Origin: Streptomyces coryli
GTDB lineage: Bacteria; Actinomycetota; Actinomycetes; Streptomycetales; Streptomycetaceae
Direction: 5' to 3'
Assembly (NCBI RefSeq): GCF_011044975.1
Contig: NZ_JAAKZV010000022.1
Location: forward strand, 1-58,726
DNA: 58,726 bases
Position 1 is the stretch's first letter, and every line of letters starts with the position of its first letter. Below, piece after piece: positions 1-58,726 of the stretch. Position numbers and translations under genes: made by a program. The notes beneath the pieces are model-generated. The model made no database searches. It saw nothing but the letters and a program-made list of their open reading frames with translations, and was not told the DNA's origin.

Positions 1-107
1 GCGGGCCGCGCAACCGGAAATCGCGCCAGCCAAGTGGACGCGGCGTTGGACCATGAGCCGATTGGGAACGGGCATGAACCCGTAAGCGGGCTCCGCCCCC
101 TGCCAAG

Positions 108-578
108 GTGACGTCCAGCCGCTACGATCGCGAGGTGAACCTGGCGACGGAGGACACACCCCGCCCAGGCATACACTCCCGAAAAGGGATTGTGGTCCTG
201 CTCCTAGCATTATTTGGGCTGGTGACCTGGTGGTCTGTAGCCCAACTTGACCGCGCTCCCGAATGTGCCTCGAAGTTCGTCGTCGCGCTGCCAGACAGCG
301 CCAGGGACGTAGAGTGCCGCAGCGGCAGGTGGTCCGTGCAATGGCGTTTTTGGATGCCTACCGACGAGGTCGAGATCTGGTGGGCCGACCAGTCGGACAG
401 TCCACTGAATCTCCAAGACTGGCTCCGGACACACGGAGAGTCACGTGATCACGACGGTAACTTGATCACCACCGGAGGTGTGGAGGCGCATTATCCTGAG
501 GACGAGGGCGGCTCCATCGTGGTCAATCCCAAGGTCGACGGAATGTCAGAGGTGGGCCTCAACTCCTCCTGGAAGTGA
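108..578 (+). CDS. Single-pass membrane-anchored hypothetical protein
   Basis: A 156-aa protein from a GTG start. Residues about 27-46 form one hydrophobic segment (IVVLLLALFGLVTWWSV) after a basic stretch, so it is probably a type II membrane or anchored extracytoplasmic protein with a soluble domain of about 110 residues. The C-terminal half is acidic and rich in Trp (WRFWMPTDEVEIWW). I do not recognise the family. It lies about 0.5 kb upstream of a large secreted RHS toxin, so a role in immunity or export is possible but is only context. The start has only a weak Shine-Dalgarno (AAGG close to GTG). Confidence 0.6.
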   Translation: MTSSRYDREVNLATEDTPRPGIHSRKGIVVLLLALFGLVTWWSVAQLDRAPECASKFVVALPDSARDVECRSGRWSVQWRFWMPTDEVEIWWADQSDSPLNLQDWLRTHGESRDHDGNLITTGGVEAHYPEDEGGSIVVNPKVDGMSEVGLNSSWK

Positions 579-1087
579 CGCTACGCTCCCTGCGGTTGGC
601 CGCCACATTGCACAACGACGATCGTGACCAGCTCAGGTCACCGGCAGCGCGGTTGATCGACGACCGTGCGCCGTTTCCGTGGCTGAAGAAGCGCAGAAGG
701 CGCATGTGCTGCTGAATCCGCCTCCCTGTGGCTGATTCCCAATGTCATGGTTCGTTGCCCTGGTGCACCGGAGGCCACGCATGCTTGCTCTCTGTCGATG
801 GCGTGGGCTGGCTGAAGTGGTGGGCCCATCTGAGCGTGCGGTGGTCGGCGCAGTGCTTGTTCGCGTGCGTGCCTTGCAGGCGCTGAGGTGGCTCCGGGTG
901 TGATGCCGTGTGTCGTGGAGCGGAGATTTCTGGATTTCTGTCACGGCTGTCTGAATTTTGAGATTGCTTCTTCTGATGCTTCACACATGTGACTGAGTGT
1001 GTGTATGTTGTGACGCCTCCGCGTGGGGAGCGTGGGGGTTTACAGGCTTGTGTGGCCTGTGTGTTGCTCTGGGGAGGGCACGTGCGT
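579..1087. other. Intergenic region upstream of the RHS gene
   Basis: About 500 bp with no convincing gene on either strand. Minus-strand reading frames here have poor composition (Arg/Thr/Ser-rich shadows). It should hold the promoter of the RHS gene. A strong Shine-Dalgarno (GGGGAGGG, 1071-1078) sits at its right end. No clear hairpin or operator was seen. Confidence 0.4.
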
Positions 1088-4000
1088 ATGCGCGGGATGA
1101 GTGCTGCCGTTTTGCGGATGGATCGCCGATGGGTGCCGCTGGTGGGGCTCTTGGTGGTCGGCTTGCTGGTCGGGATCCTGCCCGGGCAGGCGCAGGCCGG
1201 CGATCTGCCTTCTAAAGCGCCCTCCGCCGGGTCGTCGAAGTCGTCGGCGCCGCAGTCTGCGGCCGTGCCGCAGGCAGAGCCGGAGCCGGAGCAGTCGAAG
1301 CGGGCGGCGAAGAAGGCCGCGGCGGCGGAGCCCGTCACCGATGACGCCGTCTACGCCTACGACGCGGCGGGGCGGCTGGTCGGGGTGACGGACCTGCAGG
1401 GGGAGACGGCCCGCTACCGGTATGACGAGGCCGGCAATCGGCTGGGGGTGGACCGGTTCGCCTCGTCGAAGCTTTCGGTACTGTCCATGGTGCCGACGCG
1501 GGCTGCGGCCGGGTCGAAGGTGACGCTGTCGGGCAGCGGCTTCGCCGCCGCGGCGGGCGACAACACCGTCTCCTTCGGCGGCGGCAAGACCGCCACGGTG
1601 ACGTCAGCGTCGGCGACGAAGCTGGTGGTCGAGGTCCCGGCCGGGGCCGGGACCGGCAAGATTTCGGTGGCTGCAGGTCTTTCAACCGCCGAGTCGGCCG
1701 AGGAGTTCACACTCGCGGCGGGTCCGACGCTGTCCAAGATCGAACCTGCTTCGGGTGGGCCCGGCACCCAGGTGACGCTGACCGGTGCGCACTTCGCTGC
1801 CGCCGAGGCCGACAACGTGGTGCGGTTCAACGGCGGCGTGCTGGCCGAGTCGGTGAGCGTCACCGGGTCGTCGTTGACGGTGCGGGTGCCGGTGGGTGCC
1901 ACGACGGGCCGAATCTCCGTCGAGACGTCGGATGGCAGGGCAACGACGGGCGCGGACTTCACCGTTCCACCGGGGCAGGACGAGGCAGACTTCGAGACGA
2001 CGGTGCGCACGTCGGTGTCGGACGCCAATCCGCCGTCGGTGCCGGTGACTCAGTCAGGTAAGCGGGCTCGAGTGCTCTTCGACGCCGAGCGCGGTGACGA
2101 CGTCAATTTCGGCTTTACAGCATTTTCCTTCACCAGTGGCGTGTCCGTGGAGCTAATTGATCCGCAGGGCCGGGTGGTTGCCGACGACGGATATGTGGGT
2201 TCGGGCGGTGGCGACTGGGACGCTCGTGATCTGCCCCTGTCGGGAACCTACTCTCTGGTCCTCGACCCTGGCACGAGCAATACCGGCTCGGTCACGGTGA
2301 CCGTCTCGTCGCCGGTCGGGGGCACGCTGGACTTCACCGCGCCGACTGCCGATGTGGCGCTGACCCGCCCGGGCCAGGAGGGACTGTGGACCTTCGAGGC
2401 TGACAAGGGAGAGTCGCTGAGTGCAGCCATCGACACGGCGGGGCTGAAGAGTGCCTCCACGCTGTATCTCTACGGCCCGGACGCACGCGAGGTGGAGGAG
2501 GTCTACGTCTCCGGGCAGTCCAACGGTGAGCTGGAGGTCGACTCGCTGCCGCAGGCGGGCCGCTACACGCTGCGGCTTGATCCCTCCGACGGCGGCACCG
2601 GGACGGCGAAGCTGACTGCTTCGCATGCCAAGGATGCCGGTCAGTTGGACCCGACAGCTGCACCGACGGAGATAGACATCTCCCGGCCGGGCCAGAACGC
2701 CGTCGCGACGTTGTCCGGTGAGGCGGGCAAGCGCCTGTCGCTGGGGGTGAAGGCTTCCTCCACCTTCGATTCGTACACCAACATCACCGTGCGCGGGCCG
2801 GATGGCAAGCAGGTCGGCGACTTCATCGTCTCCAGAGACTCCATCGACCAGTGGGACAGCCCGGCCCTGCCCGCTACCGGCACGTACACGGTCTGGATGA
2901 ACCCCAGTGACAACGGCACCGGAAAACTCACCGTGACGCTGTCGCGGCCGGCGGCCACAGCTGAGCTGACGACCACCGGCGCGGGGGTCAAGGCAGACAT
3001 CACGCGAACTGGCCAGAACGCCGAGTCAACGTTCAAAGCCTCTGCCGGCGACCAGCTATCGCTCGGGTTCACAGCCAACACCATGGCCCAATTCTTCGAC
3101 GCCACCGTCTACGCGCCGTCCGGCGCCAAGGTCAAAGCGCTGTCGGTATCGGCGGGCTACTCCGACGTCCTGGCGCTGCCGACGCTGACGGAGACTGGCG
3201 AATACCGGGTGGTGCTGGACCCGTACGAGGGGGCCACCGGCGGCGTGCAGCTGACCCTGTCGGCCGATGACAGAGCGGACTTGACGGCCGACCAGGAGGC
3301 GAAGACAGCGACCGCCGGCCGGCCCGGACAGCGCATCAGGGCCGAGTTCACCGCGACCGAAGGCGGAACGCTCGGCCTCGGGGCGACCGACAACACGGTG
3401 ACTGAGGCCGCTGGCGTACGGTTGATCGGCCCCGACGGCGGGACCGGCACATCGCTGGGAAGCCTCTCCGCGCAGTCCGCCGATGCGTTCTACCTGAGTG
3501 GCCTGACCGCGGGCGCAAGGTACACGGTGCTGATCACCCCCGAGGAGGCGGCCACCGGCTCAATGAAGCTGTGGTTGTCCAAGCCGGTGGGGCCGATCTC
3601 CCTGTCGGCGGGCGAGCCCACCAAGACGGCGGAAATCACGCGTCCCGGGCAGCAGCTGGAGTACACGTTCGACGCCAAGGACGGCGACGGTACTGCGGTC
3701 ACCTTCGAGGAAACAACGCTGACGGTTTCTTCCTCGCTGAACCACCTGGCTCCGGGCGCCACCGAGACGGAGCGGGTGGGCTCGCTCTCGAGCTCGGCCT
3801 CGGAGGCGGATCTGCGGGCGCCGCTGAAGGCCGGCGCTCATCGCCTGCTGGTTCGGCCCAGCGAGCCCACGAGCGGTAAGACGAAGGCCACGCTCACCCC
3901 CGATATCGATGGCGGGGCCTTGACGGTGGGTGGTGCAAAGCGCGCCGCCGCTCTGACCGCCAAGGGCCAAAACGCCCAATACACGTTCACCGGAGTCAAG

Positions 4001-7000
4001 GGACAAAAGCTCACCCTCAACCAGGATGCGCCGCCGGGTGCCTCCTATCTGTCGGTGCGTAATCCCAGCGGCACCTGGTTGATGGACGAGATAAGCCTCA
4101 GCGCCAGTGACCTCACCAAAGCGCTGCCCGCGCTGCCTGCGGACGGCACCTATACCCTGACGATCGATCCCACCGCCCTGCGGACCGGCACATACACGGT
4201 CGGCCTGACCACCACCGCAGCCAGAGCAACGGGCAACGAGCGCGGCCCGACGCCACGTGCGGACACAAGTGATCCTTCCGCCGCCCCTGAAGCAAAGGAC
4301 CAGGATGCCAAGCCGGCCGGCGTAGTCCCGACCGGCGCCGACGCCTGGCAGCCCGGCAAAGCGAACCTGTCCGGCCACGACTGGGTGACGCGCCGCGGCG
4401 ACGCCCCGAAGGGCCCGGCCCGTCTGCGCGCACCGCCCGGCAAGACCGCCCTGACCGGCCATCTACTGAAGCTGAACAGCAAGCCGCTGGCGAAGGCGAC
4501 CGTCCGGGTCGGTAAGAAGACCGCCAAGACGGACGCCAAGGGCCGCTTCCTACTCGCCGGCATCAGCGCGGACGCGACCACGCTGGTCGTGGACGGCTCC
4601 AGCGCAAACATCGGCAAGCGCCAGTACGGCCGTTACGACATCCGCATCCACCCCAAACAGGGCCAGGCCGTCGACCTCGGTTTCCCGGTGTGGATGACAC
4701 CGCTGGACACCAAGCACACCGTGCGCTTCTCCGCCCCGGCGAAGAAGGAAGTCGTCCTGAAGACCCCGAAGATCCCCGGGCTCGAGGTGCGCATCCCCAA
4801 GGGCTCGGTGGTCCGCGACGAGCACGGCAAGCCGATCCGCGAGCTGGGCATCACCGCGATCCCCATCGACCGGCCGCCGTTCCCGCTGCCGAAGAACAGC
4901 GTCGTGCCCGTCTACTTCACCGTGCAGCCCGGCGGCACCACCGTCTTCCCCAAGGGCGCCCAGATCATCTACCCCAACTACACCCGCGAAGCTCCCGGCA
5001 CGCGGGTGGAGTTCCTGGACTACGACCCGAAGAAGAAGGGCTGGCACGTCTACGGCCACGGCAAGGTCAGCAAGGACGGCCGCCAGGTCATCCCCGACAA
5101 GAAGACCCGGGTGTGGGCCTTTAACGGGGCGATGTTCAACGTCGACGAATGGCTGCCCTGGGACCTGTCCATCCTCGACGACGTCCTGGACTGGCTCTCC
5201 GGCGACCCGGTCGACCTGCAGACCGGACAGCTCACCGACGCCCGCACCGACCTGGGCGTGGACGACCCGCTAGGTGCGGCCGAGGTCACCCGCACCTACT
5301 GGCAGGGCGACACCCGCCCACGCGCCTTCGGCATCGGCCGAGACCTGTCCTACAACGTCTTTCTCCACTCCAAGGAGCAGTACAAAGAGGTCGACCTGTA
5401 CCTGCCCGGTGGGCAGTCGGTGCATTACGTTCGCACCTCACCGGGCACGGGCTACAGCGACGCCGTCTTCGAACCCGCGGGCACTCCATCCGAGTTCAAA
5501 GGCACCAAGCTTGTCTGGAACGGCCGCTCTGGCTGGGACCTGAAGTTCCGCGACGGCACCGTGTGGGTGTTCCCGCAGTACGCGCCGCTCAAGGAGATCC
5601 GCGACCGGCACGGCAACGCGATCAAGCTGACCCGGGCGGGCAGCGCCAAGGGCGAGATCACCCGGATCAGCTCGCCGGGTGGCCGCTGGATCTCCCTCAC
5701 CTACGACACCAGCAAGCGCGTCACGGCGGCGAAGGACAACACTGGCCGCACCGTCTCGTACGGCTACGACGCCAAGGGCCGGCTGGAGACGGTCACTGAC
5801 CCGGCCGGGAAGGTCAGCTCCTACACCTACGACGGCGACTCCAATCGCATCGCCACCGCCAAGGATGCCCGCGGCATCACCTACATGACCAACACGTTCG
5901 ATACGAACGGGCGGGTCAAGGAACAGACGCTGACCGAGGGCGCGAAGTACAGCTTCGCCTACACCACCACCGGCGACGGCAAGATCACCGCGACGGAGGT
6001 CACCCAGCCCGGCGGCGCGGTCCGCAAGGTGGAGTTCGACACCGGTGGCTACGGCACGTCCGACACCGCCGCCTACGGCTCCTCCCTCGAGCGCAAGACC
6101 ACCTACCAGCGCGGCACGAACCACCGCATCGACGCGGTGATCGATCCGTACGGTCGGCGCACCGAGCTGTCCTACGACGCCAACGGCCACGTCACGTCGG
6201 CGACCGAACTGGCCGGCACGGCGGACGCCCGCTCGAGCGGCACCACCGTCTTCGACGGCCCGTACGACCAGCCGACAAAGTCCACCGACGCGCTGGGCAA
6301 CGCCACCCTGTTCGGTTACGACGCCGACGGCAACCTGAACAAGGTCACCGATCCCGAAGGCCGGAAGACCGACCTCACCTACACCACCGACGGGCAGGTC
6401 AAAACCGTCACGGACAACGCGGGCGCGGTGACCGAGTACGGCTACCGCAACGGCGACCTGGTGACCGTCAAGGACGCCGATGGCGGTGTGAGCTCGCGCT
6501 TCACCGACGCGGCCGGCCGCCCGACGCAGCTGGCTGACGAGGTCGGCGCAACCACCACCATCACCTACGACAGGCTGAACCAGCCAAAGAAGCTCACCGA
6601 CCCGCTGGGACACACCACAGACTTCGGCTACGACGACAACGGCAACCTCACCGGCCTGACCGACGCCCGCAACAACACCACCACCTGGGACTACGACCAG
6701 GCCGACCGCCCGAAGTCGGCCACCGACCCGCTCGGTGCCCAGGCCACCTTCGGCTACGACACCGCGGGCCGTCTGGAGACGGTCACCAGCCGGGGTGGGC
6801 AGATCGCCACCGCCGAGTACGACCTGCTCGGCCGAACAAAGAAGACCCGCTACGGCGTGACCGCAGCTGGCACAGCCGAATCCGAAGTCACCCACACTTA
6901 CAACGCCGTCGACCTGCTCGAGCAGCTCACCGACACGGAGGCGGGCACCCAAAGCCTCACCTACGACAAGCTCGATCGCACGAAGTCGGTTACCGGACCG

Positions 7001-8986
7001 ACGGGCACCGTCGCCTACGGCTACGACGACGCCGACCGCCGCAAGGAGATGAGCGCGGCCGGGGAGACGACCACCTACGGCTACGACAAGTCCAGCATCC
7101 TCAAGTCGGTTACCTCCGGCAGCCAGGAAGTGAGCTTCGGCCTTGATGAGGTTGGCCGGGAGAAGACCGCATCGATGCCCGGCGGCATCACCCGCACCAC
7201 CGGTTACGACAAGACCGGCACCATCATTTCCCTGGCCTACACCCACGGCACGGACAACACCAAGGTCGGCGAACTCGCCTACACCCGCGATGCCCGCGGC
7301 CAGCAGACCCGCCTGACCGGAACCCTGGCTAAAGTCGCCCTACCCCCCGTCGAGTCCGGCACCACGTTCGGCAAGGACAACCGGATCTCCAGCTACGCCG
7401 GGCGCACCTTCACCTACGACAAGGACGGCCGGCTCAAGGGCGATGGCATCCGCGACTACACCTACAACGCCCGCGGCCAACTCGCCGCACTGACTAAGTC
7501 CGGACAGAACAACTCGTTCACCTACGGGGCCACCGGTGGGCGGATCGGCAAGACGGCGGGCGGGGCGAAAACGAAGTACTTGACCGATGCCACCAACCCA
7601 GTGGCAGAGCTCAACGGGGACGGTGAGACGAAGGCAACGGTCACCACCTCCGGCCTGGATCAGTTCCTCACTCGCACCGAAAACGGTGCCACCCAGACCT
7701 ATCTCACCGACGCCCTCGGTAGTGTCATCGGTCTGGCCAACGCTGATGGCGAGGTCTCTACCACCTACACCTACGACCCCAACGGCGCAGCGACCGCCTC
7801 CGGTTCGGCGACATCGAACCCGTACACCTTTACTGGCCGTGAGGATGACGGCACGGGTCTGCTGTACTACCGCAACCGCTACTACGATCCTCAAACCGGC
7901 CGCTTCATCTCCCAAGACCCCATCGGCCACGCCGGCGGAACTAACCTTTACCAGTACGCCCTATCGTCCCCCACCACCTACACCGACCCCACCGGCAACA
8001 GTCCGATGCTCGCCGGCTGCGTCGCAGGCGGATTGATTGACGGCGGAGCGGACTGGCTCACCCAGCGCCTGTCCGGCCGCAAGGTCAACTGGGGCCAAGT
8101 CGGCACCGCCGCCGCCCTCGGCTGCCTGACCGGCATGCTCGGCCCCGGCCTCGGCACCATCGCCAAGGGCAAGCGCGTCAGCAGTTTCTCCACCTGCCCG
8201 GTGCGCAACAGCTTCACGGCCGACACCCCGGTCCTGATGGCCGACGGCACGCGCAAACCCATCAAGGACGTCCAGCCCGGCGACAAGGTCAAAGCCACAG
8301 ATCCGGAAACCGGGGAGACCGGCACCCGCACTGTGACTGCCCACATTGCTGGCAAGGGCGAGAAACACCTGGTCGACGTCACTATCGACATCGATGGGAG
8401 CCGTGGTGACAAGACTGCCACGATTACCGCAACCGATGGCCACCCCTTCTGGGTTCCCAGCCTTCAGCGCTGGCTGACCGCCGACGAACTCAAAGCTGGT
8501 CAATGGCTCCAGGCCAGCGCTGGCACCTGGGTTCAGATCACCGCCGTACAAGCCCGCACGCGGCAAGCGACAGTCCACAACCTCACCGTCAACGACCTCC
8601 ACACGTACTATGTGCTGGCTGGGACTGCGCCGGTCCTGGTGCACAACTGTGGAGGCGACCCGAATGCCCGAGGCGGGATCTACACCCTCCGGGATGTGGA
8701 CGACAATGTTGTTAGGACCGGGCGGACTAATGACCTGCAACGAAGAGAAGGTGAACACGCCCGCGGGGACAGCACCGCTGACTATAGATTCCAGGTCGAA
8801 TACCGCACGGATGTATACAGGGAGCAGCGTGGGTTGGAGCAAATAGTCTGGATACTTGGCGGTCGCCCAACGCTGCCCGGCGTGAGAAGAACAGCCGGCG
8901 TTAATGTTCGGAATCCGAACTACAACAGGTATATGGATGCTGCTGGACAGTTCTTCGCCAAGTGGTATCCAGGGCAAGGTGGTTAG
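1088..8986 (+). CDS. Secreted RHS/YD-repeat polymorphic toxin with Hint and GIY-YIG-like C-terminal domains
   Basis: About 2632 aa. I chose the ATG at 1088: GGGGAGGG lies 9 bases upstream and a signal peptide follows (RR near residue 13, hydrophobic 16-30, cleavage likely after AQA at about 37). The frame is open further upstream, to 989. Domains in order (approximate residues): a lone YD repeat (88-110), two IPT/TIG domains (128-293), about eight ~100-aa PPC-like beta repeats (300-1040), a carboxypeptidase-regulatory-like domain (1118-1184), a DUF6531-like module (1370-1490), many YD repeats (1490-2250) and the RHS core (2251-2300, LLYYRNRYYDPQTGRFISQD). These are followed by a pretoxin Hint domain (2368-2521, starting NSFTADTPVL and ending VLVHNC) and a 110-aa tip with GIYTLRD then VRTGRTNDLQRREGEH, resembling GIY-YIG/URI nuclease folds. 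Such proteins encapsulate and deliver a toxin to neighbouring cells; the Hint domain is expected to release it. The family call is firm, the tip nuclease call is moderate. Confidence 0.9.
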   Translation: MRGMSAAVLRMDRRWVPLVGLLVVGLLVGILPGQAQAGDLPSKAPSAGSSKSSAPQSAAVPQAEPEPEQSKRAAKKAAAAEPVTDDAVYAYDAAGRLVGVTDLQGETARYRYDEAGNRLGVDRFASSKLSVLSMVPTRAAAGSKVTLSGSGFAAAAGDNTVSFGGGKTATVTSASATKLVVEVPAGAGTGKISVAAGLSTAESAEEFTLAAGPTLSKIEPASGGPGTQVTLTGAHFAAAEADNVVRFNGGVLAESVSVTGSSLTVRVPVGATTGRISVETSDGRATTGADFTVPPGQDEADFETTVRTSVSDANPPSVPVTQSGKRARVLFDAERGDDVNFGFTAFSFTSGVSVELIDPQGRVVADDGYVGSGGGDWDARDLPLSGTYSLVLDPGTSNTGSVTVTVSSPVGGTLDFTAPTADVALTRPGQEGLWTFEADKGESLSAAIDTAGLKSASTLYLYGPDAREVEEVYVSGQSNGELEVDSLPQAGRYTLRLDPSDGGTGTAKLTASHAKDAGQLDPTAAPTEIDISRPGQNAVATLSGEAGKRLSLGVKASSTFDSYTNITVRGPDGKQVGDFIVSRDSIDQWDSPALPATGTYTVWMNPSDNGTGKLTVTLSRPAATAELTTTGAGVKADITRTGQNAESTFKASAGDQLSLGFTANTMAQFFDATVYAPSGAKVKALSVSAGYSDVLALPTLTETGEYRVVLDPYEGATGGVQLTLSADDRADLTADQEAKTATAGRPGQRIRAEFTATEGGTLGLGATDNTVTEAAGVRLIGPDGGTGTSLGSLSAQSADAFYLSGLTAGARYTVLITPEEAATGSMKLWLSKPVGPISLSAGEPTKTAEITRPGQQLEYTFDAKDGDGTAVTFEETTLTVSSSLNHLAPGATETERVGSLSSSASEADLRAPLKAGAHRLLVRPSEPTSGKTKATLTPDIDGGALTVGGAKRAAALTAKGQNAQYTFTGVKGQKLTLNQDAPPGASYLSVRNPSGTWLMDEISLSASDLTKALPALPADGTYTLTIDPTALRTGTYTVGLTTTAARATGNERGPTPRADTSDPSAAPEAKDQDAKPAGVVPTGADAWQPGKANLSGHDWVTRRGDAPKGPARLRAPPGKTALTGHLLKLNSKPLAKATVRVGKKTAKTDAKGRFLLAGISADATTLVVDGSSANIGKRQYGRYDIRIHPKQGQAVDLGFPVWMTPLDTKHTVRFSAPAKKEVVLKTPKIPGLEVRIPKGSVVRDEHGKPIRELGITAIPIDRPPFPLPKNSVVPVYFTVQPGGTTVFPKGAQIIYPNYTREAPGTRVEFLDYDPKKKGWHVYGHGKVSKDGRQVIPDKKTRVWAFNGAMFNVDEWLPWDLSILDDVLDWLSGDPVDLQTGQLTDARTDLGVDDPLGAAEVTRTYWQGDTRPRAFGIGRDLSYNVFLHSKEQYKEVDLYLPGGQSVHYVRTSPGTGYSDAVFEPAGTPSEFKGTKLVWNGRSGWDLKFRDGTVWVFPQYAPLKEIRDRHGNAIKLTRAGSAKGEITRISSPGGRWISLTYDTSKRVTAAKDNTGRTVSYGYDAKGRLETVTDPAGKVSSYTYDGDSNRIATAKDARGITYMTNTFDTNGRVKEQTLTEGAKYSFAYTTTGDGKITATEVTQPGGAVRKVEFDTGGYGTSDTAAYGSSLERKTTYQRGTNHRIDAVIDPYGRRTELSYDANGHVTSATELAGTADARSSGTTVFDGPYDQPTKSTDALGNATLFGYDADGNLNKVTDPEGRKTDLTYTTDGQVKTVTDNAGAVTEYGYRNGDLVTVKDADGGVSSRFTDAAGRPTQLADEVGATTTITYDRLNQPKKLTDPLGHTTDFGYDDNGNLTGLTDARNNTTTWDYDQADRPKSATDPLGAQATFGYDTAGRLETVTSRGGQIATAEYDLLGRTKKTRYGVTAAGTAESEVTHTYNAVDLLEQLTDTEAGTQSLTYDKLDRTKSVTGPTGTVAYGYDDADRRKEMSAAGETTTYGYDKSSILKSVTSGSQEVSFGLDEVGREKTASMPGGITRTTGYDKTGTIISLAYTHGTDNTKVGELAYTRDARGQQTRLTGTLAKVALPPVESGTTFGKDNRISSYAGRTFTYDKDGRLKGDGIRDYTYNARGQLAALTKSGQNNSFTYGATGGRIGKTAGGAKTKYLTDATNPVAELNGDGETKATVTTSGLDQFLTRTENGATQTYLTDALGSVIGLANADGEVSTTYTYDPNGAATASGSATSNPYTFTGREDDGTGLLYYRNRYYDPQTGRFISQDPIGHAGGTNLYQYALSSPTTYTDPTGNSPMLAGCVAGGLIDGGADWLTQRLSGRKVNWGQVGTAAALGCLTGMLGPGLGTIAKGKRVSSFSTCPVRNSFTADTPVLMADGTRKPIKDVQPGDKVKATDPETGETGTRTVTAHIAGKGEKHLVDVTIDIDGSRGDKTATITATDGHPFWVPSLQRWLTADELKAGQWLQASAGTWVQITAVQARTRQATVHNLTVNDLHTYYVLAGTAPVLVHNCGGDPNARGGIYTLRDVDDNVVRTGRTNDLQRREGEHARGDSTADYRFQVEYRTDVYREQRGLEQIVWILGGRPTLPGVRRTAGVNVRNPNYNRYMDAAGQFFAKWYPGQGG

Positions 8987-8988
8987 AA

Positions 8989-9438
8989 ATGGCTCGAAAG
9001 TTGCCGTACAGCCCAGGGGATATATTTGTCGTTCCCCTTCGCGATCATGGATATGTCCTTGGTGTGGTAGCCAGGGCAAACGGCAAGGGTATCGTGTTGG
9101 GTTATTTCTTCGGTCCGCCCATGGAGGCACTCGAAGAATCGCTGGCGGCACGCAAATTTGAGCCGAGCGCAGCGGTTAAGATTGCAAGGTTTGGCGATCT
9201 TGGGCTGATTCGGGGGAAATGGGAGATCGTGGGGCGGGTAGAGCCGTGGGAGCCCACCCAGTGGGGAGTTCCTGAATTCTGTAGGGATGGGAGTGTTCGC
9301 GTAACTTACGACGACGAATCTCTTGTGATCTGCCGGGAAGAGTCGATTGATTCGAACGACTGTCAGGCCCTTCCGCAGGATGGGCTCGAAGGGGCGGGTT
9401 TTGTGGAGATTAAGCTCACGCGTCTCTTCGGAACGTGA
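8989..9438 (+). CDS. Imm26-like immunity protein
   Basis: 149 aa. The ATG lies 2 bp after the RHS stop and is preceded by a GGTGG-type ribosome site, so it is translated with the toxin. The N-terminus (PYSPGDIFVVPLRDHGYVLGVV) matches the opening of the Imm26 immunity family, a small cytoplasmic beta-rich fold in polymorphic toxin loci (PGD-F-x-PL--GGY-LG pattern). Position immediately after the variable toxin tip is the standard place for the cognate antidote, so it should neutralise the GIY-YIG-like nuclease. Base composition is lower in GC than the RHS body, as is the toxin tip, consistent with toxin and immunity being exchanged together. Confidence 0.75.
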   Translation: MARKLPYSPGDIFVVPLRDHGYVLGVVARANGKGIVLGYFFGPPMEALEESLAARKFEPSAAVKIARFGDLGLIRGKWEIVGRVEPWEPTQWGVPEFCRDGSVRVTYDDESLVICREESIDSNDCQALPQDGLEGAGFVEIKLTRLFGT

Positions 9439-9469
9439 GATAGTCAATATTGGATTCTCCTGGTCGCTG

Positions 9470-9850
9470 GTGAGACGATTCCCTGGGGAACCTGAGCGAA
9501 GGTTCGCAGCTCAACAACGTTCCCTTTGTGTTCGTGTAGGTGCAGCGGTGCACGCAGTTGGCGGATCTGATCTGCTGGGGGCTTCGAGCGGTGTCTCGGA
9601 GGGGAGGCAATGGCCACTCCACGGGCTCCGTCTGATGCCTGAGGGCGGGACATCCGGATGGTACCTCTGGACCGGCGATCATGATCCGAACGATCCAGAT
9701 TTCTTCGCACCAATACATGCGAAACACATCTTTGAGGCGCGTTTGGTCGTGGTGCCCTATCTCGGTTTGCCGCCGGGGTGGCGCTTCTTGATCGCGCCGG
9801 GCTATGAGGACATTTGGTTCGACCGGGAAGCCCTCGATTCGCCGGGGTAA
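9470..9850 (+). CDS. Imm33-like immunity protein, N-terminus uncertain
   Basis: About 126 aa if started at the GTG at 9470; the frame is open further upstream but overlaps the Imm26-like gene. The C-terminal half (WYLWTG, FFAPIHAKHI, YLGLPPGWRFLIAPGYEDIWFD) looks like the Imm33-type immunity domain found after RHS and other polymorphic toxins in actinomycetes. The first ~35 residues are poor in recognisable structure and lack a good Shine-Dalgarno, so the gene may be an N-terminally decayed remnant. A second, orphan immunity gene downstream of a toxin is common and can protect against non-self toxin tips. Confidence 0.55.
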   Translation: MRRFPGEPERRFAAQQRSLCVRVGAAVHAVGGSDLLGASSGVSEGRQWPLHGLRLMPEGGTSGWYLWTGDHDPNDPDFFAPIHAKHIFEARLVVVPYLGLPPGWRFLIAPGYEDIWFDREALDSPG

Positions 9851-9923
9851 GGGCATGATTCGGTGCATGTGTATATCCTTCGTGTCATTTATTCTCGGCT
9901 CTGCCGTATAAGGATGGATCTGG

Positions 9924-10991
9924 ATGAGGCGACGTGTGGCGCTGAAGTCCACGGCCGCTGCGTTGATGGGTAGTGGAGTGGTTGTGGCTAGCTGCTCCAC
10001 GATCGCTCGTAGCACGTCGGAACGGGACACGGCGATGCCTGGACAGTTGCGAGACCCAGTGCCACCCGCCCAGGTGCGCATCCTGGTCCTGGACAGCACT
10101 CGTCGTGAGCCGGAGCCGGTTGCTGCGCTCCGGCACCTGCTGCGCAGCATTGAGCGCCTGCCGACTTCTGTGGCCGTTGGCGTCGGTATTGGCGCCTCCT
10201 GGTTTACCGAAGGGCGCGCCCGTTCCCTGAAACTGGCAGCTATGCCTGGATTCGCCGGGGACGTGCCGGATCCGCGGCACACGCATGGGGATGTGCTGGT
10301 GCAGTTTGCAAGTTCACGACAGTCCCCTATTGCCGAGGCGGCAGAATCGCTGCGAGGTGCCATGGGCAGCGGATGGCGGGTGCGGTGGCAGCTTGACGGC
10401 TTCCGGCCTGACAACCGCGCGGAGGGTGGCCGCGGGTTGGCACGTAACCCGTTTCACTTCAGCGAGGGCTTCGGTAACCCCGACTCCGAACGTGAGACAC
10501 GACAGCGCGTGCTTATACGTGCTGATCAAGGGCTACCCGAGTGGTCGGTCGGCGGGAGCTTCCAGGTCGTACGCATCGTCCAGTTGGCCACCGAGTTGTG
10601 GGACGCGGATTCCGTGAAGGAACAGGAACAACTCATTGGAAGGCGGCGGGACGGGCGGTGGCTGGACGGAACTCCGGCCGACGAGCGGCCGGACTTCGCC
10701 ACTGACCCCAAGGGTCGCATGACGCCACTGGACAGTCATGTCCGCCTGGCCGCTCCCAACCGACGCAGGCCACCGCCGATCGTGCGCCGCAGTTACAGCT
10801 ACGACCGCGGCAACGGTGACACCGGACTGATCTTTTCCTGCTTCCAGCGGGACCTGCGTACAGGATTCGAGGCTGTGCAAAAGCGCTTGGAGCATGAGGC
10901 CATGGCCAAATACCTGCTGACCACCGGCGGCGGCTACTTTTTTGTGCCACCTACGAGTCCCGACTGGCTGGAGAAGATCGCCTCGAAGTGA
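9924..10991 (+). CDS. Tat-exported DyP-type heme peroxidase, with altered GXXDG motif
   Basis: 355 aa. The N-terminus has twin arginines (MRRRVALK), a hydrophobic stretch and a C in VVVASC near residue 24, fitting Tat export and perhaps lipid attachment. The C-terminal half carries the proximal heme His region (DSHVRLAAPN, His about 272) and the DyP end pattern (RRSYSYDRG, then GLIFSCFQRDLRTGFEAVQ), as in EfeB/DyP peroxidases that oxidise dyes, lignin models or porphyrins with H2O2. The usual distal GXXDG motif reads HFSEG (Glu about 181), so the first Gly and the catalytic Asp are both replaced. The enzyme may use Glu, or have changed activity. Not obviously linked to the toxin locus. Confidence 0.75.
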   Translation: MRRRVALKSTAAALMGSGVVVASCSTIARSTSERDTAMPGQLRDPVPPAQVRILVLDSTRREPEPVAALRHLLRSIERLPTSVAVGVGIGASWFTEGRARSLKLAAMPGFAGDVPDPRHTHGDVLVQFASSRQSPIAEAAESLRGAMGSGWRVRWQLDGFRPDNRAEGGRGLARNPFHFSEGFGNPDSERETRQRVLIRADQGLPEWSVGGSFQVVRIVQLATELWDADSVKEQEQLIGRRRDGRWLDGTPADERPDFATDPKGRMTPLDSHVRLAAPNRRRPPPIVRRSYSYDRGNGDTGLIFSCFQRDLRTGFEAVQKRLEHEAMAKYLLTTGGGYFFVPPTSPDWLEKIASK

Positions 10992-11334
10992 GTGCGGCGA
11001 CGCGGTGGAGGCGGGTCGGCCGCCTACTCAGTGCGTGGAAGGGGCGCGGGGTGGTGTGACCTCGATTGCGATGTCCAGGGTCTGCCTTCAGCGGGAGTCG
11101 CTGGGGGAGGGCTGGTCGTGGTGGTGGGGCGGTGACCAGGGGTGATGTGTTGGTCGTGAAGATGTGCGGGCATCTACCGAAGACGCGTGCATCCGGCCAG
11201 TGATCTCGGCTTCGAGTGCGACCTGGGCGCGAAACGACGGTGCGATACTCCCGTCCCTCAGAAGTAGTGGCGCCCAGTGGTCCGCTTTGGGCAGCATGGC
11301 TGTGGGGTTGGGGTCGTCGAGGGGGTGATTCGTT
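10992..11334. other. Gene-free stretch
   Basis: About 340 bp without a credible reading frame on either strand (candidates are short and Arg/Ser-rich). No repeat or hairpin stood out. A GAGGGGG ribosome site for the next gene lies at its right end. Confidence 0.35.
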
Positions 11335-12199
11335 ATGGAGCCCGGGGAGAGATGGGCACACCGGAAGTCTCCCTACAGCGGCCCGGTCAGTGAGGTGGAG
11401 ATCCTCAAGATCGGCACGCAGCGGCCACGTCGCATCAAGGTGCGTTTCGCAGCGGAGGAGGCCGAAGGGGAGGAAGCCTGGGTGCCGCCGGCCTCGCTCC
11501 GCGTGCCGTGGGGGCAGCACGATGCGTGGCTGGCAGGCCAGCGCAGGTGGGACGAGCTCACCAGTGACGGGCCGGTCCACGGGGACGCGGAGTTCGAAGC
11601 GGCGTCGTGGGTCTTCGACCAGTGCACCTCCCTGGAGGGGGTGGCGTCGATGGGCTGGAACTACCGGGAGCGGGGTGTCCTCTACGTCGCCGATCTCCCC
11701 GCCCTGGCCGCAATGATCGATGTCTCCGACGAGTTCTTTGCAAGAGATCCGCGCGCCTTTCGCGGCAATGACGGCACCGTGGCCGACGTGCCTGGAAGTT
11801 GCGCGGCTGCTTGCGCGAGTGCACGCCGACGCGTTCGTCGCTGAACTGGCCAAGGAGGAGGAGAAGGCGCGACACCGGGCGGTGTACGGCGAGTATTACC
11901 GCGGCCGCGGTAGATCTCCGGGGCACCACATCGAGCCCGAGATTTGCGCTGAGGTGGACAAGGAGTTCAAGCCGGGACGCGATCTGGTGCGAAAGTGGTG
12001 CGGGACGGAAGCCGTGGAGGCGTTCGAGGAGCTCAAGGAATTACGCACGGAAGTGGTCCGTATCGGAAAGCTCATGGAGGAAGCGATCCAGGCCCTGCGG
12101 ACGGCTGGGCATGACCGGATCGCCGAAGGGTTCGAGCGTCGGCTCGGCGTGCCGATGGAGCTGCTGCAGCACGCGTCCACCGACGACACCGGAGCATAA
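11335..12199 (+). pseudogene. Hypothetical protein split by a frameshift near 11790
   Basis: Two overlapping frames read as one protein. The first (from the ATG at 11335, ribosome site GAGGGGGTG) gives well-formed sequence up to about FRGNDGTVADV and then turns into Ala/Cys/Arg noise. The next frame continues with LEVARLLARVHADAFVAELAKEEEKA and a long helical region rich in Glu/Lys to the stop at 12199. Moving from frame 1 to frame 2 near 11785-11800 needs a one-base insertion (or two-base loss). Intact, the protein would be about 285 aa. The N-terminal ~60 residues look like a small beta domain (SEVEILKIGTQRPRRIKVRF). Family unknown. It could be a real pseudogene or a sequencing error. Confidence 0.5.
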
Positions 12200-12242
12200 G
12201 AAGCCGCATGCCACCGCTTGTCGAATGGGGTGGGACAACCTC

Positions 12243-12875
12243 ATGCCACGTCCGATCCGCTTGAACGACCACCAACGGACCGTGCTTCGCCGGATCTGCG
12301 ACGGTTCGGCTCCCGTCACATCGAAAGACTCGTCGCTCGCCACCACCGTTTACGCCCTCCGCAACCGTGGGCTGGTCGCCACCACCCGGGCCAACGGGAT
12401 GTGGACCGCTAGCGCAACCGCGGCCGGCATGCAGTACCTGGCCCAGGAGGAGCCACCCAGCGCTGCAGCGGCCCGGCCCGCAGCGCATGAGCAAGCTCGC
12501 CGGCTGATTGCTGACGTGCAGAATGCGGGGGGAGCGTTGAGGATCACAGATCCGAGCCCTGCCGAACGGGCTCGCCTGCGACGAACCATTCATGCGGTGA
12601 AGGCCTGCCACGCGGTGCCGGAAGGACACCGTCTGCAGTACACCGGGCGCGATCGCGGAGACGTCGTGATACGGCTGCTGACCGGACCACCCGCGACACA
12701 CCACAGACCACCGACTGACCCTGTTGCCGTCCCCGAGACTGTTTCACTCTCGGACCTTCACCCCGCGGCTCGCAGCGCGCCTTTACGGGTGTGTTCGGCG
12801 TGCGGCAACCGTGCGCGCAGACTTCTGCATGCGCTGTGCACAGCAGGGTCTGCTGCACGCATAGGTGACAGATGA
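12243..12875 (+). CDS. Hypothetical winged-helix-like protein, probably C-terminally truncated
   Basis: 210 aa from ATG 12243. Residues 1-65 (LNDHQRTVLRRICDG, TTVYALRNRGLVATTRANGMWTASATAAGMQYL) read like a winged-helix domain of the type found in Streptomyces accessory proteins. The middle part (RRTIHAVKACHAVPEGHRLQYTGRDRGDVVIRL) is orderly, but the last ~50 residues are Ala/Arg/Cys-rich noise, suggesting the frame runs on past a lost C-terminal part. It lies just upstream of a serine recombinase, so truncation by element insertion is plausible. No function can be assigned. Confidence 0.45.
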   Translation: MPRPIRLNDHQRTVLRRICDGSAPVTSKDSSLATTVYALRNRGLVATTRANGMWTASATAAGMQYLAQEEPPSAAAARPAAHEQARRLIADVQNAGGALRITDPSPAERARLRRTIHAVKACHAVPEGHRLQYTGRDRGDVVIRLLTGPPATHHRPPTDPVAVPETVSLSDLHPAARSAPLRVCSACGNRARRLLHALCTAGSAARIGDR

Positions 12876-12985
12876 TCACGCCGCCATGCTGGGTGCGTTG
12901 GCTTGGCTGCGGGCGCACCCGGTCCAGGGCGACGGTCAGTAACTGATCGCGCCCGAAGAGCGGGCGTGCGGGAGGAAGGCGGGCG

Positions 12986-14959
12986 ATGACACAGCGGGAG
13001 ACTTGGAGCGATGCCTCGGCAGGGATGCCATGGGGCCGGCCGGCGGAGGATACGGCTTCGGCTCCGCCCCCGGTGACCGTGGCCTGGCTCGGTAGGACCT
13101 CGACCGAGGACGCGCAGGATCCGACGTTGTCGCTGCCGCGGCAGCTGCGCAACTCGCGGGCCGCATTGCCAGCGAACTGGACGATCGTCGCGCACTTTTA
13201 CGATGTCGAGTCCGGCCGAAAGGACCTGGAGGCCCGGGGGCACGGTACGGCCCACGAGCAGTTCAATATCCCCATCCCGCGCGACGGCGGCATCGCGGAC
13301 CTGCTGGCGGAGGCCAAGCAGTCGGAGCGCCGGTTTGATGCGGTGATCTGTGAGTCGATCGAGCGGGTTGCGCGCCGTACCTATTTCGGAACGAAGGTCG
13401 AGTACGACCTTGAGCGGCATGGCGTGCGGCTGTGCGCTGCGGACGAGCCGATCCTGACCGAGAAGCGTGCGAAGCGGGCCACGCCGATCCTCACCCGTCG
13501 GGTGAAGCAGGCGGTCTCCGAGTGGTACGTGACGCAGATGCTGGAGCTGGCCTGGGACGGCTGGGTCGAGCACACCGAGCAGGGCTGGAACATCGGGAAG
13601 CCGCCGTACGGTTACCTCGCTGACCGAGTTCCGCACCCCGTGCCGGCGAAGCGGGAGCAGGGCGCCAGCAAACACCGTCTGAAACCGGACCCCGCACGCG
13701 GCCCGGTGGTCGCCGAGATCTTCCGGCTGCGGGTAGTGGAGCAGCTGTCCTACCGGCGCATCGCCGATCGACTCAACACCGACCCGCAGTCGTTCCCGCC
13801 GCCGCTCCCGAACCGGCGGGACACCGCCTCCGGGCGATGGACGGCTGCCGGGGTGCGCTCGATCCTGGAGAACCCTAAGTACACCGGCTATCAGGTCTGG
13901 AATCGCAAAGCACGCAAGACCAAGGGCAACAAGGCCAATCCGATCAGCGAGTGGGTGTGGTCCACTCGTCCCACCCACGAGCCGCTGATCACCAAGGGGA
14001 TGTTCGACGCCGCATGGGGCGGCCGGGCCACCCATCCCGGCGCTCGTCCTGCCCGTCCCGCCCAGGTGGGCCGCGAAGGCCGCTCCGCTGACCGCTCCTA
14101 TCTGCTGCGGAGCTATCTCGTCTGCGCCCTGTGCGGTCACCGGATGTACGGCAAGCAGAGCAAGGGCCGGGCGTACTACGCCTGCCAACCCAAGCGGGAT
14201 CACCACGAGAGTGCCGACTGGTACGCCGCCCACCCCAAAGACGTGTGGATCGGCGAGCGCGTGGTGGTGGAAGCGGTGCACGCCTTCTTCGTCCAGCGAA
14301 TCTTCGGCCCCGACCGTCATGCTGCTCTCCAACAGGAGCTCCAGGCCGACCGGCAGCCCACTGCCGTCCCGCACCGAGAAGCCGAGGCCCTGCGCGCCGA
14401 GGCCGAGAGACTGACCTGCGCCAAGGAACGCCTGCTCGACCAGCTCGTCACCGAGGACGACGCAGATGGCGACCCCGCCACCGCCGCCGAATTCCGCCGT
14501 GGCATCCGCCGCCGGTACGACGCGCTGGAAACCCAGCGCCGCGACGCTCTTGCCCGCCTGGACGAGCTGCAGCCGGCGCCTGGTGGAGGCCAGGGGGCCG
14601 CCGGCGATGCCGCCCTGCTCGATGCGCTCCCGCAGCTGTCGCTCCGCTATCGAGACCTGCCGACCTCGATCCAGCGCCAGATCTACGACGCCTTCCAGCT
14701 CCGCGTCCGCTACGACTGCCGCAACCGCGGCGTAGAGATCCAGGCCACCATCCGCGCCGCGGTGCTGGACGATCTGGCGGCCATCGCCCGCCGAGCCGCC
14801 GAGACGGCTGGCAGCGATCAAGCCGCTGACCAGCCCTTGGGAGAGCGCCCACGGCAGGGCGCTTCGCAGAAGGATGCCGGGGTTGAGCAGGGGCAGGGCT
14901 TTGGCCGGCTGGTGATCAGCGGGGCTTTCGAACCGATGAGGGCTGGGCGATGGGGGTGA
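12986..14959 (+). CDS. Large serine recombinase (site-specific integrase)
   Basis: 657 aa, ATG with GGAGGA 9 bases upstream. The N-terminal resolvase domain has the catalytic-Ser signature (GRTSTEDAQDPTLSLPRQ, Ser about 39) and the Arg-rich active-site region (CESIERVARRTYFG). A 'recombinase' domain follows (PYGYL, LNTDP, WTAAGVRSILENPKYTGYQVWNR), then a zinc ribbon (CALCGHRMYG from C380, later YYAC) and a coiled-coil tail. This is the phiC31/TG1-type architecture that integrates phages or ICEs at attB by a single directional event. No partner excision factor is evident nearby. The protein appears intact; the downstream DNA is decayed element sequence. Confidence 0.9.
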   Translation: MTQRETWSDASAGMPWGRPAEDTASAPPPVTVAWLGRTSTEDAQDPTLSLPRQLRNSRAALPANWTIVAHFYDVESGRKDLEARGHGTAHEQFNIPIPRDGGIADLLAEAKQSERRFDAVICESIERVARRTYFGTKVEYDLERHGVRLCAADEPILTEKRAKRATPILTRRVKQAVSEWYVTQMLELAWDGWVEHTEQGWNIGKPPYGYLADRVPHPVPAKREQGASKHRLKPDPARGPVVAEIFRLRVVEQLSYRRIADRLNTDPQSFPPPLPNRRDTASGRWTAAGVRSILENPKYTGYQVWNRKARKTKGNKANPISEWVWSTRPTHEPLITKGMFDAAWGGRATHPGARPARPAQVGREGRSADRSYLLRSYLVCALCGHRMYGKQSKGRAYYACQPKRDHHESADWYAAHPKDVWIGERVVVEAVHAFFVQRIFGPDRHAALQQELQADRQPTAVPHREAEALRAEAERLTCAKERLLDQLVTEDDADGDPATAAEFRRGIRRRYDALETQRRDALARLDELQPAPGGGQGAAGDAALLDALPQLSLRYRDLPTSIQRQIYDAFQLRVRYDCRNRGVEIQATIRAAVLDDLAAIARRAAETAGSDQAADQPLGERPRQGASQKDAGVEQGQGFGRLVISGAFEPMRAGRWG

Positions 14960-14968
14960 TGTCTCCGG

Positions 14969-15442
14969 GTGCCTCGTCCGTTGACGGCCTGCTCGTCCTG
15001 GCCGACCGTCGGGCTGCTCCGGCTGGATGGTGCTGCCGGGCGGCGGGAGCGGTGCGTGGTCTGGGTGGCGTTTCTGCTGGGCATTGTGGTGTCTTTGGCC
15101 GCGAATATTGCGGCTGCTCCCGTGCTGGCCTGGCGCCCTGTGCTGGTGGCGGAGTGGCCGCCGGTGGCACTCCTTCTGTCTGTCGAGTTGCTGCTCCACC
15201 GGCGTGGGGCGCGGGGCCTCTTGCAGGCTGAGTCCGCCGGCGGGGAATTTGCGGATGATCCGTTGCTGGAACGTGCGGTGCGGGAGGATGCGCGGCACCG
15301 TGAGGCCCACGACCGTCCGATCTCGGCGGAACGACTGCGCAAGGATTTGCGCATTGGTGCGGCCAGGTCCAGGCACCTCGTGGCCCGGGTGCGAGCTCAT
15401 GACAACGATCATTGGAACGGCAAGGGGCGACCACCGACCTGA
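14969..15442 (+). pseudogene. 5'-truncated DUF2637 (Spd-like) membrane protein remnant
   Basis: Only the end of a DUF2637 domain is recognisable (VAFLLGIVVSLAANIAAAPV, then WPPVALLLSVELLLHR), followed by the C-terminal helix-turn-helix segment typical of this family (RPISAERLRKDLRIGAARSRHLV). The transmembrane segments expected upstream are missing, replaced by unrelated residues from about 14969 to 15060. A full copy of the same family is present at 46561-47508 inside the AICE, which shows what is lost. It overlaps no other gene and abuts the serine recombinase, so it is probably debris of an older conjugative element. Confidence 0.6.
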
Positions 15443-15693
15443 CTGCAGCACTGGTTCGGATCCCCAACGGGATTCGAACTCGCTCCGGCGGCAGGGCCCG
15501 CGGCCCGGCGCAGCTTCGGCAGGACGTCCGGTACGGCCTGCTGGTCCGCCAGCAGGGTCCCGCAGAAGATCCACATGATCGCGAGGCGCTCTAGCCGCTC
15601 GCCGGTGCTGAGGTAGGGGTACGCGTCCAGCCCGTCGTCGTCGGCGCCCTGCGTTGCGGCGTCTTGCGCTGCGCAGGGTGCGGGTGCCTCCAC
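15409..15693 (-). CDS. Short hypothetical protein, possibly disrupted at its C-terminus
   Basis: A 94-aa frame from a GTG at 15693. The stretch GLDAYPYLSTGERLERLAIM followed by WIFCGTLLADQQAVPDVLPKLRRA has natural amino acid composition and looks like a real helical protein, but the last ~35 residues (after AAGPAAGASSNPVG) look non-native. There is no Shine-Dalgarno. The switch point, near 15470, sits next to the serine-recombinase debris, so this may be a host gene broken by integration. Low certainty. Confidence 0.3.
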   Translation of the reverse strand: MEAPAPCAAQDAATQGADDDGLDAYPYLSTGERLERLAIMWIFCGTLLADQQAVPDVLPKLRRAAGPAAGASSNPVGDPNQCCSQVGGRPLPFQ

Positions 15694-15793
15694 GCATGCG
15701 AGATTACGTGGCGCGTTCGCCCGCCACCGGTGGGTGACTGAAAATGCCCCCGGGCCCCTGCTCGGCCGGGCTCTGCTCCCGTCCACAAACCGG

Positions 15794-15821
15794 TTCCGGC
15801 CGCTCCCTGTCGCGATAGGCT
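15794..15821 (+). promoter_or_regulatory. Putative promoter of pglW
   Basis: TAGGCT at 15816-15821 is a typical Streptomyces HrdB -10 hexamer. A weak -35 (TTCCGG, 15794-15799) lies 16 bases upstream, and the pglW start is 54 bp further on. Assigned by pattern only. Confidence 0.25.
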
Positions 15822-15875
15822 CGACCAGGCACTTTTGCATCGTGGTCCGTGATGAGAGCCTGGGGAGGCCGGACG

Positions 15876-18800
15876 GTGACAGCTCAGTCAGGGTCGTCGG
15901 CACCGAGGCCGGGTGTGCCCAAGCCGGGCCCGCCCCGCCCGGCCCGGCAGTGGTTCCAGGAGCGTCCCTCGCCGTACCCATGGGAGCAGGACGCGCTGGA
16001 CCATGTGCGGGAGCTCATGCCGCAGGCCGAGCCGTTCCGTGCCTGGGCCACGTTCTCCTTCACCGCGATGTCCGGTCGCGTCAACGAGTGCGATCTGCTG
16101 GTCGCCGTTCCCGCCGGCCTCTTCCTCATCGAGCTCAAGGGTCATCCAGGGCAGCTCCGTAACACCGGGTCGACCTGGAACTTCCAGGGGCCCGACCGCA
16201 TGCGGACGATCAACAACCCGCTGCACCTGACCGACCTGAAGTCGAAGGAGCTGAAGAGCCAGCTCCTGTGGGCGGCTCGCAAGCTGGGCCTGTCCGAGCG
16301 GATGGTTCCGCGCGTCGAGCCCGCCGTGTTCCTGTCATCGCCCGACCTGGAAAGCCGTCTGGACGAGGTCCAGCAGATCAAGGTCTACGGCCGGGACGAC
16401 GGCGGCAGCGGCCTGAAGCGGATCTGGCAGGACTTCCTCGGGCTGCCTCCCGACCGTCCCGACCGGCGTATCACGCCGGAGTTCTCGCGGCACACCCTGC
16501 CGGAGCTGCTCAGGACGATCGGGATCCGCCAGTCCACGGCCCACCTCCGCTTCGGCGACGCCTGGAAGATGGAGCCGCATCCGCTTGACGCCGGACCCTC
16601 CTGGGAGGACCGCTTGGCCGTCCGGGACGACGGCCTTGTCCAGGAGGAAGGCCGGGTCCGTATCTACCTGGTGAGCCAGAAGGCGACGGAGGCGGCCCGC
16701 CGAGCCACCGATCGCGCCGCGCGCCGCGAGTACCAGGTGTTGCAGGGCATCACCCACCGCGGCATCGTCGACGCGCTCGATTTCCGCGAGCACCAGGGCG
16801 GGCCGGCGATCCTCTTCCGCCACCGGCACGGCGATCTCCGCCTCGACCAGTACCTGGACACCTACGGCGGCAGGCTCACGCCCGAGGTCCGCATGGACCT
16901 GGTCCGGCAGCTCGCCGAGGCGGCCCGCTATGCGCACAACCGCTCCCTTTACCACCGGGCGCTCGCTGCCCGGTCCGTCTACGTGTCGTTCCGGGCCGAA
17001 GGGGCGGCTCCCGAGCTGCGGATCACCGACTGGCAGACCGCGGCACGGGACTTCGACAGCAATGCCACCTTCTTCCGCTCCATCGGCGGCTCCGCCCTCG
17101 ACGCCGCCCTGATCGAGGACGCGGCCCGCGTCTACCTCGCCCCCGAGTCGGAGCAGCCGTACGCCGACCCCGCCGACCTGGACATCTTCGGCCTCGGCGC
17201 GGTCGCCTACCTGATCCTCACCGGCCGCCCACCGGCCACTCAGCGCAGCGACCTGGCCGAACGGCTCCGCAGTGACGGCGGCCTGCGCCTTTTCGCGGTG
17301 ACCGACGGCCTGCCCGACACACTCGACGACCTGGTCTTCCGGGCGACCCGCGCCGACGTCAACGAGCGGCTCGGCTCGGCCGAGGCGTTCTTGGACCTGC
17401 TGGACGAGGCGGAACGCGCCAGCATCCTCCCGGATTCACCGGCGGCGGCCTGCGTCGACCCGCTCGAAGCGGCACCCGGCCAGTCGCTCGACGCCGAGTG
17501 GACGGTACGCCGTGTCCTCGGTACCGGTGCCACGGCGCGCGCTCTGCTCGTGGAGCGGGCCACCGAGGACGAGGACGGCCGCACCCAGATCGATGAGCAC
17601 GTCTTCAAGGTCGCCCTCGACGAGGAGAAGGCGGGGCGGCTGCGCGCCGAGGAACGGGCACTGCGCAAGATCGGCGGCGGTTCCGTCGTCCGGCTGCGCG
17701 GAGACGGGCTGCGGGAGCTCGGCGGGCGGACCGTGCTGGAGCTGGAGTACTCCGGTGCGCAGTCGCTCGGCGAGCGACTGCGCGGCAAGGGGCGGCTCAC
17801 TTATCACGAGTTGGAGCGTTTCGCGGACGACCTGTTCCACGCCTTGGACCAGCTCGCCGGGCAAGGCGTGCGCCACCGCGACATCAAACCGGACAACTTC
17901 GGCATCCAGCGCCGCAAAGACCGTACCTGGCAGCTCAAGCTGTTCGACTTCTCCCTGACGGACGCCTCCGACCGGGACGTGAAGGCGGGAACGCGCGGCT
18001 ACCTCGACCCGTTCCTCGGCTCGATGCGTCGCGCCCATTACGACGACCACGCGGAGCGATACGCAGCCGCCGTCACCCTCCACGAGATGGCGAGCGGCGA
18101 GCGCCCGCTGTGGGGTGAGGGGCAGCTCGACCCGCTGACCAACGATTCGGCCGAACTCCACGTCGCCACCGAGCTGTTCGAGCCCGCGCTGCGTGAGGGG
18201 CTCACCGCCTTCTTCCACTGCGCGCTGCACCGCGACACCGAGCAGCGCTTCGACACGCTGCGGCAGATGTGGGACGCCTGGCGGGCGGTGTTCCGCGTGG
18301 CCGACGCGACCGCGCCGGCCACGACCCCCTCCACTGTGGGCACCTCGTCCGACGACCCGGAGAAGGCCCGCGACTGGGCCGCCGCGGCGGCCGACGTGAA
18401 GACGCCGCTGGACGCCGCCGGCCTGTCCCCGCGTGCCGTGTCGGTGGCCGGCCAACTGGGGGCGACGACGGTCGGGGAGCTGCTGGACATCCAGCCGTAC
18501 GCCATCTCCAAGGCACGCGGCGCGGGCGCCCTCGTCCGTAAGGAACTCAACCGGCGCCGCAAACAGTGGTCGGCGCTGCGCCCGGCGGCGCCGTACGCAC
18601 CCCGCCGCCCGACGCAGGACGGCACCGACGGCGCTGCCCCGCAGCCCACCCCCGGCGTCGGCGTCGGCGAGCCCAGCATCCTGTCGATAGACGACATGGC
18701 AGCGCTCCTCGCCCCCGAGACGGGCCGCAGAGGTTCCCACCGTGCCGACGTCGTACGCCTCACTCTGGGGCTGCCGCCGGACACCGGCGGGCTCTCCCCG

Positions 18801-20324
18801 CTCGGCGCCTGGCCCGTGCAGGCCCGGATCGCCGACCACCTGGGCATCAAGCAGACCTCCGTCTCCCGGCATCACCGGGGCGAGATCCGCAGGTGGGCGG
18901 AGGCCGACTGGCTGGACCCGGTCCGCACCGAGCTGGCCGAGATCCTCCAGTCCGTCGGCCGGGTGATGACCGACGACGAGGCCGCGGCTGAACTCCGGGC
19001 TCGCCACGGTGCCGGCTCGGACACACCCGAGCGAACGCTGGCCAGGTCTCTCGCCGTGGTCCGCGCCGCCGCCGACGCGGAAACCACGGAACGCCCCGAC
19101 GAGGGCCCCGCCGGGCAGCACGAGCCTCGCTTCGCCGTGCACCGGCGCGGCGAGACGGTCCTGCTCGCCGCCGAGTCCCTGCCGGGCACGGACGACCCCA
19201 GCCCGCGGGAGCTGGCGGACTACGCGGCGCTCCTCGCCCAGGCCGCCGAACGGCTGGCACGACAGGACCCGCTGCCGGGCCACGGCGAGGTCCTGCGCGT
19301 TCTGCGAGCCGTGCCCGCCCCTGACGGGCTCGCCCCGCTCGCCGACACCCGCCTGGTGTCCCTGGCCGCCGCGGCGGCTCCCGGCGTCGCGGCCACGCCC
19401 CGGCTGGAGCTGTACCCGCGCGACCTGAGCCTGGGACGGGCGCTGCGCATCTCCCAGGCGGGTGCCGGCGTGCGCCGGGACAGGGGTGTCACGGTCGCCG
19501 AGCTGGTGGCGCGGCTGCGCGCCCGGTTCCCGGGACTGGATCTGGTGTCGGGCTCCCGGGAACCCACTCATGTGGAACTCCTGGACGCTCTCGAAGGGGC
19601 GCGCTTCGACCTCGTGTACGACGACGAGGCCGAGAAGTTCTTCCCCCGGGCACCGGAGTCGACGGGCACCTGGAGTTCCAACGGCGCCTTCACTAGCTAC
19701 CAGCCGCCCACCCCGGTCACCCGGGCCGACCGGGAGGACCCGCACGGCCCGCTGCGGGAACGGCTCACCACCGTGGCGGACCGGGGCGGCTTCCTCGCCC
19801 TCACGGTGAAGCCGAACGCGTTCGCGGGAGCGGCGGAGACCGTGGCAGCCGCCTTCCCGGTCGAGGCGGTCGATCTGTCGGACGTGTTCCTCACAGCCTT
19901 CCGCGCCTTGGCCGAGGAGAAGGGCCAGGACTGGCGGAAGGTCCTGCGCGCCGACAGCCTCTCCACGCCCGGCAGCATCAAGCCAGGGCTGGCGTCCTTC
20001 GTCCGGGTGGTCTGGCAACGCGTGGAGGAGGCGGTCCTCGCCCGCGCCGACGCGCCGCGTATCGTGCTGTTCCTCCACGACGTCGGCCTGGTCGCCCGCT
20101 ACTGGGAGGAGGGCGGCCACGCCTTCCTGGTCCGGCTCCAGAACGCAGCCCGCCGCCCTGCCGACACGCCGCACGGCCTGTGGCTGCTGTGCGCGGTCGA
20201 GACACGCGCGCAGGAGCCGAAGCTGGATGGCCGGACGGTGGAGGTGATCGGCGGCGACGGCGAACGGGCGCACCTGGACGCGGAGTTCCTGGACTCGCTG
20301 CGGGTTCCGGCCGGGACGGGCTGA
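15876..20324 (+). CDS. pglW: PglW: NERD domain plus tandem protein kinase domains, BREX type 2
   Basis: 1482 aa from GTG 15876, chosen because GGGGAGG lies 7 bases upstream. An N-terminal NERD nuclease-like domain (about 60-165) has D73 and E86-L-K88. A first kinase-like domain (about 255-520) is degenerate: the HRD position reads HRA (360-362) and the DFG position DWQ, so it is a pseudokinase. The second kinase domain (about 538-795) keeps the VAIK-type Lys (HVFKVAL, K578), HRDIKPDN (667-674), DFS for DFG (691-693) and GTRGYLDP, so it should be an active Ser/Thr kinase. A long C-terminal region contains HTH-like segments (IADHLGIKQTSVSRHHRGEI). PglW is the kinase of the Streptomyces Pgl phage-growth-limitation system; its substrate is not settled by sequence. 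Convergent with the next gene (46 bp apart). Confidence 0.92.
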   Translation: MTAQSGSSAPRPGVPKPGPPRPARQWFQERPSPYPWEQDALDHVRELMPQAEPFRAWATFSFTAMSGRVNECDLLVAVPAGLFLIELKGHPGQLRNTGSTWNFQGPDRMRTINNPLHLTDLKSKELKSQLLWAARKLGLSERMVPRVEPAVFLSSPDLESRLDEVQQIKVYGRDDGGSGLKRIWQDFLGLPPDRPDRRITPEFSRHTLPELLRTIGIRQSTAHLRFGDAWKMEPHPLDAGPSWEDRLAVRDDGLVQEEGRVRIYLVSQKATEAARRATDRAARREYQVLQGITHRGIVDALDFREHQGGPAILFRHRHGDLRLDQYLDTYGGRLTPEVRMDLVRQLAEAARYAHNRSLYHRALAARSVYVSFRAEGAAPELRITDWQTAARDFDSNATFFRSIGGSALDAALIEDAARVYLAPESEQPYADPADLDIFGLGAVAYLILTGRPPATQRSDLAERLRSDGGLRLFAVTDGLPDTLDDLVFRATRADVNERLGSAEAFLDLLDEAERASILPDSPAAACVDPLEAAPGQSLDAEWTVRRVLGTGATARALLVERATEDEDGRTQIDEHVFKVALDEEKAGRLRAEERALRKIGGGSVVRLRGDGLRELGGRTVLELEYSGAQSLGERLRGKGRLTYHELERFADDLFHALDQLAGQGVRHRDIKPDNFGIQRRKDRTWQLKLFDFSLTDASDRDVKAGTRGYLDPFLGSMRRAHYDDHAERYAAAVTLHEMASGERPLWGEGQLDPLTNDSAELHVATELFEPALREGLTAFFHCALHRDTEQRFDTLRQMWDAWRAVFRVADATAPATTPSTVGTSSDDPEKARDWAAAAADVKTPLDAAGLSPRAVSVAGQLGATTVGELLDIQPYAISKARGAGALVRKELNRRRKQWSALRPAAPYAPRRPTQDGTDGAAPQPTPGVGVGEPSILSIDDMAALLAPETGRRGSHRADVVRLTLGLPPDTGGLSPLGAWPVQARIADHLGIKQTSVSRHHRGEIRRWAEADWLDPVRTELAEILQSVGRVMTDDEAAAELRARHGAGSDTPERTLARSLAVVRAAADAETTERPDEGPAGQHEPRFAVHRRGETVLLAAESLPGTDDPSPRELADYAALLAQAAERLARQDPLPGHGEVLRVLRAVPAPDGLAPLADTRLVSLAAAAAPGVAATPRLELYPRDLSLGRALRISQAGAGVRRDRGVTVAELVARLRARFPGLDLVSGSREPTHVELLDALEGARFDLVYDDEAEKFFPRAPESTGTWSSNGAFTSYQPPTPVTRADREDPHGPLRERLTTVADRGGFLALTVKPNAFAGAAETVAAAFPVEAVDLSDVFLTAFRALAEEKGQDWRKVLRADSLSTPGSIKPGLASFVRVVWQRVEEAVLARADAPRIVLFLHDVGLVARYWEEGGHAFLVRLQNAARRPADTPHGLWLLCAVETRAQEPKLDGRTVEVIGGDGERAHLDAEFLDSLRVPAGTG

Positions 20325-20370
20325 GTGTCAGCGGAGGGCTCCGGTCGATGTGTCTGTCAAAGTCGGCAGG

Positions 20371-21825
20371 TCAGGACTTGCGGGGCACTCCGCCCTTGCG
20401 GCCGATGTTGAACGCCAGCCGGTACACGTCGGGGAGGTCGAGTGCGCCACTGGTGCGTTTGGTCAGGACGCCGAGTTCCACCAGTTCCTCTATGAGCGCG
20501 AAGAGATCGTCGGCGTCACGGGGGCCGCTGTTCTCGTCATCGTCCTCCCGCATGCGGCGCAGGATCTCCGTCAGTCCACCATGCACCCAGTACTGACGGA
20601 CGTGGGACGGCTCCATGGGCACCTGCCCGCCGTCCAACTGCTCTATGGCGGCGGCAGCCCAGCCGATGTCCTCCTTCAGCTCCTCCACTCGCACCCGCGA
20701 CGCCTCGTGCAGACTTTCCCGGAGTGCCTCGTAGTGCAGCGGATACGGCTGCGTGGCGTACCGCTCCGTCGTCAGGGCCGCGGCCGAGCGCAGGGCGAGC
20801 AGCCAGGTCCTCGGGCTCACCCGTCCTTTGCCGTCCTGGAGGTGGTTCGGGACCCAGGTGAAGGTGTGGCCCTTGCGCCGGTCAGTGCCCATGTACGGCC
20901 CGGCCAGCGAGACGAAGACCTTCTCCTGGCACGTCTCGTCGGCGATCACGTCGACCGGCGCAATGAACCGCCCCTCGCCCTCCACCCGCCACTCGCCGTA
21001 CTGGGCCCGGAACTTCTTCGCCTCGATGCTCGGATCGTTCCCCAGCCGGTGGAAGAGAAGCCCGTAGAGGTTCTCCCGGCTCCATTCCAGGTCGGCCGCG
21101 TTCGCCCCGAGCTTGGAGGCGTCCGGGAACCTCTTGGGCGCGCTGTCGTACATGTCCGGGCGTACGAAGATCTTGGCGCGCAGCGCCCCTGTGGTCAGCC
21201 GCAGCTCCAGAGCCACCTGGAAGAGCGCCGACACCAGCCGGTCGGCCGTCGCCCGGTCCGCGTGGAGATGGTCCAGGGCGTCGAAGAGCAGCACGCGCGT
21301 CTCCCCGCTGTCCCGGGCCTCTCGGTCGGCCTTGCGCAGTGCGTCCTCGTAGGCGTCCTCGTGCTCCTCGGCCCACCGGATGCGATCGGCCCAGTCGGGG
21401 ATGCTCGCGATCTCCGGCACGCCGAGCGCCATCATCACGACCGAGTACCAGAAGAACTCGAAGACCTCGGGGCCGGACACTTCGCGCAGCAGCCTGGCGA
21501 TCTTGCGTTTGCTCGGATACGGAGTGTCGCTGCCACCCCCTGTGGTGAACCCGGTGGTCACCCTGACCCGCCGCAGCCGCGGCATCATGTACGACCTCTC
21601 GGCCACCGCCCGCAGCTCGGGGTCGATCAGTGCCTTGGCCCAGTAGGTCTTGCCGGTGCCTCGGGCTCCCCTGACCACGGTCACGTCCGGGTCGAGCGCG
21701 AGACGGTGGCTGGACGGCGTGAACAGCCGCCGCAGGTCGGGGCCGTCCGTGTCCGCGTCGAGCGCGACACCGAGGGCCCTGGTGATCAGGGTGCGGTACT
21801 CGTCGGTGGTCGGTGCGGCGGTCAT
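20371..21825 (-). CDS. P-loop ATPase, third gene of the nested HEPN/KGGVGR operon
   Basis: 484 aa. Walker A is VVRGARGTGKTYW (GxxxxGKT at residues 53-60) and a Walker B-like strand is TRVLLFDALDHL. Arg and acidic residues through the middle fit an AAA+/STAND-type fold. The C-terminal ~80 residues (VRQYWVHGGLTEILRRMRED, IEELVELGVLTKRTSGALDLPDVYRLAF) look like a winged helix of the kind that follows AAA ATPase domains. The start codon overlaps the stop of the KGGVGR gene by 4 bases (21822-21825), so the two are translationally coupled. I do not recognise a named family. It is encoded opposite to the BREX genes on both sides. Confidence 0.75.
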   Translation of the reverse strand: MTAAPTTDEYRTLITRALGVALDADTDGPDLRRLFTPSSHRLALDPDVTVVRGARGTGKTYWAKALIDPELRAVAERSYMMPRLRRVRVTTGFTTGGGSDTPYPSKRKIARLLREVSGPEVFEFFWYSVVMMALGVPEIASIPDWADRIRWAEEHEDAYEDALRKADREARDSGETRVLLFDALDHLHADRATADRLVSALFQVALELRLTTGALRAKIFVRPDMYDSAPKRFPDASKLGANAADLEWSRENLYGLLFHRLGNDPSIEAKKFRAQYGEWRVEGEGRFIAPVDVIADETCQEKVFVSLAGPYMGTDRRKGHTFTWVPNHLQDGKGRVSPRTWLLALRSAAALTTERYATQPYPLHYEALRESLHEASRVRVEELKEDIGWAAAAIEQLDGGQVPMEPSHVRQYWVHGGLTEILRRMREDDDENSGPRDADDLFALIEELVELGVLTKRTSGALDLPDVYRLAFNIGRKGGVPRKS

Positions 21826-23228
21826 GAGGACTCCGGGGCGGGATGCGGTTTCGGCAGAAGACGCTCCACCGTAGTCGTGAAGGTCCGGTACGCGGCCTCG
21901 ACAAACGGCAGCTCGGGCCAGTCCCGGCTGCGCAGGGGGTCAAGGCCCACCAGGTCGTTGCCGAAGAGGATGGGGATGGGGGCGTGCGGCGCTTCGTCGT
22001 CTTCCAGGGGAGGGTGGTACAGCTCCTCTCCCTCGTCGTCCGCGCCGTCCTCGTCCGTGTCGAGCTGGTCGTAGAGTGTGTCAGCGAACAACTCCTGCGC
22101 GCGGTCCCGCAGGGCGGGCAGCCGCTTCGCGTCCCCGGCGGAGTGGAACATGGCCGCCACGATCCGCAGCCGCTCCCTCAGCTCCCGGGCCAGGGCCGGG
22201 CGCTGCTGCCACTGCTCGAACAGCATCTTGTAGCCCTCCCACGTGGAGGGATTGTCCACCGCGAACAGCAGCGCGAGCCCGCTGAGATGGGTCAGCGTGA
22301 CCGCAGCGATGTCGTGCATCCCGGCCCTGCTGTCCAGCAGGACGACGTCCGGTGGCCGGGATAGCTCGGCGACCTGGTCCTCGCAGGCGGCGATCGCCTC
22401 CTCCAGCCGCGCGGCGAACGGTCGCTCGCCATCCCCGGGGTTGAGCCCGGCGAGGTCGCTGTAGATGCGGTTCAGCTTGGCGAGGTAGTCGTACGGCTCC
22501 CCCTCCAGCGGCGAGCCGCCCGCCGGCGCCAGCCACACCTCCCCGTTGCCCTTGAACGGCAGCGCGGAGCTGCGCGCCACCAGCTCCAGACCGTCGGTGT
22601 TGCCGACACCGCCTTCGATCAGGTGGTCGACGATGCCGTGGCGGGGGATACCGGCGGGGTCCTCCAGGAGGTTGGAGACGCCCGGGGATTCCAGGTCGAG
22701 GTCTACCACGAGTACGCAGCGGCCCGTTCCGGCCAGGTACCGGGCGAGGACGGCGGTGGCGGTGGTGCGCCCCACCCCGCCCTTGAAGCCGTACAGCGCC
22801 ACCCGCCGGTCGCGGCGGCGGGAGGCTCCGGGGGAGGGCGCGGGGGTGCTCCGGGCCCAGTCGGTGCCGATGACGGTGCGCTCCAGGGCGTGGACACTGC
22901 CAGCCCCGGTGCTGGTGGCCGGCCGGGGGCTGACCTCCACGCGGTCGTCGGCGTTGAAGTACAGCGCGGGCGCGAAGAGCTTGTCGCCGAAGAGGAGGGG
23001 TTCGAGCCCGGTGAAGGGGCGGGTGGCGGCCTTGAACGAGTCACGGAGGGCCACGACGTTTGCGTCGTCGTGCGCGAGGGAGCGTCCTCGGTCGTCGATG
23101 AGCAGGCAGGCCCTGCCGAGCACATCCCGGGTGACGACGACGTCCATGCCGAACTGTGCGGCGGCCTGCCGGGCATGGTCGAGGGCGGCCTGCCAGGCGG
23201 TGTCGAACCGTGTGCAAGAACGGCTCAT
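21822..23228 (-). CDS. KGGVGR-variant ParA/MinD-type ATPase, second gene of the nested operon
   Basis: 468 aa. An N-terminal domain of about 140 residues (FGMDVVVTRDVLGRACLLIDD) precedes a deviant Walker A, FKGGVGRTTATAVLARYLA. The signature lysine K149 is kept, but the usual P-loop Lys of GKTT is Arg (R154). VLVVDLDLESPGVSNLL and VVLLDSRAGMHDIAA match the switch and Walker B regions of ParA/MinD SIMIBI ATPases. A Glu/Asp-rich tail follows. The KGGVGR variant is a known ATPase subfamily found in accessory loci. It overlaps the HEPN-like gene upstream (23225-23228) and the ATPase gene downstream by 4 bases each. A role in sensing or positioning within a defence complex is inference only. Confidence 0.8.
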   Translation of the reverse strand: MSRSCTRFDTAWQAALDHARQAAAQFGMDVVVTRDVLGRACLLIDDRGRSLAHDDANVVALRDSFKAATRPFTGLEPLLFGDKLFAPALYFNADDRVEVSPRPATSTGAGSVHALERTVIGTDWARSTPAPSPGASRRRDRRVALYGFKGGVGRTTATAVLARYLAGTGRCVLVVDLDLESPGVSNLLEDPAGIPRHGIVDHLIEGGVGNTDGLELVARSSALPFKGNGEVWLAPAGGSPLEGEPYDYLAKLNRIYSDLAGLNPGDGERPFAARLEEAIAACEDQVAELSRPPDVVLLDSRAGMHDIAAVTLTHLSGLALLFAVDNPSTWEGYKMLFEQWQQRPALARELRERLRIVAAMFHSAGDAKRLPALRDRAQELFADTLYDQLDTDEDGADDEGEELYHPPLEDDEAPHAPIPILFGNDLVGLDPLRSRDWPELPFVEAAYRTFTTTVERLLPKPHPAPESS

Positions 23229-23743
23229 GCGCGGGTCCTCGTTCCCAGGATGCCAGCCTGTTCATGGGCGGCGATGAGGGCGTACGCGGCCTTCAGGTGC
23301 CGGTCGACACCCGCCTCGGTGATGGCGGTGCCGTCGCAGTAGCGGTCCGCGACGTCCCAGCCGGCGAACGGGTTCTCCCAGATGAGTTGCGTGAAAAGCG
23401 CTCCCGACCCGCCTCCCCGGCGGCGGTGGGCGACGGCGGTGAGGTGTTCCCACAGCTCGGGGAGGTGACCGTGCTGCTTCTTCCACTTCATCGTGTTGCC
23501 AAGACGGTACAGAGCCTCTACTTCCGGGTTCTCCGGCATGTTCCGCACGTTGAGTCGGGACCCCAGGAAGTCGATGAGAATTGCCTTCACAGCGCACTCC
23601 GCCGCCAGGCCGGCGAGATGATCAGCGGATATCCGCAGGTCCTCCTCAGCGGCAAGCCTGGCCGCGTGATAGTGGTTCCTGCTGGCCACTGCGAACGCGG
23701 GTGGCTGTGTCGCGGAGGGTGTCGAGGCCGTCACGGCGATCAC
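23225..23743 (-). CDS. HEPN-like small protein, first gene of the nested operon
   Basis: 172 aa from GTG 23743. The helical segment RISADHLAGLAAECAVKAIL resembles the core helix of HEPN domains (AAE-x-ALKALL pattern) and contains R37-x4-H42, which could be the RX4-6H RNase signature, although that motif usually lies nearer the C-terminus. The C-terminal half has DRYCDGTAITEAGVDRHLKA and is also helical. HEPN proteins are often RNases or toxins in defence modules. The call rests on eye matching only. The gene is divergent from pglX, with 152 bp between the starts, and heads a tightly overlapped operon. Confidence 0.55.
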   Translation of the reverse strand: MIAVTASTPSATQPPAFAVASRNHYHAARLAAEEDLRISADHLAGLAAECAVKAILIDFLGSRLNVRNMPENPEVEALYRLGNTMKWKKQHGHLPELWEHLTAVAHRRRGGGSGALFTQLIWENPFAGWDVADRYCDGTAITEAGVDRHLKAAYALIAAHEQAGILGTRTRA

Positions 23744-23895
23744 TTTAACGACGTGGTCAAGGCGGCTGCGGTGGATTTCCCGGATCGCGACGACCCTGCG
23801 CCGTAGGACGGGGGCGCGGGTGCGGCAGGATGGGAGTCCGGTCCGCGGCTGACGCGGTGGGGCGCTGACGTGGTGCAGGGAGAAGGAAGCGAAGA

Positions 23896-26800
23896 GTGAC
23901 GGTGACGACTACGGGCACGGACAAAGTGGCCCTGCTCAAGGACCTGAAGAAGCTGGTCGTCGCAGTGGAGGACGATCTGCGGTCCCGCAGCGCGTCCGAG
24001 GAGAAGTTCCGCACCCGCCTGGATCGCGAGTGGCGAGAGGCGAAGGAGGCCCGGCGTACCGCCCTGTCCTACCCGGCCTGGCGTGACGAGCGCGTCACAC
24101 AGGCAGCGGTGGCGTGGGTGCTGGGCTGCGTCTTCGTCCGCTTCTGCGAGGACAACGGCCTGATCGACGAGCCGTATCTCGCCGGCCCCGGTGAACGCCT
24201 CGCCGAGGCGGAGGCCCGGCACGAGGCCCACTTCCGCACCTACCCGCACCAAAACAACCGCGACTGGCTCATCGCGGCGTTCCACCACCTGGCGAGCACC
24301 AACGAGACGGCTGCCGGTCTCTTTGACGAGCGGCACAACCCCCTGTGGGGACTGACCCCCGGCTACGAGACGGCGACGGAACTGCTGATGTTCTGGCGCC
24401 GCTGGGACGCGGACGGTGAGATCCGCTACGACTTCACCGACCCCGAGCGGGACACCCGCTTTCTCGGTGACCTGTATCAGGACCTGAGCGAGCACGCCCG
24501 CAAGACATACGCGCTGCTGCAAACCCCCGAGTTCGTCGAGGAGTTCATCCTCGACCTCACCTTGGAGCCGGCGGTCGCTGACGACGGGCAGGGCTTCGGC
24601 CTGAATCCCGTGTGGACCGGCCCCGACGGCAGGGAACGCCGCGGCCTGCGCACCATCGACCCCGCGTGCGGCTCCGGCCACTTCCTCCTCGGCATCTTCC
24701 ACCGCCTGCTGGACAAGTGGCGCCAGGCGGAGCCCGGTACTGACGACTGGACGCTGGTCCGCCGGGTCCTGGAGTCCGTCCATGGCTGCGACAAAAACCC
24801 CTTCGCCGCGAGCATCGCCCGCTTCCGGCTTCTGGTCGCCGCAATGCGCGCGGCGGGCACGCGAAGGCTGGCGGACGCGCCTCCGTTCCCCATCAACGTG
24901 GCCGTGGGCGACTCGCTGCTGCACGGGCGGGACGCGGCGGGCATCCAGACCGACCTGGACACGCTGTTCGCGGAGGCGGTCGTGGGGCACGAGGAGGGGG
25001 AGACATACGCGTACGCCACGGAGGACGTGTGGGAGTACGCGAAGCGGGTGGACCTGCTGGGGCGGGGGTCGTATCACGTGGTGGTGGGGAACCCGCCGTA
25101 CATCACGGTGAAGGACAAGCAGGAGAAGGAGAACTACAAGAAGAGTTACGACGCATGCGTAGGGCAGTACGCGCTCTCTGTGCCCTTCGCGCAGCGGCTC
25201 TTTGAGCTGGCCGTCAAGGGGGTTGGCGGAGCCACAGGCGGTGGGGGATTCGTCGGCCAGATCACTGCGAACTCGTTCATGAAGCGAGAGTTCGGCAAGA
25301 CGTTGATCCGGAACTTCTTCCACCAGCGGGTTGAGCTATCGCACGTGATCGATACCTCCGGTGCGTTTATCCCTGGCCATGGCACCCCGACAGTGATTCT
25401 CGTGGGGCGTAATCGAACGCCGAGTGATGCCAGGAAGGTGCGGGCGGTCCTCGGGGTGAGAGGGGAACCTTCTGAGCCTAAGGTTGCGGCAGAGGGGAAG
25501 GTCTGGCAGTCGATCGTTAGCCTGGTGCATCGCCCGGGCAGCGGATCTGAGTGGGTCACGGTAGAGGATTTGCCACGGAAGCGACTCGCCGAATTTCCAT
25601 GGTCGTTGAGCGGTGGCGGGGCCGGTGATGTGGTTCAGGCTCTGACGCGAGGAAGCAGTCGACGTCTGGCTACTCTCGTGGAGAGTATCGGTTTCTGTGC
25701 TGTCACCAGAGAAGACGACGCGTATATGGTCGGTCACGGGTTTGGGCGACGTAATCGCATAAGTGATCAACATGTCCGTCCCCTTCTCGGTGGGGCGGAA
25801 GTGCGGGAATGGGGACTCGGTGGAGGTGTCGAATCCATCTTCCCGTACTCCTCCCTGCGAAAAGTGGCTGCGATTGACACGGCCGCGGAGAGGGTCCTTT
25901 GGAAGTTCAGGACTCTGCTGAAGCTTCGACGTGCACTTTCCGGCACGCAGGAAGAGCAGGGGCTAGAATGGTTCGAGTACTCCAGTTTCTCACCACAGCG
26001 CTACTGGGCGGATCTGCTGATTACCTTCGCGTTCGTCTCTACTCATAACCACTTCTCCTTGCGTCGGGCTGACGAAATTTTCATTCGAAGCGCTCCCGTG
26101 ATCAAGCTGCCCGAGAGGGCCGGGGAGGATGAGCACCTGGAGTTGTTGGGGGTGCTCAACTCTTCGGCGGCTTGTTTCTGGCTGAAGCAGGTCAGCCAGG
26201 ACAAGGGCAACCGGGGAGGCGAGCGCTCGACCGGGCGATACGCCTGGGAGAGCTTTTACGAGTTCACCGGCACCAAGCTGCAAGAATTCCCCCTACCAGC
26301 CAAGCTCCCGCTCCACCTAGGCCGCGTCCTCGACGCCCAGGCGCAGAAGCTGGCAACGTTGGAACCGTCGGCCGCGGCAGCGACCAGCGTGCCCACGCGG
26401 CACGCGCTCGATGACGCCAAAGCCCAGCACTCCAAGAATTGGCGGCGCATGATCGCTCTGCAAGAGGAGCTGGACTGGCAGGTTTACGGTCTCTACGGGC
26501 TGCTCAGTGACGCCGAGGCCGCCCAGACCGTGACACCCTCCGACCGAATTGCCGAACTCCCCGAAATCAAGCTCGGTGCGAGGGGGTTCGAGATCGCTAT
26601 CGCGCCTCGCGCCGAGGAGGACGAGGCGGTGAGCGAGTGGTTTCGGCGCCACGAATCCACACACGTCACTGAGATCCCCGCCCACTGGCCGGACTGGTAC
26701 CGCGAGATCGTCCAGGCCCGTATCGCCCTGATCACCAGCCGCAAGGACATCGCCCTCATCGAGCGCCCGGAGTGCAAGCGCCGCTGGGCGACCGACCCGT

Positions 26801-27639
26801 GGGAGAAGAAGGAGCGCGTCGCGCTGCGGAACTGGCTGCTGGACCGTTGCGAGGACGAGGACCTGTGGTTCGAGGTGCGTGAGGGGATGCGCTACCCCCG
26901 GCCGCTGACCGTCAACAACCTTGCCGACCGGCTCCGTACCGACCCCGACTTCACGTCCGTCGCCGCGCTCTACGCCACCGACCACATCAAGAAGCCGGAC
27001 CTCCCGCTCGCGCAGATCCTCAACGAGATCATCGCTGATGAGCACGTGCCCTACCTCGCCGCGATGCGCTACAAGGACTCCGGCCTGCGTACCCGCGGAG
27101 AGTGGGAGAAAGTCTGGGAGAAGCAGCGCGAGGAGGACCGTAAGGGCACGCGGCTCGACATCGACTCGCCGACCAAGTACAAGTCCTCCGACTTCCTCAA
27201 GCAGTCCTACTGGACCCACCGCGGCAAGCTCGACGTCCCCAAGGAACGGTTCATCTCCTACCCGGAGGCGGGCCCGGACAGTGACTCCACGCTGATGCTC
27301 GGCTGGGCCGGCTGGGACCACAAGGACCAAGCGCTGGCGCTCACCGACCTGATCGACAAGCGTGTGAAGAGCGATGCATGGGGCGCCGACCGGCTCGTTC
27401 CTCTGCTCGCAGGATTGCGCGAGGTCATGCCCTCGGTGCACCAGTGGCACAGCGCTGAGGACGACGAGTGGGAGGGCTCGCCGGCCGAAGACCTGGAAGC
27501 GGAGTATCAGAAACTGCTGCGCACGCACGGTGTGAGCGAGGCGCAGATGAAGGACTGGCGTCCGGTACGGAAGACGCGTCGGCGGAAGGCCGTACAACGC
27601 CGGGAGACGATCGAGCAGACCAAACTGGACGACGCGTAG
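23896..27639 (+). CDS. pglX: PglX: adenine-specific DNA methyltransferase, BREX type 2
   Basis: 1247 aa from GTG 23896. Class I SAM methyltransferase motifs are clear: motif [14 protein letters not shown] (from D255) and the N6-adenine catalytic NPPY (399-402). The N-terminal helical region ([12 protein letters not shown]) is typical of PglX. The centre (residues about 420-800, 25150-26300) is the target-recognition part, and its DNA has visibly lower GC and rarer codons than both flanks, suggesting it was exchanged. The C-terminal ~400 residues return to typical composition ([24 protein letters not shown]). PglX marks host DNA so that BREX spares it. No long G tract suitable for phase variation was seen. 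Confidence 0.93.
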
Positions 27640-27991
27640 CGCGGGGCGCTGCCCGTCCGGCCGTCCCCAGCGTCCGCCGACGGCGGCTGGGGCCGGGTCT
27701 GCTCCCGGTCGACGCCCTGGCCCCCGCTGGGGTGTCACCGGCGCACTGGGCCGGGCAAAGTCGGTCCAGGCGAAGCTGGACCTCGCGGCGGGAACCCGCG
27801 CCGGACACCTCGCGTGAGCGCACCCGGCCCTTCGCCCGCCCCCGGTGATCACCCACCGTGATACGACCTCCCGCAGGCGTCACGGTCTCCCCTCCCCCTG
27901 TCGACTCACCTGGCAAGATGGACGTTGCGCCAACGCCAGAGGGGGGCGCTGTCCGGGCCGGCCGCCAGCACAGTGAGGGAATGATCGCCTG
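27640..27991. other. pglX-pglY intergenic region
   Basis: About 350 bp without a credible gene. It has a hairpin close to the pglX stop (27665-27692) and must contain the promoter for the pglY-pglZ-brxD-brxHI transcript. No confident -35/-10 pair could be named. The ribosome site for pglY (GAGGGAA) ends about 13 bases before its ATG. Confidence 0.4.
27665..27692 (+). terminator. Putative terminator hairpin after pglX
   Basis: CCCCAG and CTGGGG flank an inner CCGCC/GGCGG pairing with a small loop and a 2-base bulge, starting 25 bp after the pglX stop. There is no T-run, which is usual for Streptomyces hairpin terminators. Confidence 0.4.
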
Positions 27992-30900
27992 ATGCCGACC
28001 ACAGAGCTGTTCCTCCGCGATGTCATCGACATCAAGGAGGACGTCCATGCGGGCGATTTCAAGGTCGACCTTTCTCAGGGCTTCCACGAGGCCGATGAGC
28101 GGGTGGCGGAGTACGTCGTCACCGATCAGCTGCAGAAAGCGTTCCGCAGGGCGCTCGGCGTCGTTGCCAAGGCCGTCCGTACGGGGGACTCGCACGCCGC
28201 CTATCTGCACGGCTCGTTCGGCGCCGGTAAGAGCCACTTTCTGACCGTGCTGCACGCCGTGCTCAACGGCCACGAGGGGGCTGTGGACAAGCGGGGGCTG
28301 AAAGAGGTCGTCGCCGAGCACCGGGACTGGCTGGGCGGCAGCCGGTTTCTGATGATCCCCTACCACCTGGTCGGGTCGACCGACCTCGATTCGGCGCTGC
28401 TTGGCGGGTACGTCCACGCCGTGCGGGAGCTGCGCCCGGAGGCGGCGACTCCCGCCGTCTACCGTTCTGACGCGCTCCTCGCCGACGCGGACCGGCAGCG
28501 GACGTTCCTCGGCGACGACGACAAGTTCCGACAGTGGCTCGTCGCCGGGGCGGCGGCCGCCGCCCCGGGCGGGGACGGGATGTCCGGCGTGGACGACGAG
28601 GACGACCTGCCGGGCATCGACGGCGGAGCCGGCCTGCCGGCCACGGGCGGCTGGAGCACCGCCGAGCTGGACCGGGCCTTCGCCGCGCCGCCCGGCAGCG
28701 AGGAGCGGGAGCGGCTGGTGTCGGCGCTGCTGTCCGGGCCCATGGCCGCGTATACGCAGGCCGCCCGCGGCGACGCGCAGTCCTTCATCCCGCTGGAGAA
28801 CGGCCTGAAGGTCATCTCCCGCCACGCCCAGTCGCTGGGCTACGACGGCGTCGTCCTCTTCCTTGACGAGCTGATTCTGTGGCTGCAGGCACACATGGGC
28901 GACCAGGACTTCGTCCGCGATCAGGTGCAGCGGCTGGTCAAGCTGATCGAGTCCGCCGACAGCGGCCGGCCCGTTCCGATCGTGTCGTTCATCTCCCGTC
29001 AGCGTGACCTGTCCCAGCTCATCGGCTCCGACGTAGCCGGCGCCGACGTGCAGAACCTGGAACAGCAGGTCGACTACCTCGCCGGCCGGATCGACGTGGT
29101 GGAGCTGGAGGACAGCAACCTCGTCGAGATCATCAGACATCGGGTGCTGGCCCCCCGCCGAGGCATGGAGCAGGCGCGCGACGACGCGTTCAAGGTCGTC
29201 GAGTCGTCGCGGGACGAGGTGCGGCAGGTGCTCCTCGACGCTCAGGGACGCACCGAGGCTAGCTGGGACGACTTCCGCACCCTGTACCCGCTGTCCCCGG
29301 CGCTGCTCAACGTACTGGTCGACCTCTCCGGCGCGCTCCAGCGCGAGCGGACCGGTCTGAAGCTGGTGCAGGAGCTGCTGCGGCGCCACCGCGACGAGCT
29401 GCGGCTCGGCCAGCTCATCCCCATCGGCGACCTGTGGGACGTGATCGCCGCCCGGACCGGTGAGGCGTTCACCGCCAAGCTCCGCAAGGAGTCGGAGATC
29501 GCGCACCGCTTCCACGCCCGCGTCCGCGAGCACCTGCTGACCAAGTATGGCTCCGAGGACGACAAGCGGTTCCGGACCGACGACCGGCTCGTCAAGACGC
29601 TGCTGCTGGCCTCCCTCGCCCCCAACGTGCCCGCCCTGACCCGGCTCACCGGCGGCCGGCTCGCTGCGCTCAACCACGGCACGATCAGGACCCGGGTGGG
29701 CGACGCGGGCGCCGTCGCCGTCAAGCGGCTGCAGGAACTCCAGGCCGAGGGCTTCGACGGCGAGCTGCGCAGCGAGGGCGACTCCGCCGACCCCGTCTTC
29801 CACCTGCATCTGTCCGACCTGGACGTAGAGCCGCTGCTGGAGGAGGTGCAGGGCGTCGCCGACCAGGACGGCTACCGCCGCCAGTGGATCAAGGACCAGC
29901 TGTGGGCGGCGCTGGGCATCCCAGACACCCAGGCGTTCGTGTGTGAACGGACCGTCGTCTGGCGCGGCACCAAGCGCACTGTCGAGTTCGTCTTCGGTAA
30001 CGTCCGCGACCCGCACCTGCCCGACGCCGAGTTCGCGCCGCAGACTGAGGGCAACATCCGCTGCGTCTTCGACTACCCCTTCGACGGCCACGACCACTCG
30101 CCGATGGACGACGCGCAGCGGGTGGAGCGGCTGAAGCGTGCCGGGAAGACCGCACCGACGATCGTCTGGCTGCCGCACTTCCTGTCCGAGCAGAAGGCCC
30201 GCGGCCTCGGGCGTCTACTGAAGATCAACTATCTTCTGGAGCGCGACCGGCTCGACGATCACACAGCGACCCGCCCCGCCGAGGAACGCATCCAGATCCG
30301 CAACCAGCTCAAGGCATCCCGTGACAGCCTGACCACCCAGCTCACCGACGCGCTGCTGCAGCTGTACGGCATCAACAAGGCCGAGCCGGGCACCGCGGGA
30401 GCCGAGGTCCACGAGGGCCACCACCTCATGTCGCTCCAGCCGGGCTTCACTCGCACCCGGCCCGAACCGGCGGTCGGCTTCGAGGAGAACCTCTTCCTGC
30501 TCGCCGACGGGCTGCTCAGCACCCGCCACCCCAAGCACCCCGACTTCGACCCGCGGCTCACCCGCAAGGCCGTTACCACCCGCGAGCTGAAGACCGCCCT
30601 GGAATGGATCACGAAGGCGATGGAGGACGGCTCCCGGCGTGTCGTGGTCGACAGCCACCAGCTGCCCGTCGTCCGCCGGATCGTGCACGCCCTCCAGCTC
30701 GGAGAGGTCCACGACGGGCCGCTGAATGTCACCACCGACTGGCGCCTGCGTATCAACAAGAAGGCCGCCGAGACCCCCGACGCCGGCCCGGACCTGTCCG
30801 TGGAGGACATCCGCGACTGGATCGTGGAGCTCGGCTACACCGGCCTGGACCGCCACGTCAGCAACCTGATCATCGCCACGTACGCCCTGCTCGACGACCG

Positions 30901-31969
30901 CACCTGGGTCTACCAGACCTCGCCGCTGCCCAAGGCCCCGGAGCTGGAGCGGATTGGTCCCGGATACGGGCTGAGGGCCGTGGAGCTGCCCACCGAGGAC
31001 GAGTTCCACACAGCGCTCGGCCGCGCCGGGAAGATCTTCGGCAGGACCGTCTCGCGCGTCCTGTTCGCCCGCAACGTTGCCCGGCTCGCCGAAGGCGTGC
31101 GCGCGGTCGCGGAGGAACACCGCGTGGCCCTCGGCGAGGCACGCACCCTGCTGACGGAGCACGCCCACCACTTGGGACTGACCGGCGTCGACGCGCCCCG
31201 CTTGAAGTCCACCAAGGCAGCCGCCGACCTCGTCGCTCGACTGCTGCGCACCACTGAACCGGCCGCATGCGTGCGGGAGCTGGCCGCCGCCGCGTACGAC
31301 GTGACCGACGAGGAGATCGCAGGCGCCCTGCGGCACGCCCCCGAGGTCGCCACCGCGCTGCGCGGCACTCAGTGGTCCCTGCTGGAAGATGTGCGCCGTG
31401 ACCTCGCCGTACGCCAGGACGGCCTCGGCGAGCGGGCGGCTCGGTTCCTAGACGAGGTGCACCGCACCGCCCGCGAGCACGAGCACACCGTTTCGCTCGT
31501 GCCGGTCCTGGACCGGCTCCCGGACACCGTCATGGCCCTGATGCGCGAGGCCACCCGCCTCGCCCAGCCCGCCCAGCCGTCCACTGAGCCCGCGGCGCCG
31601 GTCACGCCGGAGCCGACCGCCGAGGACGTCCGCCTCACCGACCACGGCAAGCCCTCCGTCCCCTCGACGCCCACCCAGGAACAGCCCTCCAGGCCGGACG
31701 ACGCCTCCCGCGGCGGGGCCGACGCACAAACCGTGGTCTCGGTACAAGCTGGTCGCCGGCGCGCCACCCACCTCGTCGAACCCACCCAGCTGGAGGTGTC
31801 CCTGGCCGCCACGGTCGCCGAGATCGACGCGGAGATCCGCGCCTACCTCACCGACCACCCCGGCACCCGCATCCAGGTCACCTGGCAGCCGGTCACTGAC
31901 ACCGGGTCCGGTACCGGCGCATCCGCCGGAACCGAGGCGGAGCCGGACGGCGAAGGGACCGCCGGCTGA
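27992..31969 (+). CDS. pglY: PglY: large P-loop ATPase, BREX type 2
   Basis: 1325 aa from ATG 27992. Walker A is HGSFGAGKSHFL (GSFGAGKS, residues 74-81) and Walker B is VVLFLDELILWL (D292, E293). The size and early-placed P-loop match PglY/BrxC-type ATPases, which are core BREX components. The far C-terminus after about residue 1180 is Pro/Thr/Glu-rich and likely a flexible linker (APVTPEPTAEDVRL), followed by a short folded tail (VEPTQLEVSLAATVAEIDAEI). The stop TGA shares its final A with the start of pglZ, so translation is coupled. Confidence 0.92.
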   Translation: MPTTELFLRDVIDIKEDVHAGDFKVDLSQGFHEADERVAEYVVTDQLQKAFRRALGVVAKAVRTGDSHAAYLHGSFGAGKSHFLTVLHAVLNGHEGAVDKRGLKEVVAEHRDWLGGSRFLMIPYHLVGSTDLDSALLGGYVHAVRELRPEAATPAVYRSDALLADADRQRTFLGDDDKFRQWLVAGAAAAAPGGDGMSGVDDEDDLPGIDGGAGLPATGGWSTAELDRAFAAPPGSEERERLVSALLSGPMAAYTQAARGDAQSFIPLENGLKVISRHAQSLGYDGVVLFLDELILWLQAHMGDQDFVRDQVQRLVKLIESADSGRPVPIVSFISRQRDLSQLIGSDVAGADVQNLEQQVDYLAGRIDVVELEDSNLVEIIRHRVLAPRRGMEQARDDAFKVVESSRDEVRQVLLDAQGRTEASWDDFRTLYPLSPALLNVLVDLSGALQRERTGLKLVQELLRRHRDELRLGQLIPIGDLWDVIAARTGEAFTAKLRKESEIAHRFHARVREHLLTKYGSEDDKRFRTDDRLVKTLLLASLAPNVPALTRLTGGRLAALNHGTIRTRVGDAGAVAVKRLQELQAEGFDGELRSEGDSADPVFHLHLSDLDVEPLLEEVQGVADQDGYRRQWIKDQLWAALGIPDTQAFVCERTVVWRGTKRTVEFVFGNVRDPHLPDAEFAPQTEGNIRCVFDYPFDGHDHSPMDDAQRVERLKRAGKTAPTIVWLPHFLSEQKARGLGRLLKINYLLERDRLDDHTATRPAEERIQIRNQLKASRDSLTTQLTDALLQLYGINKAEPGTAGAEVHEGHHLMSLQPGFTRTRPEPAVGFEENLFLLADGLLSTRHPKHPDFDPRLTRKAVTTRELKTALEWITKAMEDGSRRVVVDSHQLPVVRRIVHALQLGEVHDGPLNVTTDWRLRINKKAAETPDAGPDLSVEDIRDWIVELGYTGLDRHVSNLIIATYALLDDRTWVYQTSPLPKAPELERIGPGYGLRAVELPTEDEFHTALGRAGKIFGRTVSRVLFARNVARLAEGVRAVAEEHRVALGEARTLLTEHAHHLGLTGVDAPRLKSTKAAADLVARLLRTTEPAACVRELAAAAYDVTDEEIAGALRHAPEVATALRGTQWSLLEDVRRDLAVRQDGLGERAARFLDEVHRTAREHEHTVSLVPVLDRLPDTVMALMREATRLAQPAQPSTEPAAPVTPEPTAEDVRLTDHGKPSVPSTPTQEQPSRPDDASRGGADAQTVVSVQAGRRRATHLVEPTQLEVSLAATVAEIDAEIRAYLTDHPGTRIQVTWQPVTDTGSGTGASAGTEAEPDGEGTAG

Positions 31970-34800
31970 TGGCCCCGGCCCTGCCCCGGGTGGGCCGCCG
32001 TACCGTCGAGGCCCTGCTCGCCGCGAACGTCAAGGATCTGGGCGAGCTCAGCCTCGTGCTCGTTCATGGCCAGTACGCGCCCGGTGCCCCGCCCCGGTTC
32101 ACCGTCACCCTGGACGGCGAGACGCGGCGCGTCCACGTACGGGACGAAGCCTCTGTCATCGGCGTCGTCGCCGCCTTGCACGAGCACCGGGACCACCGGG
32201 ACGCAGCCTCTTCCTCCGATGTGCTCGTGGTGACCACGGGCGTCGACGACGAGCAGCTCGGCTGGGACGTGCGCGGCAGAGCCGTACGGCGCAAGACCCT
32301 CACCGTCGAGAACGCCGAGGTCGCCCTCCAGCGCTTCGGCGCCACCGGCCTGGACCCGCGAATGTACCGCGAGCGGTGGCTGCTGGAAGCCCTGGTCGAA
32401 GCGGAGCCGGCCGAAGACGGCTGGCCGCGCGTCGGCGGTGTGCTGACCCGGGATGCGGCGCTGCGCGCCCTGACCGCCGAACGGTTCGGTCTGCGTGCGG
32501 TGCACCGCTCGTCCGGCCAGGACGGGCAGATCACTCTCGACGCCGACACGCTGCTCGCCTGGTCGCGCACACCCGCCGGCCCCCGGCGGTTCGCCGAACT
32601 GGGCGCCACCGAGCGTGCGGAACTGAAGAAGTGGCTCGCGGAAGTCGCCGGACCGGCCGTCCCCGTCCTGCTGTCCCTCGCCGAGGCCGGACTCGGCCAC
32701 GACGCCCTGCCGCTCGGACTGCTCGGCGCCGCACTGCGGGACCCCGCCGCCCAGCCCGACACGGTGCTCGCCCTCGGCGGACTGTTCGGGCAGGTCATGC
32801 CCCGGCGGTCGGAACTCGCGGTGTTCACCGACGCCGTGGAGGGAACCCTCACTCGCTGGATCGCTGACGCCCGCACCAGCCACGACGCCCGCCTGCGCGT
32901 CCTCGCCGTACTGAACCAGGCCGACGAGCTGGCCGAAAAGGCAGGTCTCACCCCCGGGCTCACCACGAGCCGGTTCCTCCCTTCCAGCTTCACCACGCAA
33001 CTGCGCCGGACCGCCGCGGATGCCCGCCACTCCCCGGCCGCCGGTGAGGCTGCTCTGGCCGACCTGCTCGGCCACGCCCTCGCCGGCCTCCGCACGGAGC
33101 AGGTCCAAGCCGCCGAGACGGCCGTACGGGTGGCGCGCTGGCTCAGCGGCCCCGAGCCCTCCGTCACCAGCGTGTCTGCCGCCGTGCGGGCACACGCCTC
33201 CGACTGGGGCTGGGTCGACCGAGCGCTCACCGTGCTGTGGGCGGGCGACCCCGAAGGCGATCTGGAGACCGGACGGGACCTCCGTGCCCTCTACGAGCAG
33301 GCACGTGAGCGCAGGCAGCGTCTTGATCAGGAGTTCTCCCAGAGGCTCGCATCCTGGGCCGCGCACGCCACCGCCCAGCACCCCGACGGCTGCCTCGTCG
33401 TTGAAAACGTGCTGGACACCGTCGTACGCCCGCTGGCCGGCCAAGCGTCGCCGCTCCTCCTCGTCCTCGACGGCATGAGCAGCGGGGTCGCCGCCCAGCT
33501 CGGCGAGGAAGCCGAACGCGACGGCTGGGGCGAGATCGTGCCCCGCCCGGATCCCGGACAGTCCCCCTCACGGCTCGCCGCCGTCTCGATGCTGCCCTCC
33601 GTCACCCGCGTCAGCCGTGCCTCCCTGCTGGCGGGCGAGGCAGCCGACGGCGGCCAGTCGGCCGAGACGAGCGGCTTCACTGCCTTCTGGAAACGGCGGC
33701 GCAAGACGGCGGCCCTCTTCCACAAGGCCGCCATCGGCGGCGAGGCGGGCCTCGCGCTCTCCCACGACCTCATGACCGCCCTCGCCTCCGACGCCTTGGT
33801 GGGCGTGGTCCTGAACACCATCGACGAGGCACTGGACAACGGTCGGCACGGCCGCGGCACCACCTGGTCTCTGGGCGACGTCACGCACCTGCGTGAACTG
33901 CTCGCCGCCGCCCGCAGCTACGGCCGCCCGGTCGTCCTCGTCGCCGACCACGGACACGTCCTGGAGCGCGGCAGCCGTACAGACGGCCCGGCTGTCGCCG
34001 CCGACGGCGCGGAGTCTGCCCGCTGGCGCACCGGTGATGCCGTGGAGGAAGGGGAGATCGCCGTCCACGGCCCGAGGGTGCGCGAGGGCGGGGGAGCGGT
34101 GATCCTTCCGTGGCGCGAGGACATCCGTTACACCGGGCGGCGCGCCGGATACCACGGCGGAGCCTCCCTGGCGGAAGTCACCGTCCCGGTGCTCGTTCTG
34201 TTGCCGGCCGGGGAGGAAGCCCCGAAGGACTGGGTGCCCCTGCCGCGGGAACTGTCCACGCCGGGCTGGTGGCGGACGCACGTCACCCGTGACGTTCCCC
34301 CGCCCGCCGCCGCGCCGGCTGATCAGTCGGCGGTGTCCTCGCCCGCGAGGCCCACGGCCCCCTCCGGAAGCGCGCCGACCGCCGACGCCCGGCCGGCCGG
34401 CCGGACGGAACCCGCACCGCCGGTGGCCGAGTCACTGGGCTCCACGGTGGTGAGCAGCGAGGTGTACGCGGCCCAGAAGGAGTACATCCGCAAAGCGCCC
34501 GAGGCGAAGGTAGTGGCCGCGGTCATCGACGCACTCGCCTCGGCGGGCGGGACCATGTCCCCGGCTGCTCTCGCCGCGGCCATCTCCGCGACCGGGCGGG
34601 TGCGCCGTAACATCGAGGGCTTCGTCGCCACGGTGCAGCGGCTGCTGAACGTCGAGGGGTATCCCGTCCTCGGGTTCATCGACGGCGGGCACGCGGTGAA
34701 GCTCGACGTGCCGCTCCTGCGCGAGCAGTTCCTGCCGAAGCGGAACGCGCAGGAGACGGACGAGGCCGATGACGGACAGCGGGGGGAGGAGCAGGGGTGA
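31969..34800 (+). CDS. pglZ: PglZ: alkaline-phosphatase-superfamily protein, BREX type 2
   Basis: 943 aa, with its start overlapping the pglY stop (TGATG). The PglZ domain occupies about residues 490-770: LLLVLDGMSSG (D501) is the metal-binding N-terminal strand and VVLVADHGHVLERG (D660, H661, H663) the second metal-binding loop of the alkaline phosphatase fold. The linker after about residue 775 is rich in Ala/Pro, and a C-terminal helical/winged domain ends the protein (VRRNIEGFVATVQRLLNVEGY). PglZ is the hallmark protein of all BREX systems and acts as a metal-dependent nuclease or phosphodiesterase-like component. It overlaps brxD by 4 bases. Confidence 0.93.
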   Translation: MAPALPRVGRRTVEALLAANVKDLGELSLVLVHGQYAPGAPPRFTVTLDGETRRVHVRDEASVIGVVAALHEHRDHRDAASSSDVLVVTTGVDDEQLGWDVRGRAVRRKTLTVENAEVALQRFGATGLDPRMYRERWLLEALVEAEPAEDGWPRVGGVLTRDAALRALTAERFGLRAVHRSSGQDGQITLDADTLLAWSRTPAGPRRFAELGATERAELKKWLAEVAGPAVPVLLSLAEAGLGHDALPLGLLGAALRDPAAQPDTVLALGGLFGQVMPRRSELAVFTDAVEGTLTRWIADARTSHDARLRVLAVLNQADELAEKAGLTPGLTTSRFLPSSFTTQLRRTAADARHSPAAGEAALADLLGHALAGLRTEQVQAAETAVRVARWLSGPEPSVTSVSAAVRAHASDWGWVDRALTVLWAGDPEGDLETGRDLRALYEQARERRQRLDQEFSQRLASWAAHATAQHPDGCLVVENVLDTVVRPLAGQASPLLLVLDGMSSGVAAQLGEEAERDGWGEIVPRPDPGQSPSRLAAVSMLPSVTRVSRASLLAGEAADGGQSAETSGFTAFWKRRRKTAALFHKAAIGGEAGLALSHDLMTALASDALVGVVLNTIDEALDNGRHGRGTTWSLGDVTHLRELLAAARSYGRPVVLVADHGHVLERGSRTDGPAVAADGAESARWRTGDAVEEGEIAVHGPRVREGGGAVILPWREDIRYTGRRAGYHGGASLAEVTVPVLVLLPAGEEAPKDWVPLPRELSTPGWWRTHVTRDVPPPAAAPADQSAVSSPARPTAPSGSAPTADARPAGRTEPAPPVAESLGSTVVSSEVYAAQKEYIRKAPEAKVVAAVIDALASAGGTMSPAALAAAISATGRVRRNIEGFVATVQRLLNVEGYPVLGFIDGGHAVKLDVPLLREQFLPKRNAQETDEADDGQRGEEQG

Positions 34801-36137
34801 GCGAGCCCGCTTCCGTGAGCGCGGTCCGCCGCCGCGAGGTCATCGACGCCCTGCGGCGCGGCACCGTCCCGCAGTCCGGCCTCGACCTGTTCGCGGTCGG
34901 ACTGGATCGGTTCGAAGCCGCTCTGGACGACGACCTGGCCACCGTCACCCGCGGCGGTGCCGCCTTCCACGCCGTCCGCGGCGACTACGGCTCCGGCAAG
35001 ACCTTTTTCGCACGCTGGCTGGCCGAACGCGCCAAACGCGCGGGACTCGCCACCGCCGAAGTGCAGATCTCCGAGACCGAGACACCGCTGCACCGGCTGG
35101 AGACCGTCTACCGCCGGCTCACCGAGCGCCTGGCCACCGCCACCCACCAGCCCAGCGCACTGCGTGCGGTCGTCGACTCGTGGTTCTACACCCTGGAGGA
35201 GGAGGTCCTCGACGGCCCGGAGGCCGACGAGATCGACGAGGACGACGAGGAAGCCCTCGCCGAGGCCGTGGACACGCTGATGGAACGCCGGCTGGCCGAC
35301 GTCGCCCGCACCACACCCGCGTTCTCCGCCGCCCTGCGCGGCTACCGCCGTGCCGTCACCGCCGGGGACGGCGCCACGGCGGAAGCCCTGATCGCCTGGC
35401 TCGGCGGCCAGAAGTCCGTGGCCGCCTCCGCCCGGCGGGCCGCAGGAGTACGCGGAGACCTGGACCACTTCGCCGCGCTCGGCTTCCTCCAGGGCCTGCT
35501 GACCGTGCTGCGCGACTGCGGCCACCCGGGGCTGCTCCTCGTCCTCGACGAGACGGAGACCCTGCAACGCGTCCGCGGCGACGTTAGGGAGAAGGGCCTC
35601 AACGCACTGCGCCAGCTCCTCGACGAGATCGACGCTGGCCGCTTCCCCGGGCTTTTCCTCGTCATCACCGGAACACCCGCGTTCTACGACGGCCAGCAGG
35701 GCGTCCAGCGGCTGCCTCCCCTGGCCCAGCGGCTCGCCACCGACTTCACGACCGACGCCCGCTTCGACTCCCCCCGTGCAGTCCAGCTCCGCCTGCCCGG
35801 CTTCGACCTGCCGAGCCTGGGAGAACTCGGCAAGAAGGTGCGGGACCTCTACCGTGACGCGGCCCGCCACCCCGATCGGGTCACCGCCCGGGTCGACGAC
35901 GCCTACGTCGGCGAACTCGCCACCGCCGTCGCCGGAGGTATGGGCGGCAACGTCGGCATCGCACCCCGTGTCTTCCTCCGCAAGCTCGTCGCTGACGTCC
36001 TTGACCGCGTCGACGAGTTCGAGGGCTTCGACCCGCGCAAGCACTACCAGCTCACCCTTTCGGCAGTCGAGTTGACGGACACCGAACGCAACGCAGCCGC
36101 CGACCGGGCGGACGACATCGAGCTGAACCTGCCGTGA
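34797..36137 (+). CDS. brxD: BrxD: AAA ATPase, BREX type 2
   Basis: 446 aa from GTG 34797, overlapping the end of pglZ by 4 bases. Walker A is GDYGSGKTFFARWLA (62-76) and Walker B LLLVLDETETLQR. The N-terminal segment (RRREVIDALRRGTVPQSGLDLFAVGL) is typical of the BREX-associated ATP-binding protein BrxD (DUF2791-type). The final ~60 residues (GGNVGIAPRVFLRKLVADVLDRVD) form the helical lid. It is expected to work with BrxHI and PglY on DNA; the exact step is not known. Followed by brxHI with a 4-base overlap. Confidence 0.9.
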   Translation: MSEPASVSAVRRREVIDALRRGTVPQSGLDLFAVGLDRFEAALDDDLATVTRGGAAFHAVRGDYGSGKTFFARWLAERAKRAGLATAEVQISETETPLHRLETVYRRLTERLATATHQPSALRAVVDSWFYTLEEEVLDGPEADEIDEDDEEALAEAVDTLMERRLADVARTTPAFSAALRGYRRAVTAGDGATAEALIAWLGGQKSVAASARRAAGVRGDLDHFAALGFLQGLLTVLRDCGHPGLLLVLDETETLQRVRGDVREKGLNALRQLLDEIDAGRFPGLFLVITGTPAFYDGQQGVQRLPPLAQRLATDFTTDARFDSPRAVQLRLPGFDLPSLGELGKKVRDLYRDAARHPDRVTARVDDAYVGELATAVAGGMGGNVGIAPRVFLRKLVADVLDRVDEFEGFDPRKHYQLTLSAVELTDTERNAAADRADDIELNLP

Positions 36138-38269
36138 CCACCCCCGACGGCCTCGAACCGGTGCTGGTCCACCACATCGTCAACACCCTGGGCTGGAAAG
36201 ACCTACGTCCGCTTCAGAAGGCCGCCGTCGCCCCGCTGACAGCTGGAGACGACGCCCTGCTGCTGGCGCCGACGGCGGGCGGCAAGACCGAAGCCGCCTG
36301 CTTTCCGCTGCTATCCCGGATGCACACCCAGGGCTGGTCCGGCACATCGGTGCTCTACGTGTGTCCCCTCAAGGCGCTGCTCAACAACCTGCTGCCGCGC
36401 GTGGAGACCTACACTGCCTGGCTCGGCCGGACCGTGGCGCTGTGGCACGGCGACACAGCGGCCGGGACACGGCGGCGCATCCTCGCCGCCCGGCCCGACG
36501 TGCTGCTCACCACTCCCGAGTCGCTGGAAGCCATGCTGGTCAGCGTCAACGTCGATCACGCGTCCTTCTTCTCCGGCCTGCGGGCCGTGGTCGTCGACGA
36601 GGTCCACGCCTTCGCCGGAGACGACCGCGGCTGGCACCTGCTCGCCGTACTGGAACGCCTGCAGCGCGTCATGGGCCGCTCCCTGCAGCGCGTCGGTCTC
36701 TCCGCGACCGTCGGCAACCCCGAAGCCCTGCTCACCTGGCTCCAGGGATCTGGGGCAGGACGCCGCCCGGGTCACGTGGTCGCCCCTCACCTGTCCGAGG
36801 CACAGCCCAGGCCGGCGTCCGTGCCACCCGGCGACATCCAGCTCGACTACGTCGGCTCGCTCGACAACGCGGCCACCATCATCAGTGCTCTCCACCGCGG
36901 GGAGAAGCGGCTCGTCTTCTGCGAGTCGCGGCGCCTGGTCGAGGAACTGGGCGCCAAACTGCGGGCCAAGGGGGTGACCACGTTCCTCTCGCACGCCTCC
37001 CTCTCCCTCGATGAACGCAGACGCGCGGAAACCGCGTTCGCCGAGGCGCGCGACTGCGTGATCATCGCTACGAGCACCCTGGAACTGGGCATTGACGTCG
37101 GTGACCTGGACCGCGTCATCCAGATCGACGCGCCCACCTCGGTCGCCTCCTTCCTGCAGCGCCTGGGCCGCACTGGACGTCGCCCCGGCACGACCCGCAA
37201 CTGCCTCTTCCTCACCCTCGACCAAGGCGGGCTCCTGGCCGCCGCGGGACTGCTGCTCCAGTGGTCACGAGGCTGGGTCGAACCGGTCACCGCGCCGCCC
37301 GAGCCCCGGCACATCGTCGCCCAGCAGCTGCTCGCCCTCTGCCTCCAGGAACACCGCGTCGGAGACCGGCTCTGGCAGGAGTGGTGGAACGGCCTGGGAC
37401 CGTTCGGAGGGTCGGCCGAGCCGATCATCCGCCACCTGGTGGAGGAGGGATACCTGGACCAGGACGGCGGCATGCTGTTCATCGGCCCAGAAGCCGAACG
37501 GCGCTTCGGTCACCGCCATTTCATGAACCTCACCGCCGTCTTCACCGCACCCCCGCAGTTCACCGTCCTCCAAGGCCGCACGGAGATCGGCCGCACCGAT
37601 CCCGCCCTGCTCACCGAGCGGGTAGCCGGCCCACGCAGGCTCCTACTGGCCGGCCGCAGCTGGCAGGTCACCTACATCGACTGGCGCCGCAAACGCTGCT
37701 TCGTCGAACCGGTGGACAGAGGCGGAAAGGCCAAGTGGAGCGGCACAGGCTTTGGCCAGGGCACCTCCTTCGAGGTCACCCGCGCTGTGCGCGAGGTGCT
37801 GCTCGGCACGGATCCGCCCGTTGCCCTGACCCAACGCGCCACCACGACGCTCAAGGAGGCGCGTGAGGTCTTCCTGGAGAAGGTCCACCCGGGCGGCACG
37901 TTGATCGTGCGCGACGAATCAGGCCAACTCCGCTGGTGGACCTGGGCAGGCCACCGGGCGAACGCGACGCTCGCTGCCACGCTGGAGGGGATCGCCGTAC
38001 CGGCTCAGCGCATCAACGACCACTGGATCCGTCTACGCGAAGACCTCACGCCACCGGCGTGGAAGAAAGCCCTGAGCGAGGCTCCGGACCGGCTCTGCCT
38101 TCCCGCTGTCGACGAACGGGCACTGCGAGGGCTGAAGTTCGGGGACGCGCTGCCGCCACGCCTGGCGGAGGCAACGCTGTCGGCCCGACTGGCGGACCTG
38201 ACAGCCGCAACAACGGTACTTGCCGGACACGTACGTTTTGTCGCCGCTTACAAGGGCGAGCGCGGCTGA
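36134..38269 (+). CDS. brxHI: BrxHI: Lhr-like DEAD/DEAH helicase, BREX type 2
   Basis: 711 aa from GTG 36134. Superfamily 2 motifs are complete: motif I LAPTAGGKTEA (44-54), motif II DEVH (155-158), motif III GLSATVGNP, motif V/VI region TSTLELGIDVGDLD and QRLGRTGRRPGTTRN. The C-terminal half resembles the Lhr-type extension. In BREX type 2 this helicase is the last gene of the operon, as here. It is presumably an ATP-dependent nucleic acid translocase acting with BrxD. Stop at 38267-38269; the next 200 bp hold degraded DNA and CRISPR-like repeats. Confidence 0.92.
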   Translation: MTTPDGLEPVLVHHIVNTLGWKDLRPLQKAAVAPLTAGDDALLLAPTAGGKTEAACFPLLSRMHTQGWSGTSVLYVCPLKALLNNLLPRVETYTAWLGRTVALWHGDTAAGTRRRILAARPDVLLTTPESLEAMLVSVNVDHASFFSGLRAVVVDEVHAFAGDDRGWHLLAVLERLQRVMGRSLQRVGLSATVGNPEALLTWLQGSGAGRRPGHVVAPHLSEAQPRPASVPPGDIQLDYVGSLDNAATIISALHRGEKRLVFCESRRLVEELGAKLRAKGVTTFLSHASLSLDERRRAETAFAEARDCVIIATSTLELGIDVGDLDRVIQIDAPTSVASFLQRLGRTGRRPGTTRNCLFLTLDQGGLLAAAGLLLQWSRGWVEPVTAPPEPRHIVAQQLLALCLQEHRVGDRLWQEWWNGLGPFGGSAEPIIRHLVEEGYLDQDGGMLFIGPEAERRFGHRHFMNLTAVFTAPPQFTVLQGRTEIGRTDPALLTERVAGPRRLLLAGRSWQVTYIDWRRKRCFVEPVDRGGKAKWSGTGFGQGTSFEVTRAVREVLLGTDPPVALTQRATTTLKEAREVFLEKVHPGGTLIVRDESGQLRWWTWAGHRANATLAATLEGIAVPAQRINDHWIRLREDLTPPAWKKALSEAPDRLCLPAVDERALRGLKFGDALPPRLAEATLSARLADLTAATTVLAGHVRFVAAYKGERG

Positions 38270-38487
38270 GACGATCGCCAGCGGGTAGACGCCAGAGAAG
38301 TTCCGGGACAAACGGGAGTTCCGAACCGTGCTGTACGCCGGTGAATACAACCAGAACTGCAACCATCTGACCTTCCTGGTCCGGTCGCTCGGCGAGGCTG
38401 TAGGGCCAGCTCGACCGCTACATCGGTCGGGGAGTCGGTCACGGCAGGGTGTCACCCTTCTCGTCGACCAGGCCGATGCACTGCCTG
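38270..38487. other. Degraded DNA between brxHI and the CRISPR-like repeats
   Basis: About 220 bp, somewhat lower in GC than the BREX genes. Short frames read plausibly for 40-50 residues (for example AGEYNQNCNHLTFLVRSLGE on the plus strand near 38334-38395) but have no start context and run into the repeats. It could be a gene remnant or a decayed CRISPR leader; nothing firm. Confidence 0.3.
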
Positions 38488-38638
38488 CGGGCCCCCGCGT
38501 CGGCGGGAGGAACACGAACACGGTGATCCGCGTTGCGATCGACGTCGGATCACCCCCGCGTCCGCGGGGGTGATCCGCGTGTCCAGCGGGTTCAGGAGGC
38601 GCGGCTACGGCGTCCCCCGCCGACGCGGGGGATCCGGG
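38488..38638. CRISPR. Degenerate three-repeat type I-E-like CRISPR remnant
   Basis: Three 29-nt units at 38488-38516, 38549-38577 and 38610-38638 share the core CCCCCGC...GCGGG at exactly 61-bp intervals (C-runs start at 38492, 38553, 38614), leaving two 32-nt spacers (38517-38548, 38578-38609). 29-nt repeats with 32-nt spacers are the type I-E geometry, and the middle unit (CCCCGCGTCCGCGGGGGTGA then TCCG) closely resembles actinomycete I-E repeats. The outer repeats are degenerate (about 19/29 and 16/29 identity with the middle one, the last improving with a 2-base gap). No repeat continues at the next 61-bp step on either side and no cas gene is present in the window. Probably a dead or orphan remnant. 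Confidence 0.5.
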
Positions 38639-38671
38639 CAGTCGGTACGGAAGCGGCGTCGGCTGACCTTC

Positions 38672-38818
38672 GTGTACAAGATCCGCTACGTGGGCGGGCC
38701 GGAAGGCAGGGAGTTGGCCCTGCGGCAAGCCGCGGCGATCCGCGACGTCCTGGTCTGGGCCGCGAAGCGACAGCAGGCGGACGAGGGGTGGATCTGCGCA
38801 CCGAGTGCGGCGGCTGAG
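38672..38818 (+). pseudogene. Short gene remnant (GGPEG-type small protein)
   Basis: A stretch starting at GTG 38672 reads MYKIRYVGGPEGRELALRQA, then AAIRDVLVWAAKRQQADEG. This resembles small Streptomyces proteins of about 40 residues. Its own frame has no nearby stop, and the sequence after about residue 48 is not protein-like. It lies directly after the last CRISPR-like repeat. Confidence 0.25.
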
Positions 38819-39102
38819 CCTCCAGCCGACCTGGAGGGCGTTGACCGGCGTACTTCAGCAGCCGCTTTCACCTGTGACCGGTCACGGAGTGCGAGGTGTG
38901 CTTGCTGGAGTTACCCCCCCATGACTCGAACCTGCGGCCGCCTCCAAGGGCGCCTGCGCAGGGTGGACAAGTCACCTACCTGCGCCGACGCCCTGGCATG
39001 TCCACAAGCCCGGCGGAGGCCGATGGTATGCCGCCGACGCCATAGGAAGGCGCGCCGGGCGTCGGAATGCCTGCCTGACCAGTGGAAAACACGGTCAGTG
39101 AT
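38819..39102. other. Gene-free DNA left of attL with a tRNA-like scar
   Basis: About 280 bp without a convincing gene. At 38923-38939 it contains GACTCGAACCTGCGGCC, identical to 17 bp of the tRNA-Arg T-arm region repeated in attL 195 bp to the right. The match stops inside the T-stem, so no tRNA can fold from it. Confidence 0.35.
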
Positions 39103-39148
39103 GAGCGCCCACGGCAGGACTCGAACCTGCGGCCAAGTGCTTAGAAGG
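39103..39148. repeat. attL: 46-bp copy of the tRNA-Arg 3' end
   Basis: Identical to 58433-58478, running from GAGCGCCC to TTAGAAGG, covering the tRNA 3' acceptor, T-arm, variable region and part of the anticodon loop. It lacks the 5' half of the tRNA, so this is the displaced copy left by integration. Confidence 0.9.
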
Positions 39149-39419
39149 GGTACGTGCGATCAAGCACCGTTCAGCTTCTGACCTGGCGCTTCCCGGCCGT
39201 TGGACGCAGTGAGCATGTTGGTTCTACGCGCATTCTCCGTGGGAGGCCGCATTGACTCGCCCTGCAAGGTGCCAAGGACGGTGAGGATTGTCATGCTCCA
39301 GCGCTTGAGGTTCGCCGTGTCGCCAGCGTGTGAGGGCAGTTCATGACCCCAACTGAGCCGTGAGATCCGGAGACTTGCACACGTGCGTGACTCAGCACTG
39401 CAAGGATGGTGTGGGGGTG

Positions 39420-42400
39420 ATGGCAGTGCCGCAGGACCGCGTGACACGCAAGGACTTCATCAGGCGCCGTCGGCAGGGAGGTTTTGTCGGAAGAGCAACT
39501 GAGCTCGCGCTATTCCGGGAAAATCTCAGCCGTCCGCCTGAACGGAACGACAATTTTGAGCTCCTCTTCCACGTGGCTGGGGCAGCAGGTTCCGGTAAGA
39601 CTTCCCTGCTACATGAGTGGGAGAAAATTGCACGCGAAGTGAATGCGGTAACTGCCTTCGTCGGGGATGAGGCCCACGATGCTGTAGACACGATGGAAGG
39701 AATTGCATCTCAGCTGTCTCGTCAGGCTTGCCCCCTCAAGAACTTCGAGAAGGCGCTTCGCGAGTATAAGCAGCGGAGGGTGGAAGCCGAAGCCGTCGCG
39801 ACGATTCCATCGAGTACCGCCACCGAGGCCTCGCCTTCCAGCCTGGTTGCATCTCAGCTATTGCTCACGGGGCTGGGTTCCGTTCCAGGGGTAGGCGCAA
39901 TTGTGGGCGCTGTTGACCCGGGACAAGTCGCCCTAGGGGCGGACAGGATGCGCAGTGCAGTAAGTGGCAGATTCAGTAAGGCAAATGAGCTGGACGCTTC
40001 GCCGATATCGACGCTTACTCAACTATTCACGAAGGATCTTTGCGCCGCAGCAGAGCGTCACCCATGGATAGTATTGTTTCTCGATTCATTCGAAACTACG
40101 CATAAATCCCTGGGATCATGGATCCAGGATCTACTATTCAATGAGCGCTACGAAGAACTCCCCCTGAACGTCGTAGTTGCTCTGGGAGGGCAACAAGAAC
40201 TCGATGCGGGGCAATGGAATGACTGGCGAGACCAGGTTTGTCAAGTTGAGCTTGATGTCTTCACGGAAAGCGAAGCGCGTTCACTACTGGCTGCAAGAGG
40301 CGTGACGGATGAGGCCACGATCATAGAAGTGTTCCGCCTGTCTGACCGCCTACCTGTCCTAGTTAGCACGCTGGCGCAAAGCGCCGTTACTAATCCAGAA
40401 GTGCTGCCGGATCCAGCTGAGACCGCAGTTGAACGGTTCCTAGGCAGCGAGATGGACGAAGTAAATCGTGAGACGGTTCTGACTTGCGCCTATCCCCTGT
40501 ACCTCAACGAGGATATCTTTCAGGGGCTTGGACTTGATGTCGGAGGTGATGTCTACCCTTGGATATGCAGCCTTCCTTTCGTCTCTGATCAGGCGGGCAG
40601 ACGGCGTTATCACGAAATCGTTCGCTCTCCAATGCTACGGCTTCAACGTCAAGAATCGCCAACCCGGTGGCGTAGCAGACACCGGCAGCTTGCAGATATG
40701 TTCAATTCTTGGCAAGAGCAATTGCAGCAGGATCGGGAGCTAGACGATGTCGTCGCGTGGGCAATCCCGGAATGGCGCGATTGGCACCTCAGTTATCTGT
40801 ATCACTCGCTTTGCGAAAACCCCCGGGGTCTGGCAACCGTTGTCCCGCAAGAGGGATTCGCTGCATGCCTTCATGGTGAAGGCCCCATATATCAGTGGCT
40901 CCAAACGCTTCATCAAGCCGGAATAGACTCGGGAGACGCTCAGCTTCAAGACTGGAGTCGCCGACTTGAGGGCGCAGCGTCCGCTGACGGAGAAATCTCC
41001 CTCAGCGTCCTGGAGACACTGTCCAAGATGCGAGAGCTGTCAGATACGGATCGATCCGTAGCGCTCTGGCTGCGTGGGCAAATCCTCTGTAGAGAGAATA
41101 GGTACGACGAGGCGCTGCATGAACTGAATAAATCTGTTGAAATAACCGAAGATTTCCTTCCTGCTATATTGGTACGGGCTCTGATTTTGCTCTCTCTGGG
41201 GAAAGTGCAGCCGGCGCTATTGGATCTTGATCGGGTCATCGATGCTGACCCGACGGGTGAGCTGATGCCATTAGCGCGCGTCACGTCCCTGGCGGCTCGC
41301 GGAACGTTTCCGACCTACAGCTCTGTCGAGGAGGAGTCAGCTTCCTGGGACTCTGATGCGCCCATGAATATCCTCGCCCGGGCAGAATATCTCGCCACTT
41401 CGGGGCGGCCTAGAGAGTCCCTGGCCGAGCTGGATCGCATGCCGGCAGAACTGGACGAATTGACGTCGCTTACCTTGGTGCAGCGGGCGCGGGCCCTAGC
41501 GATGCTCAGCCGAAATGACGAAGCGCTAAGCTGCGTCGACGAGGCTCTGGAGATCTGGCCGGATTTCACGCCTCTTCTCACTCAGAGGAGCGAAATACTC
41601 TCTGCTGTGGGACGTGTCCCTGAAGCACTCGAAGATATCCAACGCGCTATGGAGCTCAACCCGAATCTACCAGGCACTATTATCTCCTACTGCCGGATCC
41701 TGATAACGATGGGGAGAAGTGCCGATGCGTTCTCTAAGGTGGATGGACTCCTGCAGTCGTCACCAAACCTTGCCCTAGGCCTCATAATCCGTAGCGCTCT
41801 TCATCTTGAATTTGGTCGCCGCCGCGAAGCCCTTGCAGACGCAGAGGCTGCTCAAGAGATCTCGCCGGACGATATTCGAGGTCACATAAGCCTGGCTGAG
41901 GCATTGATGGCAAACGGTCGTTTCGCAGGCGCCTTGGCTGAGATTGAGGTCGCGCTGGGAGCAGATCTAGTTTATCCTATTGCCCTGTGTGTGCGCGCGA
42001 GGATATTCCTTGCGATGGGGGAGGCCGAAAAGGCGGCGGAGGATGCCAACAAGGCCCTATCGGGAGACAAGGAGTTGGCTCTCGCCCTAGTGATTCGAAG
42101 CATCACTGCCGTCATCTTGGGGAGGGATTTGCGGCAGGCGCTCGATGATGTAAATCTCGCATTGGAGAAGAATCCTCATCTAGTCATGGCTCATGCAACC
42201 CGTGCGCAGGTGCTGTCGGCCATGGGAAGGCAGTTCGACGCCGTTCGATATTTGAGCACATTTCTCAAAATGAGCCCAGACTCGCTACTGGTGGTGGTTG
42301 CTAGATCGTCTATCTATGCGTCCCTGGGGCGAACTAAAGAAGCGCTTGAAGATCTGAACCGGTCACTCTCGATCAATCCGAATTTTGAACCTGCGCTCAT

Positions 42401-43001
42401 CGATCGAAGTGAGCTACTGCTGTCATCAGGGAGGCCTGCAGAGGCCCTCAGAGATCTAGAGAAACTTGTGCAGATGGGCAGCATCTTGGACGTTACTGAT
42501 CGGATCGAAGGCGCTCGCGCTATGCAAGTAGTAGGGAGGGCAGGTGTCGGCGAGTTGAGCGGCACCTCTGGCTCTCATTCGGCAGGTCGCGACCTGCAGG
42601 CGCTTGAGTTGGCGATTGCCGAGAATCCGCATGACTTTGCGTCAAGAGAAGAACGGGTTGAGGCGCTCTTGCGCGCTGACCGGATCGATGAGGCAATGTT
42701 CGACATAACTGAGGTTGTTGAACAGACCCCAGATCGCGTGTCCGCTCGCCTGCTCCGCGCAGAGATAAATTTGGCTTTAGGGAATGCTGACATTGCCCTG
42801 GATGACTTGAACCAGGCCCTGCAGTGCGATCCCGATGATATCCAGGTCCTCGCCAATAGAGGATGTGTTCTCGAGATTCTGGGTGATGCGGAAGCAGCTA
42901 TGAGCGACTTGAATAGGGCGGTTGAAATTGCCCCGCATGACGAGTGGGTGAAAGGTGTTTGGTCGCACCTCATGGAATCGAGTAGTAATGAAGAGCGCTG
43001 A
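39420..43001 (+). CDS. STAND-like P-loop NTPase with C-terminal TPR array (AICE cargo)
   Basis: 1193 aa from ATG 39420 (GTGGGGG upstream). N-terminal GFVGRATELALF precedes Walker A GAAGSGKT (54-61), and WIVLFLDSFETTH (about 218-230) is Walker B. Residues about 330-480 look like the helical and winged parts of a STAND/NACHT-type ATPase. From about residue 540 to the end there are roughly fifteen 34-residue TPR units (EALSCVDEALEIWPDF, EALEDLNRSLSINPNF, ALDDLNQALQCDPDD). There is no N-terminal effector domain. STAND NTPases with repeat sensors include anti-phage systems (Avs-like) and regulators. GC is clearly lower (about 55%) than the rest of the element, with codons such as ATA, AGA and TTA-like choices, so it is recently acquired cargo beside attL. 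Confidence 0.75.
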   Translation: MAVPQDRVTRKDFIRRRRQGGFVGRATELALFRENLSRPPERNDNFELLFHVAGAAGSGKTSLLHEWEKIAREVNAVTAFVGDEAHDAVDTMEGIASQLSRQACPLKNFEKALREYKQRRVEAEAVATIPSSTATEASPSSLVASQLLLTGLGSVPGVGAIVGAVDPGQVALGADRMRSAVSGRFSKANELDASPISTLTQLFTKDLCAAAERHPWIVLFLDSFETTHKSLGSWIQDLLFNERYEELPLNVVVALGGQQELDAGQWNDWRDQVCQVELDVFTESEARSLLAARGVTDEATIIEVFRLSDRLPVLVSTLAQSAVTNPEVLPDPAETAVERFLGSEMDEVNRETVLTCAYPLYLNEDIFQGLGLDVGGDVYPWICSLPFVSDQAGRRRYHEIVRSPMLRLQRQESPTRWRSRHRQLADMFNSWQEQLQQDRELDDVVAWAIPEWRDWHLSYLYHSLCENPRGLATVVPQEGFAACLHGEGPIYQWLQTLHQAGIDSGDAQLQDWSRRLEGAASADGEISLSVLETLSKMRELSDTDRSVALWLRGQILCRENRYDEALHELNKSVEITEDFLPAILVRALILLSLGKVQPALLDLDRVIDADPTGELMPLARVTSLAARGTFPTYSSVEEESASWDSDAPMNILARAEYLATSGRPRESLAELDRMPAELDELTSLTLVQRARALAMLSRNDEALSCVDEALEIWPDFTPLLTQRSEILSAVGRVPEALEDIQRAMELNPNLPGTIISYCRILITMGRSADAFSKVDGLLQSSPNLALGLIIRSALHLEFGRRREALADAEAAQEISPDDIRGHISLAEALMANGRFAGALAEIEVALGADLVYPIALCVRARIFLAMGEAEKAAEDANKALSGDKELALALVIRSITAVILGRDLRQALDDVNLALEKNPHLVMAHATRAQVLSAMGRQFDAVRYLSTFLKMSPDSLLVVVARSSIYASLGRTKEALEDLNRSLSINPNFEPALIDRSELLLSSGRPAEALRDLEKLVQMGSILDVTDRIEGARAMQVVGRAGVGELSGTSGSHSAGRDLQALELAIAENPHDFASREERVEALLRADRIDEAMFDITEVVEQTPDRVSARLLRAEINLALGNADIALDDLNQALQCDPDDIQVLANRGCVLEILGDAEAAMSDLNRAVEIAPHDEWVKGVWSHLMESSSNEER

Positions 43002-43070
43002 CCCGTTGGATGACCGGCTGATTGCGAGGCCCCGGGCTCGCTGGGATCCAGATTGGTCAGGTCCTGGGTT

Positions 43071-43637
43071 TTACTTCTGTGGAGGTTGACTCGCGACGTC
43101 CGTGCTGAGTAGTGAGAGAAGGACGCTGTTCCGCCATGCTCCGTTCGTGAAGACGTGGTCCCGAAGCACGCCCTCGCGTGTGAAGCCTAGCTGCTCGACC
43201 ATGCGCAGCGAGGTCTCGTTCTCCGGGCCGACGGCAGCGCTGAGGCGGTGCAGCCCGAGGTCGTCGAAGGTGAAGCGGATCATTCGGCGGGCGGCATCCG
43301 AGGCGTACCCCTTGCTCCACTCCGCAGGAGCGAGGGCGTATCCGAGCTTGCCGGCCTTCACGCCCGCCAGGCCGATGCGGCAGAAACCGATGACGTTGTT
43401 CGACGTGAGCGGCGTGATGGCGAGGTAGTACTCCGTGCGCGGCGACAGCTGGGCGCGCTCGATGGCGCCGGCGAGCATCTGCTCCGTCTGGTCGCGGTCA
43501 CGGCTGTCGAAGGAGAGCCAGTAGGTCACCCGGTCGTCGCCGACGATTTTCAGGGCGTCGTCGACGTCGTCCATGGTGAAGTCCCTCAGAGCGACCCGCT
43601 CGCCTTCGAGTCGGACGGGGTAGGACGGGGCGGTCAC
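43071..43637 (-). CDS. GNAT-family N-acetyltransferase (RimJ/RimL-like)
   Basis: 188 aa from GTG 43637. The RimJ-like pattern is clear: RLEGERVALRDFTMDDVDDA at the start, the acetyl-CoA pocket region LGYALAPAEWSKGYASDAAR (about 115-135), and the C-terminal LHRLSAAVGPENETSLRMVE then LGFTREGVLRDHVF. These enzymes acetylate protein N-termini, antibiotics or small amines; the substrate cannot be read from the sequence. It lies between cargo and regulators near attL and runs opposite to the STAND gene, so it is probably AICE cargo. Confidence 0.85.
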   Translation of the reverse strand: MTAPSYPVRLEGERVALRDFTMDDVDDALKIVGDDRVTYWLSFDSRDRDQTEQMLAGAIERAQLSPRTEYYLAITPLTSNNVIGFCRIGLAGVKAGKLGYALAPAEWSKGYASDAARRMIRFTFDDLGLHRLSAAVGPENETSLRMVEQLGFTREGVLRDHVFTNGAWRNSVLLSLLSTDVASQPPQK

Positions 43638-43673
43638 TGGCTCTCCTTCGCTGGTTGTATCGACGGGTGTTGT

Positions 43674-45011
43674 TCAGCGTCCCAAAGCCTTGAGCGGCGA
43701 GCGCGTGAACATCTCGATGCGCTCCTGGAGCTCGCTGCCGGGAGCCGCCAGCGGGGACCTGCTCAGTGCGCGGTGTACGTGCATGGCGCTGTTGACGATG
43801 CCGTTGATCCGGTGCTCCGGATCGAGATCGAGCATAGGAGCGATGGCCTCCTCTGCCCCCTCCAGCTCACCGAGTGAGATTCGGGCAATCGCCAGGTCGG
43901 TCTGGCTGCCTGCCTGATCGCCGAATGCCCAGTCCGGCGAGGTCGTGTCGGAGTACGCCTCGACGGCCTGCTCGCCGTAGTGCGCGGCGGCGTCTGCCTG
44001 GCTCGGTAGCCAGGCGAGGGCGTCGGCCGCGTAGTAGAGCTGGCGAGGGCGGTTGAAGGTGCAGAGTCCGCCCAGTTCGTCGACTTCATCAGGCTGTACG
44101 CGGTCCCACGCCTCTTCTGCTCGTCGGATCGCGGCGTGGGTTCGGTCGGAGTCGCCGAGTGCGGCCCAGGCGCGGGCCTCACTCACGGGGAGCCATACGG
44201 TCGACGAATTGCCGGCCAATCCGGCCAGCTCAGTTCCTTCTTGGGCGTACCTCACGGCGTCGCGGTGTCGACCTGCCCAATATGAAATCAGGGACTGGAG
44301 GCCGCGAAGCCAGGCACGCAGGCCGTTGTGATCGGCATTCTCCGCACACAAAAAGGCTGTGCGTGCCTGTGCCATGGCCGCATTCGGGTCCGCGAGGTCA
44401 TGGCTGGCCTTCGCGAGCATGCCGCTCACGACGCCTGTCAGGAAGTAGAGCTGGCGCGCCTGAGTCGGGCTCTGCCGCAACTCAAGCTGTGTATAGAGGA
44501 GTTCCTGGATCTGTACCAGGTCGCTCAGGAGTGCTGACAGAGGGCGCTGCGGGTACTCAGTCGCCAGCTGACGTACGTCGTCGTGGACTTGGTCCATCGC
44601 CTCTGCCGTGAGGTTGCCTTGATTCGCCGTGAGCGCGAAGTTCTTCGCCCGCCGTGCTGCCAACGAGATCAGCTCCTTGTCGATATCGGCCTGGTTGTTT
44701 GCCACCACCAGGCCGGAGGCCGCTGTCTCCGTTCGTAAGGAAGCGATCGCTGCCCACGGCTGGAGAAGTTCGTTCAGCGGCTTGCCGAACATGCTCTGTA
44801 GGACACGTTGGGTCGCAGGAGTTGTGCTGGCGCGCTCGCCGCTGGCGAGCCGTCGCAGGTGCCGGGGGCTTATGGTCGCGTCTTCGTTGAGCTCGCGCGC
44901 CACCCGGCTGAACTTGTTCACCACCTCTTCGTACGTGCTGACTTCCTGCCACAGCAGGTGCTCCAGGACCGTGCGCGGTTCCCGGTCGCTTCTCTTCGCG
45001 TTGCCGGCCAC
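43674..45011 (-). CDS. Helix-turn-helix regulator with TPR-like C-terminus
   Basis: 445 aa. I chose the GTG at 45011 because GGGAGG lies 5 bases upstream; the frame is open further. N-terminal ~90 residues contain an HTH-like segment (YEEVVNKFSRVARELNEDATIS, PRHLRRLASGERAS, TPATQRVLQSMFG) as in XRE-type regulators of Streptomyces. The rest is helical and TPR-like (RQLYFLTGVVSGMLAKASHD, AMAQARTAFLCAENADHNG, LRAWLRGLQSLISYWAGRHRD). Proteins of this plan regulate AICE or antibiotic genes and may sense a small molecule or peptide. It is divergent from nothing nearby and precedes the GntR gene on the same strand. Confidence 0.75.
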   Translation of the reverse strand: MAGNAKRSDREPRTVLEHLLWQEVSTYEEVVNKFSRVARELNEDATISPRHLRRLASGERASTTPATQRVLQSMFGKPLNELLQPWAAIASLRTETAASGLVVANNQADIDKELISLAARRAKNFALTANQGNLTAEAMDQVHDDVRQLATEYPQRPLSALLSDLVQIQELLYTQLELRQSPTQARQLYFLTGVVSGMLAKASHDLADPNAAMAQARTAFLCAENADHNGLRAWLRGLQSLISYWAGRHRDAVRYAQEGTELAGLAGNSSTVWLPVSEARAWAALGDSDRTHAAIRRAEEAWDRVQPDEVDELGGLCTFNRPRQLYYAADALAWLPSQADAAAHYGEQAVEAYSDTTSPDWAFGDQAGSQTDLAIARISLGELEGAEEAIAPMLDLDPEHRINGIVNSAMHVHRALSRSPLAAPGSELQERIEMFTRSPLKALGR

Positions 45012-45238
45012 GGCGCCTCCCTGTTCGCGGTGTCCTACTGCCCTCAGTCTCGTTCGGCTACGCGCGCGAGTCGTCGGCTGGTCCGGTAGCGGTCCGCCTC
45101 CGGTCCGCTTCATGTCCGCCAACGGGCCCGCGCAGGACCTCGTTTGGTCATATTGGCCTATCCGAGAGTCATCGTCAGGAGGTACGGACGATGACTCTTC
45201 AACCGGCGGGATCAAGAGAGCTGCGGGTCAGTGACCCT

Positions 45239-45598
45239 TCAGGGCAGGTCCACCGCAGCTTCGAGTGCCGCTACGCGCTTGCGCAGCTCCGCGACCTCGC
45301 GACGCAGCTCCGCGGTCTCGGACGCGCCGGCGGGGCGGTCCGGCTGGGCGGCCAGGTGCTCGCGGGCGTCGTCCGTGATGAACGTGCCGCGGTTGCCGGC
45401 GGAGCGGAGAAGTCCTTCGTCGCGAAGCGGCTTCAGAGCGTTCTGGATGGTCTGCGTGGCGACCTCGAACCTCTCCGCGAGCTTGGCGTGGCTGGGCAGC
45501 CTGCTGCCCGGATTCAGTACGCCACCTGCGATGTCCTGCCGGATCGCGTCGGCGATCTGCACGGACTTAAGTCGCGGGTCGTCCGCATCGATGGTCAT
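45239..45598 (-). CDS. GntR-family repressor (KorSA-like)
   Basis: 119 aa from ATG 45598. A compact GntR winged helix (IADAIRQDIAGGVLNPGSRL, PSHAKLAERFEVATQTIQNA, LKPLRDEGLLRSAGNRGTFI) is followed by a short coiled coil (ELRREVAELRKRVAALEAAV) and no ligand-binding domain. pSAM2 KorSA and the Kor/TraR repressors of Streptomyces plasmids are small GntR proteins that keep transfer genes silent. This gene is divergent from the AICE operon, and the space between holds palindromic CTAGTTCGC boxes (45621-45690), so it probably represses both itself and the operon. Confidence 0.85.
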   Translation of the reverse strand: MTIDADDPRLKSVQIADAIRQDIAGGVLNPGSRLPSHAKLAERFEVATQTIQNALKPLRDEGLLRSAGNRGTFITDDAREHLAAQPDRPAGASETAELRREVAELRKRVAALEAAVDLP

Positions 45599-45620
45599 GG
45601 CTCTGAGGGTATCGAGCAGC

Positions 45621-45690
45621 GCGAACTAGAGCGAGATGCTGCAAGAGTCTTGCGATCTAGTTCGCATCAGTACAAGCTAGTTCATGCGCG
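45621..45690. promoter_or_regulatory. Operator/promoter region with inverted CTAGTTCGC boxes
   Basis: GCGAACTAGA (45621-45630) is the exact reverse complement of TCTAGTTCGC (45656-45665), and a third similar box, GCTAGTTCATGCGC, starts at 45676. Between them is the palindrome GCAAGA-G-TCTTGC (45641-45653). Together they fill the gap between the divergent GntR gene and the AICE operon, as expected for GntR operators. Confidence 0.6.
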
Positions 45691-45759
45691 GCCGACTCCG
45701 GCCAAAGAGGTCCCGGCCGCGCCCAAGGCAATCCGGTCCCATCACGACAGGAAGTGGTC

Positions 45760-46020
45760 ATGAATACGTGCCTGGCAGGCCTGGCGGCCTGCTCTACCCG
45801 CGATGCCGCAGAACTGGCGCACGGCGTCGACTTCGAGCTGTTCACGGGCCCGGTCGGCGAGACCCGACAGGACAAGCGTGCTCGCCTCGCCGCAGCTCGC
45901 GGCGTGCTGGCGGACCTGCGTGAGCAAGGCCGTGAAGACGAGTGGTCTGCACGGGCAGCCCGCTTCGCTGCCGCTCTGATGCGCGGTCGCCGCCCCGAGA
46001 CCGCCGGGGAGGTGTCCTGA
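45760..46020 (+). CDS. Small AICE protein of unknown function
   Basis: 86 aa from ATG 45760 (CAGGAAG upstream; a GTG 6 bases earlier is also possible). Rich in Ala, Arg and Glu and predicted helical (DKRARLAAARGVLADLREQG, DEWSARAARFAAALMRG). No recognised domain. Its stop overlaps the start of the WhiB-like gene (TGATG), so it begins the rightward AICE operon just downstream of the GntR operator region. Confidence 0.6.
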   Translation: MNTCLAGLAACSTRDAAELAHGVDFELFTGPVGETRQDKRARLAAARGVLADLREQGREDEWSARAARFAAALMRGRRPETAGEVS

Positions 46021-46355
46021 TGCCTCGGATGCGTGGTCGCTCGGTCGTGGTGGGTGCTCGTAACGGGCATCTGGTGGCGCGTCCGCTGTCCGGGCGGGGG
46101 CAGCTGCTGGCGCCGGATCCGGGCTTGAGTGGCGCGGCGTGCGCTGAGGTCGACCCGGAGCTGTTCTTCCCGGAGCCCGGCGATTGGCGGTCGTCGCACT
46201 TAGCCAAGGGCATCTGCGCTGTCTGCCCCGTCAAGGACCTGTGCCTGGCGGGCGCGCTTGAGCGCAACGAGCACTTCGGCATCTTCGGCGGGCTGTCGCC
46301 GAAGGAGCGCGACGAGCTGCGGCGGTCAGGTGCAAGGAAGGGGGCGGCGGCATGA
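46020..46355 (+). CDS. WhiB-like iron-sulfur regulator
   Basis: 111 aa from ATG 46020. Four cysteines at 41, 66, 69 and 75 (AACAEVDPELFF, KGICAVCPVKDLC) in the C-x24-C-x2-C-x5-C arrangement of the WhiB 4Fe-4S cluster, followed by the GIFGG turn (87-91, equal to the usual G-V/I-W-G-G) and a basic tail (KERDELRRSGARKG) for DNA binding. WhiB-like proteins act as redox- or NO-sensing partners of the main sigma factor. A mobile copy could couple AICE activation to host stress. Overlaps both neighbours by 1-4 bases. Confidence 0.88.
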   Translation: MPRMRGRSVVVGARNGHLVARPLSGRGQLLAPDPGLSGAACAEVDPELFFPEPGDWRSSHLAKGICAVCPVKDLCLAGALERNEHFGIFGGLSPKERDELRRSGARKGAAA

Positions 46356-46564
46356 CGAACTCTTGTGAAGCCGTGTCGTCGTGGCTGGTGCGTTGGGGCG
46401 GGTGGCTGCTGCTGGCCGGGCTGGTGGCTTCGTGGCTGATGCCGATGCCGTCGCTGCTTCGGGTCGTGATCGGGCTGTTGGGGTTCGTAGGCAGTGCCCT
46501 CCTGCTGCGTCGGATCCGTGCGGACCGTGCGGCCGGTGAGCGGGAAGCGGGTGAGCGGCGATGA
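46352..46564 (+). CDS. Small two-TM membrane protein of the AICE
   Basis: 70 aa from ATG 46352, overlapping the WhiB-like gene by 4 bases. Two hydrophobic segments, WLLLAGLVASWLM and LLRVVIGLLGFVGSALLL, with a basic C-terminus (RRIRADRAAGEREAGERR). Unknown family. Its place directly before the DUF2637 gene suggests a role with Spd membrane proteins. The next gene starts at 46561 with a 4-base overlap. Confidence 0.65.
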   Translation: MTNSCEAVSSWLVRWGGWLLLAGLVASWLMPMPSLLRVVIGLLGFVGSALLLRRIRADRAAGEREAGERR

Positions 46565-47508
46565 CGACGCTTTCGGAGACCACGCCCCCGGCACTGCCCC
46601 GACTAGGGCGTACGGAGCGGTGGTTGCTGGCGGTGGTGGTGCCGGCGGCGGCTGGGATCGGGACGTTAGGGCTGGCGTCGTCGTACGAGTCAGTGTCGGC
46701 CGCCGCCGCGCAGTGGGGGTTTGCCTCGCCGTGGATGCTGCCGATCGGTATCGACATCGCGATCCCGGTGTTCACCGCGGCCAACCTGCTGTTGATCCGC
46801 CTGGGCATGGCGCTGGCGTGGGTGCGGCTGGTGCCGTGGCTGTTGACCGGCGCGACCTGCTGGCTGAACGTCGCCTCCGGGCATTCGCTGTCGGCGAAGG
46901 TCGCGCACGGCGTGATGCCGCTGCTGTGGGTGGTGCTCTCGGAGATCGCCGGGCATGTGTACGCGGTCCGTACCGGAGTGGCCACCGGCCGACGGATGGA
47001 GACCATCCGGGCCTCGCGCTGGCTGCTGGCGTTCGGCTCCACCTTCAAGCTGTGGCGGCGGATGACCCTGTGGGAGATCACCTCCTACCGCCAGGGCCTG
47101 GAGCTGGAACGCCAGCGGCAACTGGCCCGCGCGGACCTGCGCCAGAAGCACGGCCGGCGCTGGCGCAAGCACACCCCGCGCCGCGAGCGGGTGCTGCTCA
47201 AATGGGGCGAGCTGGCCCCCGCCGACACCACTGAACCGCCGGCACCGCCGGAGCCGGAGACGCCCCGGAAGGCGCCCAAGCGTCAACCGCGACCGGCTCC
47301 GGGCAAGGCGCTACGACGCACCGCGGAGCAGCTGCTTGCCGACGCCCGCACCGTGACGGCCGATTGGCCGATCGAGCGGCTGAGTGCGGCGGCGATCCGG
47401 ACCGCGGTGGGCTGCTCGCAGGCCAACGCCCGCACCCTGCGCGAGCAGCTGCGCGGCGAACGCGACGGCGGGGAGTCGCCGCTGCACCTGGTCAGCGGTG
47501 TCCGCTGA
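46561..47508 (+). CDS. DUF2637 membrane protein (SpdB2-like, plasmid spread)
   Basis: 315 aa from ATG 46561. Four hydrophobic segments in the first ~140 residues (WLLAVVVPAAAGIGTLGLA, WMLPIGIDIAIPVFTAANL, LVPWLLTGATCWLNVA, VMPLLWVVLSEIAGHVYAV), then a basic and Pro-rich linker and a C-terminal HTH-like segment (LSAAAIRTAVGCSQANARTL). This is the full-length DUF2637 plan found in Streptomyces plasmids and AICEs, where Spd proteins help DNA spread within the mycelium after TraB-mediated transfer. The stop overlaps the next start (TGATG). Confidence 0.85.
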   Translation: MTTLSETTPPALPRLGRTERWLLAVVVPAAAGIGTLGLASSYESVSAAAAQWGFASPWMLPIGIDIAIPVFTAANLLLIRLGMALAWVRLVPWLLTGATCWLNVASGHSLSAKVAHGVMPLLWVVLSEIAGHVYAVRTGVATGRRMETIRASRWLLAFGSTFKLWRRMTLWEITSYRQGLELERQRQLARADLRQKHGRRWRKHTPRRERVLLKWGELAPADTTEPPAPPEPETPRKAPKRQPRPAPGKALRRTAEQLLADARTVTADWPIERLSAAAIRTAVGCSQANARTLREQLRGERDGGESPLHLVSGVR

Positions 47509-47888
47509 TGACCACTGCCTACGCGGAGTGCTACGACCCTTCCGGCGTCCGGTACGGCGTTCCTACCTACCCCTGGCGCATGGCCCCGGAGGGCCTGGCC
47601 ACCCGCCGCCAGTTGCGCGCCGCCGGCCTGCGGCCGGGCGGGCAGACGATCGCCGGGCAGCTGATGCGGCTCACCCGCCGCACCGGACAGCGTCGGATCG
47701 CCTACCTGTACCGGGTCGAGCTGGCCAAGCCCGTGCGGCCGATGACGCTGGCGAAGTGGGCCGCGTTCGACGCCGCAATGATCGCCCGCCGCACCTGCCC
47801 CAGCTGCCGGATCGAGCGCTGGTACTGCATCCCAACCGCCCGCGGCACCTGCAACGACTGCGCCACCCCACACGCCCAAGCCAGCTGA
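47508..47888 (+). CDS. RRQRL-motif zinc-binding AICE protein
   Basis: 126 aa from ATG 47508. It has the family signature GLATRRQLRAAGLRPGGQ and the pattern AYLYRVELAKPVRPMTLAKW, then a C-terminal zinc site CPSC...C...CNDC (RTCPSCRIERWYC, GTCNDCA). RRQRL-motif proteins are common in Streptomyces AICEs between the Spd and TraB genes; their job is unknown. Start is coupled to the DUF2637 gene stop. Confidence 0.8.
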   Translation: MTTAYAECYDPSGVRYGVPTYPWRMAPEGLATRRQLRAAGLRPGGQTIAGQLMRLTRRTGQRRIAYLYRVELAKPVRPMTLAKWAAFDAAMIARRTCPSCRIERWYCIPTARGTCNDCATPHAQAS

Positions 47889-47913
47889 CCCAACGACTCA
47901 AGGAGCGCAGACC

Positions 47914-48150
47914 ATGACCACTACGAGCAAGCACACGGCCCCGGCCGCAGCGGGGACGACGACTGAATTCCACTACGTCACCACCGTGCAGACCAGCAAG
48001 GGCGTGCTGAACACCCGCGATGGACTGCTCACAGTGCCCGCTGGCTACACCCGCCGGGACTGCTTCCACCATCTGATGAGCCAGCTCCGCGAGGAGTACG
48101 GCGACCCGCTCTCGGTCCTGTACTTCGCGCTGGAGCCCAACCACCTCTGA
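47914..48150 (+). CDS. Small conserved AICE protein
   Basis: 78 aa from ATG 47914, with AAGGAG upstream. FHYVTTVQTSKGVLNTRDGL, then TVPAGYTRRDCFHHLMSQLR. Similar short proteins sit between the RRQRL protein and the TraB-like gene of Streptomyces AICEs. No known domain. Confidence 0.65.
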   Translation: MTTTSKHTAPAAAGTTTEFHYVTTVQTSKGVLNTRDGLLTVPAGYTRRDCFHHLMSQLREEYGDPLSVLYFALEPNHL

Positions 48151-48231
48151 CTCCGCCTGCAGGCCCGACCCTGCCCGCCAAGACAAGTGGTCGGGCCCCG
48201 GCGACTCCCTCATCTCAGGAGCGTGGACATC

Positions 48232-50574
48232 GTGTCCGAGAAGACGATCCATCGCCAGCCGCAGGCGCCCGACGCGCCGGAAGCGGAGCTGGCCACCGTG
48301 GTGCCGTTCCGCAAAACGGCACCCGACCCGACCCCGACCGCCGACACGACCGAGGCGCTTGAGTCGCCTCTTCTCCTCCCCGACGCGTCGCCCGACCCCG
48401 CAGCCGACCCGCACCCCGACCGGTCGGGGCCCCAGTCAGCCGACCCTTTGGCACCCGGCGAGGTCCGGCCGGGCGAGTGGGTCGCCGACCTGCCGGACGA
48501 GAAGGCGGCCGACGACGACGCCGACGGTGTCACAGAGGGCGCCCCGGTCGACCCGCCGCGCGAGGCCTACCCGACCTCGCTGAAGGAGTGGATGGAGGCG
48601 CACGACAAGGCGCGCCGTCCGGTCCTTCCCGCCTGGTTGCGCACGCCCAAGGAGCGGCAGATGGTGTGGCGTTGGGCGCTGCGCCACTACGGCACCACCG
48701 CGACCTATCACGGGGTGCGGCTGCCGATCGTGTACACCCCGAAGATCCTCGGCTATGCCCCGCGCGGCGCCTGGCGCTGGATGCGGTCGGCGGGTCGCTG
48801 GATGCTCGACGCCGAAGGCGCCCCCCTGCGGGCCGCGGCCGTGGCGCAGGAGGAGACGGCCGACTACCTGAAGCTGTCCCGGCAGCGCGACGCCCGGGTG
48901 AAGCTGCGCTGCATCCTCACCGCTCTCGCCTCGGTGGTGGGCCTGCCGGCCGCGCTGGCGGTCTACGTGCTGGCCCCGGCCTGGCTGCTCGCGCTGCTGC
49001 TGACGTCGTCCACCACCGCGGCTGGCGTCGCCGGAGCGCCGAAGGACCGGCCGCTGATCGACGCGGCCAAGGTGTCCTTCCGCAAGCGCAAGCTGTCGTC
49101 CGACATCATCACCCGGGCCTACACCGGTGCCGGGCTGACCAAGCCAGACCAGGGCATCACCTTCCCCCGTCCGATCGGCCGGGACGGTGAGGGCTGGCGA
49201 GTTGTGGTGGACCTGCCGTACGGCAAGACCTTCGAGGACGCCGTCAAGGTCCACAAGCGCATCGCGTCGGGCATCGACATCGCCCCCACCCAGCTGTTCT
49301 TGGACAAGGACGAGACGTCCGCGCGGCGCGTAGTGATGTGGATCGCCGACCGCGATCCGCTGGCGGTGCCGGCCGGGCCGACGCCGCTGCTGGGCCGCAC
49401 CAGGGTGGACTTCTGGGAGCCCTTCCCGTGGGGTGTGGACGAGCGCGGCAACCTCGTGGAGATCTCGATGCTGTGGACGTCGCTGCTGGTCGGTGCGGTG
49501 CCGCGGCAGGGCAAGACGTTCTCCGCCCGCACCATCGCGCTCGCTGCGGCGCTGGATCCGCACGTGCGGTTGTACATCTTCGACGGCAAAGCCTCCCCGG
49601 ACTGGCGCAAGTTCACCAAGGTCGCGCACCGGATCGCCTTCGGCGTGGTGCCCAAGAAGGGCGTCGACCCGGTAGCGCACCTGCTCGCCTCGCTGCTGGA
49701 ACTCAAGTCAGATGTGGAGGACCGCTACCACCGGCTCTCCGAGCTGCCGCCGCACATCTGCCCGGAGGGCAAGCTCACCGAGGACATCGCCCGGGACAAG
49801 CGCTACAACATGCCGCTGACCCTGGTCGTCGTCGATGAGGTGCAGGAGTACATCTCCCACCCGATCTACGGCAAAGAGATCCTGGAACTGCTGGTCTTCC
49901 TGGTCCGCGTCGCCCCGGCGGTCGGGGTATCGGTGGAGACCTCGACACAGAAGCCGGACGACAAGGCCTGCCCCTCGGAGTTCCGCGACCAGCACCAGGC
50001 CCGCTTCTGCCTGCGCGTTGGCGCCTACCAGGTCTCCGAAGCCGTGCTCGGCGCCGGCTCGTACGGCGAAGGCCTGGACGCCTCCCGGCTGCTGAAGTCC
50101 CACAAGGGCGTCGGCCTGCTCAAGGGCATGTCCGACGACTCCGGCCTGGTGCGCACCTACCTCGCCGACGGCCGCGACGCCAACACCATCCTGACCCGCG
50201 CCCGCAAGCTGCGCGAGGACGAGGGCTGGCTGTCCGGCGACGCCGCCGGGGAGAGCGTGGCGCCGGCGGCAGGGGAGATGGTCCTGGACGACGTCGCATC
50301 CGTCTTCGGCTCCGGCAAGCGCGAGACGCAGTTGTGGTCGGAGACCATCGTCGACCGCCTCGCGAACGCCAACTCCGAGGCCTACGGCGCCTGGGCGGAC
50401 CTGGAGGGCCGCGCCAAGGCCGACCAGCTCAACGCGGCGCTCAAGCCGTACGGCATCGAGTCCGTCCAGATCGGCCGCCGCATCGACGGCAAGACCGTCA
50501 ACAAGCGCGGCATCCGCCGCGACGACATCCACACCGCAATAACGGAGCGTGACAAGAAACGCTCCGGCGGATGA
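48232..50574 (+). CDS. traB: TraB-like FtsK/SpoIIIE DNA translocase (conjugation)
   Basis: 780 aa from GTG 48232 (AGGAG about 10 bases upstream). The N-terminal ~130 residues are Pro/Asp-rich and disordered; two close hydrophobic segments (LRCILTALASVVGLPAALAV, YVLAPAWLLALLL, about 220-260) anchor it in the membrane. Walker A is GAVPRQGKTFS (421-431), Walker B TLVVVDEVQEYI. A C-terminal winged-helix-like region follows (ADQLNAALKPYGIESVQIGR). AICEs and Streptomyces plasmids transfer double-stranded DNA with a single FtsK-like hexamer that recognises short repeats at clt. A cluster of GCTAGC palindromes begins 10 bp after the stop. Confidence 0.9.
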   Translation: MSEKTIHRQPQAPDAPEAELATVVPFRKTAPDPTPTADTTEALESPLLLPDASPDPAADPHPDRSGPQSADPLAPGEVRPGEWVADLPDEKAADDDADGVTEGAPVDPPREAYPTSLKEWMEAHDKARRPVLPAWLRTPKERQMVWRWALRHYGTTATYHGVRLPIVYTPKILGYAPRGAWRWMRSAGRWMLDAEGAPLRAAAVAQEETADYLKLSRQRDARVKLRCILTALASVVGLPAALAVYVLAPAWLLALLLTSSTTAAGVAGAPKDRPLIDAAKVSFRKRKLSSDIITRAYTGAGLTKPDQGITFPRPIGRDGEGWRVVVDLPYGKTFEDAVKVHKRIASGIDIAPTQLFLDKDETSARRVVMWIADRDPLAVPAGPTPLLGRTRVDFWEPFPWGVDERGNLVEISMLWTSLLVGAVPRQGKTFSARTIALAAALDPHVRLYIFDGKASPDWRKFTKVAHRIAFGVVPKKGVDPVAHLLASLLELKSDVEDRYHRLSELPPHICPEGKLTEDIARDKRYNMPLTLVVVDEVQEYISHPIYGKEILELLVFLVRVAPAVGVSVETSTQKPDDKACPSEFRDQHQARFCLRVGAYQVSEAVLGAGSYGEGLDASRLLKSHKGVGLLKGMSDDSGLVRTYLADGRDANTILTRARKLREDEGWLSGDAAGESVAPAAGEMVLDDVASVFGSGKRETQLWSETIVDRLANANSEAYGAWADLEGRAKADQLNAALKPYGIESVQIGRRIDGKTVNKRGIRRDDIHTAITERDKKRSGG

Positions 50575-50584
50575 CCCCCGCGGG

Positions 50585-50670
50585 TTGCTAGCGCTAGCAA
50601 TCGACCTCGCTAGCGCTAGCAACCTCGCTAGCAACCAAAAGAACACCTGATCAGGTCGCTAGCGACTAGC
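50585..50670. repeat. GCTAGC palindrome cluster, clt-like candidate
   Basis: Six exact GCTAGC hexamers start at 50587, 50593, 50609, 50615, 50627 and 50658, with an ACTAGC variant at 50665. The first pair forms the 16-bp perfect palindrome TTGCTAGCGCTAGCAA (50585-50600). ACCTGATCAGGT (50645-50656) and GTCGCTAGCGAC (50655-50666) are further palindromes. TAG-containing words are rare in this DNA. The cluster lies immediately downstream of traB, where the cis-acting transfer locus of Streptomyces plasmids is found. Confidence 0.7.
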
Positions 50671-50714
50671 GACCGTGGCCCCGCACGTCCCAAAACAGGC
50701 CCCGGAGGCCCCCG

Positions 50715-51017
50715 ATGAGCTTCTTCCTGAACGCTAGCGCCCTCGCGCTGCTGGTCACGCTCGGTTACGCCGCTGTGTGCTCGGTCAGCCCGTACCGCAA
50801 CTGCCGCAAGTGCCGCGGCTTCGGCTTCAAGACCAAGACCACCCGCATCACGAAGCGGCTCAAGCGCGGCAAGGACTGCCGCCGCTGCCACGGCCACGGC
50901 ATCCGCATCCGCCGCGGCCGGCACTGGTGGAACCTCGCCCGCCGCCTGCACCGCCGCGGCACCCCCGACGCCGCCCAGACCGCCGCCCGCAACGCCGCGC
51001 AGAGGAGTCCGCGATGA
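50715..51017 (+). CDS. Small membrane protein with CxxCxGxG zinc-finger motifs
   Basis: 100 aa from ATG 50715. One N-terminal transmembrane helix (ALALLVTLGYAAVCSV), then two Cys pairs spaced as in the DnaJ-type zinc finger (CRKCRGFGF and CRRCHGHGI) and a strongly basic tail. Such proteins occur beside spd genes of AICEs and could bind nucleic acid at the membrane during spread. The gene begins just after the GCTAGC cluster, which even reaches its fifth to eighth codons (50733-50738). Confidence 0.7.
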   Translation: MSFFLNASALALLVTLGYAAVCSVSPYRNCRKCRGFGFKTKTTRITKRLKRGKDCRRCHGHGIRIRRGRHWWNLARRLHRRGTPDAAQTAARNAAQRSPR

Positions 51018-51208
51018 CCATCACCGTCTCCGTCGTACTGCTGCTCGGCATCGCCGTCGCCGTGCTGATCCGCTTCAAGGCCGTCGCCGTCGGCGCCGCC
51101 GTGGTGGTGCTGCTCTTCGGCTTCTACCTCTCCGACACCGGCGCCGCCCCCACCATCCGCGAACTGACCACCTCGATCGCCAACGCCGTCCGCGACATCG
51201 GCAACTAG
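51014..51208 (+). CDS. Small hydrophobic AICE protein
   Basis: 64 aa from ATG 51014, overlapping the previous stop by 4 bases (AGAGGAG upstream). Two adjacent hydrophobic segments (VSVVLLLGIAVAVLI, AVAVGAAVVVLLFGFYLS) and a short soluble end. Spd-like position and size; no specific family. Confidence 0.65.
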   Translation: MTITVSVVLLLGIAVAVLIRFKAVAVGAAVVVLLFGFYLSDTGAAPTIRELTTSIANAVRDIGN

Positions 51209-51225
51209 ATTCCAGGAGACCCAAG

Positions 51226-51669
51226 ATGACCCACCTGAGCCCGGACCGCCGCCCGCCAGCCACGGTCCACCACCCCATACCCCTCACCACCGAGCAGCCG
51301 CACGCCGCGCCGCTCGCCCCGCGCCCCGACGGCATCCCCGACGTGACCCAGGTGCAGCTGCCCGACGGCCGCATCGTCACCGGCTACACCCTCACCCACA
51401 CCCAGCCGACCGGCCCCGCGCGGCCTGCGGCGGTGAGCCCGCTAGCGAAAAACCTCGCGCTGGCCGGCATCGGCTTCGCCGCCGTCTGCGGCGGGCTGAT
51501 CCTGCTCACCAGCTTCATCACCGCCCTCGCGAACCTAGTGATGAACCTGATCATCCTCGTTGCCGTCGTCGCCGGCCTGTACGTCGTTCTGCAGATCTTC
51601 GGCGGCGGCGGCGGGACGACGGTCAACGCCCGCAAGGCGATCTTCAAAAGCAACCGGTTCTACGGCTGA
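51226..51669 (+). CDS. SpdA-like membrane protein
   Basis: 147 aa from ATG 51226 with CAGGAGA upstream. Soluble N-terminus with VTQVQLPDGRIVTGYTL, then two transmembrane helices (LALAGIGFAAVCGGLILLTS, LVMNLIILVAVVAGLYVVLQ) and a Gly-rich end. Matches the arrangement of spread-associated membrane proteins in AICEs. It follows other Spd-like genes in the operon. Confidence 0.65.
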   Translation: MTHLSPDRRPPATVHHPIPLTTEQPHAAPLAPRPDGIPDVTQVQLPDGRIVTGYTLTHTQPTGPARPAAVSPLAKNLALAGIGFAAVCGGLILLTSFITALANLVMNLIILVAVVAGLYVVLQIFGGGGGTTVNARKAIFKSNRFYG

Positions 51670-51684
51670 CACGAGGTGACCTCC

Positions 51685-52290
51685 ATGACCATCCCCGACC
51701 GCGACTGGGGCCCACGCACACTGGCCCTGGTCGACCACGAACACGACCGCGACGCTGCCGACGACGGCCGCTCCCGCTACGGCGCCTACCTGCGCGTACG
51801 CGGCTACCAGTTACACGAGCCTGGCCAGCCTGCAACCCCACTGCCCCCGGCGGAGTTCGCCGCCGGCGCGTGGACCATCGCCACAAGCCCGATCATGTCT
51901 CCCGGCTACGTGCGCATCCGCCCCGACCTGCTCGGCATTCGGCCCGGATTCGGCGACGGCCGGCTCTACCTCGATGTGCAGCTGCCGCTGCCGCAGCAGG
52001 CGCTCAAGGCCGACACCGCCATCCCGTACAACTGGCGGGACTGGCAGGGCGAATCGGCTGCTGGCGACCGCTACCGCTACCGCGAAGAGCCACGCTTCGA
52101 CGGCCGCCCGAACCTGCTCACCCATGCAGTCCTGCGCATCCCCGTGGACGAGACCTGGCAGCTGCCGGACCAGACCCACACCACCGGCGACGGCCTGACC
52201 GCTCAGGCACAGGCCGCGGTCGCTGCCCTTGCGCGCGGCGTCAACCGCGACGCAGGCCCGATGGCCGCCGCGCTGCTCGGGGAGGCCTGA
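51685..52290 (+). CDS. Conserved AICE hypothetical protein
   Basis: About 201 aa. ATG 51685 fits the GAGG about 9 bases upstream better than the GTG at 51676. Soluble, with DWGPRTLALVDHEHDRDAAD, RLYLDVQLPLPQQALKADTA, and LTHAVLRIPVDETWQLPDQT. No catalytic pattern or known domain. The stop overlaps the start of the next gene (TGATG), so both belong to the operon. Confidence 0.65.
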   Translation: MTIPDRDWGPRTLALVDHEHDRDAADDGRSRYGAYLRVRGYQLHEPGQPATPLPPAEFAAGAWTIATSPIMSPGYVRIRPDLLGIRPGFGDGRLYLDVQLPLPQQALKADTAIPYNWRDWQGESAAGDRYRYREEPRFDGRPNLLTHAVLRIPVDETWQLPDQTHTTGDGLTAQAQAAVAALARGVNRDAGPMAAALLGEA

Positions 52291-52481
52291 TGCGCACCCT
52301 GGGCCACCCCCTCAAGGTCGGCATCCACGAGGGCTACACCATCGCGCTGACCTGCGAGGTCGTGAAGGGCTGGACCTGGTTCTGGTGGCACGCCTGGGCA
52401 CCCGACGGCTCCTACGTCGGACAGGCCAACCGCGGGGACATGCTCGCCGATCTCATCGCCGAACATGCCGCCCAGCGCTGA
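52290..52481 (+). CDS. Short AICE protein, Trp-rich
   Basis: 63 aa from ATG 52290, translationally coupled to the preceding stop. VGIHEGYTIALTCEVVKGWT then WFWWHAWAPDGSYVGQ. Small beta-rich protein, function unknown. Confidence 0.6.
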   Translation: MRTLGHPLKVGIHEGYTIALTCEVVKGWTWFWWHAWAPDGSYVGQANRGDMLADLIAEHAAQR

Positions 52482-52566
52482 AGTCCTCCCGCCCGACGCG
52501 CCGGTCATCGAGCCCGCGCCGGGCGGGACACCACCGCACACCCACCGGATCGAAGGAGAACGCACG

Positions 52567-53127
52567 ATGACTGATCTCGACACCACATCGGCCGTACCGA
52601 TTGCCGCCCCGACAGAGGGCTGGCTGCCGCAGCTGCGAGAGCTGGCCGCCGCGTACACCGCGCGCGTGGAGAAGGAGCGGGAAGAGGAGGAGCGCGAGCA
52701 GCTGCGGAGCCAGCGCGCGCAGGAGAGCGCCGATCGGCAGTGCGCCGCGGCGCGGGCAGCGGAGTACGTCGAGTACTGCTTCCCCGAGACGCTGGCGCGG
52801 GTGCTTCCGGCCGAGGACTGGGTCGGCTATCCGCAACTGCATGTGGACGTGCACGGGAAGCGGGCCGACAAGTGCGCGGTGGCTTACCTCGGTGATGGGC
52901 TGTTCCTGCGCTACATCAGCCGTAGCCGCCACGCGGACGGCTACTTCGACGGCTACGTCGACGTCATGGAGCTGATCCAGCCGTGCGCCTGCGGCAACTA
53001 CATCGAGCACCTGGACATCACCGATGACGACGCGCTCAGCCTCGTACTCGCCGACGGTGCGCACTCTGCCCAGTGCGTCAACGCCTGCACCCCCACGTAT
53101 GACCCCGCCAACCCCCGACCCTGGTGA
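52567..53127 (+). CDS. Conserved AICE hypothetical protein
   Basis: 186 aa from ATG 52567 (GAAGGAG upstream). A coiled-coil rich stretch (EKEREEEEREQLRSQRAQES) separates an N-terminal helix from a domain with DKCAVAYLGDGLFLRYISRS and CACGNYIEHLDI. Cys pairs at CACG and later QCVNAC might bind zinc. Not recognised. It lies just before the DnaQ-like gene. Confidence 0.6.
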   Translation: MTDLDTTSAVPIAAPTEGWLPQLRELAAAYTARVEKEREEEEREQLRSQRAQESADRQCAAARAAEYVEYCFPETLARVLPAEDWVGYPQLHVDVHGKRADKCAVAYLGDGLFLRYISRSRHADGYFDGYVDVMELIQPCACGNYIEHLDITDDDALSLVLADGAHSAQCVNACTPTYDPANPRPW

Positions 53128-53141
53128 AGGAGACCGAACCG

Positions 53142-53849
53142 ATGACACCGACCGCCCACACGTGGGCCGACGACCGCATGGTGGCCGTCGACTTCGAGAG
53201 CACCGGCACCGACCCGGAGACGGCCCGTATCGTCGCCGCGGCCGTCGTCGCAGTCGGCGGGGGAGACCCGGCCGTCGCCGGGTCTTGGACCGTTGACCCC
53301 GGCATCGACATCCCCGCAGAGGCCGCGGCTATCCACGGCATCACCACTGAGCGCGCCAAGGCCGAAGGCTGCACCCCATATGCCGCGGTGCGCGACATCG
53401 TCAACGCGATCGATGAGTTCACGGAGTCTGGCGCTGCCCTGGTCACGTTCAAGGCCCCGTACACGCTGACGATGCTGCTGCGCGAGTGCACACGGCAGGG
53501 GATCAAGCCCCCGCAGCGGCTGCACCCGGTCATCGATCCGTCCGTGCTGGACAAGCACGTCGACGCGTTCCGTAGGGGCAAGCGCACCCTGGCGGCGCTG
53601 TGCCGGCACTACCAGGTGCAGCAGGGTGAGGCGCACGAACCGAGTGCTGACGCCCTCGCCGCGGCCCGGCTCGCCTGGCGGCTCGCGCATACCTACCCCG
53701 ACATCGGTGCCCGCGAGCTGCAGGAGCTGCACGCACTGCAGATCAGGTGGGCGGACGAGCAGGCCGACGGCCTGCGTCGTTACCTCCGCCGCAGCGACCC
53801 GACCGCGCAGGTCGACGGCCGCTGGCCCGTGATTCCAACCAGGAAGTAG
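53142..53849 (+). CDS. DnaQ-like (DEDDh) 3'-5' exonuclease family protein, Exo II Asp missing
   Basis: 235 aa from ATG 53142 (GAAGGAG 10 bases upstream). Exo I is intact (VAVDFESTGTD, D17 and E19), IHGIT (about 64-68) is present and the Exo III-type end is HEPSADA (H165, D170). The Exo II region, normally N-x-x-Y/F-D, reads FKAPYTLTML: the Asn is Lys104 and the Asp is Thr108. A metal ligand is therefore lost, and exonuclease activity may be absent or altered. Placed between small AICE genes and the Prim-Pol, where intact DnaQ-like proteins are usual. Confidence 0.8.
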   Translation: MTPTAHTWADDRMVAVDFESTGTDPETARIVAAAVVAVGGGDPAVAGSWTVDPGIDIPAEAAAIHGITTERAKAEGCTPYAAVRDIVNAIDEFTESGAALVTFKAPYTLTMLLRECTRQGIKPPQRLHPVIDPSVLDKHVDAFRRGKRTLAALCRHYQVQQGEAHEPSADALAAARLAWRLAHTYPDIGARELQELHALQIRWADEQADGLRRYLRRSDPTAQVDGRWPVIPTRK

Positions 53850-53936
53850 GGACGCCCGCGGGCGGGTGACTCCGGCCAAGGATCACCACCCGCCCGCGGC
53901 TCCCGGTCCCATCACAGAACACAGGGAGACCCCAGA

Positions 53937-54782
53937 ATGCCCCATCCTGAAGTCGAGCGGCAGCTCAGGGCGGCGCTTGACGCCGCGCGACGCGGCTGGC
54001 ACGTCTTTCCCGTGGCCGCTGGCGACAAGCCCCCGGCGATCGCGGCGTGGGAGGCTCACGCCACCACCGACCGGCAGCGCATTCACGAGACCTGGCACAG
54101 CCGCCTCTACAACATCGGCATCGCGGCCGGCCCTTCCGGTTTGGTCGTCGTCGACCTCGACGTACCGAAGGACCCTGCTGACGTGCCGCCCCAGGAGTGG
54201 AGGCAGCGGGGCGTACGCGACGGCATGGATACCTTCGCGGCTCTGTGTGAGCGGCATGGGCAGCCGTTCCCGGACTCCACGTACTCCGTGCGTACGCGAG
54301 CTGGTGGCATGCACCTGTACTTCACCGCTCCGCCAGGCCGACGCATCCCGAACACGGTCGAGAAGCACGGCTGGAAGGTCGACACCCGCGCCCGCGGCGG
54401 CTACGTACTCGGGGCGGGCAGCGTCGTTGAGGGCCGTCCGTATGAGTTAGTAGTCGACGCTCCGGCCGCGCCGTTGCCGGACTGGCTCGCGCAGCTGCTC
54501 GCGGCGCGCCCGGTTCCCGCCGAACCTTCCCGCCCGCTGTCGGCACCGGGCGCGCCGTTGGGCCGTCGCGCCCAAGGGCTACTTCGCTTCGTACTGGAGG
54601 CAGGAGCAGGAGAACGCAACAACCGGCTCTACTGGGCGGCGCTTCGGGTGCATGAGAACGGTCACCAGGTGCCGGCTGTGACGGCGGCGCTGCTGGACGC
54701 GGCGCTGCACGTGGGGCTGTCGGAGCGTGAGGCCCGCGCCACCGTCGCTTCCGCGGCTCGCCGCGCGGGAGGGCAGCGATGA
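53937..54782 (+). CDS. AICE bifunctional DNA primase/polymerase (Prim-Pol)
   Basis: 281 aa from ATG 53937. It has the archaeo-eukaryotic Prim-Pol signature: VVVDLD metal site (D73, D75), GGMHLYF, and VDTRARGGYVLGAGS. WHVFPVAAGDKPPAI at the start is typical of the domain. It lacks the fused helicase part of larger Prim-Pols; the ATPase is encoded by the next gene, which overlaps by 4 bases. Together they should make the AICE's replication complex, replacing RepSA-type rolling-circle initiation. Confidence 0.88.
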   Translation: MPHPEVERQLRAALDAARRGWHVFPVAAGDKPPAIAAWEAHATTDRQRIHETWHSRLYNIGIAAGPSGLVVVDLDVPKDPADVPPQEWRQRGVRDGMDTFAALCERHGQPFPDSTYSVRTRAGGMHLYFTAPPGRRIPNTVEKHGWKVDTRARGGYVLGAGSVVEGRPYELVVDAPAAPLPDWLAQLLAARPVPAEPSRPLSAPGAPLGRRAQGLLRFVLEAGAGERNNRLYWAALRVHENGHQVPAVTAALLDAALHVGLSEREARATVASAARRAGGQR

Positions 54783-56671
54783 GCGCCAAGGAGACGGACA
54801 AGCCGGAGGACAAGCGCGCGGCCGTGCGCGCCAAGGCGAAGGCGCTATTGGACAAGCACGGCGTGGAGAGCGACGGCAAAGGGCCATCGCAGGCCTCGCA
54901 GCTGGTCGCCCTCGCCCGCGAGCGCTTCGAGGTCTTCATGTCCGAGGACGGCCGCCCGTACGCGGTCACCAAGGGCGGGCCGAACATCGCATTGCCGTTG
55001 CGCGGAAAGGCCGGCCTGCGCTCGCAGCTGGCGCGCATTTACACCGAGACCAGCGGCGGCAATGTGCCCTCTCAGGCCGCGTTGGCCGACGCCATGACCG
55101 TCCTCGAGGGCATCGCCTCCATCGCCGAACCTCGCACCCCGCAGCTGCGTGCCGCCCGGCACGGCGAGCGCATCATCGTCGACCTCGCCACCACCGACGG
55201 CCGCTGTGTGCAGATCGGCCCGGACGGCTGGACGCGCAGCCCGCGCTCCCCGGTGCTCTTTCGCCGCTCCGGCGCCATGAAGGCCCTGCCGGAACCCATC
55301 CGCGACGGTGATGGATTGGCCGTGCTGCGCTCGCTGATGAACACCAGCGATGCCGGATTCCGGCTGCTTACGGCCTGGCTGGTCGCCGCGTTCATCCCCG
55401 ATCTGCCGCACCCGATCCTCACCTTCCGCGGCGAGCAGGGCACCGGTAAGTCCAAGGGCGCGTCGATGGTCATCGGCATCGTGGACCCGTCCGGCGCCCC
55501 GAAGCGCACCGCGCCGCGGGATGTGAAGTCCTGGGCCACCCAGGCCTTCAACTCCTGGGCGCTGTGCCTGGACAACGTCTCCTACATCCCCGACTGGCTC
55601 TCCGACGCGCTTTGCCGCGCGGTGACCGGTGACGGCATCGTCGACCGCGCCCTGTACACCGATGACGACGTGGTGGTTCTGGAATTCCGGCGAGTTCTCT
55701 CGATGACCACCATTGATGCCGGAGCGCTCGCCGGCGACCTCGCCGAACGGCTGCTGACCATCGAGCTGCACACCATTCCTGATCGCCAGCGACGCGAAGA
55801 AGCGGAGTTGGATCGGACCTTCCGCGACGCCCACCCGGCCATCCTGGCTTCGCTGTTCGACCTTCTCTCCGAGGTGCTGCGTGTGCTGCCCAACGTCACG
55901 TTGACCGCGCACCCGCGCATGGCCGACTTCGCCCGTGTCCTGGCGGCCGTCGACGACGTCACCGGCTGGGACACGCAGGGAAGCTATCAGGCCACCGCCG
56001 CCGATGCCGTCGCTGACGTCCTCGAAGGCGAGCCGTTCGCCCGCGCCGTCGTCGACTTGGTGCGCGCCGCCGGTCCCGCGGGGGTCTGCATGACCGCCGC
56101 CGACATCCTTGGAAAGGTCGCCACTCCGGAGAAGCTGCCGCGCCGTTGGCCGAAGGACGCCACCCGCGCCGGCGGTCACCTCAAGCGTCTCGCCCCCGCG
56201 CTGCGCGCCATCGGCATCGATGTCGAGGACACGCAGCGTGAGCCCGACGGCAATCGCTCCCGCCTGTATCGGCTCACCGGAGTAGAGGGGAGCTGCATCC
56301 CAGCACCCGGAGCACCCGGAGCACCCGAACCAGCTCCTGACCAGTACGAATCTCCGGGTGCTGGCGCGAGCCCCAGCACCCGCACAGCACCCGGCAGCAC
56401 CCGCAGCACCGGATTCCCGGGTGCTGCGGGTGCTGTACCGGGCGCTGCGCCAACGCCAGCACCCGGAAACAGCACTCAGGCTGATCTGCACCGGAACACC
56501 GCTCCGGGTGCTGCGGGTGCTCCGGGCGCTGGAATGCAGCACATCTCTAAATCCGCACCCCTGTGCACCGTCTGCGGCACTTCCGTAGACCCAGCTCTCA
56601 TCACCCACGGTGACCAAGTACACCCCTGCTGCACACCGGAGACCCCGCAGAGCGGGAGGACAACGAAGTGA
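54779..56671 (+). CDS. AICE replication ATPase with repeat-rich tail
   Basis: 630 aa from ATG 54779. A P-loop at FRGEQGTGKSKGASMVI (GEQGTGKS, 218-225), TWALCLDNVSYI-like Walker B (LCLDNVSYIPDW), and VLSMTTIDAGALAGDLAERL fit a replicative helicase-type ATPase paired with Prim-Pol genes in AICEs. The C-terminal ~120 residues are low complexity (APGAPGAPEPAPDQYESPG and GAAGAVPGAAPTPAPGN) because the DNA consists of AGCACCC/GGGTGCT words (56302-56521). It ends with a Cys-rich zinc-like segment (LCTVCGTSVDP, HPCCTPE). Overlaps xis by 4 bases. Confidence 0.8.
   Translation: MSAKETDKPEDKRAAVRAKAKALLDKHGVESDGKGPSQASQLVALARERFEVFMSEDGRPYAVTKGGPNIALPLRGKAGLRSQLARIYTETSGGNVPSQAALADAMTVLEGIASIAEPRTPQLRAARHGERIIVDLATTDGRCVQIGPDGWTRSPRSPVLFRRSGAMKALPEPIRDGDGLAVLRSLMNTSDAGFRLLTAWLVAAFIPDLPHPILTFRGEQGTGKSKGASMVIGIVDPSGAPKRTAPRDVKSWATQAFNSWALCLDNVSYIPDWLSDALCRAVTGDGIVDRALYTDDDVVVLEFRRVLSMTTIDAGALAGDLAERLLTIELHTIPDRQRREEAELDRTFRDAHPAILASLFDLLSEVLRVLPNVTLTAHPRMADFARVLAAVDDVTGWDTQGSYQATAADAVADVLEGEPFARAVVDLVRAAGPAGVCMTAADILGKVATPEKLPRRWPKDATRAGGHLKRLAPALRAIGIDVEDTQREPDGNRSRLYRLTGVEGSCIPAPGAPGAPEPAPDQYESPGAGASPSTRTAPGSTRSTGFPGAAGAVPGAAPTPAPGNSTQADLHRNTAPGAAGAPGAGMQHISKSAPLCTVCGTSVDPALITHGDQVHPCCTPETPQSGRTTK
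56302..56521. repeat. Twelve AGCACCC/GGGTGCT words, in both orientations (origin/iteron candidate)
   Basis: AGCACCC starts at 56302, 56311, 56320, 56375, 56386, 56396 and 56458; its complement GGGTGCT starts at 56356, 56419, 56428, 56506 and 56515. Several are exactly 9 bp apart. The word keeps its DNA sequence on either strand although it then encodes different peptides (Ala-Pro-Gly or Gly-Ala-Ala), so the constraint appears to be on DNA. Confidence 0.7.
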
Positions 56672-56868
56672 CAACTGCGGCCGCCCCGAAGCGAGCCATG
56701 CTCACGCTCCCCGAGGTCTGCGCTGAGCTCCAGGTGTCGCGCTCAACCTTCTACGACTGGCGCCAAAAGGGCCGCGCTCCGCGCTGCATCAAGCTGCCGA
56801 ACGGTGATCTCCGGATCCGGCGCACGGACCTCGACAACTGGCTGGACGGCAGGGAGGACCAGGACTGA
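56668..56868 (+). CDS. xis: Excisionase (HTH_17/MerR-type)
   Basis: 66 aa from GTG 56668, coupled to both neighbours by 1-4 base overlaps. The fold is a MerR-like winged helix: MLTLPEVCAELQVSRSTFYD, then WRQKGRAPRCIKLPNGDLRI and RRTDLDNWLDG. Xis proteins of this type bind attR/attL and turn the adjacent integrase toward excision. Confidence 0.88.
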   Translation: MTTAAAPKRAMLTLPEVCAELQVSRSTFYDWRQKGRAPRCIKLPNGDLRIRRTDLDNWLDGREDQD

Positions 56869-58256
56869 TGGAGACCTCACACGACGTCAGAGTCTGGAAA
56901 CTCAAGGAGAACCGCGGCAAGCGGCGCACGACCTACTCCGTCCGCTGGATCGTGGCCGGCAAGGAGTTCCACGAGACGTATGCGACTTCCGCGCTCGCGG
57001 ACGCTGAACGGTCGGACCTGATCACAGCGATGAGTAACGGCAAGGCCTTCAGCCTCGAAACTGGACGTCCGGTGTCGCCGACCTCCGGTGCCGCCGCGAT
57101 TACGTGGTACGACTTCGCCGTCCAGTTCTGCGACGCCCAGTGGCGCCGCACCTCCGGCAACAACCGAAAGAACGTCGCCAAGGCACTCGCACCGACCACG
57201 ATTGCGATGCTGCGCTCGGCTCCGAACGGCTTCCGCCCGGTCGATGTGCGTACGGCCCTGCGGGAGTGGGCGTTCAACACGAAGCGCCGCAGCGAGGCCC
57301 CGCCAGAGCTCGCCGTAATCATCAAGTGGGTTCGGCGCAACTCCCTGCCCATGTCGGCATGGGAGGACCCACAGCGGGTGGAGGACGTCCTGCACGCCGT
57401 CTCCACGAAGCTGGACGACACGGCCGCGGCCGCATCCACCACGAAACGCAACCGGAGAATTCTGAACATGGCGATGGAGTACGCGGTCAAGCGCCGGATA
57501 CTCCGGGCCAACCCCCTGCCCAAGGGCAGAGGCGCGATGCCGCGTACGTCCTTCGCCGTCGACAAACGGTCGCTCGTCAATCCGACGCAGGCAGCCGCAT
57601 TGCTCGGGTGGGTGTGGCGCCGGCCGCGCGGCGGCCCCAGGCTGCACGCGTTCCTCGCCACGATCTACTACGCGGGAGCGCGACCTGAAGAGGTCGTGGC
57701 CATGCGGGTGGAAGACGTCCACCTCCCAGAGGAGGACGCCGCGGACCAATGGGGCGAACTGCTGTTGGCTACCGCGCTCCCTGAGGTCGGCCGGCAGTGG
57801 ACTGACAGCGGGGAGGTTCACGAAGAGCGTGGGCTGAAGGGGCGAGCAGCGGAGGACACGAGGCCCGTGCCTTGCCGGCCCGCCCTGACCCGCATCCTCC
57901 GCGAGCACATCGCGGCGGAGGAGCTGAAGCCCGGTGGCCTGATGTTCCAGGGAGAACGGGGCGGCATGATGTCGGGCTCGGTCTTCCGCCGGGCCTGGCG
58001 TTCCGCACGCGAGCAGGCGCTCACCCCGACTGAGTACGCCTCGCCGCTCGGGAGGCGGGTGTACGACCTGCGGCACACGTGCCTGACGAACTGGCTGAAC
58101 GCGGGCGTTCCGCCGGCGGAGGTCGCGGAGTGGGCGGGCAACAGCGTGCCCGTGCTGCTCGCCACGTACGCGCGCTGCATCTCCGGGCAGCTGTCAGACC
58201 TGAAGGCGAGGGTGGATGCCGGGGGCCAGCTCCCGCACCCAGCCGACGACGACTGA
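56868..58256 (+). CDS. int: Tyrosine-type site-specific integrase
   Basis: 462 aa from ATG 56868, start overlapping the xis stop. N-terminal SAM-like DNA-binding region (WYDFAVQFCDAQWRRTSGNN) and catalytic domain with R272 in YYAGARPEEVVAMR, the H-x-x-R-like pair in YDLRHTCLTNWL (R402, H403) and the nucleophile Tyr434 in LLATYARCIS. Such phage/pSAM2-type integrases join attP to the 3' end of a tRNA gene, here tRNA-Arg(TCT), which begins 180 bp downstream. Confidence 0.92.
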   Translation: METSHDVRVWKLKENRGKRRTTYSVRWIVAGKEFHETYATSALADAERSDLITAMSNGKAFSLETGRPVSPTSGAAAITWYDFAVQFCDAQWRRTSGNNRKNVAKALAPTTIAMLRSAPNGFRPVDVRTALREWAFNTKRRSEAPPELAVIIKWVRRNSLPMSAWEDPQRVEDVLHAVSTKLDDTAAAASTTKRNRRILNMAMEYAVKRRILRANPLPKGRGAMPRTSFAVDKRSLVNPTQAAALLGWVWRRPRGGPRLHAFLATIYYAGARPEEVVAMRVEDVHLPEEDAADQWGELLLATALPEVGRQWTDSGEVHEERGLKGRAAEDTRPVPCRPALTRILREHIAAEELKPGGLMFQGERGGMMSGSVFRRAWRSAREQALTPTEYASPLGRRVYDLRHTCLTNWLNAGVPPAEVAEWAGNSVPVLLATYARCISGQLSDLKARVDAGGQLPHPADDD

Positions 58257-58323
58257 GGGCCTCCTGGAGAACTTCTCCGCGTATTCTCCGTGGCCACCCG
58301 CAGAAACCCGGTGACAGCCGGAC

Positions 58324-58367
58324 AGCGCCGGACGTTCCCCGAGATCGACAGGGGAGGGTCCGGCGCT
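58324..58367 (+). terminator. Terminator hairpin after int
   Basis: AGCGCCGGA (58324-58332) pairs with TCCGGCGCT (58359-58367), with an inner CCCC/GGGG pairing, about 70 bp after the int stop. Probably ends the AICE operon. Confidence 0.6.
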
Positions 58368-58385
58368 GATTCGTTGGTGGATCCA

Positions 58386-58422
58386 CCCCGCCTGACCAGG
58401 CGATAGCCCGCCTCAGGCGGGG
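58386..58422 (-). terminator. Hairpin between int and tRNA-Arg
   Basis: CCCCGCCTGA (58386-58395) pairs with TCAGGCGGGG (58413-58422). It lies just past the tRNA 3' end when read on the minus strand, so it could end the tRNA transcript. It sits inside the element, so it would travel with it. Confidence 0.5.
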
Positions 58423-58432
58423 GGTGGGGGGA

Positions 58433-58478
58433 GAGCGCCCACGGCAGGACTCGAACCTGCGGCCAAGTGCTTAGAAGG
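58433..58478. repeat. attR: 46-bp repeat within the intact tRNA-Arg gene
   Basis: Identical to attL at 39103-39148. It forms the 3' part of the complete tRNA, so integration restored the tRNA here. Confidence 0.9.
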
Positions 58479-58508
58479 CACCTGCTCTATCCACTGAGCT
58501 ACGTGGGC
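58436..58508 (-). tRNA. tRNA-Arg (anticodon TCT)
   Basis: A 73-nt cloverleaf read on the minus strand: acceptor GCCCACG/CGTGGGC, D-arm AGCTCAGTGGATAGAGCA, anticodon loop CTTCTAA giving TCT, and T-arm GCAGGTTCGAGTCCTGC. There is no encoded CCA, as usual in Streptomyces. It is the integration site of the AICE and remains complete. Confidence 0.95.
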
Positions 58509-58634
58509 CGGTATATGGCGGTGCTGCGGTGGCCGGGCTCGCTCGGCGGATCCGTGACCTTGCCAGCGACAAGGATAGGGGGCCGGGCGGGGCGACCTGG
58601 GTGCTTCACGTCCGCAACACACTGTGGAGGTTCG

Positions 58635-58726
58635 GTGAAGCGTCCTGATAATCGCAGGCGGGTGCGATTTCTGCAGCGGTTTTCGCGGGTGGCGGCGGGG
58701 GTGTTGTGCAGTCGTTATGGGTGGGG
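58635..58726 (+). CDS. Start of an unidentified gene, cut by the window end
   Basis: GTG 58635 with TGGAGG 4 bases upstream opens a frame of at least 30 residues (MKRPDNRRRVRFLQRFSRVA and on) to the window edge. It could be the first gene of the chromosome beyond the tRNA. A basic N-terminus before a hydrophobic run would fit a membrane or exported protein, but too little is visible. Confidence 0.35.
   Translation, partial: MKRPDNRRRVRFLQRFSRVAAGVLCSRYGW

What the first reader, a model, noticed from the sequence alone, without database searches (positions are those of the whole stretch)
20371..23743. Unnamed three-gene operon (HEPN-like, KGGVGR ATPase, P-loop ATPase) nested antisense inside a BREX type 2 locus
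Three genes with 4-base start/stop overlaps run opposite to the BREX genes, exactly between pglW and pglX. They encode a helical HEPN-like protein with a possible R37-x4-H42, a ParA/MinD-type ATPase whose P-loop Lys is Arg (KGGVGR, R154) and a second ATPase with GARGTGKT plus a likely winged-helix end. A possible toxin/RNase with two NTPases is the layout of a sensing-and-effector defence module. Its position inside BREX suggests either a backup system that fires when BREX fails or a BREX accessory. I know of no named system with this trio.
Basis: partly seen in the sequence, partly recalled or inferred. Interest (0 to 1): 0.8.

Follow-up and report, generated by a model that had tools for sequence, protein, structure and literature searches.

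The report
Three-gene module nested in BREX
Three overlapping genes sitting backwards inside a bacterial anti-phage (BREX) locus match a listed defence candidate called PDC-M28, for which I found no published test; they look like a two-ATPase switch controlling a small HEPN-type effector, and close relatives sit inside BREX and related defence systems again and again.

Summary
Genes A (23225-23743), B (21822-23228) and C (20371-21825) run antisense between pglW and pglX of a BREX type 2 locus, with ATGA overlaps at both junctions. The trio is not unnamed: PADLOC-DB 2.0 lists it as candidate PDC-M28A/B/C (E 1e-26, 2e-117, 3e-146). I found no functional report. A most likely has a HEPN fold (best matches HEPN chains, Z to 12), but R37-x4-H42 is not conserved (13 of 65 relatives); E49, K53, H93, R134 and Y135 are (65 of 65), resembling the alternative site described for AbiV/AF0298. 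B has KGGxGR in 70 of 70. C is a STAND/ORC-Cdc6-type ATPase. Of 69 genome loci, 32 lie in BREX-2, 2 in BREX-1, 2 in a DUF499/DUF1156/PLD system; 33 lie elsewhere or on short contigs, some beside housekeeping genes. In 343 Streptomyces genomes, 19 of 22 trios are inside BREX-2. A two-gene relative fuses B and C. Best reading: a self-contained, often BREX-embedded, abortive-infection-type module. The mechanism is inferred; no experiment tests it.

The parts
23225..23743 (-). Gene A, 172 aa, HEPN-fold protein (PDC-M28A); likely true start GTG 23734. Invariant G45, E49, C50, K53, H93, W129, R134, Y135
21822..23228 (-). Gene B, 468 aa, ParA/MinD-like KGGVGR-variant ATPase (PDC-M28B); K149GGVGR154
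   Evidence: NF047398 E 7.9e-54; PDLC04559 E 1.7e-117; K149, G150, G151, G153, R154, D176, D178, D299 in 70 of 70
20371..21825 (-). Gene C, 484 aa, STAND/ORC-Cdc6-type AAA+ ATPase with C-terminal winged-helix-type region, Sll1717 family (PDC-M28C); Walker A G53..G56.G58K59, Walker B F181 D182, R222
23744..23895 (.). Divergent intergenic region between A and pglX (presumed promoter region of both)
   Evidence: Gene positions; no sigma-70-like site in a simple scan of 19900-24100, so function is inferred
15849..20324 (+). Host BREX-2 gene pglW
   Evidence: NF033442 1564.9 bits, cut-off 990
23896..27639 (+). Host BREX-2 gene pglX
   Evidence: NF033451 1742.4 bits, cut-off 400
27992..31969 (+). 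Host BREX-2 gene pglY
   Evidence: NF047891 E 1.7e-275, 917 bits, below cut-off 1700; PDLC02488 E 0
31969..34800 (+). Host BREX-2 gene pglZ
   Evidence: NF033446 772.9 bits, cut-off 200
34797..36137 (+). Host BREX-2 gene brxD
   Evidence: NF033438 672.8 bits, cut-off 350
36134..38269 (+). Helicase, taken as brxHI
   Evidence: Helicase families below their cut-offs; name by position in the operon

Best explanation
The trio is a self-contained defence candidate, PDC-M28, nested in the BREX-2 locus and most likely of the abortive-infection kind. Proposed working: C, a STAND/ORC-type ATPase with a winged-helix-type end, senses a cue of infection (for instance on DNA) and switches nucleotide state. 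C acts together with B, a ParA/MinD-like ATPase whose P-loop Lys is always Arg, so it probably binds ATP and hydrolyses it slowly or not at all. The B-C complex holds A, a HEPN protein, inactive. On triggering, A attacks or blocks RNA/translation through an E49/K53/H93/R134/Y135 site rather than a canonical RX4-6H site. Shown by computation: the families and likely folds, the invariant residues, the fixed gene order, the B-C fusion in relatives, purifying selection, and repeated placement in BREX-type systems. Inferred: sensing by C, complex formation, the activity of A and any anti-phage effect.
For: All three proteins match PDC-M28 models. [quoted passage not shown] Pfam HEPN_AbiV hits 18 of 65 members at E up to 1, best 2.7e-5. 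C resembles CED-4, plant NLR and ORC/Cdc6 ATPases and BrxC. B-like and C-like domains share one chain (906-1069 aa, stop to stop) in 5 of the 7 weak-hit genomes read, with an A-like gene upstream in 4 of those 5. 19 of 22 Streptomyces trios lie in BREX-2; other loci lie in BREX-1 and a DUF499 system. dN/dS 0.09-0.39.
Confidence: 0.55

Rival explanations
1. BREX accessory or regulator: the trio tunes BREX (expression, loading or activity) and has no immunity of its own.
For: In Streptomyces, BREX-nested trios fall in one pglX clade: 18 of 28 rows of that clade carry it and 0 of 38 rows outside (a chosen part of the hits). The insertion site is constant within sub-clades. C's fold is related to BrxC.
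Against: Present without BREX in many loci, in BREX-1 and DUF499 hosts too, and absent from 8 loci within the same pglX clade.
Confidence: 0.2
2. Cargo or addiction module: a toxin-control cassette that uses BREX loci and gaps beside housekeeping genes as safe sites, with no main role in phage defence.
For: Found beside tyrosine recombinases on plasmids (L003, L005) and beside housekeeping genes. The pglW-pglX gap takes other cargo, e.g. a DUF4011/MTES_1575 helicase-nuclease.
Against: Placement inside BREX-1, BREX-2 and DUF499 systems recurs. Two conserved NTPases are more than a simple toxin-antitoxin pair needs (inference).
Confidence: 0.15
3. Non-immune cellular function: a ParA-like/ORC-like pair acting on DNA or localisation with a non-catalytic HEPN adaptor.
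For: B and C resemble ParA/MinD and ORC/Cdc6; canonical RX4-6H at the R134 column in only 7 of 65; housekeeping neighbours.
Against: Nesting in defence loci, presence in only 22 of 343 Streptomyces genomes, and invariant E/K/H/R/Y in A.
Confidence: 0.1

Closest known systems
PADLOC-DB candidate PDC-M28 (A, B, C)
   Same: All three genes match nearly end to end
   Different: No difference in gene content seen; PADLOC's table gives no function, and no paper in the library names PDC-M28
AbiV and AF0298-type HEPN proteins
   Same: HEPN-type fold; a conserved His between helices 2 and 3, E-x3-K and a later basic residue
   Different: Sequence link is weak; AbiV is recalled as a single-gene system, whereas A comes with two NTPases
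PrrC/RloC: HEPN effectors kept in check by an NTPase or a restriction system
   Same: HEPN effector with NTPase control and (PrrC) a restriction-system host (PMC3710099 passages)
   Different: NTPases here are ParA-like and STAND/ORC-like, not ABC; control is not shown
HEPN and other backup effectors beside BREX (PMC12839542)
   Same: Effectors nested in BREX loci, including HEPN
   Different: The passages read describe stand-alone HEPN or HEPN fused to MNT, not this trio; its supplements were not available here
KGGVGR-variant ATPases (NF047398) and Sll1717 ATPases (NF047389)
   Same: B and C pass these NCBIfam cut-offs, C narrowly
   Different: These models describe a domain and a subfamily, not a system

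Membership tests
PDC-M28 (PADLOC) | Matches to the A, B and C models, adjacent | tested here: met
   E 1.1e-26, 1.7e-117, 2.5e-146; adjacent
PDC-M28 (PADLOC) | Anti-phage activity | not testable with these tools
   No functional report found (searches)
HEPN superfamily | HEPN helical fold | tested here: met
HEPN superfamily | Canonical RX4-6H motif | tested here: not met
   At the R134 column in 7 of 65; R37 with H42 in 13 of 65
[quoted passage not shown]
   H93 lies between helix 37-59 and helix 96-107, R134 in helix 131-135; both 65 of 65. Which modelled helix is 'helix 3' is my assignment; spatial closeness not measured
AbiV family (PF18728) | Profile match and homology | tested here: inconclusive
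   18 of 65 members at E up to 1, best 2.7e-5, the window's own A none; hhalign probability 11%
ParA/MinD family | Deviant Walker A KGGxxK[ST] with P-loop Lys (motif recalled) | tested here: not met
   P-loop Lys is Arg in 70 of 70, signature Lys K149 kept in 70 of 70
KGGVGR-variant ATPase NF047398 | Score over curated cut-off | tested here: met
   182.9 bits, cut-off 90
STAND/ORC-Cdc6 AAA+ ATPases | AAA+ core with Walker A/B and a following winged-helix-type region | tested here: met
   Foldseek TM-scores are low and the winged helix is read from whole-length alignments to ORC/CED-4, not folded alone
STAND immune sensors (NLR/Avs type) | C-terminal repeat sensor domain | tested here: not met
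   C ends at 484 aa; no repeat family among its Pfam hits
BREX type 2 host locus | pglW, pglX, pglY, pglZ, brxD, brxHI in order | tested here: met
   pglY below its NCBIfam cut-off; brxHI as a helicase by position

The most novel reading that the evidence does not exclude
PDC-M28 is a guard of BREX-family systems: B and C monitor the host BREX (or its DNA substrates), and when a phage disables BREX the HEPN protein A is released and stops translation through a non-canonical E/K/H/R/Y site, using an ATPase whose Arg P-loop makes it a nucleotide-locked sensor rather than a motor. The same three parts also exist as a two-gene form with B and C fused.
Probability: 0.25. Interest if true: 0.78.

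Novelty: new member of a known kind. Interest (0 to 1): 0.5.

Why it matters
It turns a database label without function into a concrete, testable machine: named families, named residues, a B-C fusion that predicts a complex, and host systems in which to test it. If it guards BREX, it would be a case of layered immunity written into one locus, comparable with PrrC in a type I restriction system.

Tried and rejected
R37-x4-H42 as active site: rejected by conservation. C as a BrxD relative: only 23 columns around the P-loop align. Viral carriage: no relative of B in viral contigs with a single-protein query, which finds close relatives only; none of C in phage records. Promoter or terminator by simple scan: nothing. 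Close DNA match in plasmids: none. PDB sequence matches for the A and C profiles: none convincing. Simple two-class split of Streptomyces BREX-2 by PglW score: incomplete, because some PglX N-termini are intermediate; replaced by a PglX tree. A triple fusion A-B-C in L207: not supported. Defence-island test of neighbours: 127 predicted neighbour proteins of loci then classed as stand-alone were scanned at once; some defence families appear (only 25 of 148 shown), but the gene calls include spurious ORFs and the table gives no locus, so I draw no conclusion. Weak or missing structural rows exclude no fold.
Full report
WHAT IS THERE. Three genes lie on the minus strand between pglW and pglX: A 23225-23743, B 21822-23228, C 20371-21825. 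Each junction is an ATGA overlap. C converges on pglW with 46 bases between stops; A and pglX diverge across 152 bases. The host is BREX type 2 (pglY below its NCBIfam cut-off, brxHI by position). Relatives begin A nine bases further in, so the start is probably GTG 23734.

IT HAS A NAME. PADLOC-DB 2.0 lists all three as PDC-M28A, B and C (E 1.1e-26, 1.7e-117, 2.5e-146). PDC entries are described as candidates from a 'guilt-by-embedding' approach, with validation pending for most (PMC12988326, passages); the approach is that of Payne et al., bioRxiv 10.1101/2024.01.29.577857, which I saw only as a reference and a citation in PMC12255303 (passages). Whether PDC-M28 itself was found inside BREX I could not see. 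PDC-M28 does not occur in the paper library, and a search for papers joining six terms for the parts found none. The 2026 BREX survey PMC12839542 was read in passages and in part 1 of section 35; these do not mention the trio.

GENE B. It passes NF047398, 'KGGVGR-motif variant AAA ATPase'. K149, G150, G151, G153, R154, D176, D178 and D299 are present in 70 of 70, R301 in 69 of 70. The Arg is thus a fixed trait of the family, not an accident of this genome. Slow or absent hydrolysis is inference.

THE TRIO RECURS. A scan of genome contigs with a C profile gave 69 loci from 114 pattern matches; one motif was used, so more distant C genes would be missed. B is next to C in 66 of 69; the three others are cut by contig ends. 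A is found in 62 of 69; of the seven without, six are cut by contig ends and in one (L041) no A is detectable. A-B and B-C junctions are 4-base overlaps in 38 of 62 and 39 of 66. Order A-B-C on one strand held in every locus where the genes were seen. Placement: 21 Streptomyces/Kitasatospora loci in BREX-2 between pglW and pglX (14 antisense L009-L022, 7 sense L023-L029; L014 and L029 show pglW only); 11 Proteobacteria loci in BREX-2 in the pglX-pglY gap, sense (both neighbours seen in 8, one in L055, L060 and L062); 2 in BREX-1 (L033: BrxC, PglX and BrxL over NCBIfam cut-offs, PglZ below; L035 by similarity to L033); 2 in a DUF499/DUF1156/PLD-helicase system (L048, all three over cut-off; L054 by similarity); 33 elsewhere or on short contigs. 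Housekeeping neighbours confirmed by Pfam: MnmA and adenylosuccinate lyase at L030, YebC at L032, DnaB at L041 and, in an extra Streptomyces locus, GroEL at L108. In plasmids C matches 20 records; of the 8 read three have the trio in BREX-2 (L001, L004, L006), four have it without BREX in the stretch read (L003, L005, L007, L008) and one has C alone (L002).

STREPTOMYCES SAMPLE. In 343 genomes of the genus of L009's genome, C matches below E 1e-80 in 27 and B below 1e-100 in 22; all 22 B lie beside a C. Of the five C without B, four stand alone (G191, G029, G132, G135) and one (G171) is a remnant with an A-like piece. BREX-2 PglX is in 86 of 343, 83 over the cut-off. Of the 22 trios, 17 lie between pglW and pglX (9 antisense, 8 sense), 2 between pglX and pglY in antisense (L111, L112) and 3 outside BREX, two of these within about 1.5 kb of groEL. 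A PglX tree of 66 rows (a chosen part of the hits, with the window) puts all 18 trio rows in one clade of 28; 10 rows there (8 loci, two entered twice) and all 38 outside have no trio; at least 3 changes (FastTree). In three of the 8 trio-free loci the pglW-pglX gap holds a large ORF, shown for L183 to be a DUF4011/DUF3320/MTES_1575 helicase-nuclease and alike by eye in L193 and L194.

HISTORY. On a B+C tree of 73 rows the antisense pglW-pglX trios form one clade (99), the Proteobacteria pglX-pglY trios group with one non-BREX row (L047, upstream side unseen) among them, and BREX against non-BREX needs at least 6 changes. That tree still counted the BREX-1 and DUF499 loci as 'alone', used a quick method and has long branches; the count cannot tell gains from losses. 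I read it as several entries or moves followed by inheritance with BREX. dN/dS against five close relatives is 0.09-0.39 for A, B and C.

A FUSED RELATIVE. Some weak C hits in Streptomyces lie in long chains. Of seven weak-hit genomes read, five (L207-L211; L209 overlaps L120) have one chain of 906-1069 aa, stop to stop, with B-like and C-like parts; two (G066, G332) have only short C pieces. Three fused chains were checked by NCBIfam: AAA_KGGVGR over cut-off in 3 of 3, Sll1717 in 2 of 3. An A-like gene lies upstream in 4 of 5 (E 2e-8 to 4e-3) and keeps E, K, H and R-Y by eye. This predicts that B and C act in one complex.

READING. The evidence fits a self-contained module with a HEPN end-effector and a two-ATPase control, favoured inside BREX-type systems. 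Whether it guards BREX, assists it, or merely lodges there is open. Counter-evidence is the 33 loci outside recognised systems, the weak sequence tie of A to known HEPNs, and the absence of any test.

Noticed in passing
window 12986-14959 (+): Large serine recombinase (Recombinase, Resolvase and zinc-ribbon domains) just upstream of pglW, suggesting that the BREX island may be mobile.
   Followed up: no
window 39360-43001 (+): 1213-aa protein with an AAA_16 match below its cut-off and many TPR repeats downstream of BREX, a STAND-like layout that could be another defence gene.
   Followed up: no
window 989-8986 (+): 2665-aa RHS/YD-repeat protein with a pretoxin HINT domain, the layout of a polymorphic toxin; described only.
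   Followed up: no
L183 3918-8882; L193 7824-14603; L194 3239-9987: The pglW-pglX gap of related BREX-2 loci carries large ORFs in place of the trio, in L183 a DUF4011/MTES_1575 helicase-nuclease: the gap looks like a cargo site.
   Followed up: partly
L064 11379-13345; L069 8319-9389: Other cargo next to the trio in the pglX-pglY gap: PDC-M25A/B pair and a Fic protein.
   Followed up: partly
L113, L114, L115, L116: C-like gene without a detected A or B in Streptomyces: a solo sub-family of unknown partner.
   Followed up: no
L015 11480-12880 and look-alikes in L016-L018: About 467-aa gene between C and pglW with no Pfam or PADLOC match for the L015 copy.
   Followed up: partly
L030, L031, L034, L061; L032, L052, L056: Stand-alone trios sit at the same housekeeping site in related species: mnmA-purB in Methylococcaceae, beside yebC (ruvC by eye) in Hydrogenophilales and one other proteobacterium.
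   Followed up: partly
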